Source of the DNA: Xanthostigma xanthostigma
Taxonomy: Eukaryota; Arthropoda; Insecta; Raphidioptera; Raphidiidae
Assembly: GCA_963575645.1 (NCBI GenBank)
Contig: OY754473.1
Coordinates: 2,232,001-2,296,000, forward strand
DNA: 64,000 nt
Reading direction: 5' to 3'
Shown: one piece after another, positions 1 to 64,000 of the stretch
How positions within the stretch are numbered: position 1 is the stretch's first letter
Layout: each line of letters opens with the position of its first letter
Notes under the pieces: generated by a model
What the model was told of the DNA's origin: nothing
The model's input: the letters and a program-made list of their open reading frames with translations, nothing else
Databases searched by the model: none
Position numbers and translations under genes: made by a program

Positions 1-752
1 GATACTGAAGACTGGTTGGCGACGGCGTTTTACACGCCAATGTGTGGCCGAATACACGAACGTTGGGACAAATTCCCTTTGATGTTTCGTCAAAAAACCG
101 ACACAAGACGGGCAACGTCCAACGTTGGAGCAAACATTGGCACCAAAACGCTATAATCTCGATCCACACATTGGCCGAGCGTTGTTGGCACCAACATTGG
201 CCCCAATGTGCGGTCCCGGCATTAGTCTCGAAAGTATCGGAACTGCATCGTTGATATCCCCGATTTAAACCTCGAATGTCGTTTCAATAAATCGAGCCTT
301 GGCGATGAACGTTTCCGGCCGGTGTCGGTGCACTCTTTTAATTATATGCACAGAACGAAGAGTGTGTGTGAGAGACAGAGAGAGAGGCAAAAGGTTGTAG
401 CGATGCTCTTGTTCGGTGAGATCATTCGTCATAGCGTAGAAGGTTACGTGTATTTTAGGAATGTGGTCAAGCGAGTCAATGACGTTACAAGAGACCTTGG
501 GAACGAGCATTGCGCGTGCTGTCTTAGCCTATACGGTGCGTTTATATATACAGATTGTGCGCGAAAATTGCGCCGCATTTCTATAACGTGTCGCACAAAT
601 GCTTGTTTTTAATTTGAAATTGTAATCTTTTGAATTGAAAAGGCAACCCCGTTGGTATAATTGGTATTCGTGGTATTAAAACGTAAAATTACTAGTTATA
701 ATAGCCCTGACAATATTGCGATCCGGATGAGAAAGTTTGCGAACGTGTACAA
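1..752. other. Unassigned left edge
   Basis: GC-moderate, with CCAACGTTGG-like motifs at 60-200 and a GAGAGAGAG patch at about 370-388. No gene is recognised. Confidence 0.4.
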
Positions 753-1052
753 TACGCGCCACGAATCTAAAAGGCTCGGAAGTTAGATGCGAATGCAGGC
801 TTGCGCTTGTACAGTCTGTTGAAAAACTACAAACTCGCAAATCAACAAAACTAACATAGCAATAACAACTTGACAATAGCGTACTCGACTGTACTTTAAA
901 GCAGGAAAGTGACAAAGGCAACGAGCGATCACCGACGAGCGCACGTTCCGTGCACGTAGCTGAGAGGTGGTGGGAGTATCAACGGCTCTAAAGTGTGCCT
1001 TTGCGACGCTGTTTGAGACTGACTTTCGAACCTTTTAAATCCGTGGCGCGTA
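753..1052. mobile_element. TIR element of the GCGCCACG family, copy 1
   Basis: Starts TACGCGCCACGAATCTAAAA and ends with the mirror GATTT/CCGTGGCGCGTA. The body includes sequence shared with copies at 31320-31635 and 46483-48004. About 300 bp, non-coding. Confidence 0.8.
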
Positions 1053-1207
1053 CCATATCATTTAACTACACAATTTGGGCGCATCGAGATTTCGCATTAA
1101 AAGTACCGCAACACCCATTTTTAATCTTAATTTATGACAAGGCATTCAACTTTCCTAGGGATTAGTTTTTGAAAAAAAAAAGTGGTTCGTGTCATTTCCC
1201 AGAGTTT

Positions 1208-1575
1208 AAATTTCATCACAATCGACCCAGCGGCCTGGTCGTGAAAGGTTAAATTCATACAATATTACAAGCCTCACTTCATCGCCATAGGGGTTGAATT
1301 TAAAAAAAAATAGCCTATGTCCTTCCCCAGGCTTCAAAACTATCTTCATATTAAATTTCATCACATTCGGCCCAGCGATCTCGCCGTAAAAACGTAACAA
1401 CCCCCACTTCATCCCCATAGGGTTTGAATTTTGAAAAGAAAGTAGCATATTATGTCCTTCCCGGTCTTCAAAACTATCTCCATATTAAATTTCATCACAA
1501 TCGGTCCAGTGGTTTGGCCTTGAAAGCGTAACAGACAGGCATAGTTACTTTCGCATTTGTAATGCTAGTATGGAT
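1208..1575 (+). mobile_element. LINE-derived 3' tail with internal repeats
   Basis: A unit starting AAATTTCATCACAATCG recurs at 1208, 1353 and 1487, each with a CCAGCG/CCAGTGG box and ATAGGG...TTGAATTT. Ends TTCGCATTTGTAATGCTAGT. This pattern (repeated 3' units, ...AGTATGGAT end) is typical of insect LINE tails. Confidence 0.6.
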
Positions 1576-1939
1576 TGTCCTAAAAAAAAAGCCTGAGGAC
1601 ATATGGAGAGCAGTCACCAGTAAGGTAATAAGGTTCATAAAAAGCATTCTACCAGACTGGGAATAATACTATTAGAGGATGCACAAAAGTTCTTTTAGGT
1701 CGCAGTGTTTGCGAGATATCAGTGTCTTATCACCCCAAATAAATCTAATCAACTGTCCTAATATTTGCCTGTCTGTCCGGATGACCGTCCAGAAGGTGAT
1801 TGCCTCCTTTTATATCTAGCAAGCTGAAACTGCAAAGATAGTACACGAAATTAGGCGGAATGTTTTCTGCGGGATTTAAAAAAAAAAAACATGCTAACGT
1901 TCTTCAGAAGGTCTTCGTTAACCTTTGCACATTGACACG
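1576..1939. other. Unassigned
   Basis: No gene or clear repeat boundary is seen. Confidence 0.4.
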
Positions 1940-2337
1940 CAGTGCCGGATTATACCGCCTATACGCTAAAACAGACTTGCCGCCCACTTAAGGCTAGCGT
2001 TTTCCCGAGTTTCTGTAGGTTATCTTTTCTTTCATTGAAGTTACTTTCAAATCATTCCGCATATATTTGCTTTAGTAGCCCGCAAATACACCAGGTTTGA
2101 ACTAGGTTCTCATTTATCCTACCAATACTCATGTTCGAGGGAAAACGTTGCCTCCCGCCCCTGATAACGTGCTGTGTATATTATATAAGTTAGTAATATC
2201 TAATTCCGATTGGATGTTCAAGACAGACCGTCATTTCGTTAGTTAGAAATCATTTTTTTTGCGACCGTTCCGGCCGCCCCTCCGACGAGTGCTGCCCTAC
2301 GCTTAGCGTAGTTAGCGTATAGGTTAATCCGACACTG
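1940..2337. mobile_element. hAT-type MITE
   Basis: CAGTGCCGGATTATACCGCC pairs with GGTTAATCCGACACTG; flanks TTGACACG (1932-1939) and TTGGCACG (2338-2345) differ at one base. TTAGCGTATAGG / CCTATACGCTAA extends the terminal repeat. Confidence 0.78.
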
Positions 2338-2345
2338 TTGGCACG

Positions 2346-2983
2346 AGGCAGAATCGAATGCAGTCGATCTTTCGATTTGATTTAAACGAATTAGAAAAAT
2401 CCCCTGGGGTAATTATCTACTACGAAACGAACATTTTTAGGAAAAATAAAAGTCACTATTGTCTAGATGATATCGGAATACGAACCCGCGACCTACGATA
2501 TACCGCGGTATCGCGATCACCGGGTATGCGTGTCATCAACATCGTTAAAATATAACGAGTTCCAATTAAGCGGACACTCGATTGCCGTGTATAATATATT
2601 CGATAGTGTAGTTACGCGGTGTTCAATGACTTTGCCGGCTCCGTCGAGGCCTTGAGAAGATGCCGGTCGGGTTCATGCACCTTGGTCAAAGCCTCCTCGG
2701 ACTGCGATGTTGGACCACCAGCCCGCGCATGCGTGAGGCGTGCGAAAATTGCGTGTTCTTGTTTTCACTTCGAATTAGTTTTGTGTATATATACCTACCT
2801 GGTTATTACACTGATGGTATGTAAATTGCAAGTGTATGAATGAATGCCAGATAATAACGGATTTCTTTTTTATTTACGGATACGTATTACTCGAGCGCCA
2901 TTTTTGTTTTGTAATAAAGAAATCTGAGCCGTTTTGGCACCGCATTCTCTGCAAGTGTCTTTATTAGCTCCGGATAGTACGAA
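2346..2983. other. Unassigned
   Basis: 2620-2760 is GC-rich, but frames there show no family features. GGAATACGAACCCGCGACC (2474-2492) looks like an inverted tRNA B-box region. Confidence 0.35.
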
Positions 2984-3310
2984 TCTATACTAATATATAA
3001 AGCTGAAGAGTTTGTTTGTTTGATGGACGCGCTAATCTCAGGAACTACTGGTTCAAATTGAAAGACATTTTTTTTGTTGGATAGCCCATTTATCGAGGAA
3101 GGCTATATAATATCACGTTACGACCAATAGAAGCAGAGCATCAATGAAAAATGTTGCAAAATGTACCTCAAAATTAGCGTCTATTCAGGTGAAACTAACT
3201 AAATATTCCAATATTAACGTCGTACATTCACAAGCCCGGCTAGCTGAGTCGGTAGAGCACGCGACTCTTTCAGGGTCGTGGGTTCAAGCCCCACGTTGGG
3301 CGAATATATT
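2984..3310 (+). mobile_element. Helitron-like element with tRNA-like core, copy A (3' truncated)
   Basis: Begins TCTATACTAATATATAAAGC after an A, as in copies B and C. The tRNA-Lys-like part is at 3234-3302. No CTAG end with hairpin is found downstream, so the 3' part is lost. Confidence 0.65.
3234..3302 (+). pseudogene. tRNA-Lys(CTT)-like pseudogene
   Basis: GCCCGGCTAGCTGAGTCGG through GGGTTCAAGCCCCACG and TTGGGCG match animal tRNA-Lys(CTT) in acceptor, D and T arms. The anticodon arm (GCGACTCTTTC) is 4 bases short, so the stem cannot form. Related, more degraded copies: 12650-12722 and 43643-43710, both minus. Confidence 0.8.
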
Positions 3311-3789
3311 TTTATTTTCTATATTACATTGAGTAGATAGGCAATGATCATATAGTTAATTAATAGATATATTGTATCAACGGACTTTAAATTGACGAAA
3401 AAAGTGTTATAATACAGCGTTTAGAAGCTGATGAATCGAATGTGATTTTTCTAAGGAGTTAGGTGTGCGAACTAGTTCACGGCTAATCGAGAAATCAGTT
3501 CGTTAGTTCAATTTTCTACCGCGCAGAGAAGATGGCGGACGACAAAAAATTGATTTTTTAGAAAATTTACGATGCTCTTTTATTAGCTTGATGTCCTCCT
3601 AAAAATAAACTAAGACATTTTCTATTTATTTATTTTTTTAGTTAACTATGCAAGTTTCACCATTTTATTCTACTTTTTCTGTTCTTTCTTCGAACGCTAA
3701 GCGCCTTAACAGCGGATAACGAACTCCGATTTTTTGACAATCCTTTCTGCAACCCAGCAAGGTCATCGAATTAATTCGAATTATGCGTC

Positions 3790-4299
3790 CAGTTTTTTTT
3801 TTTGCCAAGTCGGGATTTTGGAACTCTTTGAGTGAAAACAGCGGGATTCTTTCGTTGAAAGCGGGACATAGTAAAAAAACGTATATAATCGGAAGTTTTT
3901 AAATAATTTATCTTTTTATTTGAATTAAAATTACGTTTACGTGACAATAGATAGCAAAAATAGCCATTGAAAATGTATTTTAATAAAAATTATAATATTT
4001 TTAATCAGATTTACCCTATCGTTAAATAGTTGAGTCTTATTCGTCTTCAGAATAAAAAAAAAAAAAAAAAAAAAACAGAAACCAAAATCAAAAAAGTTTT
4101 ATTCATTAGAAAAATATGGCGTTTCAAACAATAGTCTGTGGAGTGAGTGTTATAAATTGCAACTTACAATAAGAGAATAATTATTTATAAGAATTACTTA
4201 TTCATGATATTTCTGTGAAGATTTAACTTCTTTTAAAGTTATCCCCGAAAAGTGGGACATTTAATTTTGATTTAAAAATCGGGACGTCTGGCAACGCTG
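3790..4299. mobile_element. hAT-type element, degraded
   Basis: The right end CGGGACGTCTGGCAACGCTG and left TTTGCCAAGTCGGGATTTTG are typical sub-terminal hAT sequences. A run of more than 20 A at about 4048-4073 lies inside. No target duplication is seen. Confidence 0.5.
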
Positions 4300-5581
4300 A
4301 TCCATAACCTCAAATGTTGAGCCTCTATATAATCTGCAATCGGAACGTTTGAACAGTCGATATATTTTCACAGCGCGTCGATAGAACGATGCAATTCGAA
4401 ATAATCGCGACGGATTTTTTTTCGTCGTCTCGTTATCAGTTTGTAAACAGTAATTACAATAATAATAATTTATTCACGTCGCCTCGTTATAGTTTTGAAT
4501 GAATCCTGACGATTTACTGCAATGACTGTACAAAGCGTGTAATTTTCCACTCGCGGCCATTTCTCTCGTCGCCCGTCGCTGTCTCCCATCCGCGGACCAA
4601 CATGGCCGACGGTGACTGATCTCTCGAACCACGTGGTCTGCTGTTCACGTGGAATAAATTCTGTCGATTCATTAACGTGTGAACCAGGCGTTTTCTTCGA
4701 GACGCTTTGCTTCCCGTAGATCAGTTAACGAAATATTACCAACTAGTGTGACCTGTGCGAATTATTCGCACAAAATAAGTATAATAATTATCACTTTACA
4801 AAATTATTTTTTAAATATGATTGCAGGTATTCAATTCGTTTCTAATTTTGCACACTGCTTATAACGTTCTTCTTTTTGTTGTATTACAATATGAAGCTCA
4901 GATGACAGATCGAAGAAATATTTTACTAAAATTGTCATATAGAGGCGCAAGTAGCAAAAGCGTTGAGCTAAGCCGTCAGATGGCATCATGCAGCATTGCT
5001 GTGACGTTGTTCAGCGTTGCTCGCTGTTTCTCAAAATTAAAGCCGTCACATGGCAGTATGCAGTATTTACAATATAAAGGTCAGATGACAGATCGAAGTG
5101 TTGACGTTGTTTCAAAATTAAAGCCGTCAGATGGCAGACGTTGTTCAGCGTTACTGTTAATTAATTTACAAAAACAAAAGCAATAATAAATTTTTTAGTT
5201 GTCGATGTCAGTAGAGCAAGCAATTGCCAATTATTATCTGTAAAATGATATATAATTTATGTGGAGAAATTGTGTGGTTTTTTTCTAAAAAGGGAGGCAA
5301 ACATCTTAACCTTAACGTATTAATATACATAATATATGATTTTTCAGACATTGTCTGAGAAATTGGTCGATAATTTTATTTATTGAAGAATTCTAATCAG
5401 ACGTTAATCATTGATCGATTACCGATTTAGATTGGTAAGAAAACTTCTTTGTTGGTAGAGAATTTAGTGTTTTTTTCGTAGAGCAGTGTTTCCCAAACTA
5501 CTGCTCGTAGTCGTGGGATTTTTGGGTGACACGCCGCGTATAAAGAATTTCCAAATCGTAAGTTTTTTATAGTCTCTAGTT
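4300..5581. other. Unassigned, with a short repeat
   Basis: AAATTAAAGCCGTCA(G/C)ATGGCA occurs at about 5035 and 5115, and a variant at 4970. A lone hAT-like end (GCAGTGTTTCCCAAACTACT) is at 5484. A 121-codon frame at 4821-5186 is probably chance. Confidence 0.45.
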
Positions 5582-5877
5582 CAGGGGTGTCAGACCGATT
5601 TTTCTAATGGGCCATTTACAAGATTTAGGGTGTGTTAGCGCGCCAGACTTGAAATTATAAACTAAAATACATACTAAATTAAAATCATTATTTATTTTAA
5701 ATCAATTTTCATGTAAAGGTAATAAAAAGGGTAAATTATCATGAGCTTGAAGATCCAGACACCTGATGTCTCTTGTCAGGTGTCTAAAATCCTCACCGGA
5801 TAAATTCTGGTAGCGGGCCGTATTGAGATGGCTTAAGGGCCGGATGCGGCCCGTGGGCCGTATCTTTGACATCACTG
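5582..5877. mobile_element. hAT-type (Charlie-like) MITE
   Basis: CAGGGGTGTCAGACCG and TCTTTGACATCACTG ends; flanks CTCTAGTT and GTCTGGTT match at six of eight bases. GGGCCGGATGCGGCCCGTGG near the right end is typical. Confidence 0.75.
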
Positions 5878-6533
5878 GTCTGGTTTACGATCATGTCCGA
5901 TCAGATATTTACAAGTAAAAATAGCTGGCCAAAACAAAAAAGAAAATAGAAATTAATTACGTAAAAAACAAAGCCGGACTGCACAAAACTAACTATAATC
6001 TAAAAGAGAAAAAGGAGAACACAAGAGTGAAGTTGCCGTTTCTCTACGTGTAGGCAGCCATATTCGTCCGGCTTTCCGAGCTCCTGATTGGTTCCCTTTT
6101 TAGGCGCGAATAGCGTAAGCTAAAGCGCCTATATGTACTCGCTTTGTCTGTGATTTATCGTGAAATTGCTTGCGAAATCTCGAACAATTCGATCAATATT
6201 CTAACAGTATATCTTACAAAGATATATCGAGGTTATACTGGTAACAAAAAAGAAGAAAATAAGTCGGGAAACCTCAACATGCAACAGATGAGAACCCATT
6301 CAAAAACAAATGAAAGAAACAAATAACTTCCCATCTGCTGTGTGTGGTTTTTCGACTTGTTTTTACGTCTTTTTAGTTATTAGGTTCATTTGTTTGCAGT
6401 CGGGTTTCATGTCTTGTTTTTAATAATTCATTTTTATTTATAGTATAGGTATAATATATCTACATTGCGACACGTTCGTTATGCTCAACTGTTTAGCGTC
6501 TATAATTTATAATCTCTCTCTCTCCCTCTCTGC

Positions 6534-7267
6534 GCACGAGACTGGAAACACTGCTGGGACTTCTGCTGGCCGGCAGGCAAGCTACGAGGCTTGAAATGAC
6601 GTCACTGCGGGCTCGTCTGCCAGCTCGCAGGATGGATGTTAAAATTAGAACAGGGGCTATTTTTCATGATTGGTCCCCTGCTTGCTCCGAGCAAGAACCA
6701 ATCAGGAAACAGGATCTTGTCACGTGGGCGCATGAACAAACACCGTGTGTTCTAAATCTTCTTGGTTTCCGGGCTTGTATGCCGTGGTCCATTGGTATAA
6801 CTACCTGACGTTTTGTCTACAGCTGCGGTAGACATTATCAAAGGCGATGTGGTAGCGGGCGAAGTGTCCTTCTAGGCTGCTCACAGGTAAGTGTGGTACT
6901 TCCTGTGAGCAGTCTAGAAGGATACATCGCCCGCTACCACATCGCCTTTGATAATGTCTACAGCAGTTGTAGACGAAACTTCAGGTAGTAATACCAATGG
7001 ACCACGGCATACAAGCCCGGAAACCAAGAAGATTTGGATCAACACCGGCCGTGAAAGCCTACACACCGTGTGTTCTGTTCAGAGACAATAAACGTCCACT
7101 TTCGTTACCGTTCTGTCACTGCGCGCGCACCGAACCTAGCTCTACAAGGCAAGCTTGAAAAGACGTCTAGTGTGAAGCGAGCACATAAAACCGATCGAGA
7201 AAACCAAGTAGTCAAATCTGGCGAGGAATCGAGCATCAAATCCAGTCTCGTGTGCTGCAGCGGCCTT
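6534..7267. mobile_element. TIR element of the CACACGAGG family with a palindromic insertion
   Basis: Left GCGCACGAGACTGG...AACACTGCTGG, right CTCGTGTGCTGCAGCGGCCT. The body matches 9473-9856 and 32237-32682 except for 6754-7062, which is an insertion. Confidence 0.7.
6754..7062. repeat. 282-bp palindrome inserted with a 14-bp target duplication
   Basis: 6754-7035 is nearly self-complementary around GTAAGTGT/GGTACTTC (6894/6895). ACACCGTGTGTTCT stands on both sides (6740-6753, 7063-7076). After the palindrome, 27 bases (GGATCAACACCGGCCGTGAA...) are not mirrored. Confidence 0.85.
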
Positions 7268-7521
7268 TAATCAGGGCCGCCAACCGGCAATCCTCGATCG
7301 AACGAAGGGGGGTCGCTTTATGCACTGCTGTTGCAACAGGAATGTTGTAATGTTTTGTGTGTAACGTTGAGTTGAGATGGTTTTGTGTTGCACTCTTAGG
7401 TCATTGCTCTCGTCGCGTATGCAGCTTTATAATATACGAAAGGGTTGCGCTCTCGAGTCAATAACCACCACTGCAATATTATCAGTGCATCGCTCGCATG
7501 CAAGCATAATATATAAATTAC

Positions 7522-8299
7522 TAGTGATGTGTCGCTCCTGAGCGAGACGTTCATAATGAACGACTCCTTTCTCGGAGCGGAGCGAGTCGCTCTTTTTTTT
7601 TGTGAATGACTCACTCCGGGCGCCGTTGCTCTGTGCTGAGCTGTTCTGTACCGTTGCATTCGCACATTTACAGAGCGCACACAGCACAGGGCACAAAGAC
7701 ACTAGTGAACTTTGCACGTACGGAGTTATCTTTGCTGATTCATTTAATGTTGAACGACACACTGTAAGTCTAAGTACTAAGCTTAACAGTGACTTAAACC
7801 ATTCACATTGACGTCGTTGACAAAGATATAATATTGTAACAATAAACATTATTATTGTTAAGCTTTTATTATATTTTATAGTTTATCCGAAATTCGAGTT
7901 GCGTCATTTAATGCTGAATGACACTGTAACTGTAATAGTACTAAGCTTAACAGTGACTTAAACCATTCACATTGACGTCGTTGACAAAGATATAATATTG
8001 TAACAATAAACATTATTATTGTTAAGCTTTTATTATATTTTATAGTTTATCCGAAATGCGAATAATATAAGATTAGAATCATATTAAAATGAGTTCAGGG
8101 CTGAGTGTATTGCGCTGTGCAATGCTTCGTGACTCCTGAGCATGCATGATGACAGTTCACACCTCTGCAGTCTGCATCTCTTGTGTAGTGCGTACTGTCT
8201 AGTGTCGCTCTTTTGAACGACTCGCTCTGAGCGACTCTTTTTAGTGAGTGGAGCGCACGGAGCCAGCTCCCAATAAAGAGTCATGTGGACACATCACTA
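7522..8299. mobile_element. hAT-type element with internal tandem duplication
   Basis: TAGTGATGTGTCGC and GTGGACACATCACTA ends; flanks ATAAATTAC and ATAAATAC nearly match. A unit of about 165 bases (CATTTAATG(T/C)TGAA...) occurs twice at about 7741 and 7906. Confidence 0.75.
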
Positions 8300-9092
8300 A
8301 TAAATACGAAGACGCGCGCCGCGGGATGCGTATTTCTCAACTATCAACGTCGCGTTTTGATGTATTGAGGGTACTTGCTTTTCAGAGTTCCGTAACCAAA
8401 TGGCAAAGAAAGGAATCCTTATTATGTCCGTCTGTCTATCTCATATATCTGTTAATTAACTGTATAGATCATTGTCTATCTACTCAATGTGCGAGGAGTA
8501 AAGGCAACAAAGCGTATCGAAAATATATCTGCGCCTCTTTCTTCGATGTAATTCCCTGATTTCTCCGATGAGAGGATTGGTTGATGTACTTGCATTCAAT
8601 CTGAATAAAGTATCTTTGTTTCAAAAACTTTGTCTTTTTCTATGACGTTAACATGAGCGTACCCAGCTTTGGGCCCAGGTGGGGGCAAATTAGAAATTTC
8701 TTAAGCCGGGTCTCCCGTGCTTGTTTTTGCCCTCCTGGATACGCCAATGCTTAAGGCTTAAAAAGAAGACAGAAATTTATCTTTGCACCCTAATGGTTCG
8801 ATTGCGATTTTATTCCTATGCTCGGTATAGAATAAAAGTATATGGTCTATTTGTACGTTAATAACTCCGCCATCTTTCAATTGATTCGGATGAAATTTTA
8901 CAGACAAGTGTCTTATGTGAACCGCCATACAGTCTTTAAAAATGCAGTGACAGTTCTTCAGTGACTATTTTTTCGTTAGGTGAATATGTCCAAAGATATA
9001 AGGTTCTAAAGTCGTTAATAATGTGTGTCCCCATTTTAGACAAGTCTTTGAAAATGCAGCAATAGTTCTTCAGTGACTTTTTTACGTTAAGA
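8300..9092. other. Unassigned and repeat-derived DNA
   Basis: A LINE-tail-like patch (GTCCGTCTGTCTATCTC at 8428), a small element with CCCAGCTTTGGGCCCAGG / CTCCTGGATACGCC ends (about 8656-8743), and a tandemly repeated unit with GTTCTTCAGTGACT (8953 and 9065). Confidence 0.45.
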
Positions 9093-9429
9093 CAGGGATC
9101 GGCAACTTTTTGAGACGGAAGAGCCAAAAGTTACAATTTACAAAATTTCCCAGTTTTTAAAGAGCCACTAAATATTTTCGTTTCAGTATTATAGTATTTG
9201 CTTATTTAAATTAAATAATAATATATATAATATATCCGAGGACGAAACATCGTGACGGGGGCGGTGTGGGTGAGACGCGAGTGGAAATGGCTGAGAGACA
9301 GACATGGTACTCAATCATGGATCGATTGGACGATTTTTAAGGGTTTATATAATAAAATAGTTATTTTTTACGTCTGGAACTGGAGAGCCGCAACTTTACA
9401 TCAAAAGAGTCGCAGGTTGTCGACCCCTG
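9093..9429. mobile_element. hAT-type (Charlie-like) element
   Basis: CAGGGATCGGCAACTTTTTG and GGTTGTCGACCCCTG ends; flanks CGTTAAGA and CGTTAGGG share six of eight bases. It sits in the second unit of the adjoining tandem repeat. Confidence 0.8.
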
Positions 9430-9472
9430 CGTTAGGGGAATATTTCCAGAGATATGAGTTCCTAAACACAGG

Positions 9473-9856
9473 CTTGGTACGAGGCTAGAAATGACGCCAC
9501 TGCTGGCTCGCCTGCTAGCTCACAAGATAGATTTTAAAATTCGAACAGGGACTATTTTTCTTGCTAGGTCCTCTGCTTGCTCTGAGCAAGAACCAATCGG
9601 GAAACGGTATCTTGTCACGTGGGCGACATGAACAAACGCCCACAAACCAACACGGCGTCATTCTGCTCAGAGAGTCAGACAACAGACACGTGCTCTGTGT
9701 TTATATTTGAACTGTCGCTGCGCGTGCACCAGATCCATCCACAATACAAGCTTGAAAAGACGTCTCGTGTGAAGTGCAATTAAAAAAAGACAGCGCTAGG
9801 ATACTAGTAGTCAAAGGAATCTAGCGGCAAATCCAGCCTCGTGTGCAGCGGTCTTA
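9473..9856. mobile_element. TIR element of the CACACGAGG family, left-truncated
   Basis: The body matches 6534-7267 without the palindrome; right end CCTCGTGTGCAGCGGTCTT. The outer left repeat is missing. Confidence 0.65.
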
Positions 9857-10836
9857 AGGGTATTTTGTAACACAAGAAAGTTCGACCGACTACTACTGAA
9901 TCGATTTGACTAGACTTTATGTGGGATCACGCTGAGGGTATGCTCTATTAAACAGAAAAAGAATAATTAAAATCGGTTCACAGTTTGCGGAGATACAGAA
10001 AAGAAAAGAAAGAATTTTGAAATCCATTAAGTATACCTAGTAATTGTTTCGTCAATTTCGTATTGCACATGTCATCTCGATTAGTTAAGGGCGTTTGACC
10101 CGCGCCGTAATGACGTAGGGTGCTCCTTCGATCTCTCTGACAGTCGGCAGGGTCGGTTGACGTAACGACTTTACTGCAGACGCGTTTTTGTAGTGGCCTA
10201 CATTATTATGTGCGGTCAGAAGACAAAATTGCTTATGTGAACTTTGCGATCATCCACCAAACTCATGTAATGAGCCAATAGGCATGATGACAGTATAAAA
10301 GAATCAAAGATTGAATGGTTTTAGAGAAAAATATATGTTGAAAGGGTTCTAAAAAATGGCCCAGTAAGATTTTTAATAAAATAAAAGTATAAAATACTGC
10401 AATCGGCCATGTTGATTGAAACACCGAATGACGTCACGCCTTCTTAAATCAAAGAGAATATAAACACTTGAAGTAAATAATTACCGTGTCGCTTAAATTT
10501 TTGTCACTTCTGCATCACTTAATTAGTTGATTTGTTGTTTATTCGTGGTTTTGTGATATTTTTATAACACTTCTATCATAGGTTATTTTTTAGGTTAGTT
10601 AACTCGCAGCTAAAGAAAGCCATTCTATTTTTACTACGAAGTAGGTACTTATACTTTTAAGAAAATATTTAATATAAATCGCATCATAAAGTAAATTTAC
10701 ATACCTATCTACGACATACCTCTGCACCACAGCTCTACACCCATAAATACAACGTCTAATGTCAGCTATCACTGAGGCGTGACGTCACAAGCGTTTTCGC
10801 GATTACTTCAAAATAGAAAGATAATAAATATAGTTA
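9857..10836. other. LINE-tail-like and unassigned DNA
   Basis: 9865-10020 reads like a LINE tail (AATCGGTTCACAGTTTGCGG AGATA). GGCCATGTTGATTG...GACGTCACG at 10407-10438 has relatives at 25498 and 46368. No gene. Confidence 0.4.
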
Positions 10837-11089
10837 CTAAAAAACACGCTTTATATCGAACTAAAAAGTAAAGATATTTTTTTTAAATAAGCTTAAAACA
10901 ATAATGAATAAAAAATACAAATATTGTGAAAAAAGCGTGGGGCGCTTTGTTCCACATTTTCGTACATCGAGCGCCCCACGCTTTTTTCACATTAATACTT
11001 GTATTTTTTATTCATTAATTATTGTTTTAAGCTTATTTAAAAAAAATATATATTTTACTTTTTAGTTCGATATAAAGCGTGTTTTTTAG
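10837..11089. mobile_element. Foldback element, copy 1
   Basis: Same CTAAAAAACACGCTTTATAT ends and GCGTGGGGCGC hairpin as copies 2 and 3, 253 bp. To its right follow an inverted tRNA-like unit and a mirror end at about 11470-11485 (ATATAAAGCGTGTAAAAACG), giving a larger composite. Confidence 0.85.
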
Positions 11090-11170
11090 TTTTTTTTAAA
11101 CTATATTTAGTTTCCACTTTTTAGTTCGATTTATTGTCCTAAATTTGCCGGAAAAAAAACAATTTTTTTT

Positions 11171-11259
11171 TCGGCGTGGACGGAATTAGAACTCACGACC
11201 AGTGTTTCCGAGAGTTGACGACAGTGAAGACCCGTGCCTTAGACCGCACGGCTAACCAC
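11171..11259 (-). repeat. tRNA-like (Leu/Ser type) unit
   Basis: Reverse complement of the unit at 41310-41398: GTGGTTAGCCGTGCGGTCTA at one end, GTCCACGCCGA at the other. Mutated B box. Part of the same composite repeat. Confidence 0.55.
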
Positions 11260-11260
11260 G

Positions 11261-11375
11261 TTTTACACAGACGGGAAAGGTGTTTTACACGGACGGGAAA
11301 GGTGTTTTACACGGACGGGAAAAGTGTTTTACACGGACGGGAAAGGTGTTTTACACGGACGGGAAAGGTGTTTTA
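11261..11375. repeat. 22-bp minisatellite, five copies
   Basis: TTTTACACGGACGGGAAAGG(TG) repeats from 11261 with one or two changes per copy. The related composite at 41.3 kb has no such array, so it expanded in this copy. Confidence 0.92.
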
Positions 11376-11499
11376 AGTGCTGGCATATTATACTACAGTA
11401 ATAAACCACTTGCTGTAGTCCAAACGAAAGTTACAAACAAACATACAAACTTACAATTAGTGAAGTTAATATAAAGCGTGTAAAAACGGTCGCCATAGA

Positions 11500-11952
11500 C
11501 GGTTTTGCGTTTCGGTGTTCGGCGTGTGTATACAGCACGCGCCGCGGCGTCAGTCAAGTCTCTGTGTTGCGGGCACGCCGACGCTCGCTCTTGTTCCAAG
11601 GTCGTTGAGCTTTCGGCAGTGCAAGCACCTGACAGGTGGCGCTCTCTTTCACTCGCCATCTCGCTCACACAACGTCTCCGGTCCTTACCCCGCGCGCCGG
11701 TGTTTCATGTGCTCGGCGGTTTGTTTGTCGTTATGTCGAATTGCAGTTTAAACGAGATCAAACGTTAATTTAGTAAATATTGACTTGAATTTGTCACTTA
11801 AAAGTGTAGAGCGTTTAAAAAAAATATTAATTTGTAGAATTCTAATTGTAACATTGTTTTTAATTTGTAAATTTTAATTGTAAAATTGATAGTAATTGAC
11901 ATGTTGCATCCTAAATTGGTTAAGCAATAAATTCTATATCTATCTATCTAAT
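11500..11952 (+). mobile_element. Probable non-LTR retroposon
   Basis: GC-rich start, then AT-rich, ending AAGCAATAAATTCTATATC(TATC)n at 11925-11950, a simple-repeat tail typical of insect R1/Jockey-type or SINE elements. Short frames inside are not conserved-looking. Confidence 0.5.
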
Positions 11953-12372
11953 TCACAGTTGGTGTTAGATTTTTATAGATGACAATTTGGTGAAAATTGT
12001 GGTTTTTGTGAATTTTTGAAAATATTTACGGGATATTTCAGTGTGGTAGATTGTAATTGAAGATGATAATTTGTAAAAAAAACTATGATGGTAAAGTTCG
12101 TAAATTTTTAAAAACGTTTATCGTATCATAAACGTGTTAAAAAAACCGTAAATAAAAAGTTGCATTCGAGTTTTCTGGTGTAGGAAAAAAAACAACAGCT
12201 GAAGATCAAAACAATTGACAGTGGTGATAAAATTAACGTAAATAAAATATTGTTTACTTGGTGCTGCAGTTATGAATAAAAGATTGTATTTTGTTTTTGT
12301 AATGTGGAGGAAATGTTTATTTAAGTCGAAATACATCGTTTTTTTATACATAAACAAGTGAGTTATTAAAAA

Positions 12373-12978
12373 CTAGCGGTCCCGCCCGGTTTCACCAGGG
12401 TGTAAAAGAACGAATGGGGAAGGGAGGAACATGAGTACACATATTCATCTTAGTTTACCGAGATGAATGTTGTGTCCAAATTTCATGATGATCGGAGTTA
12501 CCGTTCAAAAGTTTTTGTCGATAAAAAGCAGTATTTGAACTTTTTTTAACTAATAATTTTTTTTAATTAGTTAAATAAAATTAAAATAAATTTAAATGTA
12601 AGCCTTAGAAGAAAGCAATGTAAAAAATAAAAAAAAAATAAAAATATATTCGCCCAACGTGGGGCTCGAACCCACGACCCTGATATTGACAGTCGCATGC
12701 TCTACCCATTGATCCATCTGAGGTTGTGTTCTATCGCTAATATGAGTATATCTAGTTAGTGCATTTCACATGAATAGAAGCTTATTTTTGAGATACATTT
12801 TGCAACATTTTTCATTAAAGCTCCGCTCCTAATGGTCGTAGCGTAATATTATATAGCCTATAGCCTTCCTCGATAAATGGGCTATCCAACAAAATTTTTT
12901 TTTTCAATTTGAACGGGTAGTTCCTGAGATTAGCGCGTTCAAACAAACAAACTCTTCAGCTTTATATATTAGTATAGA
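12373..12978 (-). mobile_element. Helitron-like element with tRNA-like core, copy B
   Basis: On the minus strand TCTATACTAATATATAAAGC ... GGGCGGGACCGCTAG, between A and T. Hairpin CCCTGGTGAAACCGGG near the end. tRNA-like part at 12650-12722. Confidence 0.78.
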
Positions 12979-13029
12979 TATACCGAATAATACGTTTGCA
13001 AACGAGTTAGAAATAGTCAAAATGGTGTC

Positions 13030-13360
13030 GGTTTCATCAGCGTGTGCCTCAGAATGAAAAAAACAAAACTATTGTCCGTCTGTCTGTCCGCCGAGACAAC
13101 TTTTCTCATAAACGGTCAGAGAAGTATCAAGTTGAAATTAATATCAAATATTAAGGTCTACGATCCCACAGTCCTGTAAAAATTTCAAACTTCTATCTCA
13201 ACGTAATAAAAAGATACAGCCTTACCATAATACGTGCATCATTAAAAATAAACGAAAGTGACGCCATCCTACGTGATGATTGTAAACTACATCTAGTTGT
13301 TATAACCATACAGAACCCTCAAGGCGCGAGTTCTACTCGCACTTGACCGCTTTTTCTCTC
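13030..13360 (+). mobile_element. LINE-derived 3' tail
   Basis: CCGTCTGTCTGTCCGCCGAG at the start and CGCGAGTTCTACTCGCACTT at the end; same tail family as 40590-41176. Confidence 0.55.
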
Positions 13361-14187
13361 AGTCTTTACTGCCAATATATATATATTAGATATCGTGTCC
13401 ATCAAGGTAATATAATAAAAATCGCAATAAAATTTTAGCGTGCAATTTGCTGAAGATGCGCAAAAATCTCGAAAATCGGTGAACCATTTGCTATGAGACT
13501 TTAACCAAAAAATTTCATCGGTTGTGAATCGGTTTTCATGGAAACTGTTCAAAGAAGTCCGAACCGAACAACCGATAACCAGATTTCAACCGAAAGCAAG
13601 CATGTTAAAAAGAAGCGTTCAGAATTGTCGCTTTACGATAATACGATTACAGTTTTTTTTTTTTTGTGTCCTGAGATTTCCACTGGACCGAATTTTGACT
13701 CGGCCAGTCCGGGCCAGTCGTGTCTTTGACCCTTTCCCGGTAATACGCACTCTGGAGTTAGGCGGAGCACTGCGAAACGATAGTGTGGGTGGTAAACACG
13801 AGCCAGTGGCGTATACAAATATAATAATCTGAAGAAAGCATGTCATTGAAACTATTATAATTTTAAATATTTGAACAACTACATAATTATAGAATTAAGT
13901 TACTGTCGTAGTTAATTTATTCATGAAACGGTAACTTTCAGGCAGTAGGCGGAGTGAAGGTCTCACGTACACACTACTATTCTCAAATCTCACACATGCC
14001 ACACAACCAACACATCTCGTGACTCCTAGCCGAGAAACATTAAAACTGATATAACACGATTCAATTGGCTCCTCCGCTTCCGTGCTCTCACCGATTACGT
14101 CTCTTGGCTCCTTGTCGGCGAAGGTTTAAAGTTGTTTTGGACTGAACGATACGCGTGAAATTAATCGGACAACGTTTCGTTTTACAG
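13361..14187. other. Region upstream of NAT1
   Basis: No gene is recognised. It should contain the NAT1 promoter and any 5' non-coding exon; the approach to 14.05 kb becomes GC-richer. Confidence 0.4.
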
Positions 14188-14303
14188 GAAACTAGCGCCG
14201 CTTTGCTAAAACCCGCCTCTCTCCCGACTGAAACAAGAGAAGCGCCGCTGTGTGAAAGGAAAGCAAGAGCAAGCATCAAGTAGGCGACGGAATTAACGGC
14301 CGC
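14188..14303 (+). promoter_or_regulatory. NAT1 5' leader (part)
   Basis: A fair acceptor (CGTTTTACAG ending at 14187) could open the non-coding part of exon 1. The leader has no ATG upstream of the proposed GUG and carries an in-frame TGA at 14253. An upstream 5' UTR exon or transcription start could lie anywhere in 13.9-14.19 kb; no clear TATA box or initiator is seen. Confidence 0.4.
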
Positions 14304-14480
14304 GTGCGACCCGCCAGCAAGACGGAGTGCCCCGGCAGACAAGCGGGGCCACTAGCTCGTGTCTCGGGGAGGGAGACCGCAGCCCCCCCCGCAGCCAAGC
14401 GATGCTGGGTGCCACCGAGTTCATTGAGACACCAAGATGCACTCACCCCGGAAACTAGGAACGATCTCATATTCAGAAAA
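14304..14480 (+). CDS. NAT1: NAT1 coding exon 1 (GUG start, N-terminal leader)
   Basis: The frame reads ...KRCWVPPSSLRHQD...TRNDLIFRK and ends phase 0 at donor GTAAGT (14481). It matches the vertebrate leader, which has a KWIP...RR and RHDAIFRK block just before VRGILNKL. In frame, the stop TGA at 14253 precedes the exon and no ATG follows. GTG at 14304 is the best near-cognate start, though its context (C at -3, C at +4) is weak; ATT at 14292 is another near-cognate. The first ATGs in the leader (14402 and 14437) are both out of frame. Confidence 0.8.
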
Positions 14481-17400
14481 GTAAGTTGCCGTACTCAAAC
14501 ACCGGGAACAGACTTTTGTTTTTTTTTTTTTTTTTTGAGTATTTAATATTGTTGTGTTTTGTCTAAAAAGCATGGCGAGTTGCCGTTAGTGATGTGCCGG
14601 ATATCCGTATCCGCGGATATCCGAGGGAGAAAAAAGATCCGTATCCGTTAGTTTTTGGCGGATCATTTACCTAATTAATTTTCAATTCATAGATGGAATT
14701 TTATATAATATATAGGTGATTAGGTAATAATGAAAAACTGTTAAATTCCATTCAGATTATTTTTTATTTTTTAAAATCGTATTTGGCACCTTTATATTGC
14801 AAACATTTATCGTAGTGAGTACCATACCAATAGTACATAACTCAAAGGTACTAAAAAACTATCTTTATAATGAGATATTGCACATCGATCTTTGGAAAGA
14901 GACAATCTGTTATGAGAGTTAACTCTTAAAGAGGTCAATAACTTTTTCCCATAACAGATAGTCTCTTTCCAAAGGTCGATGTGCAATATTACCGCCGCGT
15001 ACTCTATGAAAGTTCAGATCCGTATCCGCGATAACGTCTTATAAATTGATGAAATAAGTTGATGAAACACCGGCTGCATGCACGAAAAGGTCACGTTCCG
15101 AAATGTGTCACGTTCCGCGCACGATCGGCCCAAGTTTGACAGCTACTAAAATTTAGGTTATGTACTATTATTCGAGCGGAATACGTATCACGTAAAACTA
15201 TCGTCCGTAAACCGACTTTACAGACAACCAATTTTTTAACGATCCGGCACATCACTAGTAATGACATAAAGTCGAGAAACGGACGTTAAACGCATTATTA
15301 TTATAAATTTAATTCAACGTAAATCAAATGGAGATATTGATATGAAATCATATGCATAGTATTGCCAACTTTAAACAAGAGTTTCTGTTCCAAACTCGAA
15401 TAGAATGCCATGTCAGTTTTGTAGGACAAATAGATGACGTTTGTTTGTTTGTCTGTTTGCAGGTGCGCGGAATACTCAATAAACTTACGCCGGAAAAGTT
15501 TCAAAAGTTGAGCGATGACTTGTTGCGCGTCGAGTTGAACTCGAGCGTCATTCTCAAAGGCGTGATTCTGCTCATCTTCGAGAAAGCACTCGACGAGCCC
15601 AAGTACTCGTCTATGTACGCGCAGCTTTGCAAGCGATTGTCGGAAGAAGCGCCAAATTTTGCCAAGTCCGGTCCTTGCACATTTCGTCTGTTGCTTTTGA
15701 ACAAATGCAAAGTTGAGTTCGAGAACAGATCGCAAGCAAACGAAGCGTTCGACAACAGCCATGGCCCGATATCGGCGGAGGAGGAGGAGAGGCGGCAACT
15801 CGCCAAACGCAAAATGCTCGGCAATATCAAATTCATCGGCGAGCTCGGCAAACTGGAGATCCTGGCCGAGAGCATATTGCACAAGTGTATCCAGCAGTTG
15901 TTGGTCGACAGGCGCCGCAAGTACAGCGACGGCCAGCAGGCGTTGCAGGACCAGTGCGAGGACCTCGAGTGCCTCTGCCAGATCATGCGCACGTGCGGCC
16001 GAGTGCTCGACACCGACAAGGGCCAAAAGCTGATGTATCAGTACTTCGACCGAATGTCGGTGCTCGCCGAAAATCAGGAACTGCCACCGCGCATACGGTT
16101 CATGTTGCGCGACGTGATCGAGCTGCGTCGCGACAACTGGGTGCCGCGCAAGGCGACTTGCATCGAGGGACCCGTGCCGATACACCAGATAAGGCCGGCC
16201 GACGACGATAGCCGCTCGGGTGGGGGCGGCGGAGGCGGCGGCTACGCGAGAGACAGGCGCGATCGTAACCAGGACAGGGACCTGGACAGACAGGGCGCCA
16301 ACATTCCCGAAAGCTTCTTCAGGCATCCGATGAAGATGCGCACCGGACTCGTCGACGATCTACTGCCGGGTCTCGGTATGCAATCTCCTACCGCGCCACT
16401 CATTCCGACGCACGACAAATACTCGTAAGTCTAATAGTTATTGGCGTAACTAGTAGTCTAAGTCATTCATGGCGTGTCAGCGCGATGTTTTCAGCACGAG
16501 TCGTAGGTGCGCAGGCACGAGCGAAGCGAGTGCATACTGCGCACCTACGACGGCGAAAAATGAAACACGATTTATTTTGTTTCAAGTTCAAAACAATACT
16601 ATAGTTATTGGCGTAACTAGTAGTCTAAGTCATTCATCGCGCTGACAGGTCATGACTTAGCCTACAAGTTGCGCCCATAATTTTATTCAACAATTGCGCG
16701 TTATTCATGTTTTAATTATAATGAGATGTTGTAAATATCTATTTATTTCTTTATAAAAAAAACTGTCAATACTAACAGCACCAAACAGCACGATTCAATG
16801 TTTTGGTTTGAGGTTAGCCGGTTATGAATAAACTCCATGTCGAAAACATTCGGCCTCTCAATTTTAGCCTCAATGGGTAACAACGGAGTTGTTGTTACCT
16901 ACTATTTCGTTACGACTCAGAAAATAGTTACGTTTATTTTCATTACTCCACAATGGCCGAGCTAGTAGGAATCTTCATTGAGTTATGACAAGTAATTGTC
17001 ACCAGTCGGTAAATGGCTATTTAGGGTTCGGTTTTTAGGCATGATAAAACATGAATAACGCGCATGAGTTGAATAAACGATTATATATATCGATTAAAGA
17101 ATTATCGATGTCCGTTGGCCTACCAGACGGATGAATGAACGAATAAATTAGAGGTTATGGCTTACTAGACCGTCATGCGTGTCATCCTAAAAGAATTTTT
17201 CTTCATACCTCGACCGAAAGTGCACACTTTCGGCACCAATTGTAAATTTACTCCTTGGTGTGATTACACGCACCAATGAGGGAAATTTGTACGTTCGGGC
17301 GGTAGTAAAGCAAAAACAATCATTCAACTGTTGTTTAGATGTCGTTTTCATAGCAGTCCTATTACATTTAAAAAAAAACTAAAAAACACGCTTTATATCG

Positions 17401-20400
17401 AACTAAAAATAAAAAATATTTATTTTTAAAATAAGCTTAAAACTATAATGAATAAAAAATACAAGTATTATTGTGAAAAAAGCGTGGGGCGCTTTGTTCC
17501 ACATTTTCGTACATCGAGCGCCCCACGCTTTTTTCACAATAATACTTGTATTTTTTTATCATTATTGTTTTAAGCTTATTTTAAAAAAAAACTTTTTAAC
17601 AAAAAAATTAAACCGCCGAAAAACTGAAAAGCAAAAAATAATAAATCTTTTTATTTAACTAAGTTCTATCTAAGTAGTTGAACGTATCTGACAGTCTAGT
17701 ATATCTAAGTAATTTTGAGTCGGCGTCAACAATCCTTCGCCGAAAATCTCTGAGCGTTCACGAAGTTAATGTCAGCGACAGAGCAACCCGAACGGGCACA
17801 CACTGAGGGCACACGTCTTTGCGAGTGGTCGTGTGGAGATCGCATGTTTGGAATGTTAATGTTTATCGCTGGAGATTTCACGTATCATTGTTAATTTGAT
17901 TTGTTTATTTCTTTTAGTGATCTTTGTTCATTGATTGTTTGACGCCGACTCAAAATTACTTAGATATACTAGACTGTCAGATACGTTCAACTACTTAGAT
18001 AGAACTTAGTTAAATAAAAAGATTTATTATTTTTTGCTTTTCAGTTTTTCGGCGGTTTAATTTTTTTGTTAAAAAGTTTTTATTTTATAATTTTTTGTGG
18101 CTATATAATTTATAATTGTAATACACAACTCAGCATGAAAATCTGTGAGTGAACAATAAATCACCCCTATTTTCCCATCCTTAGAGTAGGATTTTTTTTC
18201 CAAATTTATATGAGACCAACCTCGAGGTATACCCTATCCAATAAAAAAAAAATTATCAAAATCGGACTACTCTGTAAAAAGTTATGCGTAGTCATACATT
18301 ACAATCTGTGAGTGAACAATCAATAATCCCGTTTTCCTACCCTTAGGGTTGAAATTTTTTTTCCAAATTTATATGGGACTAACTTCGGGGTATACCCTTT
18401 CCAATAAAAAAAGAATTATCAAAATTGGACTACTCGGTAAAAAGTTATGCGTGGTCATACATAAATAAAAAAAAAAAAAAAAAATTAAAAAAAAAATAAA
18501 AAAAAAAATATACGCGTCGACTTGAGAACCTCCTCCGTTTTTGTTTTTCGTCGGTTAAAAAATATTTTTACTTTTTAGTTCGATATAAAGCGTGTTTTTT
18601 AGTTTTTTTTAAACTATATTTATTTCCTAAGATGTTCGACAGCTTAGAGTCCTACCTAAAACCAAACTTCGGGTTTTTTCCCACGTTCAGCTCCTGGTGG
18701 AACGGTACCTGAGGACACGTGATCGACACTGTTTTTTCCTCAGTCTTTCACAGCCAAAAAAATAGATTCGTAACACTTTTTTTTTATCTTGACAGCAACT
18801 TCAATCCGAACGGTTTCGGAGGCGGTGGCGGCGGCCGAGATGGCGGCTATCGCGGACACAACCAACGAAGTAACAACTACAACAATTACAACAACCAGCG
18901 CGGCTATACAAATAAACACAACAATCAACGTGGTAACAATAACGCACACAATTCACAGTACAACAATAACGGTGAGATTTTAATATATATCATATAATAG
19001 ACACGAGAATAAATAAAAACCAGAACCCCAAACTCGAAGGCAGTGCCTTTGATGTGTCGAACGACGGAAACATAAACTTAGTTTTGAGTAAAACGGGGTG
19101 TCTAGCTCCAAGTCAGAAAAAATGTCCCTCCTTCTTTTCTTAAATTTCATGAATATAATTATTATTGTCGTACAGAAAAGACAGTATTTTAGAATAGAAC
19201 ATTAACTTTATGTTAACAAAGTTATTGATATTTAGAGCTGTAAAAGTAACGAGAAATTGTGTACCCGTATGTATTCGTTACTTAAAGAACCAGTACCCGT
19301 TACTTTCGTATCGTTACGTTACTCGTTACTTTTCATACGACATACAATCGTGTACTAACAGCATCAAGCATGTACAGTAGAGACGCGATAATCCGGACTA
19401 ATTAAAACACAGCTGATCCGGATTATCAAAATGTCCGGATTACTGGATGTAATTTTAATTATCAAGAAAACAAACAAAAATGCTCATATTTTGCGGCTAA
19501 CTGTTTATTTGAGGCTCCCTTTTTTAATTTGTCAAGAATTTCGTTTTTTACTTGCAGTGATAAAGTAACGTGTGATCGTTTACGCGGCGCCATAGTGCGT
19601 TCTCTATGTATTTCTATCTGAGTTTGACAACGACTACATAACATACTAAAACCACCTAACTTCTCTCACTTCTCCGGCAACAAATATGTATGTAACTGTT
19701 TGTAAAACACCGCCGGCCAATAGTGTTGACGCAAATAGTGCCGGTACAGCTACTCAATAACTAAGTATCATGATCCGGATTACTGAAACTGAAAAAATCC
19801 GGACTACAATGTACATAATACTATCAAACGACTGTCCGAATTACCAAAGAATCCGGATTATGAAGGTTCGGATTAACGCGTCTCTACTGTACCATCGTAT
19901 CGAGGCGCGTCGCATACGTGATACGGTATGACTTCGTTCGCATAACGTATAACCGCATCAAACGAGTCGAACTGACATGGATAATGCGAGTAACGAAATG
20001 AATTTGTAAGTAACGGTTCGTTACTTCGAGTCAGACGATGTACCCGTTACTCAGTAACGAATACATACGGTTTGTTACAGCTCTATTGATATTGTATGGA
20101 CATGCAGTCAATAGAATGTTTTTAATTGATTTTTTGAACTGCTTGTAATTTAAATTCGTGATTTTTGCTGGAACTAAATTGAACCATTGCAGCCCCTTGT
20201 ATCTATCAGACACAGCTAATTTGTGCGCAGGAATACTAATCACATAAGTACTTCCGGTGTTGTAGGCATGAAAGTTGTTTAAACGTAATTTTTTAATTAT
20301 TTTTTTTACATCCCATAAATAATTTGCAAAAAACAATCGCCGGCTTATTCGTCATGGGAACTGATTCTAATGCTCTCTGGTGGCAGAAAATAGAAGCTGT

Positions 20401-23400
20401 ATATGCTTTAATCACATTTATATATTTCATCTGACAGTTAGTTTATTGTAATCAGTGAACTAAAGAAAAAGAATTTATTCTTGTCTGAGATCTGTTCATG
20501 TTATGGTTTCTAATGCATTTATATCATTGCTATCAATTTTATAAAAAGATAGAAATTTAGGATTTAGTTAGGTTAGAAAAGATTTCATAATGACAGTTAA
20601 CAAATTTTCATCATTATGAAATATGGAAATAAACTTTTTTATTTAATGGAAAAATGAAAAAAAAAGAAAAAATAAATTGATGTAGGTATATAAACAGAAA
20701 AGAAAAGAATTAACCGATGAAGAAAAATCAAAGTTACAAAAATGTACTTGCTCCCTGACAATAATGTTATTCGCTTTAAACATCTGTTCTCCTTCTACTA
20801 GATGTCTTTTAGAATTACCCAAATACTTAATAATATCAGTAATACTTCAATAAATAAAATTATCGACCAATTTTTCAGACAATATATTAACAAACAATAT
20901 AATCAAAGATTTGAATATCAGTAATATTTATTTCGAATTTATTTTCCGTTATAAATAAATTTAATACTGGATTTAGAGGTCTGGAGGCCTCTTGGCCCCA
21001 AATTATTTTCCAAAAAAATGGACAATTTTTTCCACTCTAGTTTTCCAATAAATAATTTATTGTGAAACCAAGTATAGATTCTTTTATTATTTAACAAACA
21101 CATAAATATAATCGAAAACAAAAATTGTCTGAAATTAAATTTTAGCGTTAACAAACGGAACTTTCCGAGCTTTTTTCGCCGAAAAATATCAAAGGAAAAG
21201 TTGTTTACTAGTCAAAATTTGAATTTTTTTTTTCAAAGTCTATTGTGGGGGCCCCTTTTTTATGGAGGCCCCGGGGCTTCAGCCCCGGTTGCCCGCCCCT
21301 AAATCCGGCCCTGAATAAATTATGTGACATTTACTTTTAAAATTGATTAAAGCATATACAGCTTTTATTTTCTGCCACCAGGGAGCACTAGAATCAGTTC
21401 CCATAGCGAATACAGATGTTTTAAGGAGGTTGAGCCGTTTTACGAAGATAATGAAAAAAATCTGAAATAAAGTTTTTTAATAGATTTTTTTATGACAAAA
21501 TTTTCTGTAAAAAATCCAAAATCATTAGGAGATTTATAAAGTTAAAAATTAAAAAAAACTTTTACATGTAGTCTTATGGAAAATATGTCAACCTAGCATG
21601 CAAACTGTACATTTTATTTTTTTGCAAATAACCAAATAATGTCAGCAGTTCCGAAAACTAACTATGTAAAGCATCGATGTCTTACGCATATTTTAATATT
21701 TTTTCCAATTTAATTAGGAGACTTTTAATCAATAAAAAAAATCATTAAACCTTAGCACTTTTCGAATATGGACTTTTATTTTTGACAGTTTTAACAATTT
21801 TAACTGAATTTTCAACTTTTTAATGATTTAATTTTAATTTTTATTACTTCTAATTTCTTTTTTCAATTATTTACTGCAAAAAATATGTAAAATACAGATA
21901 TTTACATAAATTTATTTTTTTTAACCTAACTTTGTACAAAAAATTTAAAAGTTAGAAATAATTATTATTAAAAAAAAATATTTATTGATGCTTTTATGGC
22001 AATAATATTATTGGTATCATCGACTTATAGGTAACCTTTTGTAAAAATTTATTATGGAAAAGTTCCCAATTAGAATTCGACTTACTTTTGAATGGGACTA
22101 TAACGGATCAACCTCCTTAATTTCAAAGTTTCGTCGGAAAAAGCCGACACGAGCTGCATGCCTAGCCTTAGTCTGGTGAAGTCTCGTCTTCGATATTCAT
22201 CGATTTGTTTTGCTTTTTCAGTTGTAAATAAAGAAATGGCGCCGCGCTTTAAAAATCTAAACATTCAACTGGGACAACAAGGTTTGGGTGACGTGGAGCT
22301 GCGGCCGGCCGCCAACTCGATGCTGTTCAAACAGGCGAACATCAAGCCGTCGGTCATGCTCGGCAACAATCGCACCGCTGAACCGGCTCCGTTGCCGACC
22401 ACGCCCCAGCAGCCTGTCGTCAAACCTGCGCCTCTACACAAGGAGCCGTTGCTCATCAAACAGGCTTCGCAAGATAAACCGAAACAAACGAAAAAAGACA
22501 AAGTAAGATCGACGCTCCCTTCCGTTGTTTTTATTATCGTTTCTGTTTTCTTAGACTCTCTGAAATATCGTCACTCAGTACAATCAGAATGTCTATAGTC
22601 GGGTACCATTTAGGGATGCTTGAGGTATACAGTCGTAGACAAAAGTATGTTCATTACCGCTTATAAGACAGTGGAAACAACGTCAAATTGTACCAAAACT
22701 TCTATTTCGGTACATTTTGTTAGACAGCAATACATGTAATACCTGAAAATAAGTGTTCATATGAGAGAGTAACTAGCATGGAAGATATTGTGACATCGTC
22801 ACTGGGTTTGCAATGGTATATCGATATTTTTATCGACATAATTACGTTCCCAATATAATATTATCGATATTGGGCCCTATTACGGATCGTTCTCGCTATT
22901 TTGATCTCGCTAAAATTCACTCGCTATTTTATAATTTATAGCGATGGTGATAGCGACAATAGTAAAAAATGCGATTACCCATGGCCTCTCGCTATTCACA
23001 TCGCTAAAATACAAACCGCTATCGTACCTCGCTATGTCTAGTAACATTTCGTTCTACAACCATCTTCAGTGCAGTTCAAAACTAACCTTACTTACTTGTA
23101 AGTTGACATTTGACAATTGAGACGTACTTGTGTATTGAAAAATATGTCGCAAAGAATTTCAAAAACCAATAATGAGCAGTATAAACATATTGTAGATTTT
23201 TTTCAAATTAATAAAATGTTAAATCCCGGTATTGGAAAACCAACAGAATTTGTGTTTAATAAATGACTGAAAATAATAAAATTAATTTTGTTATGTATTA
23301 ACTTTTTTATGGAATTATTTTAATTTCTACTCACAATTCTTCTTGATTAATTATTTCTTCTAGTAAAAGAATCTCAACGAAACCTCCTAACGCCATAACA

Positions 23401-26400
23401 CTTTAAAATTTGACAGGTTATTAAACAGGTTATACGTCGCTATATGAATAACTGGTGCTCTCGAGTTAACGCTAAATATAACACATATAGCGAGAAATTA
23501 TAGCGAGAATAGATAAAAAAATTAGCGAGTTTTATTCCGTAATCGCGTTTTGAACAAATTATCGCTATATCGCCAGCATAGCGAGTCACGTGACATACAT
23601 CCGTAATAGGGCCCATTATGTCATAAAAACATCGAATGTGACTCAAAGTATTTTGAAATTCACGGTTATTTTTCTGTGTGTTGGTAGAAGATGCAAGTGT
23701 GCGATTGGAGTGTGTCGTTACTCGTTACTCTCTTTTTTTGTTCGATTAATTCACAAAATATCGATATTGAAAGGGTCGATATTATCGATATCGGTCTGAT
23801 GTCGATATAGATATCGATATTAAAATAATTTTGCACATTGTCACAGTTAAACCGCAATTTAATCTTTCAATTTCATCAGTTGATTGACAAAAGTAAGCGG
23901 TAGTTATGGACACTAACAAATATTCATATATTTTTTAACATTCACATTCGCAAAATTCGTGCGAGTATTAATATCAGAAAAATCATGTATTTTTTTTAAT
24001 GTGAAATTTATTATTAAGGAGGTTGAGGCGTTAAACGAAGATAATGAAAAAAATCTGAAATAAGGTTTTTTTAATAGATTTTTTTATGACAAAATTTTCT
24101 GTAAACAATTCAAAATCATTAGGAGATTTATAAAATTAAAAAAACTTTAACATGTAGTCTTATGGAAAATATGTCAACCTAGTCTGCAAACTGTAGGTAC
24201 ATTTTAATTTTTTGCAAATAACCAAATAATGTCAGCAGTTCCGAAAACTAACTGGGTAAAGCATCGGTGTCTTACAAATATTTTAAAATTTTTTCCAATT
24301 TAATTAGGAGACTTAATCAATAAAACAAATTATTAAACCTTAGCAATTTTTGATGATGGACTTTTATTCTTGACAATTTTAACTGAATTTTCAACTTTTT
24401 AATGATTTAATTTTAATTTCTTTTTTAATTATTTACTGCAAAAAATATGTAAAATACAGATATTTACATAAATTTATTTTTCCTAACCTAACTTTGTATA
24501 AAAAATTCAAAAGTCAGTCCATTAAGTAAAATACTAAAATTATTCATTAATAATAAAACAAAAAATGATTTATTTACGCCTTTATGACAATAATTTATTG
24601 GTATCATCGACTTATAACCTTTTGTAAAAAGTTATTCTGGAAAAAGTTCAGATTTAGAATTCGACTTACTTTTGATTGGGACTGTAACGCATAAACCTCC
24701 TTAAATAAGACAAAAAATATTAATTTCCATACATTTTTATCAGAAAAGTGTTTCCTTCGCCTTGTTTTTAAAAAAAATAGTTTTTTCACTAAGCCAAGGT
24801 AACCTTGCAATTATAGTATTAATAATCAATCTAGTACTCAGAACCACTACAAACGTGTGCCAATCGGCTGCCAAATTTTAGTCTTGGACAAATGTAGACA
24901 GATTTGAAAACTGAATATTCGCATTCGCAAATGTCTAAAAATTGACACCCTACGCTGACTATCGGTAGTGTTCCACCTCCGATGACGGTATTGAAATAAA
25001 AAAATAAAAATGAGAAGTAACAACACGATTTTTAGGGACCAAATAAGGAGGAAGTACTGAAGAAATTGAGCACACTGCTGGACGAATATTTGAAGAGCGA
25101 AAGTTCATCGGCCTTGACGGAGGCCGTCAGCGCTTATCGTGAACACAAAGTACCGGACAAGTTCTCCAAAGACGTTGTACTTACAATGTTCAATACAACA
25201 TTGGAACGAGCTGGTAAGTAGTTCAGCACTGATCAAAAAATTATATATTTTATACAGTATGTAAACACGTAAGGTGCACATAGGGAAATTAACATTGGGG
25301 AAAAATGACTGGATCAGAGTGAGCCTTGAAATCTTGTTTTTCAATAGGTCATATGCATGTATTTTTTTTATATTTTTAATAAATTATTTAGTCAACCATA
25401 ATACGAAAAAAAATTGCTAATCATTTAAAAATGTAATATTATCATAAGAAAAAAAATATTAAATTTCACATTCAAAATTAGACAGTTTAAACAATCGGCC
25501 ATGTTGGCGGGCTTATGTGACGTCACGATATATGATGCATGTCAACTTTGATGTCAAATTGTCAATGTTCTAAATGAAGTTTATTTGTTGTTTTCTCTAA
25601 ATACTGACGTAATCTTACTGTGAGACGACCCAGTCGCCATGGAAACTGTTATTGATATACAGATTGTATCAAATCAAAACGGTCCATAGAACATTCTGTG
25701 TGTAAGACAGAGACGATATTATATAAAGCACTAAAGCAGTAAGTAAGAATGAGATAAATGATCGCTAATAGCTCGTTACTGTGGTTATACAATCTGATAG
25801 TATCGTCTTTGTTTTCTACAGTAAAAATCACAATTTTATCAAATGTCAGTATTCACTAGTGAAATTATTGATAAAATGGCTATTTATACTGTTCGGGAAA
25901 AAATCCAAATAATTAAATGGTTTTATGGTGGTAATTCAACCGCCAACATAATTTTATTTGTAGTTGTTTTAATGGATAAATTAGTAAAAAGATTTACAGT
26001 GTACGTAATTATTTATTTACGTAACCACAGTAACTATATTAGCGTACATTTATCTCATTCTTACTTATTGCTTTAGATCTTTATATATCGTCTCTGTCCT
26101 ACACACAGAATGTCCTATGGACCGTTTTGATTTGATACAATCTGTATACTCTGACGTCACGCTGCGTTTTGAAAATTCGAAAATAGCGCGTATTTTCTAC
26201 GTTTCTATTTTATTATTTGTATTTTTTTCAGCGAGTAGATTAATAAAATAACCATTACGATTTGATCAGCAACTAAAATATATTTCAAAATAAAAATTTA
26301 AACTAATTTGGAGTCTCATGCATATGACCTATTTGACAGATAATATTCTTTTGCAAAATGAATGTGTATACTACCGAAGAAAATATTCAAATGATTACAA

Positions 26401-28496
26401 CATAATCAGACTTTTTTTATTAATGGAACATTAAATTCCCAAAAATACTTAAATATCGTGCGAGATCAAATATCTCCGCCTATTCGTGTTGAACCTAAAG
26501 ACATAGGGTCACTGATTTACCAACGCGCATACGTCATACCAGTCATACAATTTTTGAATGAAATGTTTCCAAACAGATGGAGTTATTTTTTGTTTTATTT
26601 TTGTACAAAAAAAATAAAAATAATGATTTATAAGAGCTTTTTATTATTAAAAAAGCCAAGTAAAATAATAATAAAACAGAAATCCTCAAGATTACCACGT
26701 AAATTCAATAGAAATAACAATTAATGCAGTAATGGCTAACTCTGATCCAAGTGTTTTTTCCCAATACTAATTTCCCTATGTGCACCTTACGCGTTTACAT
26801 ACTGTAGATCAGTGCTCCGCAACCTTTTCTCACCTACGACACACCAAAATTCTTGCTAGATTTCCGCGGCACACCAAAAGCTAAAATATAATTGATACAC
26901 AAATACACGACTGAGGCGACGACCGACTCAGATCGACCGAGGCGACACGACGGCAAACGTGCGTTCTACACACTGTGTTTTTTGTTCATATTAAAATAAC
27001 AATTGAAAAAATTAGTAAGAATGTACCAACAAATAAAAATTTTCAAACAATGAAAAAAATAGTGCTAATTTATTTCAGTTACATTTTAATGATAACAGAA
27101 TTTTTTGAGCGATAACTAAGAAATTAAAAATTAAATCTCCAAATGTTGCAAAATGTAATTGTAAATTGTAAAATGTCAAATACATTGAATTTGACCGCGG
27201 CACACCTGTATCCGACTCACGGCACACCAGTGTGCCACGGCACACCGGTTGCGGAGCACTGCTGTAGATAACTCAATGCAATCTCTTTCCTTTCCTTTTG
27301 AAGTCATGAAATGTAAAAAAAAAGTAGAGAAATCGGCTTTTTATTTAGCTTGCAAAAATCCTATTTAGTAGACACCCTATGATATTTTGGTGGAATGCAT
27401 ATAAAAATTGGTCATTTTTGTAACGATAGATTCTAGACGCTCAACATTTGAAATCATTTGGCTCTGAAAACAATAATAACAAAAGAGAGATCTTTAATCA
27501 GGCGTCAGAAAACTTGGAGCCGGCTGTAAAAAGTGAAATCATTTGTTAATATCGGTTTCATTTTCAGATACAGAGAAAGCCAAAATAATAAAACTGCTCA
27601 CGGCTCTACGTAAGGATTCGCTGTTGTCTTCGTCGGCCAGCCACGAAGGTTTCAAAGCGCTGTGCGGCACGATATCAGAACGCGAAACGGAAATACCTCG
27701 AATCGGCACTTTGGTCGCGTCGTTCGCGGCGCTCGGCGTAAACAGCGGCTTGTTCACGTTGACCGACGTGTCCGGCTGGACAGAGAACGGCACGCACTAC
27801 CCCCTGTTCCTGTTGGTCCTGCAGCAGCTCAACAAGACCGTTGGCAAAACGGAACTGACCAAACTGTTCAACGACAGCAAAATAAACCCGATGTCGCAGC
27901 TCCCCGAAGTCGACCGCACCAAAGAGCGTCTCGCCGAAGTGCTCGAGGACAGGGGACTGCTGTTTCTGTTCCCGTTGCTCAGGATCCAAGCGGAACTGTC
28001 GAAACAGCTGCAGGCCGATCCGAATCCGCAGCAGTTCTACAAGTGGATCAGAGAGAACATCGACGCCGCCTATCTTACCGAACCGGGTTTCGTGAACGCG
28101 CTCATGACCGTGCTGCTCAAATACATCACGGAAGAGTCGACGCTGCCCGAGGGAACGGACTCGACCGTTGTGCCGGAGAAGAATCTGCTCGAGAAGGAGC
28201 GCGGCTTGCTCGAACGCTACAAGCCGGTGCTGAACGCATTCCTGAACGAGAACGCCAGACTGCAAGTGACCGCGCTGTACTCGCTGCAGGTGTTCTGTCA
28301 CTCGCTACATTTTCCGAAGGGCTTGCTGCTGCGCTGGTTCATGGCGCTGTACAACCTTGAGATCATCGAGGAGGAGGCGTTCCTTCACTGGAAAGAGGAC
28401 GTGAACGAAGCGTATCTCGGCAAAGGCGACGCCCTATTCCAAGTGAACACGTGGCTCACTTGGCTGCAGGAGGCCGAGTACGAGGACGACGAGTGA
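14304..28496 (+). CDS. NAT1: Translation initiation factor eIF4G2 / NAT1 (DAP5, p97), complete, six coding exons
   Basis: Exons 14304-14480, 15463-16424, 18796-18971, 22222-22502, 25036-25213 and 27568-28496 join with matching phases (0, 2, 1, 0, 1) and GT-AG introns into 900 codons plus stop, close to the roughly 907 residues of the vertebrate protein. Domains in order: N-terminal leader (1-59), MIF4G repeat (about 60-287, VRGILNKLTPEKF to RRDNWVPRK), Gly/Asn-rich linker (about 300-470), MA3 (about 535-660) and acidic W2 end (about 715-900, with IIEEEAFLHWKED at 857-869). Family knowledge: DAP5 lacks the eIF4E-binding part of eIF4G, binds eIF4A and eIF3, and drives cap-independent or alternative initiation in the cytoplasm. 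The N-terminal eIF4E-binding region is absent here too, as expected. No in-frame ATG lies between the upstream stop (TGA 14253) and the first splice donor, so a GUG start at 14304 is inferred. Identification is very secure; the exact start is less so. Confidence 0.95.
14481..15462 (+). other. NAT1 intron 1
   Basis: GTAAGT...TTTGCAG. About two thirds is a hAT-type element (14587-15257). A poly-T run at about 14519-14536 follows the donor. No exon is seen inside. Confidence 0.85.
14587..15257 (+). mobile_element. hAT-type MITE (copy 1), with internal insertion
   Basis: Ends are TAGTGATGTGCCGGAT and its complement at 15242-15257. The core carries an inverted repeat (about 14878-14915 against 14950-14990). 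Compared with copy 2 (30727-31175) it has about 190 extra bases at roughly 15030-15230; that insert matches the ends of a sequence at about 39731-40270. No target duplication is seen for this copy. Confidence 0.8.
15463..16424 (+). CDS. NAT1: NAT1 coding exon 2 (MIF4G domain)
   Basis: The acceptor TTTGCAG ends at 15462 and the donor GTAAGT starts at 16425. The 962 bases encode about residues 60-380: the whole MIF4G HEAT-repeat domain (landmarks KGVILLIFEKALDEPKYSS, MLGNIKFIGELGKL, EDLECLCQIMRT, LPPRIRFMLRDVIELR), followed by a Gly8 run and a charged linker. MIF4G is the eIF4A/eIF3-binding surface of the family. The exon is markedly GC-richer than the flanking introns. A long antisense frame over this exon is a shadow. 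Confidence 0.97.
16434..16637. repeat. 37-bp perfect direct repeat around a small hairpin, at the NAT1 intron 2 donor
   Basis: 16434-16470 and 16601-16637 are identical (start ATAGTTATTGGCG). Between them a 13-base stem (16501-16513 against 16538-16550) encloses a GAGCGAAGCGAG-type loop. The first copy begins 9 bases after the intron donor GTAAGT at 16425. Confidence 0.85.
17594..18079. repeat. Inverted-repeat element nested in the foldback element
   Basis: Arms of about 135 bases (17594-17729 against 17942-18079) are near-perfect mirror copies around a roughly 210-base GC-richer core (17730-17940). Landmark: TTGAGTCGGCGTCAA at the inner edge of the left arm. Confidence 0.85.
18130..18556 (+). 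mobile_element. Degraded LINE 3' tail with duplicated unit
   Basis: A unit of about 163 bases starting AATCTGTGAGTGAACAAT occurs twice (about 18139 and 18303). It is followed by A-rich sequence and ends GACTTGAGAACCTCCTCCG and CGTCGGTTAAA. Such tails are common in insect, especially lepidopteran, LINEs (family knowledge). No reverse transcriptase is left. Confidence 0.55.
18796..18971 (+). CDS. NAT1: NAT1 coding exon 3 (Gly/Asn-rich linker)
   Basis: The acceptor TTGACAG ends at 18795 and the donor GTGAGA starts at 18972. Entry is phase 2 and exit phase 1, so skipping this 176-base exon would break the frame. It encodes about 58 residues of low complexity: a G6 run, then about 20 Asn mixed with Tyr, Gln, Arg and His. 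It sits in the linker between MIF4G and MA3, which is also unstructured in vertebrate DAP5. The splice phases prove it belongs; the composition resembles prion-like or RNA-granule segments (inference). Confidence 0.9.
19375..19889. mobile_element. Tigger/pogo-type non-autonomous element (copy 1)
   Basis: The terminal repeats start CAGTAGAGACGCG with TA duplications on both sides. Internal GTCCGGATTA motifs recall Tigger ends. A minus-strand stub of transposase is kept (see 19462-19593). Copy 2 is at 47079-47591. Confidence 0.88.
19462..19593 (-). pseudogene. Tigger transposase fragment, CENP-B N-terminal helix-turn-helix
   Basis: Reading from ATG 19593 on the minus strand gives MAPRKRSHVTLSLQVKNE, then ILDKLKKGASNKQLAAKY and an early stop. 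This is the start of the CENP-B/Tigger DNA-binding domain. Only about 36 family-like residues remain and there is no DDE catalytic core, so it is a remnant inside a non-autonomous element. Confidence 0.7.
20346..21412. repeat. Inverted-repeat-bounded element in NAT1 intron 3
   Basis: About 65-base arms (20346-20412 and 21345-21412) share ATGGGAACTGATTCTA and GGTGGCAGAAAATA. The interior contains a second insertion at about 20960-21313 whose right end reads AATCCGGCCCTG, resembling hAT ends that start CAGGGCCGGATTTAGG. No coding frame is recognised. Confidence 0.65.
21425..22116. mobile_element. piggyBac-type MITE, copy 1
   Basis: TTAA (21421-21424) then GGAGGTTGAGCCGTT; right end AACGGATCAACCTCC then TTAA (22117-22120). 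The interior of about 690 bp is AT-rich and non-coding. TTAA duplications are the hallmark of piggyBac transposases. It lies in NAT1 intron 3, ending about 100 bases before exon 4. Four further copies: 24018, 45562 (inverted), 46657 and 57595. Confidence 0.88.
22222..22502 (+). CDS. NAT1: NAT1 coding exon 4 (linker)
   Basis: The acceptor TTTTTCAG ends at 22221 and the donor GTAAGA starts at 22503; phase 1 in, phase 0 out. It encodes VVNKEMAPRFKNLN...DVELRPAANSMLFKQ...KPSVML and a Pro/Lys-rich end, aligning with the DEISLRPAQSFLMNK-type block and Pro-rich segment before MA3 in the vertebrate protein. The last base of exon 3 completes the Val codon. Confidence 0.93.
22872..23614. mobile_element. 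PIF/Harbinger-type element, internally deleted
   Basis: Terminal repeats GGGCCCTATTACGGAT and the complement end at 22872 and 23614, with ATT on both outer sides. Inner sub-terminal repeats are rich in TCGCTAT. It keeps a short frame at 23144-23266. It lies in NAT1 intron 4 and splits an ATCGAT-rich stretch. Confidence 0.7.
23144..23266 (+). pseudogene. Truncated Harbinger accessory (Myb/SANT-like) protein frame
   Basis: The frame reads MSQRISKTNNEQYKHIVDFF, then QINKMLNPGIGKPTEF and stops after 40 residues. The N..EQY..IVDF pattern is like the start of the Myb/SANT-like protein that Harbinger elements carry beside the transposase. Assignment rests on this pattern and the element ends; it is too short to be functional alone. 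Confidence 0.45.
24018..24700. mobile_element. piggyBac-type MITE, copy 2
   Basis: TTAA at 24014-24017 and 24701-24704; ends GGAGGTTGAGGCGTT and CATAAACCTCC. Same orientation as copy 1. It lies in NAT1 intron 4, about 330 bases before exon 5. Confidence 0.87.
25036..25213 (+). CDS. NAT1: NAT1 coding exon 5 (start of MA3 domain)
   Basis: The acceptor ATTTTTAG ends at 25035 and the donor GTAAGT starts at 25214; phase 0 in, phase 1 out. It encodes NKEEVLKKLSTLLDEYLKS...ALTEAVSAYREHKVPDKF, the first helices of MA3 (vertebrate SKEELLKLTETVVTEYL block). Confidence 0.95.
25248..26814. mobile_element. Decayed Tc1/mariner-type element
   Basis: Ends CAGTATGTAAACACGTAAGG and its mirror (CGCGTTTACATACTG), TA on both sides. 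Two more mirror pairs lie inside (25345 against 26320; 25636-25760 against 26030-26150). Two short frames look like transposase relics: YTVREKIQIIKWFYGGNS with DKLVKRF (about 25873-26000) and VIQFLNEMFPNRW (about 26540-26580). It fills most of NAT1 intron 5. Confidence 0.65.
26820..27261. mobile_element. hAT-type element with perfect 8-bp duplication
   Basis: Ends CAGTGCTCCGCAACCTTTTC and GGTTGCGGAGCACTG, with CTGTAGAT on both sides (26812-26819, 27262-27269). Sub-terminal GGCACACC repeats are typical of Charlie-like hAT elements. It abuts the right end of the mariner-type element in NAT1 intron 5; the duplicated target reuses that element's terminal CTGTA. Confidence 0.9.
27568..28496 (+). 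CDS. NAT1: NAT1 terminal coding exon 6 (MA3 end and W2 domain)
   Basis: The acceptor ATTTTCAG ends at 27567; the stop TGA is 28494-28496. It encodes residues 592-900: the rest of MA3 (GTHYPLFLLVLQQL, LPEVDRTKERLAEVLEDRG) and the W2/eIF5C-type end (FPKGLLLRWFMALY, EEEAFLHWKED, GKGDALFQVNTWLTWL), ending in an acidic EYEDDE tail. W2 is the HEAT-type segment shared with eIF5 and eIF2B-epsilon. Confidence 0.97.
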
Positions 28497-28535
28497 GACG
28501 AGCGTTTCTATATACATATAACACATATATAAATG

Positions 28536-28541
28536 AATAAA
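28536..28541 (+). terminator. NAT1 poly(A) signal, proximal
   Basis: AATAAA 40 bases after the stop codon. A second AATAAA at 29318-29323 could end a longer 3' UTR; several more AT-rich possibilities follow up to 30 kb. Confidence 0.5.
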
Positions 28542-30718
28542 TTTTACGTTAATGTTATATTGAGAGGAAGTCTTGTAATCTTTCAGACCGCATCGCCAAA
28601 ACCTTTAAATATTCAATTTCGGTATCGGTGTGAAAAATTCGACGCTTATATATAACTGAGAAAAAAAAAAAGAATGAACTGAAAACATCTCATCGTTGTT
28701 TAGTTTGATTCATCTAATCGTTAAATAATATGCAATCGATAACTCAAGTAGTGTGTAGGTCGATAAATATTACAACTAGTTCAATGTTTTCTTTTTGATG
28801 ATCGATGATATATATATATATATATAAATATATATACATATTATATATAAATACAGAGATGCATACATATAGTTAGTACTACAAAAATACATATTGAAGT
28901 ATTTCATTTAGTAATGTTATTGAATGCACTTGAATCGTTTATCAGATTGAGAGAGTTTCATATACACAATTAAAATAATATATTGATTCGATATTATATA
29001 AAATCGTTCTCTCCGTTTGAACTCGTCTTCTTGGCTTGCATGATGAGGGGCGAAGCGCTGCCGTCGCCGCCATCGGCCGTTTCACCACAATTGATTATTA
29101 AAAATATTTTATGTATATATATTATGATATATTCGATCGCAACGAGGGCTATCGGAGACTTTTTTCCGCCACCCGATCGCGTCGATAGCGAGTGAGGTGT
29201 CGAAACGACAGTGCCGTTTGTATTTCCCGCCACCGGTTGGCGCCTCCAACGAGAGTTGTGTCTGTCATTCGAATGTTTTAATCGCAATTTGTATTTATTT
29301 AGTTGTTAATATTCCTTAATAAATTGTAAAAATGGATTCGCTATAATGTTTGACGCATTCCTTACTCGCCGCTAACGCTATCTAACGAATAAAAAAAGAA
29401 AACGGTGCCCCTCGTTCTAGTGATCCGATATATTTATTATATATATACGGATATTTATATAAGTATAATTATTATAATGAAGGAACTGTCTTTTTTAAAT
29501 GCATTGTATGTAAATTCTTCTATCTTGTGTTTTAACGTTTCTGTGTGTCATAAAAAAAAGAATAATGTAACGAATGAAAAATTGAATGTCGCCGCAGCCA
29601 ACTGCGCGATCTTAAAAAAAAAAAAGATGTAATGATGTCACCGACTCTGTCATGCAATTGTTTTTCAGTATACAGATGCACTCTCAAAGTGCAATACGAT
29701 AAAATGCTAGTGATGTTTGTTGAGACACTTTTTTCTCCGCGGCTGACTTGAACGAGTGGATTCTAAGCTCTTTATAGATAGAAAAGTACTTAGATTTATT
29801 ATTATTATTGTAATGAACATATATAAATTGTGCGGCAACATAAAAAAAAAAAAAAAACGAAAACGCGACCGGTTTCTCGGCCGTTTATCGCGACGCTGCA
29901 CCGAACGGTCGAGAACGGCTTTTTTGATTTTTTTTTTCTTTATTTTTTTTATTTTTTTTTTTTGCCACGTCTAGTGAATAGTTTCTCAGTTTACGTATTA
30001 AAAAAAAAGTATTTGTTTTCCTGATAACTTCTGTGGGTGTATAATATGCTGTATACTGTATTTTTATTTTTAACTTTATATACCTATATTTATAACACCA
30101 GCTTAAAAAGAAAATGCGAAAATGAAAAAATCCATTATTTTATATTTTTCCGTCATTAATGGTATTTTTTTATTAACTATACATGTAATGACTGTGCTGT
30201 TCAATTAACGATGTTTTATGTCACTATTAAATTGTACATTTATATTGATAGTCGATTGTTTATTCTGTCTCCATCCATTTATCGTCGGGCGACGACGTTT
30301 TTATGAGGTTATGAGCGCGATGACGCAATTCGCGACGTCGACTTCTGCTGCGGATGAATTTCTGGCTGTTCGTTTTTTAATTTTTGTCTCTTGAGTTCGT
30401 TTTTATGGAGGTAAATGGAAATATCAATTATTGTAATGTCAGAATTAAAAAGAAAAAAAAAACTAATTAAAACGCCTTTGTGTAATTTATTACTATTCAG
30501 TTGTTTTTATTTTTCGCCCAAGTCCGATGCCTTCCGATCGTTGCCGAAGTCCCGGTGGGATTGTCTCCTCCCCGCACTGTCCTGTCCTGTGAAGACTAAT
30601 TTTCCTCGCAAAGACAGAACCTCGAAAATTCATTCGTAAAGCTTCCGATAAATAATACTTTCGAGCTTTGCAAATTACGTTGCTGGATTATGACGTCACT
30701 GATTGCTTTGCTTGCTAT
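28542..30718 (+). other. NAT1 3' UTR candidate and intergenic DNA
   Basis: AT-rich, with a (TA)n stretch near 28810-28850 and homopolymer runs at 29840-29960. Short frames here have no family-like features. A long 3' UTR is plausible but transcript data would be needed. Confidence 0.5.
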
Positions 30719-30726
30719 ATTTTGAC

Positions 30727-31175
30727 TAGTGATGTGCCGGATTTCCGAGGGAGAAGAAAGATCCGTATCCGTTAGTTTTTGGCGGATCTTTTACCTTATT
30801 AATTTTCAATTCATAGGTGAAATTTTATATATATAGGTGATTAGATAATGAAATACTGTTAATTTCCATTCAGATTATTTTTTTAAATCGTATTTGGCAC
30901 CTTTATATTGCAAACATTTATTGTAGTGAGTACCATACCAATAGTACATAACTCAAAGGTACTAAAAAACTATCTTTATAATGAGATATTGCACATCGAT
31001 CTTTGGAAAAAGACAATCTGTTATGAGAGTTAACTCTTAAAGAGGTCAATAACTTTTTCCCATAACAGATAGTCTCTTTCCAAAGGTCGATGTGCAATAT
31101 TTACCGCCGCGTACTCTAAGAAAGTTAAGATCCGTATCCGCGGATATACATTTTTAACGATCCGGCACATCACTA
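30727..31175. mobile_element. hAT-type MITE (copy 2), perfect target duplication
   Basis: Ends TAGTGATGTGCCGGAT and mirror; flanked on both sides by ATTTTGAC (30719-30726, 31176-31183). About 450 bp with an internal inverted repeat. It defines the ends and superfamily of the copy in NAT1 intron 1. Confidence 0.92.
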
Positions 31176-31319
31176 ATTTTGACGATACGTCCAATGCTAT
31201 TTTTCATGCAGACCTACCTGCTAATTCAAACATTAAACCTATCGCAAATCAGGATTTTCTCACGTTTTTTACACAGTCATCTGTCAAAACATAACATTAT
31301 CAGTAGTTGTGCAGTATAA

Positions 31320-31635
31320 TACGCGCCACGGATCTAAAAGGTTCGGAAGTTAGTCACAAACAGCGTCGCAAAGGCACATTTTAGAGCCGTTCAGACTCCC
31401 ACCACCTCCCAGCTACCTGCACGGAACGTGCGCTCGTCGGTGATTGGCCGTGATCGCTCGTTGTCTTTGTCACTTGTCGCTTTCTGCTTTAAAGTACAGT
31501 CGAGTACTCTATTGTCAAGTTGTTATTGCTATTATAGTTTCGTTGAGTTGCGAGTTTGTAGTTTTTCAACAGACTGTGCAAGCGCAAGCCCGCATTCGCA
31601 TCTAACTTCCGAGCATTTTAGATTCGTGGCGCGTA
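31320..31635. mobile_element. TIR element of the GCGCCACG family, copy 2
   Basis: Ends TACGCGCCACGGATCTAAAA and TTTAGATTCGTGGCGCGTA. It is uninterrupted and shows the pre-insertion sequence (CTGCTTTAAAGTACAG) of the copy split at 46657. Orientation is opposite to copy 1. A 76-codon frame inside is not a gene. Confidence 0.85.
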
Positions 31636-32236
31636 TTATAACCCTCATAATTTTTTGATATTTTTTGTTAATGTTGTTAAAACTTTGTTGTGAAAAGTGA
31701 CGGGACCAAAAATTGAAATGAGCTCGAGAACAAAAAGTTATTTTATGTTCTGTGAACTGCTGAAATTATCAAAAACCCTAATCTTCTACTATCTCGGCGG
31801 ATGAATTATCATTAATTCTACAGTGACACGTCTAAACAATCAATATTCCCATAACAAAGCATTTTTGCAATAGTATTTCCAATCCTCCGAGAGCCAATGT
31901 TTTACATTAGGCGTCATTAAAATATGAACCGCTCAGCTGAGAGTGATTCAAAGATAATTTATTTGCTTTATTCAATAGCACTGACGTCATAAATGCATTC
32001 AAACTTCAAATCACGTCGTTAATGTGTAAACTCAAAGCTTTGTTTTCATTTTACAAAATTTTGTCTGGCGTTGACAACTTTATGAGCGTAGTACGGATAA
32101 AATCCGTTCACAGTGCAACATTTTTGTTTGCGATCAAATTGCGTGACTGATTGCCTAACCCAAATGTCTAATTTTCCTACATTTGACTATATCCCTCAAT
32201 TGTCGAGCGTCTATGATCTTCAATCTCTCAAAACTT

Positions 32237-32682
32237 AAGACCGCTGCACACGAGGTTAGAAACGCTGCTAGATTTGCCTACTAGTTTTCTAGCGCTGGTT
32301 TTCTTGATTTTTGTTATGTGCTCGCTTCACACGAGACGTCTTTTCAAGCTAGTTTTGGGAATAAATCTGGTGCGCGCGCACTAACAGTTCAAATATAAAC
32401 ACAGAGCAACACGTGCCTGTTGTCTGACTCTGAGCAGAATGATGCCTGTTAGTTTGCGGGCGTTTGTTCAAGTCGCCTACGTAACAAAATACTGGTTCCT
32501 GATTGGTTTTTGCTCATACCTAGCAGCGTACCTAGCAAGGAAAATAGCCCCTGTTCTAATTTTAAAACCTATCTTGTGAGCTAGCAGGCGAGCCCGCAGT
32601 GACGTCATTTCCAGCCTCGTACCCAGCCTACTGGCCAGCAGAACTCCAAGCAGTGTTTCTTAGCCTCGTGTGCAGCGGCCTT
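32237..32682. mobile_element. TIR element of the CACACGAGG family
   Basis: Ends AAGACCGCTGCACACGAGG and CCTCGTGTGCAGCGGCCTT, with sub-terminal AACGCTGCT / AGCAGTGTTTC. Related copies: about 6534-7267 and 9473-9856. Non-coding. Confidence 0.75.
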
Positions 32683-33801
32683 TGCAGGCGATAAAATTTC
32701 TGGAAGACGCCTGTATTTATGCTATTTGTGTTACGGTTCGAAGATTAAAGTAAAGAACTTTGACATTTTGTCGAAACTAATTTTCAATGTTTTGTTTAGG
32801 TGTTGGCAAAGGAAAATAAATAAATCGAACAAATCAATTTACAAAAGGAAATGACGTTAGAATAAGTAAATATGTTTGCTAAAATATGTCATGATGAAAT
32901 CATCGACAAGATTTTGTGAAAATTTAATTCATTATTTCGAATTGAAAGTTTCAAGACAGAACAAAATTCAAACAAAACTATTAATTTACTAAATTTTACA
33001 AATGAAAAATATCAAGTTTTATTTCCGTCAGATTTGTATTTGAAGCTTAAAATATAATTTTATTGGAATACAAGGTTAACTAGTCAAAAGAATGAATTTT
33101 ATCAACACGTTTTAATATTGCAGTTTATCGATTTCAATACAGAGAAAAGTTTCAAACAATAAATTTACTGCCTTGTAATAGTCGAAGGTTTGTGTAAGTA
33201 TATTGCTTAGTCTTATATTTGGAAGACGTAAAATTTAGTTCAAATCCGTGAGCTGGAAATGAGATGTCAGTAACAATCATTGTTTCATTTGTTGGGAAAC
33301 TTTATTCTGACTGTTGTTTTTTTTTGTTGTCAGTCTATCGTAGTGTGAATAATTTGTTGTTGCTTATTTTTTGAAACCGTCTAATTATAATTTTAAACAA
33401 AATTCTCTTAAAATATAGACAATACTTATTCTATTTTTCTGAAAGAGTTTTGCAAATTAAAATATTTTCTGAAAGCGCGGACATCAGCTGCGAACGATTG
33501 TCTATCCTCCTTGCTCCATGATGCTGATAAATTCAGAGGACACTGATCAAAAAATGGCAGTATAGTTCTCAGCTGCTTTCAATTGAAAACTAAATTTTCG
33601 TTTTAGATGTTTTACAAATTTCTTGTGAATTATAGTTTTAAAAATTATAAAATAGTATAATACAATGAAGGAATATACACATAATTTAAAATAACTTTAT
33701 GGAGACATGTTATTTGTTGTCTTTATTTTCAACGCAGTAAAAGAGGATTTTTAATCCCGGTGTTTATTTTTAGTATTTTGAAAGGGGCATAGCCCCTTCA
33801 G
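32683..33801 (+). other. Unassigned DNA before the first recognised Mob2 exon
   Basis: AT-rich, with no convincing exon. Further 5' exons or the Mob2 promoter may lie here or further upstream. Confidence 0.4.
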
Positions 33802-33863
33802 AAATTCGTCAAGCTGGAGCGTCTACCGGAATATTTACGCGACACCGTGGACTGGTTTATGGG
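33802..33863 (+). CDS. Mob2: Mob2 5' coding exon (extent uncertain)
   Basis: The frame reads KFVKLERLPEYLRDTVDWFM, then G, and ends phase 2 before donor GTAAGC (33864). Splicing gives VDWFMGKARRKERE, close to the MDWLMGKSKAK start of vertebrate MOB2. Either this is an internal exon with acceptor CCCCTTCAG ending at 33801 and more coding sequence upstream, or translation begins at ATG 33859 (MGKARRKE). An in-frame TAG at 33790 rules out reading through from further left without a splice. Confidence 0.75.
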
Positions 33864-36800
33864 GTAAGCAAATTAATTATTCAATCGGAAAAAAATGTCA
33901 ATCAATTTTTTTGTTTGTCATTTCGTAACATCTTTATTTTGACTGCTTCATATTGTGTAATATTTAAGGCTTTTAATTTTTTGACAGTCGTGCTACATGC
34001 TTAATGTAGAAAAGGAACGCAAAAAAATGGCAGGTTAATTTTTTTTTGACAACTGCAGGTTCAAACAAAATCTTTGTAAATTATTTTGACATTTACATAA
34101 TGGCAATCACAAAATTGAAAATATGTAGGTATACCAGTTTTAAGTAATTTCATATCAGTGTAGTGATACTGATTTCCGGGCTGGAAACGACTTTTGCTTA
34201 TCGGTTTGTGATATCGTATCGAAACAAATTTCCTTCCGTGCGTAGATTGCGTACCCACAAGTCAAGTTTCCTTTTAGCTAAGCTACTCCGTCTTATAACA
34301 AAGAAAATCTCTTCTAATTTTTGTAACACCTTGCTGATAACAACATTGTAACAATGGCATAGATTTTTTTGGAAATCTAAGTGTAGTTATCACAAGATCA
34401 ATTAAAATGCTAAATTATTTTGTTAAAATCCAGGACCGTAACTAGGCAGGGGCAACAGGGGTACGTGTCCAGGACTCGGGCGGAAGGGGGGCCCCAGAAA
34501 GATCGAAAAATTCGGATTATATTATAAAAAAAACTTTTCGCTTTTTAGTAACTTTTTAGGAACTTGTACGAAAATAGTAGCTCATCTCCCCCCTCTCTAC
34601 TGCCCTGACAACATAATAGCTAAAAAACGAACAAGAAAAATGCACGGGAATTTAATAATTGTTCGTAGAAATCATTGGAAACATACCTAGCTAAGAATTT
34701 TTTAACTTCCTTCAAAATTTGTTTTTCTGGTTGTACTACTGATTAAAACTATTATTTTGGGGAAATAAATAGCTTTATTTAATTCATAAAATTTAAATGA
34801 AGGGGGGCCCAGCGATGAAGTCTTGCCCAAGGCTCAAAAAAGATAGTTTCGGTTCTGTTAAAATCGATATACAGTGTAACCTCTTTATAACGTCCTTCGT
34901 TATAACGAAAAACTCCGTAGAACGTAGAAAATTTTACAGTTTGGTTGGTTTACCTTAAAACCCATACATTAATACCCTCTTTATAGCGTAACAACCATTC
35001 TCTATTACGATGAAATATGTTCATATTTAGGCGTATTTAACAGTGTAATTGTTTTTATACAACAAAATGAAGATGAAGAAGATGATAAAGAGGACGATTT
35101 TTAACCATCATCAACTATTCAACAAGCACTTGATGCCGCTAAACTTATCGAAACATTCCTATTGTTTAATGAAGGTGATTCCACCACATCCCAAGAGTCA
35201 AGAGTGGTCAAGACATGCATAATACTTAATAAAATACAAAACAAATATTGGCATAGCAAAAACGCCAAGCAAAGTTAACAGACTACATGGAATAAATTAA
35301 TTAGGTGAAATTTGGTTATTTTTCTTTCTTCCCTCCATATAACGAAAAAAAATGCTCGGTCCCTTGAGATTCGTCATAAAGAGGTTACACTGTAGTTTTT
35401 TCAATAATATGTTAAAAAACCCAACAGCACCAAAAAAAACATTTTTATTTTAATTAATTGTAACACTTTTGCGCGTTTCGAGATAATAATTACAATCAAT
35501 TCATTTACAGTAGGCATATAAATCTGGTGAGAAAAATAAAGTTTTAATTGGAAAAAGTAAAAAAATAATTGCATTGTAGTAGATAACACACCTGCCAGCT
35601 ATATACTAGACAAGCAAGCATTTTCAACAAACGCTAGAGACTAGTCGATACATTTTTCAGTCTTTAATATATTGTGGATGCTATTTTCATTCAGATTTTG
35701 TGTACATCGAAACCATTTCAGCTGTTTATTTTCTTATAAGGCTTCTCTGAATAGCAAGCCTGCTTTACACAAGTTTCTTCATATTTCATGAAATTAGTTT
35801 TCGCTGGTGTTATATTTTATTTGATTATTTTGTTTTTTATACATTCTTTTGTTCTATTCGGAACCCAAAGGAAGGGTGAGACCTCTGGTGAGAAATGCGC
35901 CGAACTCTCCTAAGGACTCCTAAGCGGGGTTTTTGACAGGTAAACTATGGAAGCATAAGGTAAACATTGATTTAGAAAAGCATGATGGAGGCTAGGTTAG
36001 TCTCCATCATGTTTTTGTAAATAAATGTTTATCTGTCAAAAAAAAATCCTTAGGACAGTTCGGCGCATTTCTCACCAGAGGTCTCACCATTCCTTTAGGT
36101 TCCGAATGGCTAGAGAAAATGCTACGTATACACGCAGTGTGCACTGCGCATGCGTGTGTATGATGCTTTGACAGAGGGAGTAGAAACGATTCTCCCACTC
36201 TTTCCTCTCAACTGCCGGTTGAAGTCGAAGAAGGGAAAGCGTTTCTCTTTTCGTCTGATCCAGGCCAATTTATCCCCTTAAAAAGGTTCATACAACCCCA
36301 ATTTAAAGACTTAATTTATCAACCAAAAAAAATGGGGCTGCATTGGACTCCAATATCTCTAGGCACCAGGAAACCTAGATTCTCCCCTGACGATACGTTT
36401 TGTAGATTTTTATAAAATAATTTCTGCAATAAAAATGTTTATTATTATTATTATATCAACCTCGCTGTGTGTATTTGGCTTTAGTTCGCTAATTTCATTA
36501 GCGAATGCAAATCTTGATTGGAATTTGTTTTGCAAACTTGTGAGTCATTTTCGTAATGTTTAGAGCGCAGTATCGCGACTTGAACAACGCCGGGACTTAA
36601 ATTAAAAAAAAAATTCAAAATCGAAATTGAAAATGTTCGCTTATTTGATCGGTAATCGAAATACGGCAAAATTCGCCGCTAAATATACAGTCATTGATAG
36701 TAATATATCGTTGGTTAGAGGCTTGGCCTTGCCATTGGACGTGGAAGATACTGTCAGCTGTTTTTGCAGGTAAACATTGTTAACGATAAACAAACGAAAC

Positions 36801-39800
36801 GACACCAAAGGTCCATAAAAAAATGAACAGATTTTTTCCGTTTAGTTACGTATGAGTGGACGTAGGCATTTGTTTTGATGTTTATTTGTTTAGAAATTTT
36901 GTATCGTTTTTCTGTTTCTGTAACTTTTTTTTATAAGTTGAATGTTTGTTTTGGAAATTGAAAAGGCGTAATTTAGGTTCACCGTTTTACCATTCCAAAA
37001 CACTTTTCAAAATTTACAATAATTTTTCGTTTTGACTTTCGAGGTTCTCCAAATCCAAAAAAACATATTTTTGGAAAAAGTCTGTGCGTCTGTTAGTCTG
37101 TTTGTCTGTGAACGCGATACAAGTCAAACGACTGAGCGGATTGAAGCCAAATTTTGGGAGGGTGTTTGATATGCAAATATGGAGAGCTGTATGGTTTTTG
37201 GGGAAAATTGGCGCATGCGCAGAAGAGATATTTGCCATGACTTTTTATATTTCATAACGGTTTATTATTTTATTTATTTTTACAAGAAATTTTTGTAAGA
37301 AAGATTTTTTTCCTAGTCTAATAGTTTCGAAAATATTTTGAAAATAGAAAAAAATCAGCTGTTATTTTGTTCTGAATACTGTCAAAAAGAAATTCATTAG
37401 GTACCATATTATGTAACCTCGCAAACCAATAGCAGATATAATATTTATTATTAGTCGTTACCCGCCTCACTGCAAACGTTAACAGAAATTTTATTTTATT
37501 TATTATAATGTGTCAAATTTCTATATTTTTGAAGTTGGAATGGCCCTGAGCAGGGCCCTCGTAAGGCCTCACGCCGCCCGCGTGCGGATTCATAATTGAC
37601 GCCCCTTATTGGGGATAAACTCACTAGACGATATGTCAAATTGAAAAACGTTAAAAATCCTAAATAACTAATACTGTAAGTGCAATTAATAGAAACTTTG
37701 TTTCCTTGTCTTTTTGCAAATACTTCTTCATAGAATCAGACATTTTGTTTTTTTCTTCTTGGCTAATTTTCAAGTTGTTGAAATTGTGCACCCGAAGGTT
37801 TTTTTCTTTCATTACTTTCCTGAAATGCATCAATGCTTCACTTCACATCGTCATTACAAAACGATTTGGACAGGTAAAAATACTATTAAGATAATTAATT
37901 TTTTAAAACAAATAAAAATGTGAAAAATGTAACAGTGAAAGATACTTTACAAATGATAGGCTAAAAGTAAAAACGAGTCAAATTTTTAATCAGGATAAAA
38001 GCGGGATGAAATAATAAAATATATTCAATTAAAATGAAACACATTAAACAGTGAATTTTGAAAATTCACTCCGTACAGAGTGAACTTCAAAAATCACTCC
38101 GCGGAGTAAACTGTTCTCTACAAAAACAGTTCACTCCGTGCGAATTTTCATGGTGTTCTTCTCCTGTCGTACTTATGAATGAGAGAAAAATTTAGTTTCA
38201 CCGCTGAGCTGAGAAAATTCATTAAGTCAAAATAATCATTAGTTTATCAATTAGTAAAAAGTATTTGTTGATTGAAAAATACTTTACTTCACTCCCACCT
38301 TGCAGGAATCGACAGGAAAAAATCAAGATATAAACATACGCGGGAATCTCCCGATAGGGGCGCCCTGTCTACGCGCTGATGTGAACTAACTATCGAATCG
38401 AAAACTGCGCGCGAAATATTTCGAATTCGAATTTCATTAAAAAATAAATAACTACTCGTAAGAGTTTGTCACGCAGGCTTGAGTATGCAAATAAAATTGA
38501 AATAATATCAGTTATATATTTTTTCTATGCAGCACAGAAAACATATCACAACTAGGCCATTTGCCGCCCCTTGAATGTGCCGCCCGCGTGCATCGCACAC
38601 ATCGCACTATAGGGCGCGAGGGCCCTGGCCCTGAGGGCCAATTGACTGGAATTGTTCAGTTATAATAAATAGTACAAATTTACAGATGAAAATAACTGAG
38701 CTCAGGCATTTGTTTTGATGTGTATTTGTTTAGAAACTAAAGAAATTCCGCTTATCTATTTTTGAATGTTTTTATGATCCGCGAATTTTCCATCGGAAAT
38801 CGTTCATATTTTTCGACTCGCTTCAATAATGATTTGTTTATAATCCGAACAGTCGAAAATAACTGTTTAGACAATAAACAAAACAAGTCGTGCTATTTTT
38901 TTGTGTGGTCCACAAGTGTCACGTATGAATGGACATGACCTTTAGTTTAGATGTTCTTTTGTTTTAAAATTAATGAGACATACAGAATGTCCCGCAAGTC
39001 TCATAATGCACACATTGAAGTGTAAGAATTATACCATTCGGAACCCAAAGGAATGGTGAGACCTCTGGTGAGAAATGCGCTGAACTGCCCTAAGGGGGTT
39101 TTTTGACAGGTAAACTATAGAAAACATTGATTTAGAAAGGCATTAATGGAGGCTAGGTGTAGCCTCCATTATGCTTTTCTAAATCAATGTTTACCTTATA
39201 CGTCTATAGTTTACCTGTCAAAAACTCCCCTTAGGGCAGTTCGGCGCATTTCTCACCAGAGGTCTCACCATTCCTTTCGGTTCCGAATAGTTACTCAGTG
39301 CCAATCGCAATCAAAGGCAAATATAGATGTCAGCACTTGGAACATCTATGTGGGTAGGATTGCCAGGTCGCTAAACCAAATAGCCGGACAGACCAGCCAG
39401 TTTGGCCGGACATTTGGATAAAAAGGCCGGACAGCCTACATTATTGAGGATTTTGTCTCAGTATTAATAGGTACGACAAAAAAATTGTATGTAAAATCAA
39501 GCTTTTTTAATTATTAATCTTGTTAAATTCTAATGAAATATAAATAACATCGAATGCCAAATCAGTTCAAGTACTTTATTACTAATCAGCCAAAGTCATC
39601 AGTCAAAATTAAATTCTAGATAAACATTTATCAACATTTTAAATTCTTCTTAAATTCTAATAAAAGGCAATTGCACAAATACGTCTTATGTACCTGCTAT
39701 TACTTCCCAAAACAAAATAAAAAAAAATTGGTTGTCTGTAAAGTCGGTTTACGGACGATAGTTTTACGTGATAACGTATTCCGTAATACATAACCTAAAT

Positions 39801-42800
39801 TCTACATATAATAATTATAATAATTCGAATCTATGATATTGCATCTTTCACTTCAAATTTAGGTTAATTTTATTTATTAAATTACTCACCACCTATAAAA
39901 ATAATTTTTTTTATTAACTTTCTTTCTTTCGTATTTATTTAAGTCTCAAAGATTAACTGTCATACTATTTATAAAACAATTGTTTCACTGTTTATATAAA
40001 ATTCCAAAACCTACTTACAATATTTAAGTATTATTTTTCATACGTCAAAAAATTGATTTTTATAATGATAAAATTTGTAAGAAAACGATTTTTTCGAGAG
40101 ATGAGACCTAGCTAAAACGATTTTTTGCCCCCCAAAATCCCTTTTCAGTAAATTTCATCCAAATCGTTAGGGCCGTTTTCGAGAAAAGCACGCACAGGGT
40201 CAGGCGGAACGTTAGGAACGTTACACTTTTTCGTGCATGCAGCCGGTGTTTTATCAATTTATAAGACGTTATCACGTCAAAAACAATCTAAACAAAACAA
40301 AACTTCTTTTCTTTAAGTTAATAAAAATCATTATTCATATTCGCCTGCGCTCGGCCACGCTCGACGCTCGCTCGTTTGCGAAATGTAAAAAGAATAACAA
40401 AAGCCGGACTCCGTTTATTTTGGCCGGACACGCAAAAGCATGTCCGGCTTTATCCGGACGCCTGGCAACACTATATGTGGGGTGTAATCGATTGTATCAC
40501 AAGGAAGTTAAAGTATGTCAACAATGTCAGATCGAAAGATATAAAACTTGTTGTTTACTCAGGGAACAAGAGATTAATTACTTGAGGTGTTTTTTTTTAA
40601 CATTCCGTACTTCAAAAGAAAAAAACGAACCCTTATAGAATTACTTTGTTGTCCGTCTGTCTGTATGTCAAGACTCTTGGGAATCAAAACATATCTTCCC
40701 GTTGACCTAGAATCATGCAATTTGGCAAGAAGCAATGTCTTATAGCACAAGTAAAGGGAAAAATCCGAAAACCGTACATTTGTAGATACATCACCAAAAA
40801 AATAATGTTTTTAAACCGCTACAACATGCTACGCACGTACACAGTAACAGTTCTAATACAAAGCAAGCGTCCGTTAACGGTGCGTTTATAGAGCACAATA
40901 TGAGAACTCTCGCTTACAACACGGTACGACAACTAGGCTATCGGATATAGCCACGAGTTACAATACAGTTCAGTAGTCTATCTGAACCCATTGCAATTAC
41001 ACGCTTAGTTGGCAAACTGACCGCGACGTTTGTCTATGTATGGGGACAACAGTTTTCCAACGGCTAAGCGGGAAAAATCTTTGAGACTCGATTCCCGTGA
41101 TGGATGAACTATTTACATACCTACAAGTTTGAACGGATCCCTCGGCGCGCGAGTCCAACTCGCACTTGACCGTTTTTTACACGCTTTATATTAGTTTCAC
41201 TTGTAACTTTGTATGTATGTATGTAAGTATGTATGCTTGTTTGTAAACTCGTTTGGACTACAGCAAGTGGTTTATTACTGTAGTATAATATGCCAGCACT
41301 GTAACTACAGTGGTTAGCCGTGCGGTCTAAAGCACGGGTCTTCGCTGACGTCAACTCTCGGAATCACGGGTCGTGGGTTCTAATCCCGTCCACGCCGAAA
41401 AAAAAATTGTTTTTTTCGGCAAATTTTTGACAATAAATCGAACTAAAAAGTGGAAAATAAATATAGTTTAAAAAAAACTAAAAAACACGCTTTATATCGA
41501 ACTAAAAAGTAAAAAATATTTTTTTTTTAAATAAGGTTGAAACAATAATGAATAAAAAATACTAGTATTATTGTGAAAAAAGCGTGGGGCGCTTTGTTCC
41601 ACATTTTCGTACATCGAGCGCCCCACGCTTTTTTCACAATAATACTAGTATTTTTTATTCATTATTGTTTTAAGCTTATTAAAAAAAAATATTTTTTACT
41701 TTTTAGTTCGATATAAAGCGTGTTTTTTAGTTTTTTTTAAACTATATTCATTTTTTAATTTAATTTTCATTTGTGTAAATAAGGTTTAGTACTATAACAA
41801 GGGTTAGTACTGTGATGATAATATGTAAAAATGAGCACTGTAACGCCATCTGTAGGTGTGAAAATGAAACGCCAAAATATATTTGTATTTCTGTCTATCT
41901 CACGATTCTACCGATCGCCTTAACTCACTTCAGCAGTAACGACGCGTATAGTTTTTTTTTTCTTCTCAAAGCCGTAGCGCTATGTGGTTTTCAGGGCGCC
42001 GTTCGTTTATTTGACTGTTATCTTTCTGTTTTGCAGAAAAGCCCGTCGCAAGGAACGCGAGGGTGGTGAAGCCGGCTCAGCGGGAAGCGGCGCCGATCCC
42101 AAACTATATCTGGAAGCGACTGTACTGGAGCGCAAACTGCCCGACGCCGATCTCAGACTTCTCGTCGACCTTCCGGCGGGACTAGACTATAACGAATGGC
42201 TCGCGTCACACAGTAAGTTATTATGAATAATATCCGTAGTCGACTGGCGAGTCAAATAACTACCTAGAAGTGAATTTGCTCAAAAAAAGCCTCGATTCCC
42301 TAATGCAGCGGTCGGCAACCTTTTGGCAAGCAAGGGCCACAAAGTGGCAAATTGAAATAAAGGCGGGCCGCCTTTATTTCAATTATTTAAAATTATGAAT
42401 AAGTGCGGCCCGCACTTATTCATAATTTTAACAATAGGTATTTGTGATATTAAAAATTCGAAAACATTTTATTTGAATTTTATTAAAAATTTAACTGAGA
42501 ACTTCAAAACAGAACTGTTCTTTTACAAAAATTAGTGTGACGTTTGAGATTGTATTTGAGTGGCTATTTGTTGTATGTTAGCTTCCAGGTTTGTAGTTGC
42601 AATTCGTAGAATAGCTCTCAAATGCTCATCTGTGAGACGAGAACCATATTTATTTTTTCTGTAATTGAGAACCGAAAAAGTTTGTTCGCATAAGTACTAC
42701 CAAAAATTGTAATTAATTGCAGAGCAAACCTTTTCAATTCGTCAAAATTAGATGGCAAACTGACATAAAATTTAACAAGATCTTTGATTTCAAAGAAAGA

Positions 42801-45800
42801 GTTTTTGAGAGTATCATTAGATTGGAGATCAATCACGTTCATTTGTAAATGACTAAGTACATCCTCAATATCACAAGAAAAAGGATTTGTGAAAATTAAT
42901 TTAATTATTTATTTATGTAGGTAGAGACTTTTAATTATAAAACAGTCACGGGCCGCAAGGTATAAGCTTGCGGGCCGCGGGTTGCTGACCCCTGCCCTAA
43001 TGCATAGCAAATGTAGTGAAAGTCTGATCTAAATTGTTTCGGTTGTTGTTGAGTGAACCCGGAACAAAAACGCCAGAAATATGTTAATTCGTTTTTAAAA
43101 AACCGAACGTTTTGTGGGAATTAATTTGATTTCTTTTCAGCTATGGCACTTTTCGACCACGTTAACTTGGTGTACGGAACTGTTAGTGAATTTTGTACAA
43201 TGTCCGGATGTCCTGATATGACGGGGCCCGGCCAAAGGTAAATTACTGATTTAGTATAATAATTAGTGGTTTTCTGTATATATATATTACTAGCGGTCCC
43301 GCCCGGTTTCATCCGGGTGCAAAAGAACGAATGGGGAAGGAAGGGACATGAATACGCACATTCATCTTAGTTTATCGAGATGAATGTTTGTCCAAACTTC
43401 ATAATGATCGGAGTTACCGTTCAAAAGCTTTTGCCGTTAAAAAGCAGTATTTATACTATCTTTTAATATAATAAATATTTAATTGCAAACACTGTAGGAA
43501 AATTATTTTTATATAGGTACCTGTAGTTGTAACAGTTTTCAAATGAGCTATTAATTAGATTTATTTAATTAAAATTAAAAAAATTGAAATGTAAGCCTTA
43601 GAAGAAAGCAATGTAGAAAATAAAAAAAAATAAAAATATATTCGTGACGTGGGGCTTGAACCCAAGACCCTGGCAAGAGTCTTACGCTCTACCGACTGAG
43701 CTATCTGGGCTTGTGAACGTGACGCGCTAATATTACAATATTTAGTTAAGGCATTTCATCTGATAATATTTGTCGGACGGACTAATTTTGAGATACATTT
43801 TGCAACATTTTTCATTGATGTTCCGCTCCAATTGGTCGTAGCGTGATATTATGTAACCTTCCTCTATAAATGGGCTATCCAACAAAAAAAAGTTTTTTTC
43901 AATTCAATTCGAAGTTTCTGAGATTAGCGCGTTCAACCAAACAAACAAACAAACTCTTCAGCTTTATAAGTATAGATATATACAGTCAAACCCAAAAATG
44001 ATAAGATAGAGGAGAAACTGCCCATAAGAGCTAATGTAAAATCGTAATATACGAGTTTCAGCGCCTCTAGTGATTGTGTCCAGTCTTAACCAGTCTTAAA
44101 AATCTTTTTTTGGTCTTCTATGGCATCCTTTCACATTACACCAAACCATGTTGGTTTTATTAATCATAATAAATTATATATTTTATTGCAATCAAAGAGT
44201 CTTCAAATACTATAAATCGCCATAACAATAGTTTAGTACTTGGACACAACTGTCAGATGGCATGTGTGTCGCTATTACGCGACCTGTCTCTCTATCTTAT
44301 CTTCTTTGGTCAAACGTGAGTGAGTGAAAACTGGGTAGGCGAGAAAACTCTCTAAGTGAGAGTAATTGCCGTTTTTGTAACACTCTAAAACCTCTATAAA
44401 TGAGAAGCAGAAACCTCTAACTCTATAATATAAGAGAAAGATGTTTTTCACTCATGGACCTCTATAACTGAGACTACTACTTGCCTGTACCTCTATAAGC
44501 GATAGTCGAACGTATTAATAGTTCCACGAAATTTAAGAATGAGTTATAAATAGCTGAACTAACATTAGCTATTTAGTTATCTTTATATATAAAAATTACG
44601 TGTCACGTTGTTTGTCCATGTTTGTCCGCGATGAACTCCTAAACTACTGAACCGATTTTAAATTTGATTTACACACCGTGTGCAATTCGACCCAACTTGA
44701 AAGATAGGATAGCTTACATTTCAATTTATAGTCGCAATATTATTTTATTGCAAATTGTTTGTCTATTCCTTGACAGTCATAATTATCTGTTAGCTCCAGG
44801 ATTGAGTGAATATTCAATAGATGGCGCAACGAACTTAACAACCATATAAGATGGCGATACCTGTTGACTGGATTGAGTGAATATTCAATAGATGGCGCAA
44901 CGAACTTAACAACCATATATCTAGATCGAGGATGTAAAAAAACTGAATATCGTTTAAAACAAATGCTTTTTTTTCGAGCACGACGGCGCAGCCGGAGTGA
45001 ACCCTCGAAATAGAGCAAGTGTTTTAAAGACCAGTTATCCACGAATACTTTACATACTTACATACACACATATACGCCCATGTATATTTTAAAATAGCTA
45101 GCAATTAATAAAATAGATAGATAGATGTTCCAATTAAATTGTTTTATTATTTCACTTTATACGTAGCGAAGCACGTACAGGGCCGCTAGTTTATATATAA
45201 AAAACATACATTTACTTCAAAAATTAATTCTCGTTTAGGAAGCTGAACATGATGTCGAAGTTTTTGAATTGCTAATGTTGACCTCAAAAGACACTAGATA
45301 TTTAAAGTTAAAATATATTTTCGCTTCGCCCTAATGCGCATAATAAAAAAAGTAGGTTGTCTGTACATAGCCGTTTTTCATGAAATGCGTTGTTTTCAGG
45401 ACATATTTATGGTTTGATGAGAAAGGAAAAAAGACTAGAGTTGCAGCGCCGCAGTATATAGACTATGTAATGACATTTATACAGAAAACCGTTACAGATG
45501 AGAGTATATTCCCTACTAAATATGGTAAGTGCTACTTTGTTATATTTAACACTACGATTAAGGAGGTTGATCCGTTACAGTCCCAATCAAAAGTAAGTCG
45601 AATTCTAAATGGGATGATACCAATAAATTATTGTCATAAAGGCATAAATAAATATTTTTTTTTAATATTAATTAATTATTTCAGTACTTTATACTTAATG
45701 GACTAACTTTTGTATTTTTTGTACAAAGTTAGGTTAAAAAAAATACATTTATGTAAATATCTGTATTTTACATATTTTTTGCAGTAAATAATTGAAAAAA

Positions 45801-48640
45801 GAAATTAGAAGTAATAAAAATTAAAGTTAAATCATTAAAAGGTTGAAAATTCAGTTAAAATTGTTAAATCTGTCAAGAATAAAAGTCCATAATCGAAAAG
45901 TGCTAAGGTTTAATAATTTTTTTTATTGATTAAAAGTCTCCTAATTAAATTGGAAAAAATATTAAAATATGCGTAAGACATCGATGCTTTACATAGATAG
46001 TTTTTAGAACTGCAGACATTATTTGGTTATTGCAAAAAATTAAAATGAACAGTTTGCATGCTAGCTTGACATATTTTCCATAAGACTACATGTAAAAGTT
46101 TTTTTTTTAATTTTTAACTTTATAAATCTCCTAATGATTTTGGACTTTTTACAGAAAATTTTGTCATAAAAAAATCTATTAAAAACTTTATTTCAGATTT
46201 TTTTCATTATCTTCGTAAAACGGCTCAACCTCCTTAAATTGTGTGAAAACGATAATTTGTCGAATAAGGAATAAAAAATTATCGGTTTGTATTCGCAAAA
46301 ACACGACGTTGATTTATTATTTCAATTTTAAAATATCAATTTTTTCACATGCCAAAAAAAACTGCCCGCCATGTTGATTTGAAGTGTGACGTCAGACTTG
46401 TAGTGTGACGTCAGACTTGTAGTGTGACGTCAGACTTGTAGTAAACACACGTGAGTCAACACTAAACGAGCTTTGTGTATAGTACGCGCCACGGATCTAA
46501 AAGGTTCGGAAGTTAGTCACAAACAGCGTCGCAAAGGCACATTTTAGAGCCGTTGATACTCCCATCACCTCCCAGCTACCCGCACGGAACGTACGCTCGT
46601 CAGTGATTGGCCGTGATCGCTCGTCGCCTTTGTCTCTTGTCGCTTTCCTGCTTTAAGAAGGTTGAGCCGTTTTACGAAGATAATGAAAAAATCTGAAATA
46701 AAGTTTTTTTAATAGATTTTTTTATGACAAAATTTTCTGTAAAAAATCCAAAATCATTAGGAGATTTATAAAGTTAAAAATTAAAAAAAAAACTTGTAGT
46801 CTTATGGAAAATATGTCAACTTAGCATGCAAACGGTACATTTTATTTTTTTTTTGCAAATAACCAAATAATGTCAGCAGTTCCGAAAACTAACTATGTAA
46901 AGCGTATGTAAAAAATTTTTCCAATTTAATTATGAGACTTTTAATCAATAAAAAAATATATTAAACGTTACCACTTTTCGATTATGGACTTTTATTCTTG
47001 ACAATTTTAACTGAATTTTCAACTTTTTACTGATTTAATTAAAATTTTTATTACCTCTAATTTCTTTTTTTAATTATACAGTAGAGACGCGATAATCCGG
47101 ACTAATTAAAACACAGCTGATCCGGATTATCAAAATGTCCGGATTACTGGATGTAATTTTAATTATCAAGAAAACAAACTAAAATGCGTGCTCAAAGGAT
47201 TTATTCATACGTAAAAAATAAAACTTTTAATTTGTCAAGAATTTCGTTTTTTACTTGCAGTGATAAAGTAACGTGTGATCGTTTACGCGGCGCCATAGTG
47301 CGTTCTCTATGTAATTCTATCTGAGTTTGACAACGACTACATACATACTAAAACCACCTAACTTCTTTCACTTCTCTGACAACAAATATGTATGTAACTG
47401 TTTGTAACACACCGCCGGCCAATAGTGTTGACGCAAATAGTGCCGGTACAGCTACTCAATAACTAAGTATCATGATCCGGATTACTGAAACTGAAAAAAT
47501 CCGGACTACAATGTACATAATACTATCAAACGACTGTCCGAATTACCAAAGAATCCGGATTATGAAGGTTCGGATTAACGCGTCTCTACTGTATACTGCA
47601 AAAAATATGTTAAATACAGATATTTAGATAAATTTATTTTTTCTAACCTAACTTTGTACAAAAAATTCAAAAGTTAGTCCATTATGTAAAATACTGAAAT
47701 AATTAATTAATATTTAAAAAAATATTTATTTATGCCTTTATGACAATAATTTATTGGTAACATCGACTTATAACCTTTTATAAAAATTTATTATGGAAAA
47801 GTTCCCATTTAGAATTCGACTTACTTTTGATTGGGACTGTAACGCATCAACCTGCTTAAAGTACAGTCGAGTACGCTATTGTCAAGTTGTTATTGCTATT
47901 ATAGTTTCGTTGAGTTGCGAGTTTGTATAGTTTTTCAACAGACTGTACAAGCGCAAGCCCGCATTCGCATCTAACTTCCGAGCCTTTTAGATTCGTGGCG
48001 CGTACTATAAACAATATCTGGTCTCATTTGCACTTGTTTGTATACTACAAGAATGACGTCACAGTAAGTAAACATGGCGCGTCAACTTGTATGCTTATAA
48101 TTTTGAGTTCTATTAGCGGAATAAAAATTCCTGTGAACTAATACTAAGATATTAAAGGTTAAAAATAAGAGTCAAATAGCTTATTGCACAGTTGCTGTAA
48201 AAATGTGTCGACCAAAACAAAATAAATAAATTGTTTCAGCCAATGAGTTCCCGGTGTCGTTTGAATCGATCGTGCGCAAAACAGTTCGGCTGTTGTTTCA
48301 CGTCGTGGCGCATCTGTACGCGGCTCACTTTCGGGAAGTCGCGCTTCTAGGGCTCCACGCTCACCTCAACCTGACGTTCGCGCACATGACAGCACTGCAG
48401 CACCGCTTCTCGCTAATCGAACCGAAAGAGACCGAGGTGCTGCGCGATCTCGAACTGGCGTTGCGGCTCAGCGAGGACTCGGCCGGCGTCGAGACGGCCG
48501 CCGAAGCCGTGTCGAGCGAGTCGGCCGACTCGAGCGGCGACGCTTCGACGTCGACGGCGCCCATCACGCAGCCGCCCGAAGCGTCGTCGAACAGCAACGC
48601 CCCGCCCCGGTTGACGGAGCCCGAAATGACACGCGCCTAG
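33859..48640 (+). CDS. Mob2: MOB kinase activator 2 (Mob2), five recognised coding exons
   Basis: Exons ending 33863, then 42037-42212, 43141-43237, 45400-45524 and 48240-48640, join in matching phases (2, 1, 2, 1). From ATG 33859 the product has 267 residues. The Mob/phocein fold spans about 25-210: DYNEWLASHTMALFDHVNLV, GTVSEFCTMSGCPDM, APQYIDYVMTFIQK, FPVSFESIVRKTVRLLFHVV, then AHLYAAHF. Zn ligands expected for the family are present: Cys79, Cys84, His159, His164. The DEKGKK, SFES(I/L)VRK and IEPKET features match MOB2 rather than MOB1, MOB3 or MOB4. Family knowledge: Mob2 binds and activates NDR/Tricornered kinases in cell shape and neurite control. The tail (213-267) is Ser/Ala/Glu-rich and likely disordered. 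The N-terminus could be longer (see 33802-33863). Confidence 0.93.
34872..35392. mobile_element. Tigger/pogo-type element with transposase C-terminal relic
   Basis: Ends CAGTGTAACCTCTTTATAACG and the mirror, with TA on both sides (34870-34871, 35393-35394). Around 35069-35215 a broken + frame reads NEDEEDDKEDDF, stop, then STIQQALDAAKLIETFL, like the acidic end and final helices of Tigger transposases. In Mob2 intron 1. Confidence 0.75.
35856..36107. mobile_element. Palindromic MITE (ATTCGGAACC family), copy 1
   Basis: Starts ATTCGGAACCCAAAGGAA and ends GGTTCCGAAT; nearly the whole 252 bp is a mirror around GGCTAGG/TTAGTC at about 35990-36000. Copies at 39036-39288 and 50041-50309. No target duplication can be fixed. 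In Mob2 intron 1. Confidence 0.85.
37551..38627. mobile_element. hAT-type element, 1.08 kb, perfect duplication
   Basis: Ends CAGGGCCCTCGTAAGG and GCGAGGGCCCTG; GCCCTGAG flanks both sides (37543-37550, 38628-38635). Sub-terminal GCCGCCCGCGTGC occurs near both ends. An internal mirror of CACTCCG motifs lies at about 38065-38135. No intact transposase. In Mob2 intron 1. Confidence 0.9.
39036..39288. mobile_element. Palindromic MITE (ATTCGGAACC family), copy 2
   Basis: Same ends and mirror structure as the copy at 35856; middle GGCTAGGTGTAGCC at about 39151-39164. In Mob2 intron 1. Confidence 0.85.
39355..40473. mobile_element. hAT-type element, 1.1 kb, perfect duplication
   Basis: Ends TAGGATTGCCAGG and CCTGGCAACACTA with TATGTGGG on both sides (39347-39354, 40474-40481). 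GGCCGGACA motifs recur near both ends. A second element, about 39731-40270, with ends GGTTGTCTGTAAAGTCGG and ATAAGACGTTATC, lies inside; relatives of both its ends are in NAT1 intron 1. Confidence 0.88.
40590..41176 (+). mobile_element. LINE-derived 3' tail
   Basis: Contains CCGTCTGTCTGTATGTC, TTCCCGTTGACCTAGAATCA and, at the end, GAGTCCAACTCGCACTTGACC. I recognise these as parts of a LINE tail widespread in moths and butterflies. No reverse transcriptase. In Mob2 intron 1. Confidence 0.55.
41310..41398 (+). repeat. tRNA-like (Leu/Ser type) sequence in a composite repeat
   Basis: Has an A-box-like TAGCCGTGCGGTCTAAAGC and a B-box-like GGTTCTAATCC about 60 bases apart, ending GTCCACGCCGA. The pairing of the outer ends is poor. 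The same unit occurs inverted at 11171-11259, so this is a SINE-like repeat rather than a tRNA gene. Confidence 0.6.
41459..41749. mobile_element. Foldback element, copy 3 (intact, about 290 bp)
   Basis: A mirror sequence from ATATAGTTTAAAAAAAACT to its complement, centred near 41604 on a GCGTGGGGCGC hairpin with loop TTTGTTCCACATTTTCGTAC. Ends about 290 bases before Mob2 exon 2. Confidence 0.88.
42037..42212 (+). CDS. Mob2: Mob2 coding exon 2
   Basis: The acceptor TTTTGCAG ends at 42036; the donor GTAAGT starts at 42213. It encodes KARRKEREGGEAGSAGS, then DPKLYLEATVLERKLPDADL and LPAGLDYNEWLASH; the last part is the start of the Mob domain. Confidence 0.95.
42306..42994 (-). mobile_element. 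hAT-type element filling Mob2 intron 2
   Basis: Ends CAGCGGTCGGCAACC and GGTTGCTGACCCCTG, with CCCTAATG on both sides (42298-42305, 42995-43002). The intron is 928 bp and 689 of it is this element. GGGCCGC sub-terminal motifs fit Charlie-like hATs. It carries a transposase relic at 42560-42842 on the minus strand. Confidence 0.92.
42560..42842 (-). pseudogene. hAT transposase C-terminal relic (dimerisation region)
   Basis: The minus strand reads FDELKRFALQLITIFGSTYA, then a frameshift, after which SRLTDEHLRAILRIATTNLE follows. This is the FGSTY...EQ...SRLTDEHL block of ZBED/Charlie-like hAT transposases. Only the C-terminal end is left and it is broken by the frameshift. Confidence 0.75.
43141..43237 (+). 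CDS. Mob2: Mob2 coding exon 3 (Zn-ligand cysteines)
   Basis: The acceptor CTTTTCAG ends at 43140; the donor GTAAAT starts at 43238. It encodes TMALFDHVNLVYGTVSEFC and TMSGCPDMTGPGQ, with the paired Cys79 and Cys84 that bind Zn in the MOB fold. Confidence 0.95.
43290..43976 (-). mobile_element. Helitron-like element with tRNA-like core, copy C
   Basis: On the minus strand it starts TCTATACTTATAAAGCTGAA and ends CGGGCGGGACCGCTAG, inserted between A and T. The hairpin CCCGG-ATGAAA-CCGGG precedes the CTAG end, as in Helitrons. It contains a tRNA-Lys-like segment at about 43643-43710 (minus). In Mob2 intron 3. Relatives: 12373-12978 and 2984-3310. Confidence 0.78.
43983..44560. repeat. Possible TIR element and CTCTATAA-rich repeat
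   Basis: Left CAGTCAAACCCAAAAATGAT with AAGATAGAG, and a rough mirror at about 44290-44325. Then four CCTCTATAA motifs at 44388-44500. Identity unknown; no coding frame. Confidence 0.35.
44580..45191 (+). mobile_element. Helitron-like element, copy D (different family)
   Basis: Starts TCTTTATATATAAAAATTAC after an A and ends GGGCCGCTAG before a T. Hairpin TACGT-AGCGAAGC-ACGTA lies about 12 bases before the end. Inside is a tandem duplication of 71-base period (44799 and 44870, GGATTGAGTGAATATTC) and a (TAGA)n tail near 45115, suggesting a nested retroposon. In Mob2 intron 3. Confidence 0.72.
45400..45524 (+). CDS. Mob2: Mob2 coding exon 4
   Basis: The acceptor TTTTCAG ends at 45399; the donor GTAAGT starts at 45525. 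It encodes TYLWFDEKGKKTRVAAPQY and IDYVMTFIQKTVTDESIFP, the central Mob helices. A piggyBac-type MITE starts only 37 bases after the exon. Confidence 0.95.
45562..46233. mobile_element. piggyBac-type MITE, copy 3 (inverted)
   Basis: TTAA at 45558-45561 and 46234-46237; ends GGAGGTTGATCCGTTACAG and CGGCTCAACCTCC. Its interior is the reverse complement of copies 1, 2, 4 and 5. It lies at the start of Mob2 intron 4, facing copy 4. Confidence 0.88.
46383..46439. promoter_or_regulatory. Three tandem 19-bp units each with a consensus CRE
   Basis: AGTGTGACGTCAGACTTGT repeats perfectly three times (46383, 46402, 46421). Each holds the palindrome TGACGTCA, the consensus CREB/ATF site. In Mob2 intron 4. 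Function is inference only. Confidence 0.6.
46657..47855. mobile_element. piggyBac-type MITE, copy 4, carrying a Tigger derivative
   Basis: TTAA at 46653-46656 and 47856-47859. The ends are slightly mutated (AGAAGGTTGAGCC, CATCAACCTGC). The Tigger-type element at 47079-47591 interrupts it. Same orientation as copies 1, 2 and 5. Confidence 0.88.
47079..47591. mobile_element. Tigger/pogo-type non-autonomous element (copy 2)
   Basis: Starts CAGTAGAGACGCGATAATCC; ends GGATTAACGCGTCTCTACTG; TA on both sides. About 513 bp and closely similar to the copy at 19375-19889, including the minus-strand transposase stub near 47240-47330. Confidence 0.9.
48240..48640 (+). CDS. Mob2: Mob2 terminal coding exon 5 (Zn-ligand histidines)
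   Basis: The acceptor TTGTTTCAG ends at 48239; the stop TAG is 48638-48640. It encodes ANEFPVSFESIVRKTVRLLF, with His159 and His164 in AHLYAAHF, then LIEPKETEVLRDLE and a Ser/Ala/Glu-rich tail of about 55 residues ending LTEPEMTRA. GC-rich compared with its surroundings; the antisense frames here are shadows. Confidence 0.96.
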
Positions 48641-50040
48641 TGAAACGAGGCGTATTGCGTCTCGGCGCTGTGGGCGCCATGCTCCTGGTTGATGTTCGGA
48701 CAGCGGTGTTGACGTCCGTCGGTGGTAAACGGTTAGCACATTTTAATACGGTAGATAATGTACAGTTTATATAGAGAAGTAAACGAATGCCTAAAAGTTG
48801 TTATATAAATTATAATATGTGCCTCTCATCGACATGATATATTAATATTGTTTTGTTTTCTTTTTTGTTTCACTTATTTCACACAAAAGAGTGCAAAACT
48901 AATCACAGAAATTATTTTACGTTGAATTTATTTATTTATTGTATTAAAACACTTTGAAACACATGACTTATTTGTGAAAACGTTATTAGTGATCTTCGTT
49001 CTTGAAAAAAAAAAAGGTTGGATAAAACGATTCGATTTTTACCAAAGCTATTATTATAAATGTGTTGTTGCAGTCACTTGCCCGTCGAAGTGTTTGGTCA
49101 GTTTTTATTTTTATAACGCGTCTGTTTTTCTCGAGGGTCGTTTTATGCAACCGATAACACGATGATTTAAACGATAGCGTGGAAATGTAACAGTTTTGCC
49201 TATTTCAAACGAACCGATCATTTCAGATCAGTAGATATTATACGCTTCGGGAGAGTTTTGTTTTGGGATTTAATTTTTTTTTTTTTTTTGAAAACATATT
49301 TGGATATAGTTGTTGCATGCATCTTAATGGTATTTTTTTATGGATAATTTTAATTTATTAAAATTTAATTTTTAAAAGGGTTAGTGAGGTTCTAGTGGCT
49401 GTAGGTGTTACATAAATTATTTTCAGTTAAGCTATCGATGTTAACGATTAATACATTTAGTTCATAAAGTGGTTCCATCGATGTTGTTTTGTTTTTGAAA
49501 ACATTCGATTCATTAAACAAATGAGCGTGATGCGTCCGGATTCCTTCCATTAGATAAGTGAAAAATGCATATTTTAAAACCGTTAGAAATTAGTCGACAA
49601 AATAAGAAACAAGAATAAAGTATTTTAGTTGCTTGGCATTGTTTTGTTACGAACCATTGTATGAAACAAATGAACAACATTAAATACGTCAATGAATTAG
49701 TTATTTCACAGTATGACTAAATTTAGTTTAGGAATTAGAACAGTACTCGGTAATCGAAACGAATTAAAAAAATGTCAAAAATTATGGCGTTGTCATGTTG
49801 TGAAATAGTTTTATCGTTTGTGATCAAGGTTGGCGGAAATCGTGTCGATACTTGCGCTAACGATGTACCTAAGCGGAAACTTTGAAAATTCGTTTGTTTT
49901 TCTTTTTATCAACTAGCAAACCATATTATTAAAGTTATCCCATATAGGTACTTTTATTAAAATTGTTATATCACTAAAACATAGACTGCCTGTTCCCCAG
50001 GAATTATAACGTTTGGCATTAGTCAAAACAGTAGATACTT
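48641..50040 (+). other. Mob2 3' UTR candidate and downstream DNA
   Basis: AT-rich, with poly-A at about 49005 and poly-T at about 49270. No gene is recognised. Confidence 0.45.
49614..49619 (+). terminator. Mob2 poly(A) signal candidate
   Basis: AATAAA about 970 bases after the stop, the first canonical hexamer found downstream. 48641-49613 would then be 3' UTR. Confidence 0.35.
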
Positions 50041-50309
50041 ATTCGGTACCCAAAGGAATGGTGAGACCTCTGGTGAGAAATGCACCGAACTGCCCTAAGG
50101 GGGGTTTTTGACAGGTAAACTATGGAGACATAAGGTAAACATTGATTTAGAAACGCATGATGGAGGCTAGGTCTAACCTCCATCATGCGTTTCTAAATCA
50201 ATGTTTACCTTATGCCAGATGCCTCTATAGTTTACCTGTCAAAAACCCCCCTTAGGGCAGTTCGGCGCATTTCTCACCAGAGGTCTCAACATTTCTTTGG
50301 GTTCCGAAT
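50041..50309. mobile_element. Palindromic MITE (ATTCGGAACC family), copy 3
   Basis: ATTCGGTACCCAAAGG to GGGTTCCGAAT, mirror throughout; centre at about 50170 (GGCTAGGTCTAACC). The best preserved arm pairing of the three copies. Confidence 0.86.
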
Positions 50310-53300
50310 TTATACAAATTAAAAAAAGGAAGGAGTCATTTGTTATTGTCAGTCATTTGAACTCCAAAAGAAATATGTGTGGATTTTATGCATTGTTTGA
50401 AAAAATTAACAAAATCGACATATTCTGCTATTTAATAATAATAACAACATAACCCCCTCGTCTATAAAAACAATCCAAGTTTTTTTTTATTATAATAGCT
50501 TGGAAAAATAAAATGTAGGCGGCAGCACAGTAGTAAAACCTTGTTGAACGTTTGACACATTACAATTTAAGGTTATGTGGTAGTGAAATACAGGTAAACA
50601 TTTTTAGAACAGTATGTAAATTTAATAAAAAAATCAAATTGTGTATAATTATGGTTTGTTACGTTTTAATTGTTGACATAAGACTCCTGTCGATGTGTTT
50701 TTAACGCAAAAATCACTTTGCAAGTTCAACATAACCTACAATTTTCGTCAACCTTGACTAACTAAAGGCAGACAAACTGTCATGTGTAATAAGAAGAGAA
50801 AAAACTTAGACAGTAAAATTTCAAATAGATAGAAATAGAACAAATAGCCTGTTTCAGTCAAACTATTAAAATAGATTTTCATTTTAGTTTTATGAAAAGT
50901 ATACTTTGGGCCAAAAGAAATAACGATTGATGTTTTTTAAAATTATTTTGCGGCGGGCGCGTTTCAAGGACATTATGATCGCAGTCGAAACTGAGCCAAA
51001 ATTCGGTATGCATAGGCATCGTCTGTCAAATGTGATAAATGTAACGAGAGCGTTTCACATCGTAGTCTTAAATTATCGTCTCCGGGAAAAATAAGTTTCA
51101 TGTGGCAATGTTGCTCCTATCATTGCTAAAATATTTAACAAGAACGGAAACTTTTCAAATACAAAAAATGTATAATTTCAGGAGAAATTTTATAAAAATT
51201 GTTACGGTGAATATTAGTACAGGATCAAGTGTCTGTTTCGTCTAGCGATAATACCCGTAGCGCTCGCTGCATTTGTTTCTACCGTAATCCCGTGTAGGTG
51301 TTCGGAATCCTTCACTCGATGTTTTTAAGCGCAGTTTTAATCTCATAGGTCGTTGGTCCAAGTTTTGTACTTTCTGTCAGTTATGTGATATTTTTTTAAT
51401 TTAAGAGTTTTTAGTTGTAATATTATTATGTGTAAAAATTAGTACAGGTTTTTGTAGATATAAAATCTTTTGTTAGTGAAATATTTCTGCGGTCACAAGT
51501 CATAATTGCTTATGTGAGATTTTCGATATAAAAATGTTCTTCTGTGCAAATAAAATCGCATCGAATATCGACACAGCTGGATATTGCACAAGAAACGTCT
51601 CAGGTTACCATTGCACAATGTGACAGGAGCGTTTTGTATAAAAGCGTTCGTTTGTTTCCATGCCGCTTTCCCTAAATAAGGGACCGTTTGTACGTTCGTT
51701 TGGTATACTTTCTTTGGTCGGCTGAATAAAAGAATTTGAAACAAGAGAGATCTAGTTAAGACCACTCCTTGGGTTAGCTGAAAATATTGGTATTTGTTGC
51801 GTTAAAGTCGTAAAATGATTATCAAAAATTTGACGTAAGCCATTTTGCTTGTTGGCCACAGATTTGTTATAAAAAATGATTTTCCGAATAAGTTTTGTTA
51901 ACTATCTTCATTCAAATAAAAATACATCACTTTACATTTTTAGAAATGTGTTTGAAATATGTATATATAATTTTTATCTTCTTCGTTAAATCCATACCAA
52001 AGCAGAATTATTTTTTGTGAATGCCTATACTGCAAGTATCAAATGTTTGATTTACGAATGTAAGTGTTTTGTTTGAAAAACAAATGAATTTCAATTTACG
52101 GATCGAAGGTTAATTGAATGAGTTACGTAACTATATGGTTGCTATAGGTAAGCAACATCAAGAGGGCGCTTTTGTAGCGGCAAGTGCCAACATTGTTGAT
52201 TAATTATTATAATTTGACAATTAGAGGATCCGCCTCAAAAAAAAAAATCAACGTATGGGGTACCCGAAATTCATAGTTACGGCCTCTGAACTAAAGATTA
52301 GACAAGTTGTGCAATAAAAACAGAGAATGGTAAATTCCGGGTCATATTCTATTAAAGAAATCAAGCACAGCTACTTACAGTATAGACATTGTTTTGTTTG
52401 TTTTTATTTTTCTTCTTCGCCCATAAAGATATGATTTTTATTTGATATAACAGTTGCAAACCTCCATTTGAATGGTCGCCACAAGTTAATGTTGATTGTT
52501 TTTATTGTTGTCGAAACAAATGACGTTTGACGATTAGAAATATTTAGAGGTTAGAAATTATTTAATAACGGATTTATTTTCTTGGTAGTGTGCTCATTGG
52601 TCTTTTTATGTGTGAAGATTTCCGTCAAAATGATGGGAGGCGCATGAGCACGATCTATTTTTTGACTGCGCGTGCGCTTCCTGTCTAGGGATGAGCATTG
52701 AGAGAAAAATGTCGATGTTAACGTCGAATGATGTATCCGTAAATTAAAGCATCGGTATCAAAAAAGGGGATGATATCAAAAACATTGAATGATCAACTCT
52801 AAAACAACGGTTATTGCTCAAACAGGAAAAAATCTAAATGACTCACACAGTGACAGGGTACAGAAGTACACGATTTATTTACTTGTGTCACTTAAAAACT
52901 TAGTTATTATTTTTTCCTGTTAATTAATTGAATAAAATGAGACAAAGCATATACATCGAGAAAAAAACATTTAGTTCCTAGTGAGCTGAATTTTTGTATA
53001 CACCTTTATTACGGCGTTGTAATGAAGATGTGAAAAATCGATATTGATATCGTGCCGGCTAAAAAAGTTATAAAGGTCAAAAGGTCACGAAAATCAGTTT
53101 TTCGCAAATATCTCGCGACCTATTGCTCGGAGGTCATTATAATAATTGTTTGTCGTGAAATTATCTACAAAAAATGCCTCTTGCATTTTTCTGTAAAATT
53201 GTGCCGGCTAAAAAAGTTATAAAGGTCAAAAGGTCACGAAACTCAGTTTTTCGCAAATATCTCGCGACCTATTGCTCGGAGGTCAATAGAGGTCATTATA

Positions 53301-54712
53301 AAAATTGTTTGTCGTGAAATTATCTACAAAAAATGCCTCTTGCAATTTTCTGTAAAATTAACCGTTTTCGAGGTAGAGCGCTGAGAAAGCGACTATATTA
53401 TGACAATGCACTCGTTTCCTCACCACTTTCGAGGTAGAATGCAAGGCGCGTTTTTTTTTTTTCACGTGGTTTCCCCCGTAGGCATAATCCATGATATGTA
53501 ATAAGAGGTTTTTTTTTTATTTAAGAGTGAATAATTTTTTATGTGAATACTGAAAAACATCAGTTGTAAAACATTGATGGAAAAAACATCGATGTTTTCA
53601 ATACATCTATTTCCGATTCGCATCCCGACTCTCATCATTTTGATGGATATCTTCACGAAGAAGAGATCCAACGAACATACGTTGGCTCAGTATTAATGAC
53701 GCATTTAAAATGCAAATCTTATCGTTTAATTTCTACACTTGAGCTACACCACATTGATAGTGCTGTCAATTTTTAAAAACAAAATCCAACAGTCAGGTAT
53801 AAATGTGTTAATTAATTAATTAAATCATAGTACGCGATTGTGTCATCAAAAATTGTGGTAAAAAAGAAATAAATAATCACTGTTAAATGGAGGATTAATA
53901 TTTTAATTGGTTGTAATGTATTTTAAGTCATATTTAAACACAAAATACAAGTTTTTATTTTTTAGTACAAGGCTGAATAATTTACACTAGTTGGCTGCAC
54001 GAAATTTTTAAACCGATTCGCTTACTAAAAACAAAATGCAACAGAAACAATTGAAAGTAACAAAGTTCAGATGTTTTTGGTTGTAAAACACTTGGTATTA
54101 TCAATAATGTTCGGAAGTTGTTGATTGTCAAAACATTTGATTGTGCAATAATCGACTCGGGATATTTGATGGAGTTTGATATTTTTGATTTGTCAAAACA
54201 TTTGACAGTTCAAAAATGAACTTCGGATATTTTTGAATTGTCAAAACATTTGACAGTTCAATAATGAACTTCGGATATTTTTGAATAATCAAAACATTCG
54301 ACAGTCCAACGGTGAGGTTTCAGTTGTTTTCGTGCAGTCAAACAAAATTCGTATTTATAATAAAAAACTGTACACACGATCGTTAAAGGCGAATTTAATT
54401 TGTAGTTAATTAGTTTGCTTTCGTAGAAAAGATATAAATTAAAGAGTTAGATTTTTAACGTTGTAAAATTGCATCTACAAATCTTTTAAAAAAATTATTC
54501 TAAAAACACAACTTAGGAATGGAAATCAGTGTTGTTGATGTATTGGCTATGAAGTGTCTACTGCAAAAAAATCAAAATTTGTAAATAGTCGATTGTTTCA
54601 TCTGTCCAAGAAGACTAGAAGGTACGGAGAAATAGTTTGAATGGTTGGGATGGGACGAAATATGTCGCTCGCAAATCCACGTGCGTGAATAGCTTTGAGT
54701 CTCTGTAGTAAC
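50310..54712. other. Long stretch with no recognised gene
   Basis: Includes a tandem duplication of a unit starting GTGCCGGCTAAAAAAGTTAT (53058 and 53201, period about 143), and three irregular repeats of about 58 bases around GTCAAAACATTTGACAG at 54125-54310. A frame of 90 codons at 51493-51765 (minus) has no family features. The rest looks like ordinary intergenic DNA. Confidence 0.5.
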
Positions 54713-54742
54713 CATAGATATATATATATATATATATATATA

Positions 54743-54808
54743 TGTTACGGTTAATACAAGAAAGTAGTTAATTCGCGAATTAACTACTTTCTTGTATTAA
54801 CCGTAACA
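54743..54808. repeat. 66-bp perfect palindrome
   Basis: TGTTACGGTTAATACAAGAA runs to the centre ATTCGCGAAT and mirrors exactly, 33 bases per arm with no spacer. It lies between a (TA)n run and the long inverted-repeat element. Confidence 0.95.
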
Positions 54809-54812
54809 CATA

Positions 54813-55680
54813 CAGGGTGAGTCAGACCACCCGTATCAGTCGTTTTTTTCGAAAACGGTTAGTCGTAGAGAGTTGTCTCAAAAATCTGTATTATAAAAGC
54901 CCTAATGAAGAATCGAATGGTGATATTTTTTCCCCCCGGAAAGGTCGGCTTCCCTGTTAGTTTGCTCCGGAATGTTCAGAACTCCGGAATGTTAAATGGC
55001 ACGATAGGGCGAAAGTGGTATTGTTGAAAAGATCTTTAAAAAATAAGCAAGTTTTGTAGGACATTTTTTTTTGTTACTGCCACCCCTGTTAAGTAATATT
55101 CGTTTGAAATTATTAAATTAACATGTAAAAATAACAAACTTAATTTTAAAAGTTGGCATTTAAAATCTAGTTACCTAATTAAACAATGTCACAAATGTTC
55201 AAACTGTCTTCAATTTACTTCTAAATACTGCAGAGCTCTTCTAGATATGTAATGAGTACCTGGAAGTATTTTCCGACAAATTAAACAATTTTAATTATTG
55301 AAAACTTATTGTGACATTGTTTAATTAGGTAACTAGATTTTAAATGCCGACTTTTTAGTTATTCTGACATGTTAATTTAATAATTTCAAACGAATATTAC
55401 TTAACAGGGGTGGCAGTAACAAAAAAAAATGTCTTACAAAACTTGCTTATTTTTTAAAGGTCTTTTCAACAATACCACTTTCAACCTATCGTGTCATTTA
55501 ACATTCCGGAGTTCTGAACATTCCGGAGCAAACTAACAGGGAAGCCGACCTTTCCGGAGGGAAAAAATATCACCATTCGATTCTTCATTAGGGCTTTTAT
55601 AATACAGATTTTTGAGACAACTCTCTACGACTAACCGTTTTCGAAAAAAACGACTGATACGGGTGGTCTGACTCACCCTG
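54813..55680. mobile_element. Very long inverted-repeat element, copy 1
   Basis: CAGGGTGAGTCAGACCACCC to the mirror at 55680, TA on both sides. Arms of about 375 bases close around a unique loop at about 55190-55315. TA target and CAGGGTG ends suggest a Tc1/mariner-related MITE. Copy 2: 61287-62164. Confidence 0.88.
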
Positions 55681-56246
55681 TATATTAATAGATAGCGGAT
55701 GCCTATCCTTGAGCATTGTACGGAATGGTTCCATTTAGAAGCCATTTTGTACGTGGAAAACGCCGTAAAAAGCGCGCGAGATTCAAAAATATCAATTATT
55801 TTTTAATATGATTTTATTGAGAAAAACAACAAACTCACAGTAAACAGTGATATTTCGCTCCAAAACCTATTTTTATACGGAAACGTTTAAAAAATTACAA
55901 AATTGAGCATAAATAATGTAAAAGCTTAGAACATTTTACATTGTCAATTTGGCATCAAGGTTGGCGCAAGCATTGATGCCAATCTGACAGTGTAAAATGT
56001 TCTAAGCTTTTACATTATATTTATGCTCAATTTTGTAATTTTTGAAACGTTTCAATATAAAAATAGGTTTTGGAGCGAAATATCACTGTTTACTGTGAGT
56101 TCTGTTGTTTTTCTCAATAAAATCATATTATAAAATAATTAATGTTTTTGAATCTCGCGCGCTTTTTACGGCATTTTCCACGTACAAAATGGCTTCTAAA
56201 AGGTACAGGGGGCGCTAGTGTATCCGCAATCTATTAAATATATATA
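55681..56246. repeat. Foldback body of the outer element
   Basis: Mirror arms of about 260 bases (ATAGCGGATGCC... against ...GTATCCGCAATC) centred near 55963, where TTGGCATCAAGG faces CATTGATGCCAA. Shares ends with the outer CATAGATATATA element and is probably its original body. Confidence 0.8.
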
Positions 56247-56252
56247 TCTATG

Positions 56253-57590
56253 GTAGTAACGAGTGTGAGCGAGCAAGAGAGTAGAGACAAAGAAGACGAA
56301 TGTATGCGCGATATTGCATTGCGCATCCAAGATCAATGCCTGTGACGTATTTATTCCCAAACCATCGCACAATGTTGGCAAAGTCCATTTTCCTTATCGT
56401 CAGTTTTCTTGGTTATGACATTTAACAAGATGTGAAACTTTTTGTTTCGTAATCTTCTCAACAGATGGCCCAGACAAACGAATAATCTGCGGCTTTATTG
56501 TTTTTCGAAGTCTTTCAGTAGACACAATTTATATGATTCTAGAAAAAAATCGATCGACTTAACGAATTTTTACCGAATGTAGCGTCGGTTATTTGTCGGT
56601 TGAGTTTTTATTTTTGTACGCCGATTTCAAAAATTCGATTTGAAAGTTGTAATACGACAGAGCTTCAATATAAATAACTGGTGTGATAATTAAAAAATAA
56701 AACAATAAAATGCTAACAGTGCTCCAATAAAAATATTAATTACGATAAACTATGATTTTTAATATAGCTCTCGACTGTCTTATGTTGTACGTATGCACGG
56801 TATTCAGTTGTTTTCCTATCGTCTATCTTCGTTTGTTACTCGTACCATAAGTTGCGTTCATTTGTTTCATCTTTTGGTAGATTTCTATCAAAATGATGGA
56901 CGCGCATGCGCACAGTCTATTTTTAGACTGTCAAACACAATCCTATGAAAAAATTTAGAATATTTGTAAACGTTAAAACATAAGTTTGACATTTTTATAT
57001 GCATTATTATTTTACGTTTATTTTGTGATTATAAAGTGAGGTTAAGATAACGTGTAGTGATTTTTGTTTTATACGGTTGGTACAACTGTGCATACGTACA
57101 ACTTTTAAAACACATTTCTTTATGTAGACGATGTAACAAAAATATTATTAATTATATCTATACCTAATATTGTGATTGCATTGGCTATAATAGAATTTTA
57201 TTTATCAATATTAAAACTAAACGGTTTTTTTTTTCTTTTTTTTTCTCTCCGAACCATCATAGACTCTTAAGTACCTATATCCAATAATTTTCTCGGAAGC
57301 CGAGATTTGGAATTTCAATGCGTTTTGGAAACGTGCCAATTTAATTCATTCACCTATCTCGAACTGACTTACTCAGCATTATTTATTACAAAAATAGGGA
57401 ACTTGCATGAATATTATTTTTTCAGATACGTCATATTTTTAACGCTTTTTTGTTAATTTCACTTGTATGTATGTATTAATCGAATCTTTCAATTGAATTT
57501 TCATTTGAAATTTTGCACAGGCATCAAGAACTCATGACAATACAATAATTTATATGAATATTTACCTATAAATAGCATTTATATAGTCTT
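56253..57590. other. Unassigned
   Basis: No gene. TCAAAATGATGGACGCGCATG at 56890 has a relative at 52627, hinting at a dispersed repeat. Confidence 0.4.
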
Positions 57591-57594
57591 TTAA

Positions 57595-58279
57595 GGAGGT
57601 TGAGCCGTTTTACGAAGATAATGAAAAAAATCTGAAATAAAGTTTTTTTAATAGATTTTTTATGACAAAATTTTCTGTAAAAAATCCAAAATTATTAGGA
57701 GATTTATAAAGTCAAAAATTAAAAAAAAAACTTGTAGTCTTATGGAAAATATTATGTCAACTTAGCATGTAAACGGTACATTTTAATTTTTTGCAAATAA
57801 CCAAATAATGTCAGCAGTTTCGAAAACTAACTATGTAAAGCATCGATGTCTTACGCATATTTTAATATTTTTTCCAATTTAATTAGGAGACTTTTAATCA
57901 ATAAAAAAAAATATTAAACCTTAGCACTTTTCGATTATGGACTTTTATTCTTGACAATTTTAACTGAATTTTCAACTTTTAATGATTTAATTTTAATTTT
58001 TATTACTTCTAATTTATTTTTTTAATTATTTACTGCAAAAAATATGTAAAATACAGATATTTACATAAATTTATTTTTTCTAACCTAACTTTGTACAAAA
58101 AATTCAAAAGTTAGTCCATTAAGTAAAATACTGAAATAATTAATTAATATTAAAAAAAATGATTTATTTATGCCTTTATGACAATAATCATCGACTTATA
58201 ACCTTTTGTAAAAATTTATTATCGAAAAGTTCCCAGTTAGAATTCGACTTTTGACTTGGACTGTAACGCATCAACCTCC
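57595..58279. mobile_element. piggyBac-type MITE, copy 5
   Basis: TTAA at 57591-57594 and 58280-58283; ends GGAGGTTGAGCCGTTTTACG and GCATCAACCTCC. The only copy outside the two genes. Confidence 0.88.
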
Positions 58280-58367
58280 TTAAATGTGTTTCTCAATTCA
58301 ACACAGTAAATTACCAGACTGTTTTTACGTAATTTAAAAAAAAAATATTGTGAGCTTATAGTTAACT

Positions 58368-58502
58368 CTGTTTTTTCCCAACTTCTCTGCGAACGGTAAC
58401 AGGACCGTCGCAGTCATACGCAGTAGCTAAAACGTATTCCAAAACCGATAAAAACAGTTTCGTTTTAGTTCTGTTACAGTTCGCAGAGAGGCTGGAACAG
58501 AG
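58368..58502. repeat. Short inverted-repeat element
   Basis: CTCTGCGAACGGTAACAGGAC mirrors GTTCTGTTACAGTTCGCAGAG imperfectly; about 135 bp in all. Likely a small MITE. Confidence 0.55.
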
Positions 58503-60626
58503 ATCTTTACTTTTGACCACGAGACGCGTTCCTCGGGTAAGTTTCCAAGGAAAAATCTTATCATGCAAGTTGTCTGTTCCTCAAAATATAGTATAGTAAA
58601 TACAATATAAATATTTGTTTGCATTACGACAATAATTGAATCGTTTTCCGTCGTAATGTGGAACGATCCATCCATGAAAAAATAATAACAAAAACAATTG
58701 GAATGCTTGATAATTGATATACAATTATTTATTAGAAAACATAGGTTATATTTGAAGCTTTTAAATTTGTAATGTGAAAAATTTAATAGTTAAAAATAGC
58801 CGAAGCTAAATTTTAATAGATATAAAACCCGGGCAGCGGGTAAAGAAGGTATCAAATTTTTTCCCGGACATTTTAAAAAGCCAAGAGCTGCCTATCTCTA
58901 TAATAAGTAAGTGTCCCAAAACGAGGACCTATTCAGCGTCACGAACAAGTGGAGATAGAACTGCATTTGTTACTTGTGCGCTTGCGCAAACTATATAACT
59001 AGACTGCGCAGTGCAAAGATGACTGAATTACGCTTTACGTCGACGCATGCGCCTTAATGTTCTGTTCAGTACTGTCTCCATTTTTGTGAAAGATCAAGGT
59101 GTAGTAAATTCTTCCATTCGACATGGTTGGCTTATGTACTCGTTTGTTCGGCGCAACAACACTGACTACAAACTGGACGACGCATGCGCAATATACGTTA
59201 CTTTGAAAACTCGTTATAATGAGGTTATAATTCTAAAAATTAATTTAGACTAAATTGCGATCCTTGGATAAACGAGTTGAAATTGAAAAGTGTACGTGAC
59301 ACAAAATCGATTTACCTCGATTGTCGAGCGTCCATAATTCACACGTTAATTGCTACTTTCCTGACGTTTCGACAATGCTTTGTGTATCATCGTAATACGT
59401 ATGTGTTGTACAATCTGGTCAGTTTTAAAATAATTTTGGGATTAATTTAGTTCGATTTGGTAGGCTGTATTATTATTGAAATGAAGTTAAGGAGATCAGA
59501 GAGGAGGAGACCGAATTCCAAGCTCCAAGTTGAGAGTAAATCCGGCGGTATACCAGGCGGCGCTGCGGGAGTACTCGAACGTGCGCGGAAGACCATTCAG
59601 AGCAATCTGCGCATGTCGCGAGAGTGCGTTTCTGCGCAGAGTACCGTATTTCATATAGCGCGCAGGTTTGAGGAAACTCTCAGTGCTGTCTATTAATACC
59701 GCCATGTTTTTTCTCAAACGGTCAATGCTAAAAACATGGCCGTTTCTTTTGCTCCTCCGTAATCTCGTTAGTCTTCTGTTCAAATGGTGTACTTTATATA
59801 CATTAAGTAGGTTAACTTACGTATATCAGTTGCAGTGTAAACTGCAAACGTAGTATTGAACTATAACACTTACTTAAGTGTTCTAGTTAAATGCGCATGG
59901 GTTTGCATTTTAAATTGCAACTGATATACGTAAGTTAACCTACTTAATGTATATACAGTACAATGGGAAACACTCTGATTTCGTATCGGATTGACTGTTA
60001 TGTAATCATTCATAACCTCAAAGTAGCAAAAATTTGATTCCTTTTTTATTTGCGAGTTCCTAATATTTTATTACTTAAATATTACCAGCATCATTAAAAA
60101 TTATTAAACAGATAGTCTCACATTTAAATCATAGCGAATTAACTTTTTAAGTTAGTGATTTGAAAAAGAAATTAAAAAAACGAGAGCAAAAAATGTTAAA
60201 TATTTAGTATATAGTTAAAATATGTACATTTAAATATGACAAAGAAATACTGTTGTTATTATTCCTGTTAAAAAAATGCTACATTGTGAAAATCAGTGAA
60301 TAAAAATTATTTAAAAGTAGTCGGTTACGAAATAGAAAATAGTACTCCCTACAATCATATTTATTTATGGGCTCCGATGGGGGCTATCGTATTTTTATTC
60401 GTCAGATAGCGCTAGTGGGAAGTAAGGTACGTGTCAAATTATTAGAGATTTAACCGTTAAATGATTGAAGGGCAGATACTTGCCAGTGGTGCCATCTGGT
60501 GGTAAAAAAGATAATCTAGCTACCCTCATTGAAACAAGCCACTTTCATTTTTTTCTTCTTCAAAACCAATCCGCACGCATTTTCTATTTTATAACTGATC
60601 GATCATATTCAAATTCTCTAATTCGT
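58503..60626. other. Stretch with CpG-rich patches and a hairpin
   Basis: 58980-59190 and 59500-59680 are GC-richer and hold GCGCATGC-type motifs (CGACGCATGCGCC at 59040, GACGCATGCGCAA at 59179). No coding frame is convincing. A near-perfect 40-base inverted repeat is at 59795-59955. Confidence 0.4.
59795..59955. repeat. Hairpin with 40-bp perfect arms
   Basis: Left arm 59795-59834 (TATATACATTAAGTAGGTTA...) and right arm 59916-59955 are exact complements around an 81-base spacer. Likely a MITE, since longer than a typical pre-miRNA. Confidence 0.85.
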
Positions 60627-60632
60627 TTTATT
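60627..60632 (-). terminator. Poly(A) signal for the minus-strand gene
   Basis: TTTATT on the + strand (AATAAA on minus), about 29 bases beyond the stop codon. Confidence 0.5.
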
Positions 60633-60660
60633 TACTCATTTGTTTGCACGCTCTTTTGTT

Positions 60661-60949
60661 TCAGATGTTGCTCTGCGTCGCGACCGACGCTGTATCTTTT
60701 TTGTATTTGTTTATTTCGACAAATCGAATAGAACTGCACAGAAGAGCTATTTCGCGAACAAAGAATCCCAAACCTTTAGCTATCGGTTCACAGATGTCTC
60801 TGAAAGACGTGAATGTGTTGTAGAGTAGGATAAGCGGCGGCTGAATCATGCCGTTGAAAGTCGCCGCCAGGAGCGGTTTGAAAAAGTAATCGGCAACCAG
60901 TTGAATAACGCCTATGGTTAGCGGCCTAACTATACTGTATAACATGAAT
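60661..60949 (-). CDS. Last coding exon of an unrecognised membrane-type protein (partial)
   Basis: On the minus strand, the acceptor TTTTACTTACAG ends at 60950; then FMLYSIVRPLTIGVIQLVAD, KPLLAATFNGMIQPPLILLY and AKGLGFFVREIALLC follow, ending in TGA (60661-60663) after a hydrophilic tail (NKYKKDTASVATQSNI). The frame has three hydrophobic stretches, Pro and Gly at their edges, and GC-richer codon use than the flanks, all signs of a real exon. A poly(A) signal follows (60627-60632). I do not recognise the family. The earlier exons should be right of 60950; none is visible up to 64000, where the DNA is repeats, so they probably lie beyond the window. Confidence 0.72.
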
Positions 60950-61086
60950 CTGTAAGTAAAATATTATCTCTATTAGGGTCCGATCGATGTACCAATATTT
61001 CAATAATATTCGAAAACGATAATTGTCTATTTTGTATCGGTAGTGTTTTTTCTATTTATTGTTTATTTATTGTATTAATGGTTGGC

Positions 61087-61260
61087 AGATTATCGATACT
61101 TGCCGATGTATCGATTGTTATTATTCTATTGATTACTATTAAACGAACGGCTATTTTGCTGATAAATTAATCGTTTGCAAATATCGATTATTACCGATTT
61201 GTTAATAATTGCCGATGTATCGATTGGTGTTAGCGATATAACGAATGTCAATTTTTAACA
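61087..61260. repeat. ATCGATT-rich cluster
   Basis: TGCCGATGTATCGATTG occurs twice (61109, 61211), with further TATCGAT and CGATTA motifs between. If the minus-strand exon is real, this lies in its intron. Confidence 0.5.
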
Positions 61261-61286
61261 TTCGCGAATGCGAATATTTTATTATA

Positions 61287-62164
61287 CAGGGTGAGTCAGA
61301 CCACCCGTATCAGTCGTTTTTTTCGAAAACGGTTAGTCGTAGAGAGTTGTGTCAAAAATCTGTATTATAAAAGCCCTAATGAAGAATCGAAGGGTGATAT
61401 TTTTTCCTCCCGGAAAGGTCGGCTTCCCTGTTAGTTTGCTCCGGAATGTCCAGAACTCCGGAATGTTAAATGGCACGATAGGTCGAAAGTGGTATTGTTG
61501 AGAAGATCTTTAAAAAATAAGCAAGTTTTGTAGGACATTTTTTTTTGTTACTGCCACCCCTGTTAAGTAATATTCGTTTGAAATTATTAAATTAACATGC
61601 CAGAATAACAAACTTAATTTTAAAAGTCGGCATTTAAAATCTAGTTACCTAATTAAACTATGTCACAATAAGTTTTCAATAATTAAAATTGTTTAATTTG
61701 TCGGAAAATACTTTCAGGTACTCATTACATATCTAGAAGAGCTCTGCAGTATTTAGAAGTAAATTGAAGACAGTTTGAACATTTGTGACATTGTTTAATT
61801 AGGTAACTAGATTTTAAATGCCGACTTTTAAAATTAAGTTTGTTATTCTGGCATGTTAATTTAATAATTTCAAACGAATATTACTTAACAGGGGTGGCAG
61901 TAACAAAAAAAAATGTCCTACAAAACTTGCTTGTTATTTAAAGATCTTCTCAACAATACCACTTTCGACCTATCGTGCCATTTAACATTCCGGAGTTCTG
62001 GACATTCCGGAGCAAACTAACAGGGAAGCCGACCTTTCCGGGGGGAAAAAATATCACCATTCGATTCTTCATTAGGGCTTTTATAATACAGATTTTTGAC
62101 ACAACTCTCTACGACTAACCGTTTTCGAAAAAAACGACTGATACGGGTGGTCTGACTCACCCTG
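61287..62164. mobile_element. Very long inverted-repeat element, copy 2
   Basis: Same CAGGGTGAGTCAGACC ends as copy 1, TA on both sides (61285-61286, 62165-62166). The loop at about 61664-61788 is the reverse complement of the copy 1 loop, so the two copies are inserted in opposite orientation. Confidence 0.88.
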
Positions 62165-62171
62165 TATATAT

Positions 62172-62734
62172 AACTTAAAAAAAAAACTTCGGAGAAGTAA
62201 AAACTTCGTTCTGTGCTAAATTCAAAAACTTGAGGCGACTGAATCTCAGAATTATAACTTAAAAAAAAAAGAATTTCGAGGCAGACAAGAAATTGAAATC
62301 AAGCTCGAAATTCTGTGCCTAAGACGTCGAAAAAAAAAAATGGATTTCGAGGCAGACAAGGAATTGAAATCCAACTTCGAAATTCTGTGCTTATAAAAGC
62401 TACAAGAGCAACAGCAAAAAAAATGCAAAGACGGTGTTCGCATAACTCCTCTAGTTACCACTAAAAAAACGCCGTCTGTGCACTTTTTTTTGCTGTTGCT
62501 CTTGTAGCTTTTATAAGCACAGAATTTCGAAGTTGGATTTCAATTCCTTGTCTGCCTCGAAATCCATTTTTTTTTTTCGACGTCTTAGGCACAGAATTTC
62601 GAGCTTGATTTCAATTTCTTGTCTGCCTCGAAATTCTTTTTTTTTTAAGTTATAATTCTGAGATTCAGTCGCCTCAAGTTTTTGAATTTAGCACAGAACG
62701 AAGTTTTTACTTCTCCGAAGTTTTTTTTTTAAGA
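62172..62734. repeat. Very long inverted repeat of another family
   Basis: AACTTAAAAAAAAAACTTCG to its mirror; arms of about 255 bases around a loop at about 62430-62480. Each arm carries two related units around ATTTCGAGGCAGACAAG. It begins 7 bases after the previous element's TA. Confidence 0.88.
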
Positions 62735-63319
62735 TTTCACGTCTTTTTCCAAAGTGTGAGACATTATTTTTATTTTTTCTCCAAAAAATAAACATATGTG
62801 CATTTTTAGAATTAAGAGGCCACAGATTCCATGAAGGCCAATTTTGAAGGCATGAAAAAAAAATCAATGAACAAGGCCAACCATTAAAAATACAAAATTT
62901 TTTTCATATCATTTGTAAAATACTTATTTTGCATTAAAAAAAGAAGTTTCACTTTGAAAACTTTCCACTTTTTAATTTTTGTTGCACTTTATATGATAAA
63001 TATGTTTTTTAATAAATTAAATTATTTAAATCTAACTTCAATCATATATTTTGTTATTTTTTAATAAAAAATTTGACGAAAGTGTATTTTTCAAAAAACA
63101 AGAAAATAAAAAAATAAAAATTAAAAAAGAAATAAAAATATGTAGGTATATGAGAAAAAAATTGAGAAAATAAATTAAAAATAAAAAAAAACAATTAAAA
63201 ATGTAAAAAAAATTAAAAATTAAAAAAAAATTAAAAATTAAAAAAAAAATATATGATTATATACTTATAAATATCAAGTGGAAATAAAATGGAGTAGAAA
63301 AAAAAAAATTTCCAATGAT
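62735..63319. other. Very AT-rich stretch
   Basis: A-rich runs with TTAAAAATTAAAAA repeats at 63100-63300. No gene is seen. Confidence 0.6.
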
Positions 63320-63320
63320 G

Positions 63321-63399
63321 CTGCTGGGAATCGAACCCGAGACCCTGTTATTAGTGTTATTACTAGTCTAACGTCGTAACCACTCGTCCACGGGCAGCC
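63321..63399 (-). repeat. tRNA-like sequence
   Basis: On the minus strand, GCTGCCCGTGGACGAGTGG through GGTTCGATTCCCAGCAGC: good A- and B-box matches and a five-pair acceptor (GCTGC/GCAGC), but the anticodon arm does not fold cleanly and no anticodon can be read. A SINE head or a tRNA pseudogene. Confidence 0.5.
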
Positions 63400-64000
63400 T
63401 CGCAGTTCAAGCTGTTATTGTGGTACAGAAGTATATATGGGTGATACGAAAAATCGGTCCTATGAAAGTCACGTGGTCACAGAACTATAAAACTTGGAAA
63501 CTGGTCTCATATACACGGCGTTATATGGGAGCTAGGCAAAATCAATGTATAAGAATACGTTAGAGATACGTCGGCATTTAGCACAGAAAAGAATCTCTAA
63601 CGAGATTCTTCGATATACCTCAGCAGTTTCCGATAGTAAATTTCGAGTTGAACAAAAAACTACACTTTTTTTTTGTATCAAGTAGGATACACGAATTATT
63701 CGCTGTTACCACCAATCTCTTAACTAGGGCGGTGCTCAGATGTAAGACGCAGACCCTTGGAGGGGCCCAGAAATTCCCGGCCGGGTAAGATTAGAACATT
63801 TTTCAAAGACGCAGTTATAGAAGCTCGTACCGAGCGCATAAAAGACTAGTTGCGGCACTGGTTACCAATATCGGTGAGCACACTGTATATGTAAAATGGC
63901 GGATTCGACATTACGTTTAACCTAAATTCCGCCCCCATATCTCAAGTCCCAATAGCTACTTCATAATTATTCTTGCACGGGGTTAATATAAATATTTTTT
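63400..64000. other. Unassigned right edge
   Basis: No gene is recognised. A GGGGCCC patch at 63750-63785 recalls hAT ends but no partner end is seen. Confidence 0.4.

Follow-up and report, generated by a model that had tools for sequence, protein, structure and literature searches.

Translation initiation at a codon other than AUG has been reported for eIF4G2 (DAP5, NAT1) of vertebrates, with GUG as the codon, and for the orthologues of the ascidian Halocynthia and of Drosophila (PMC9977666); for the latter two (H. roretzi and D. melanogaster; Takahashi 2005, cited in PMC9977666), the cited passages describe the start merely as 'non-AUG', with no codon given. In the human EIF4G2 message, a minor start at an AUU lies upstream as well, and a short out-of-frame open reading frame (ORF) that opens with AUG lies downstream (PMC9082881). 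A GUG-initiated eIF4G2 reporter was very sensitive to eIF1 in vitro (PMC10742948), and GUG reporters in cells were decreased about 7-fold by eIF1 and increased about 4-fold by eIF5 (PMC5823381). Exclusive starts at a non-AUG codon are known from very few genes, for reasons described as unsettled; human TRPV6, a gene unrelated to NAT1, has its sole initiation at ACG (PMC9789052). FlyBase held 27 genes with non-AUG starts in 2015, 11 of them with CUG and most of them postulated for want of an AUG; neither NAT1 nor eIF4G occurs in the main text of that report (PMC4528330). No start codon was named for an insect NAT1 in the available text of the literature searched, which lay for the most part outside subscription journals. 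Since a non-AUG start of eIF4G2 has already been reported in relatives, at most the codon described here is new.

The locus was analysed in a window of 64,000 nucleotides (the whole stretch of DNA under study) from Xanthostigma xanthostigma; all features of the gene lie on the plus strand and are given in window positions. The gene belongs to the same family as vertebrate EIF4G2/DAP5/NAT1 and probably shares with it a near-cognate start, theirs being GUG; the codon in the best context is here an ACG, whereas the in-frame GTG has a weak one.

Gene structure

The gene is assigned by sequence likeness to NAT1/DAP5/eIF4G2, for human eIF4G2 is the best solved relative of both its MIF4G and its W2 domain. 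Exon 2 (15463-16424, with the donor end placed by an approximate matrix) encodes the MIF4G domain (PF02854, E 3.5e-49), which among solved structures scores 264 bits with eIF4G2 (4iul) versus 162 bits with eIF4G1. The last exon (27568-28496) encodes the W2 domain and the stop codon (PF02020, E 3e-21) and matches human eIF4G2 (3l6a, 3d3m), with 304 bits for 3l6a in an alignment starting at chain residue 53; of two candidate acceptors lying close together, the better one, at 27567, was taken. Another probable exon is located at 25036-25213; the 61-residue piece at 25036-25218 is without a Pfam match, and we take it to be the start of the MA3 region from its likeness to human DAP5.

The open part of exon 1 (14256-14480) comprises 75 codons and ends at a donor (AAA|gtaagt after 14480) that ranks sixth of 3,732 GT sites by an approximate matrix. 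It joins exon 2 in phase 0 at 14480|15463, reading RNDLIFRK|VRGILNKLTPEKF. The alignment with human eIF4G2 spans this join, with TRNDLIFRK paired to human ERHDAIFRK, and the end of exon 1, LTPETRNDLIFRK, aligns from about position 14442 to the human chain 4iul. The 75 codons, bounded by a TGA, are the whole open frame upstream of exon 2 and are without a Pfam match; eIF4G has a long N-terminal part that binds PABP and eIF4E. Exon 1 searched alone against Pfam and PDB gave no match up to E 10. A search for relatives with the residues of exon 2 (15463-16296) yielded 65 pattern stretches in genome contigs and 11 in viral contigs, none of them confirmed, and none in plasmids.

The original prediction had called the frame of exon 1 conserved on the strength of two motifs. 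RNDLIFRK bears this out in the alignment above; KRCWVPP was recovered by no alignment. In the eIF4G1 chain, AWKPSS stands 27 residues before FRR and KRCWVPP here stands 22 before FRK, a correspondence drawn by eye that HMMER did not align. KRCWVPP presumably resembles the W-x-P motif of human DAP5.

Intron 1 contains a probable non-autonomous DNA transposon (14587-15257) with perfect 16-bp terminal inverted repeats (TAGTGATGTGCCGGAT), within which lies an inverted repeat with 43-nt arms, 93% complementary, and a 29-nt loop (14875-14989). A second inverted pair of the same 16-bp repeats at 30727-31175 is probably another copy of the element (none expected by chance). Intron 2 contains a 163-base unit in two tandem copies (18140-18462, 87% matches), and a tandem array of a 22-base unit is located at 11260-11375 (5.3 copies, 96% matches). 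Pieces of a Mob1/phocein-family gene were found on the plus strand at 41978-48640 (PF03637, E 1.6e-18 at 48230-48636), including a weak piece at 41978-42226 that is below the curated cut-off.

Open frame of exon 1

The open frame is bounded by a TGA at 14253-14255, in the frame that reads FRK|VRGILNKLTPEKF over the splice junction; further in-frame stops precede it at 14229, 14193 and 14127. As originally predicted, 14256-14480 contains no ATG in this frame, and the only ATGs in 13997-14480, at 14402 and 14437, are both out of frame. The first has G at -3 and opens an ORF of 18 residues (14402-14458); the second has A at -3 and opens an ORF of 30 residues that runs to 14480 and crosses the splice into exon 2. 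No ATG is present between 13997 and 14401, an ATG-free spacing of 406 bases; of the 982 such spacings on the plus strand, four are longer. The ATGs at 13923 and 13996 were rejected as starts, their ORFs being just 3 and 8 residues long.

Downstream of 14253, the spliced message, as modelled from genomic exons, has its first in-frame ATG at 15613-15615, in KYSSMYAQ within MIF4G. It is the fourth ATG overall, and the three that precede it (14402, 14437 and 15515) are all out of frame. A protein begun at 15613 would lack 50 residues from the front of exon 2, the part in which the match to MIF4G opens, and so would have a truncated domain.

By 5,000 dinucleotide shuffles, ATG is absent from the 49 codons of 14256-14402 in 81% of cases and from all 75 codons in 41%, and at least one GTG occurs within the 49 codons in 39%; neither the missing ATG nor the presence of GTG is therefore informative alone. 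What carries the argument is that the end of the frame is coding and that stop codons close it on the upstream side. Taken together, the lack of an in-frame AUG before 15613, the lack of a good splice acceptor in 14256-14405 (see below) and the reports on orthologues make it highly probable that NAT1 of this animal uses non-AUG initiation, whichever codon or codons serve.

Candidate start codons

The published context optimum for near-cognate starts is (C/A)(A/G)(C/A)(A/C/G)-codon-GAU; the contexts conserved at three genes, EIF4G2 among them, indicate -4 C, -3 A and +4 G, and the +4 G is described as critical for non-AUG starts (PMC9082881). Twenty near-cognate codons at 14195-14402 were scored against this optimum, with CTG, GTG, TTG, ACG and ATH taken in all three frames and AAG and AGG in the coding frame only. 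The top score among these 20 belongs to an in-frame ACG at 14322-14324 (agcaagACGgag; agcaagACGgagt), a codon that the original prediction did not name. It agrees at six of seven context positions, its flanks being -4 C, -3 A, -2 A, -1 G, +4 G and +5 A, and it has all three bases of the conserved EIF4G2-type context. The runner-up is an out-of-frame ACG at 14287 (5/7). ATT 14292-14294, a possible minor start, has 4/7 (-3 G, +4 A), and GTG 14304-14306 (ggccgcGTGcgac), the start proposed earlier, has 2/7 (-3 C, +4 C); both are in frame, as had been stated.

An in-frame CTG, GTG, TTG or ACG with at least six of the seven positions arose in 4.1% of 10,000 shuffles, and in 5.3% when ATH codons were counted as well; under a simpler rule (purine at -3, G at +4), such a codon was found in 25% of shuffles. 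The context score is moderate evidence, because the rule derives from mammalian assays and was applied after the sequence had been seen. Initiation at ACG is usually weaker than at CUG or GUG, and this counts against ACG 14322. On balance, ACG 14322 is probably the main start codon, and ATT 14292 or GTG 14304 may serve as minor starts besides it.

Initiation mainly at GTG 14304, which would give a protein six residues longer, was the reading first put forward, and it now appears rather unlikely. It has the precedent of vertebrate eIF4G2, which starts at GUG (PMC9977666), a feature termed evolutionarily conserved (PMC10325891); this precedent is on record as claimed, but which codon this animal uses does not follow from it. 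Scanning ribosomes would also meet GTG 14304 before ACG 14322, and a predicted stem that begins at 14326 lies about 20 nt downstream of the GTG. The published spacing of an enhancer stem is about 15 nt (PMC9789052), so in the folding model the stem would follow ACG 14322 too closely to enhance initiation there, and its position would suit GTG 14304 better. RNA folds near the start were, in all four stretches examined, no stronger than those of shuffled sequences (z -0.66 to 0.79). Against the GTG stands its context, which had been foreseen as weak and is level with the lowest of the 20 codons scored, with C in place of the critical +4 G (PMC9082881); the chance frequency of a GTG among the 49 codons, given above, likewise speaks against it. 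Of the original GUG proposal, the non-AUG start is thus supported and the codon is not (2/7 versus 6/7 for ACG 14322).

That ATT 14292, GTG 14304 and ACG 14322 might share initiation with none of them dominant is improbable. Nine in-frame near-cognates are present in 14256-14402 against a shuffle mean of 5.75, and Ribo-seq of human EIF4G2 suggests that the AUU is used there as a minor additional start (PMC9082881); six of the nine, however, are AAG or AGG, which are essentially not recognised (PMC9789052), and the contexts of the remaining three are unequal (6/7, 4/7 and 2/7).

Coding signal and composition

Codon usage lends no backing to the proposed start: it scores best in the NAT1 frame for 14256-14303 and best in another frame for 14304-14396 and for 14322-14396. 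This test has little power, since in the coding control (14397-14480) the NAT1 frame is nearly tied with another (-9.3 versus -9.6); two exons with perfect codon-usage scores (289 of 289 and 277 of 277 windows) belonged to the training set. The G+C content by codon position is flat in 14256-14396 (.68/.64/.68) versus.58/.38/.75 in exon 2, and it is flat in the coding tail (14397-14480) too.

Splice sites and a possible upstream exon

An ordinary AUG start would result if an unseen upstream exon with an AUG were spliced into exon 1 within 14256-14450. This is quite unlikely, for none of the 18 AGs in 14256-14405 makes a good acceptor. They score from -3.54 (14394, rank 1,539 of 3,145) down to -15.77, against 7.19 for the acceptor of exon 2 at 15462 (rank 23 of 3,145). 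The donor and acceptor matrices are approximations, and real sites can score low by them: donor 16424 has 6.28, and acceptor 25035, probably a real NAT1 acceptor, has only -1.72 (rank 1,037 of 3,145). Position 14394 is a C-rich candidate that directly precedes AKRCWVPP, and acceptors 14458 (-4.2) and 14476 (-1.5) score near it, though both are inside the stretch aligned to human eIF4G2. When the 18 AGs were combined with the 32 donors of at least 6 bits at 12-14240, 110 pairs gave an open frame with an ATG; the donors compatible with 14394 are six, and all are located more than 9 kb upstream. No branch-site match was found upstream of 14394, and the same search found none for 15462 either. The G+C content of 14256-14394 is 66%, versus 34-35% in introns 1 and 2; this and the non-AUG start reported for the Drosophila orthologue (PMC9977666) both speak against an upstream AUG exon. 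The best local acceptor (14187, 3.3) is of no help to such an exon because it lies upstream of the in-frame TGAs at 14229 and 14253.

A scan for core promoter elements in 13800-14300 matched neither TATA nor Inr nor TCT; a single DPE-like site (14130) and pyrimidine runs at 14069, 14108 and 14216 were noted.

Proposed mechanism and implications

With ACG 14322 as the main start, initiation may be pictured as follows. Before reaching the coding end of the exon, 40S subunits that scan the genomic stretch 13997-14401 would encounter no AUG, provided that the transcript begins within it, and a fraction of them would pair Met-tRNAi with ACG 14322 in its favourable context and produce full-length NAT1. 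Leaky ribosomes would reach the out-of-frame AUGs at 14402 and 14437 and presumably make dead-end peptides. As the use of the ACG would be only partial and leaky ribosomes would be lost to these ORFs, NAT1 output should follow start-codon stringency, i.e. the balance of eIF1 and eIF5.

For annotation, a gene finder that requires an ATG would be expected to truncate NAT1 at 15613 or to invent an upstream exon.

It is conceivable, though we hold this only tentatively, that what NAT1 retains as a trait is a start other than AUG, and that the codon used for it shifts, such that ACG replaced GUG in this lineage, with an AUG-free stretch ahead of it and out-of-frame AUGs behind. If so, selection would hold the output of NAT1 to start-codon stringency and not to one particular codon; a non-AUG state that persists while its codon differs between lineages would suggest that selection probably acts on inefficient initiation that is sensitive to stringency.
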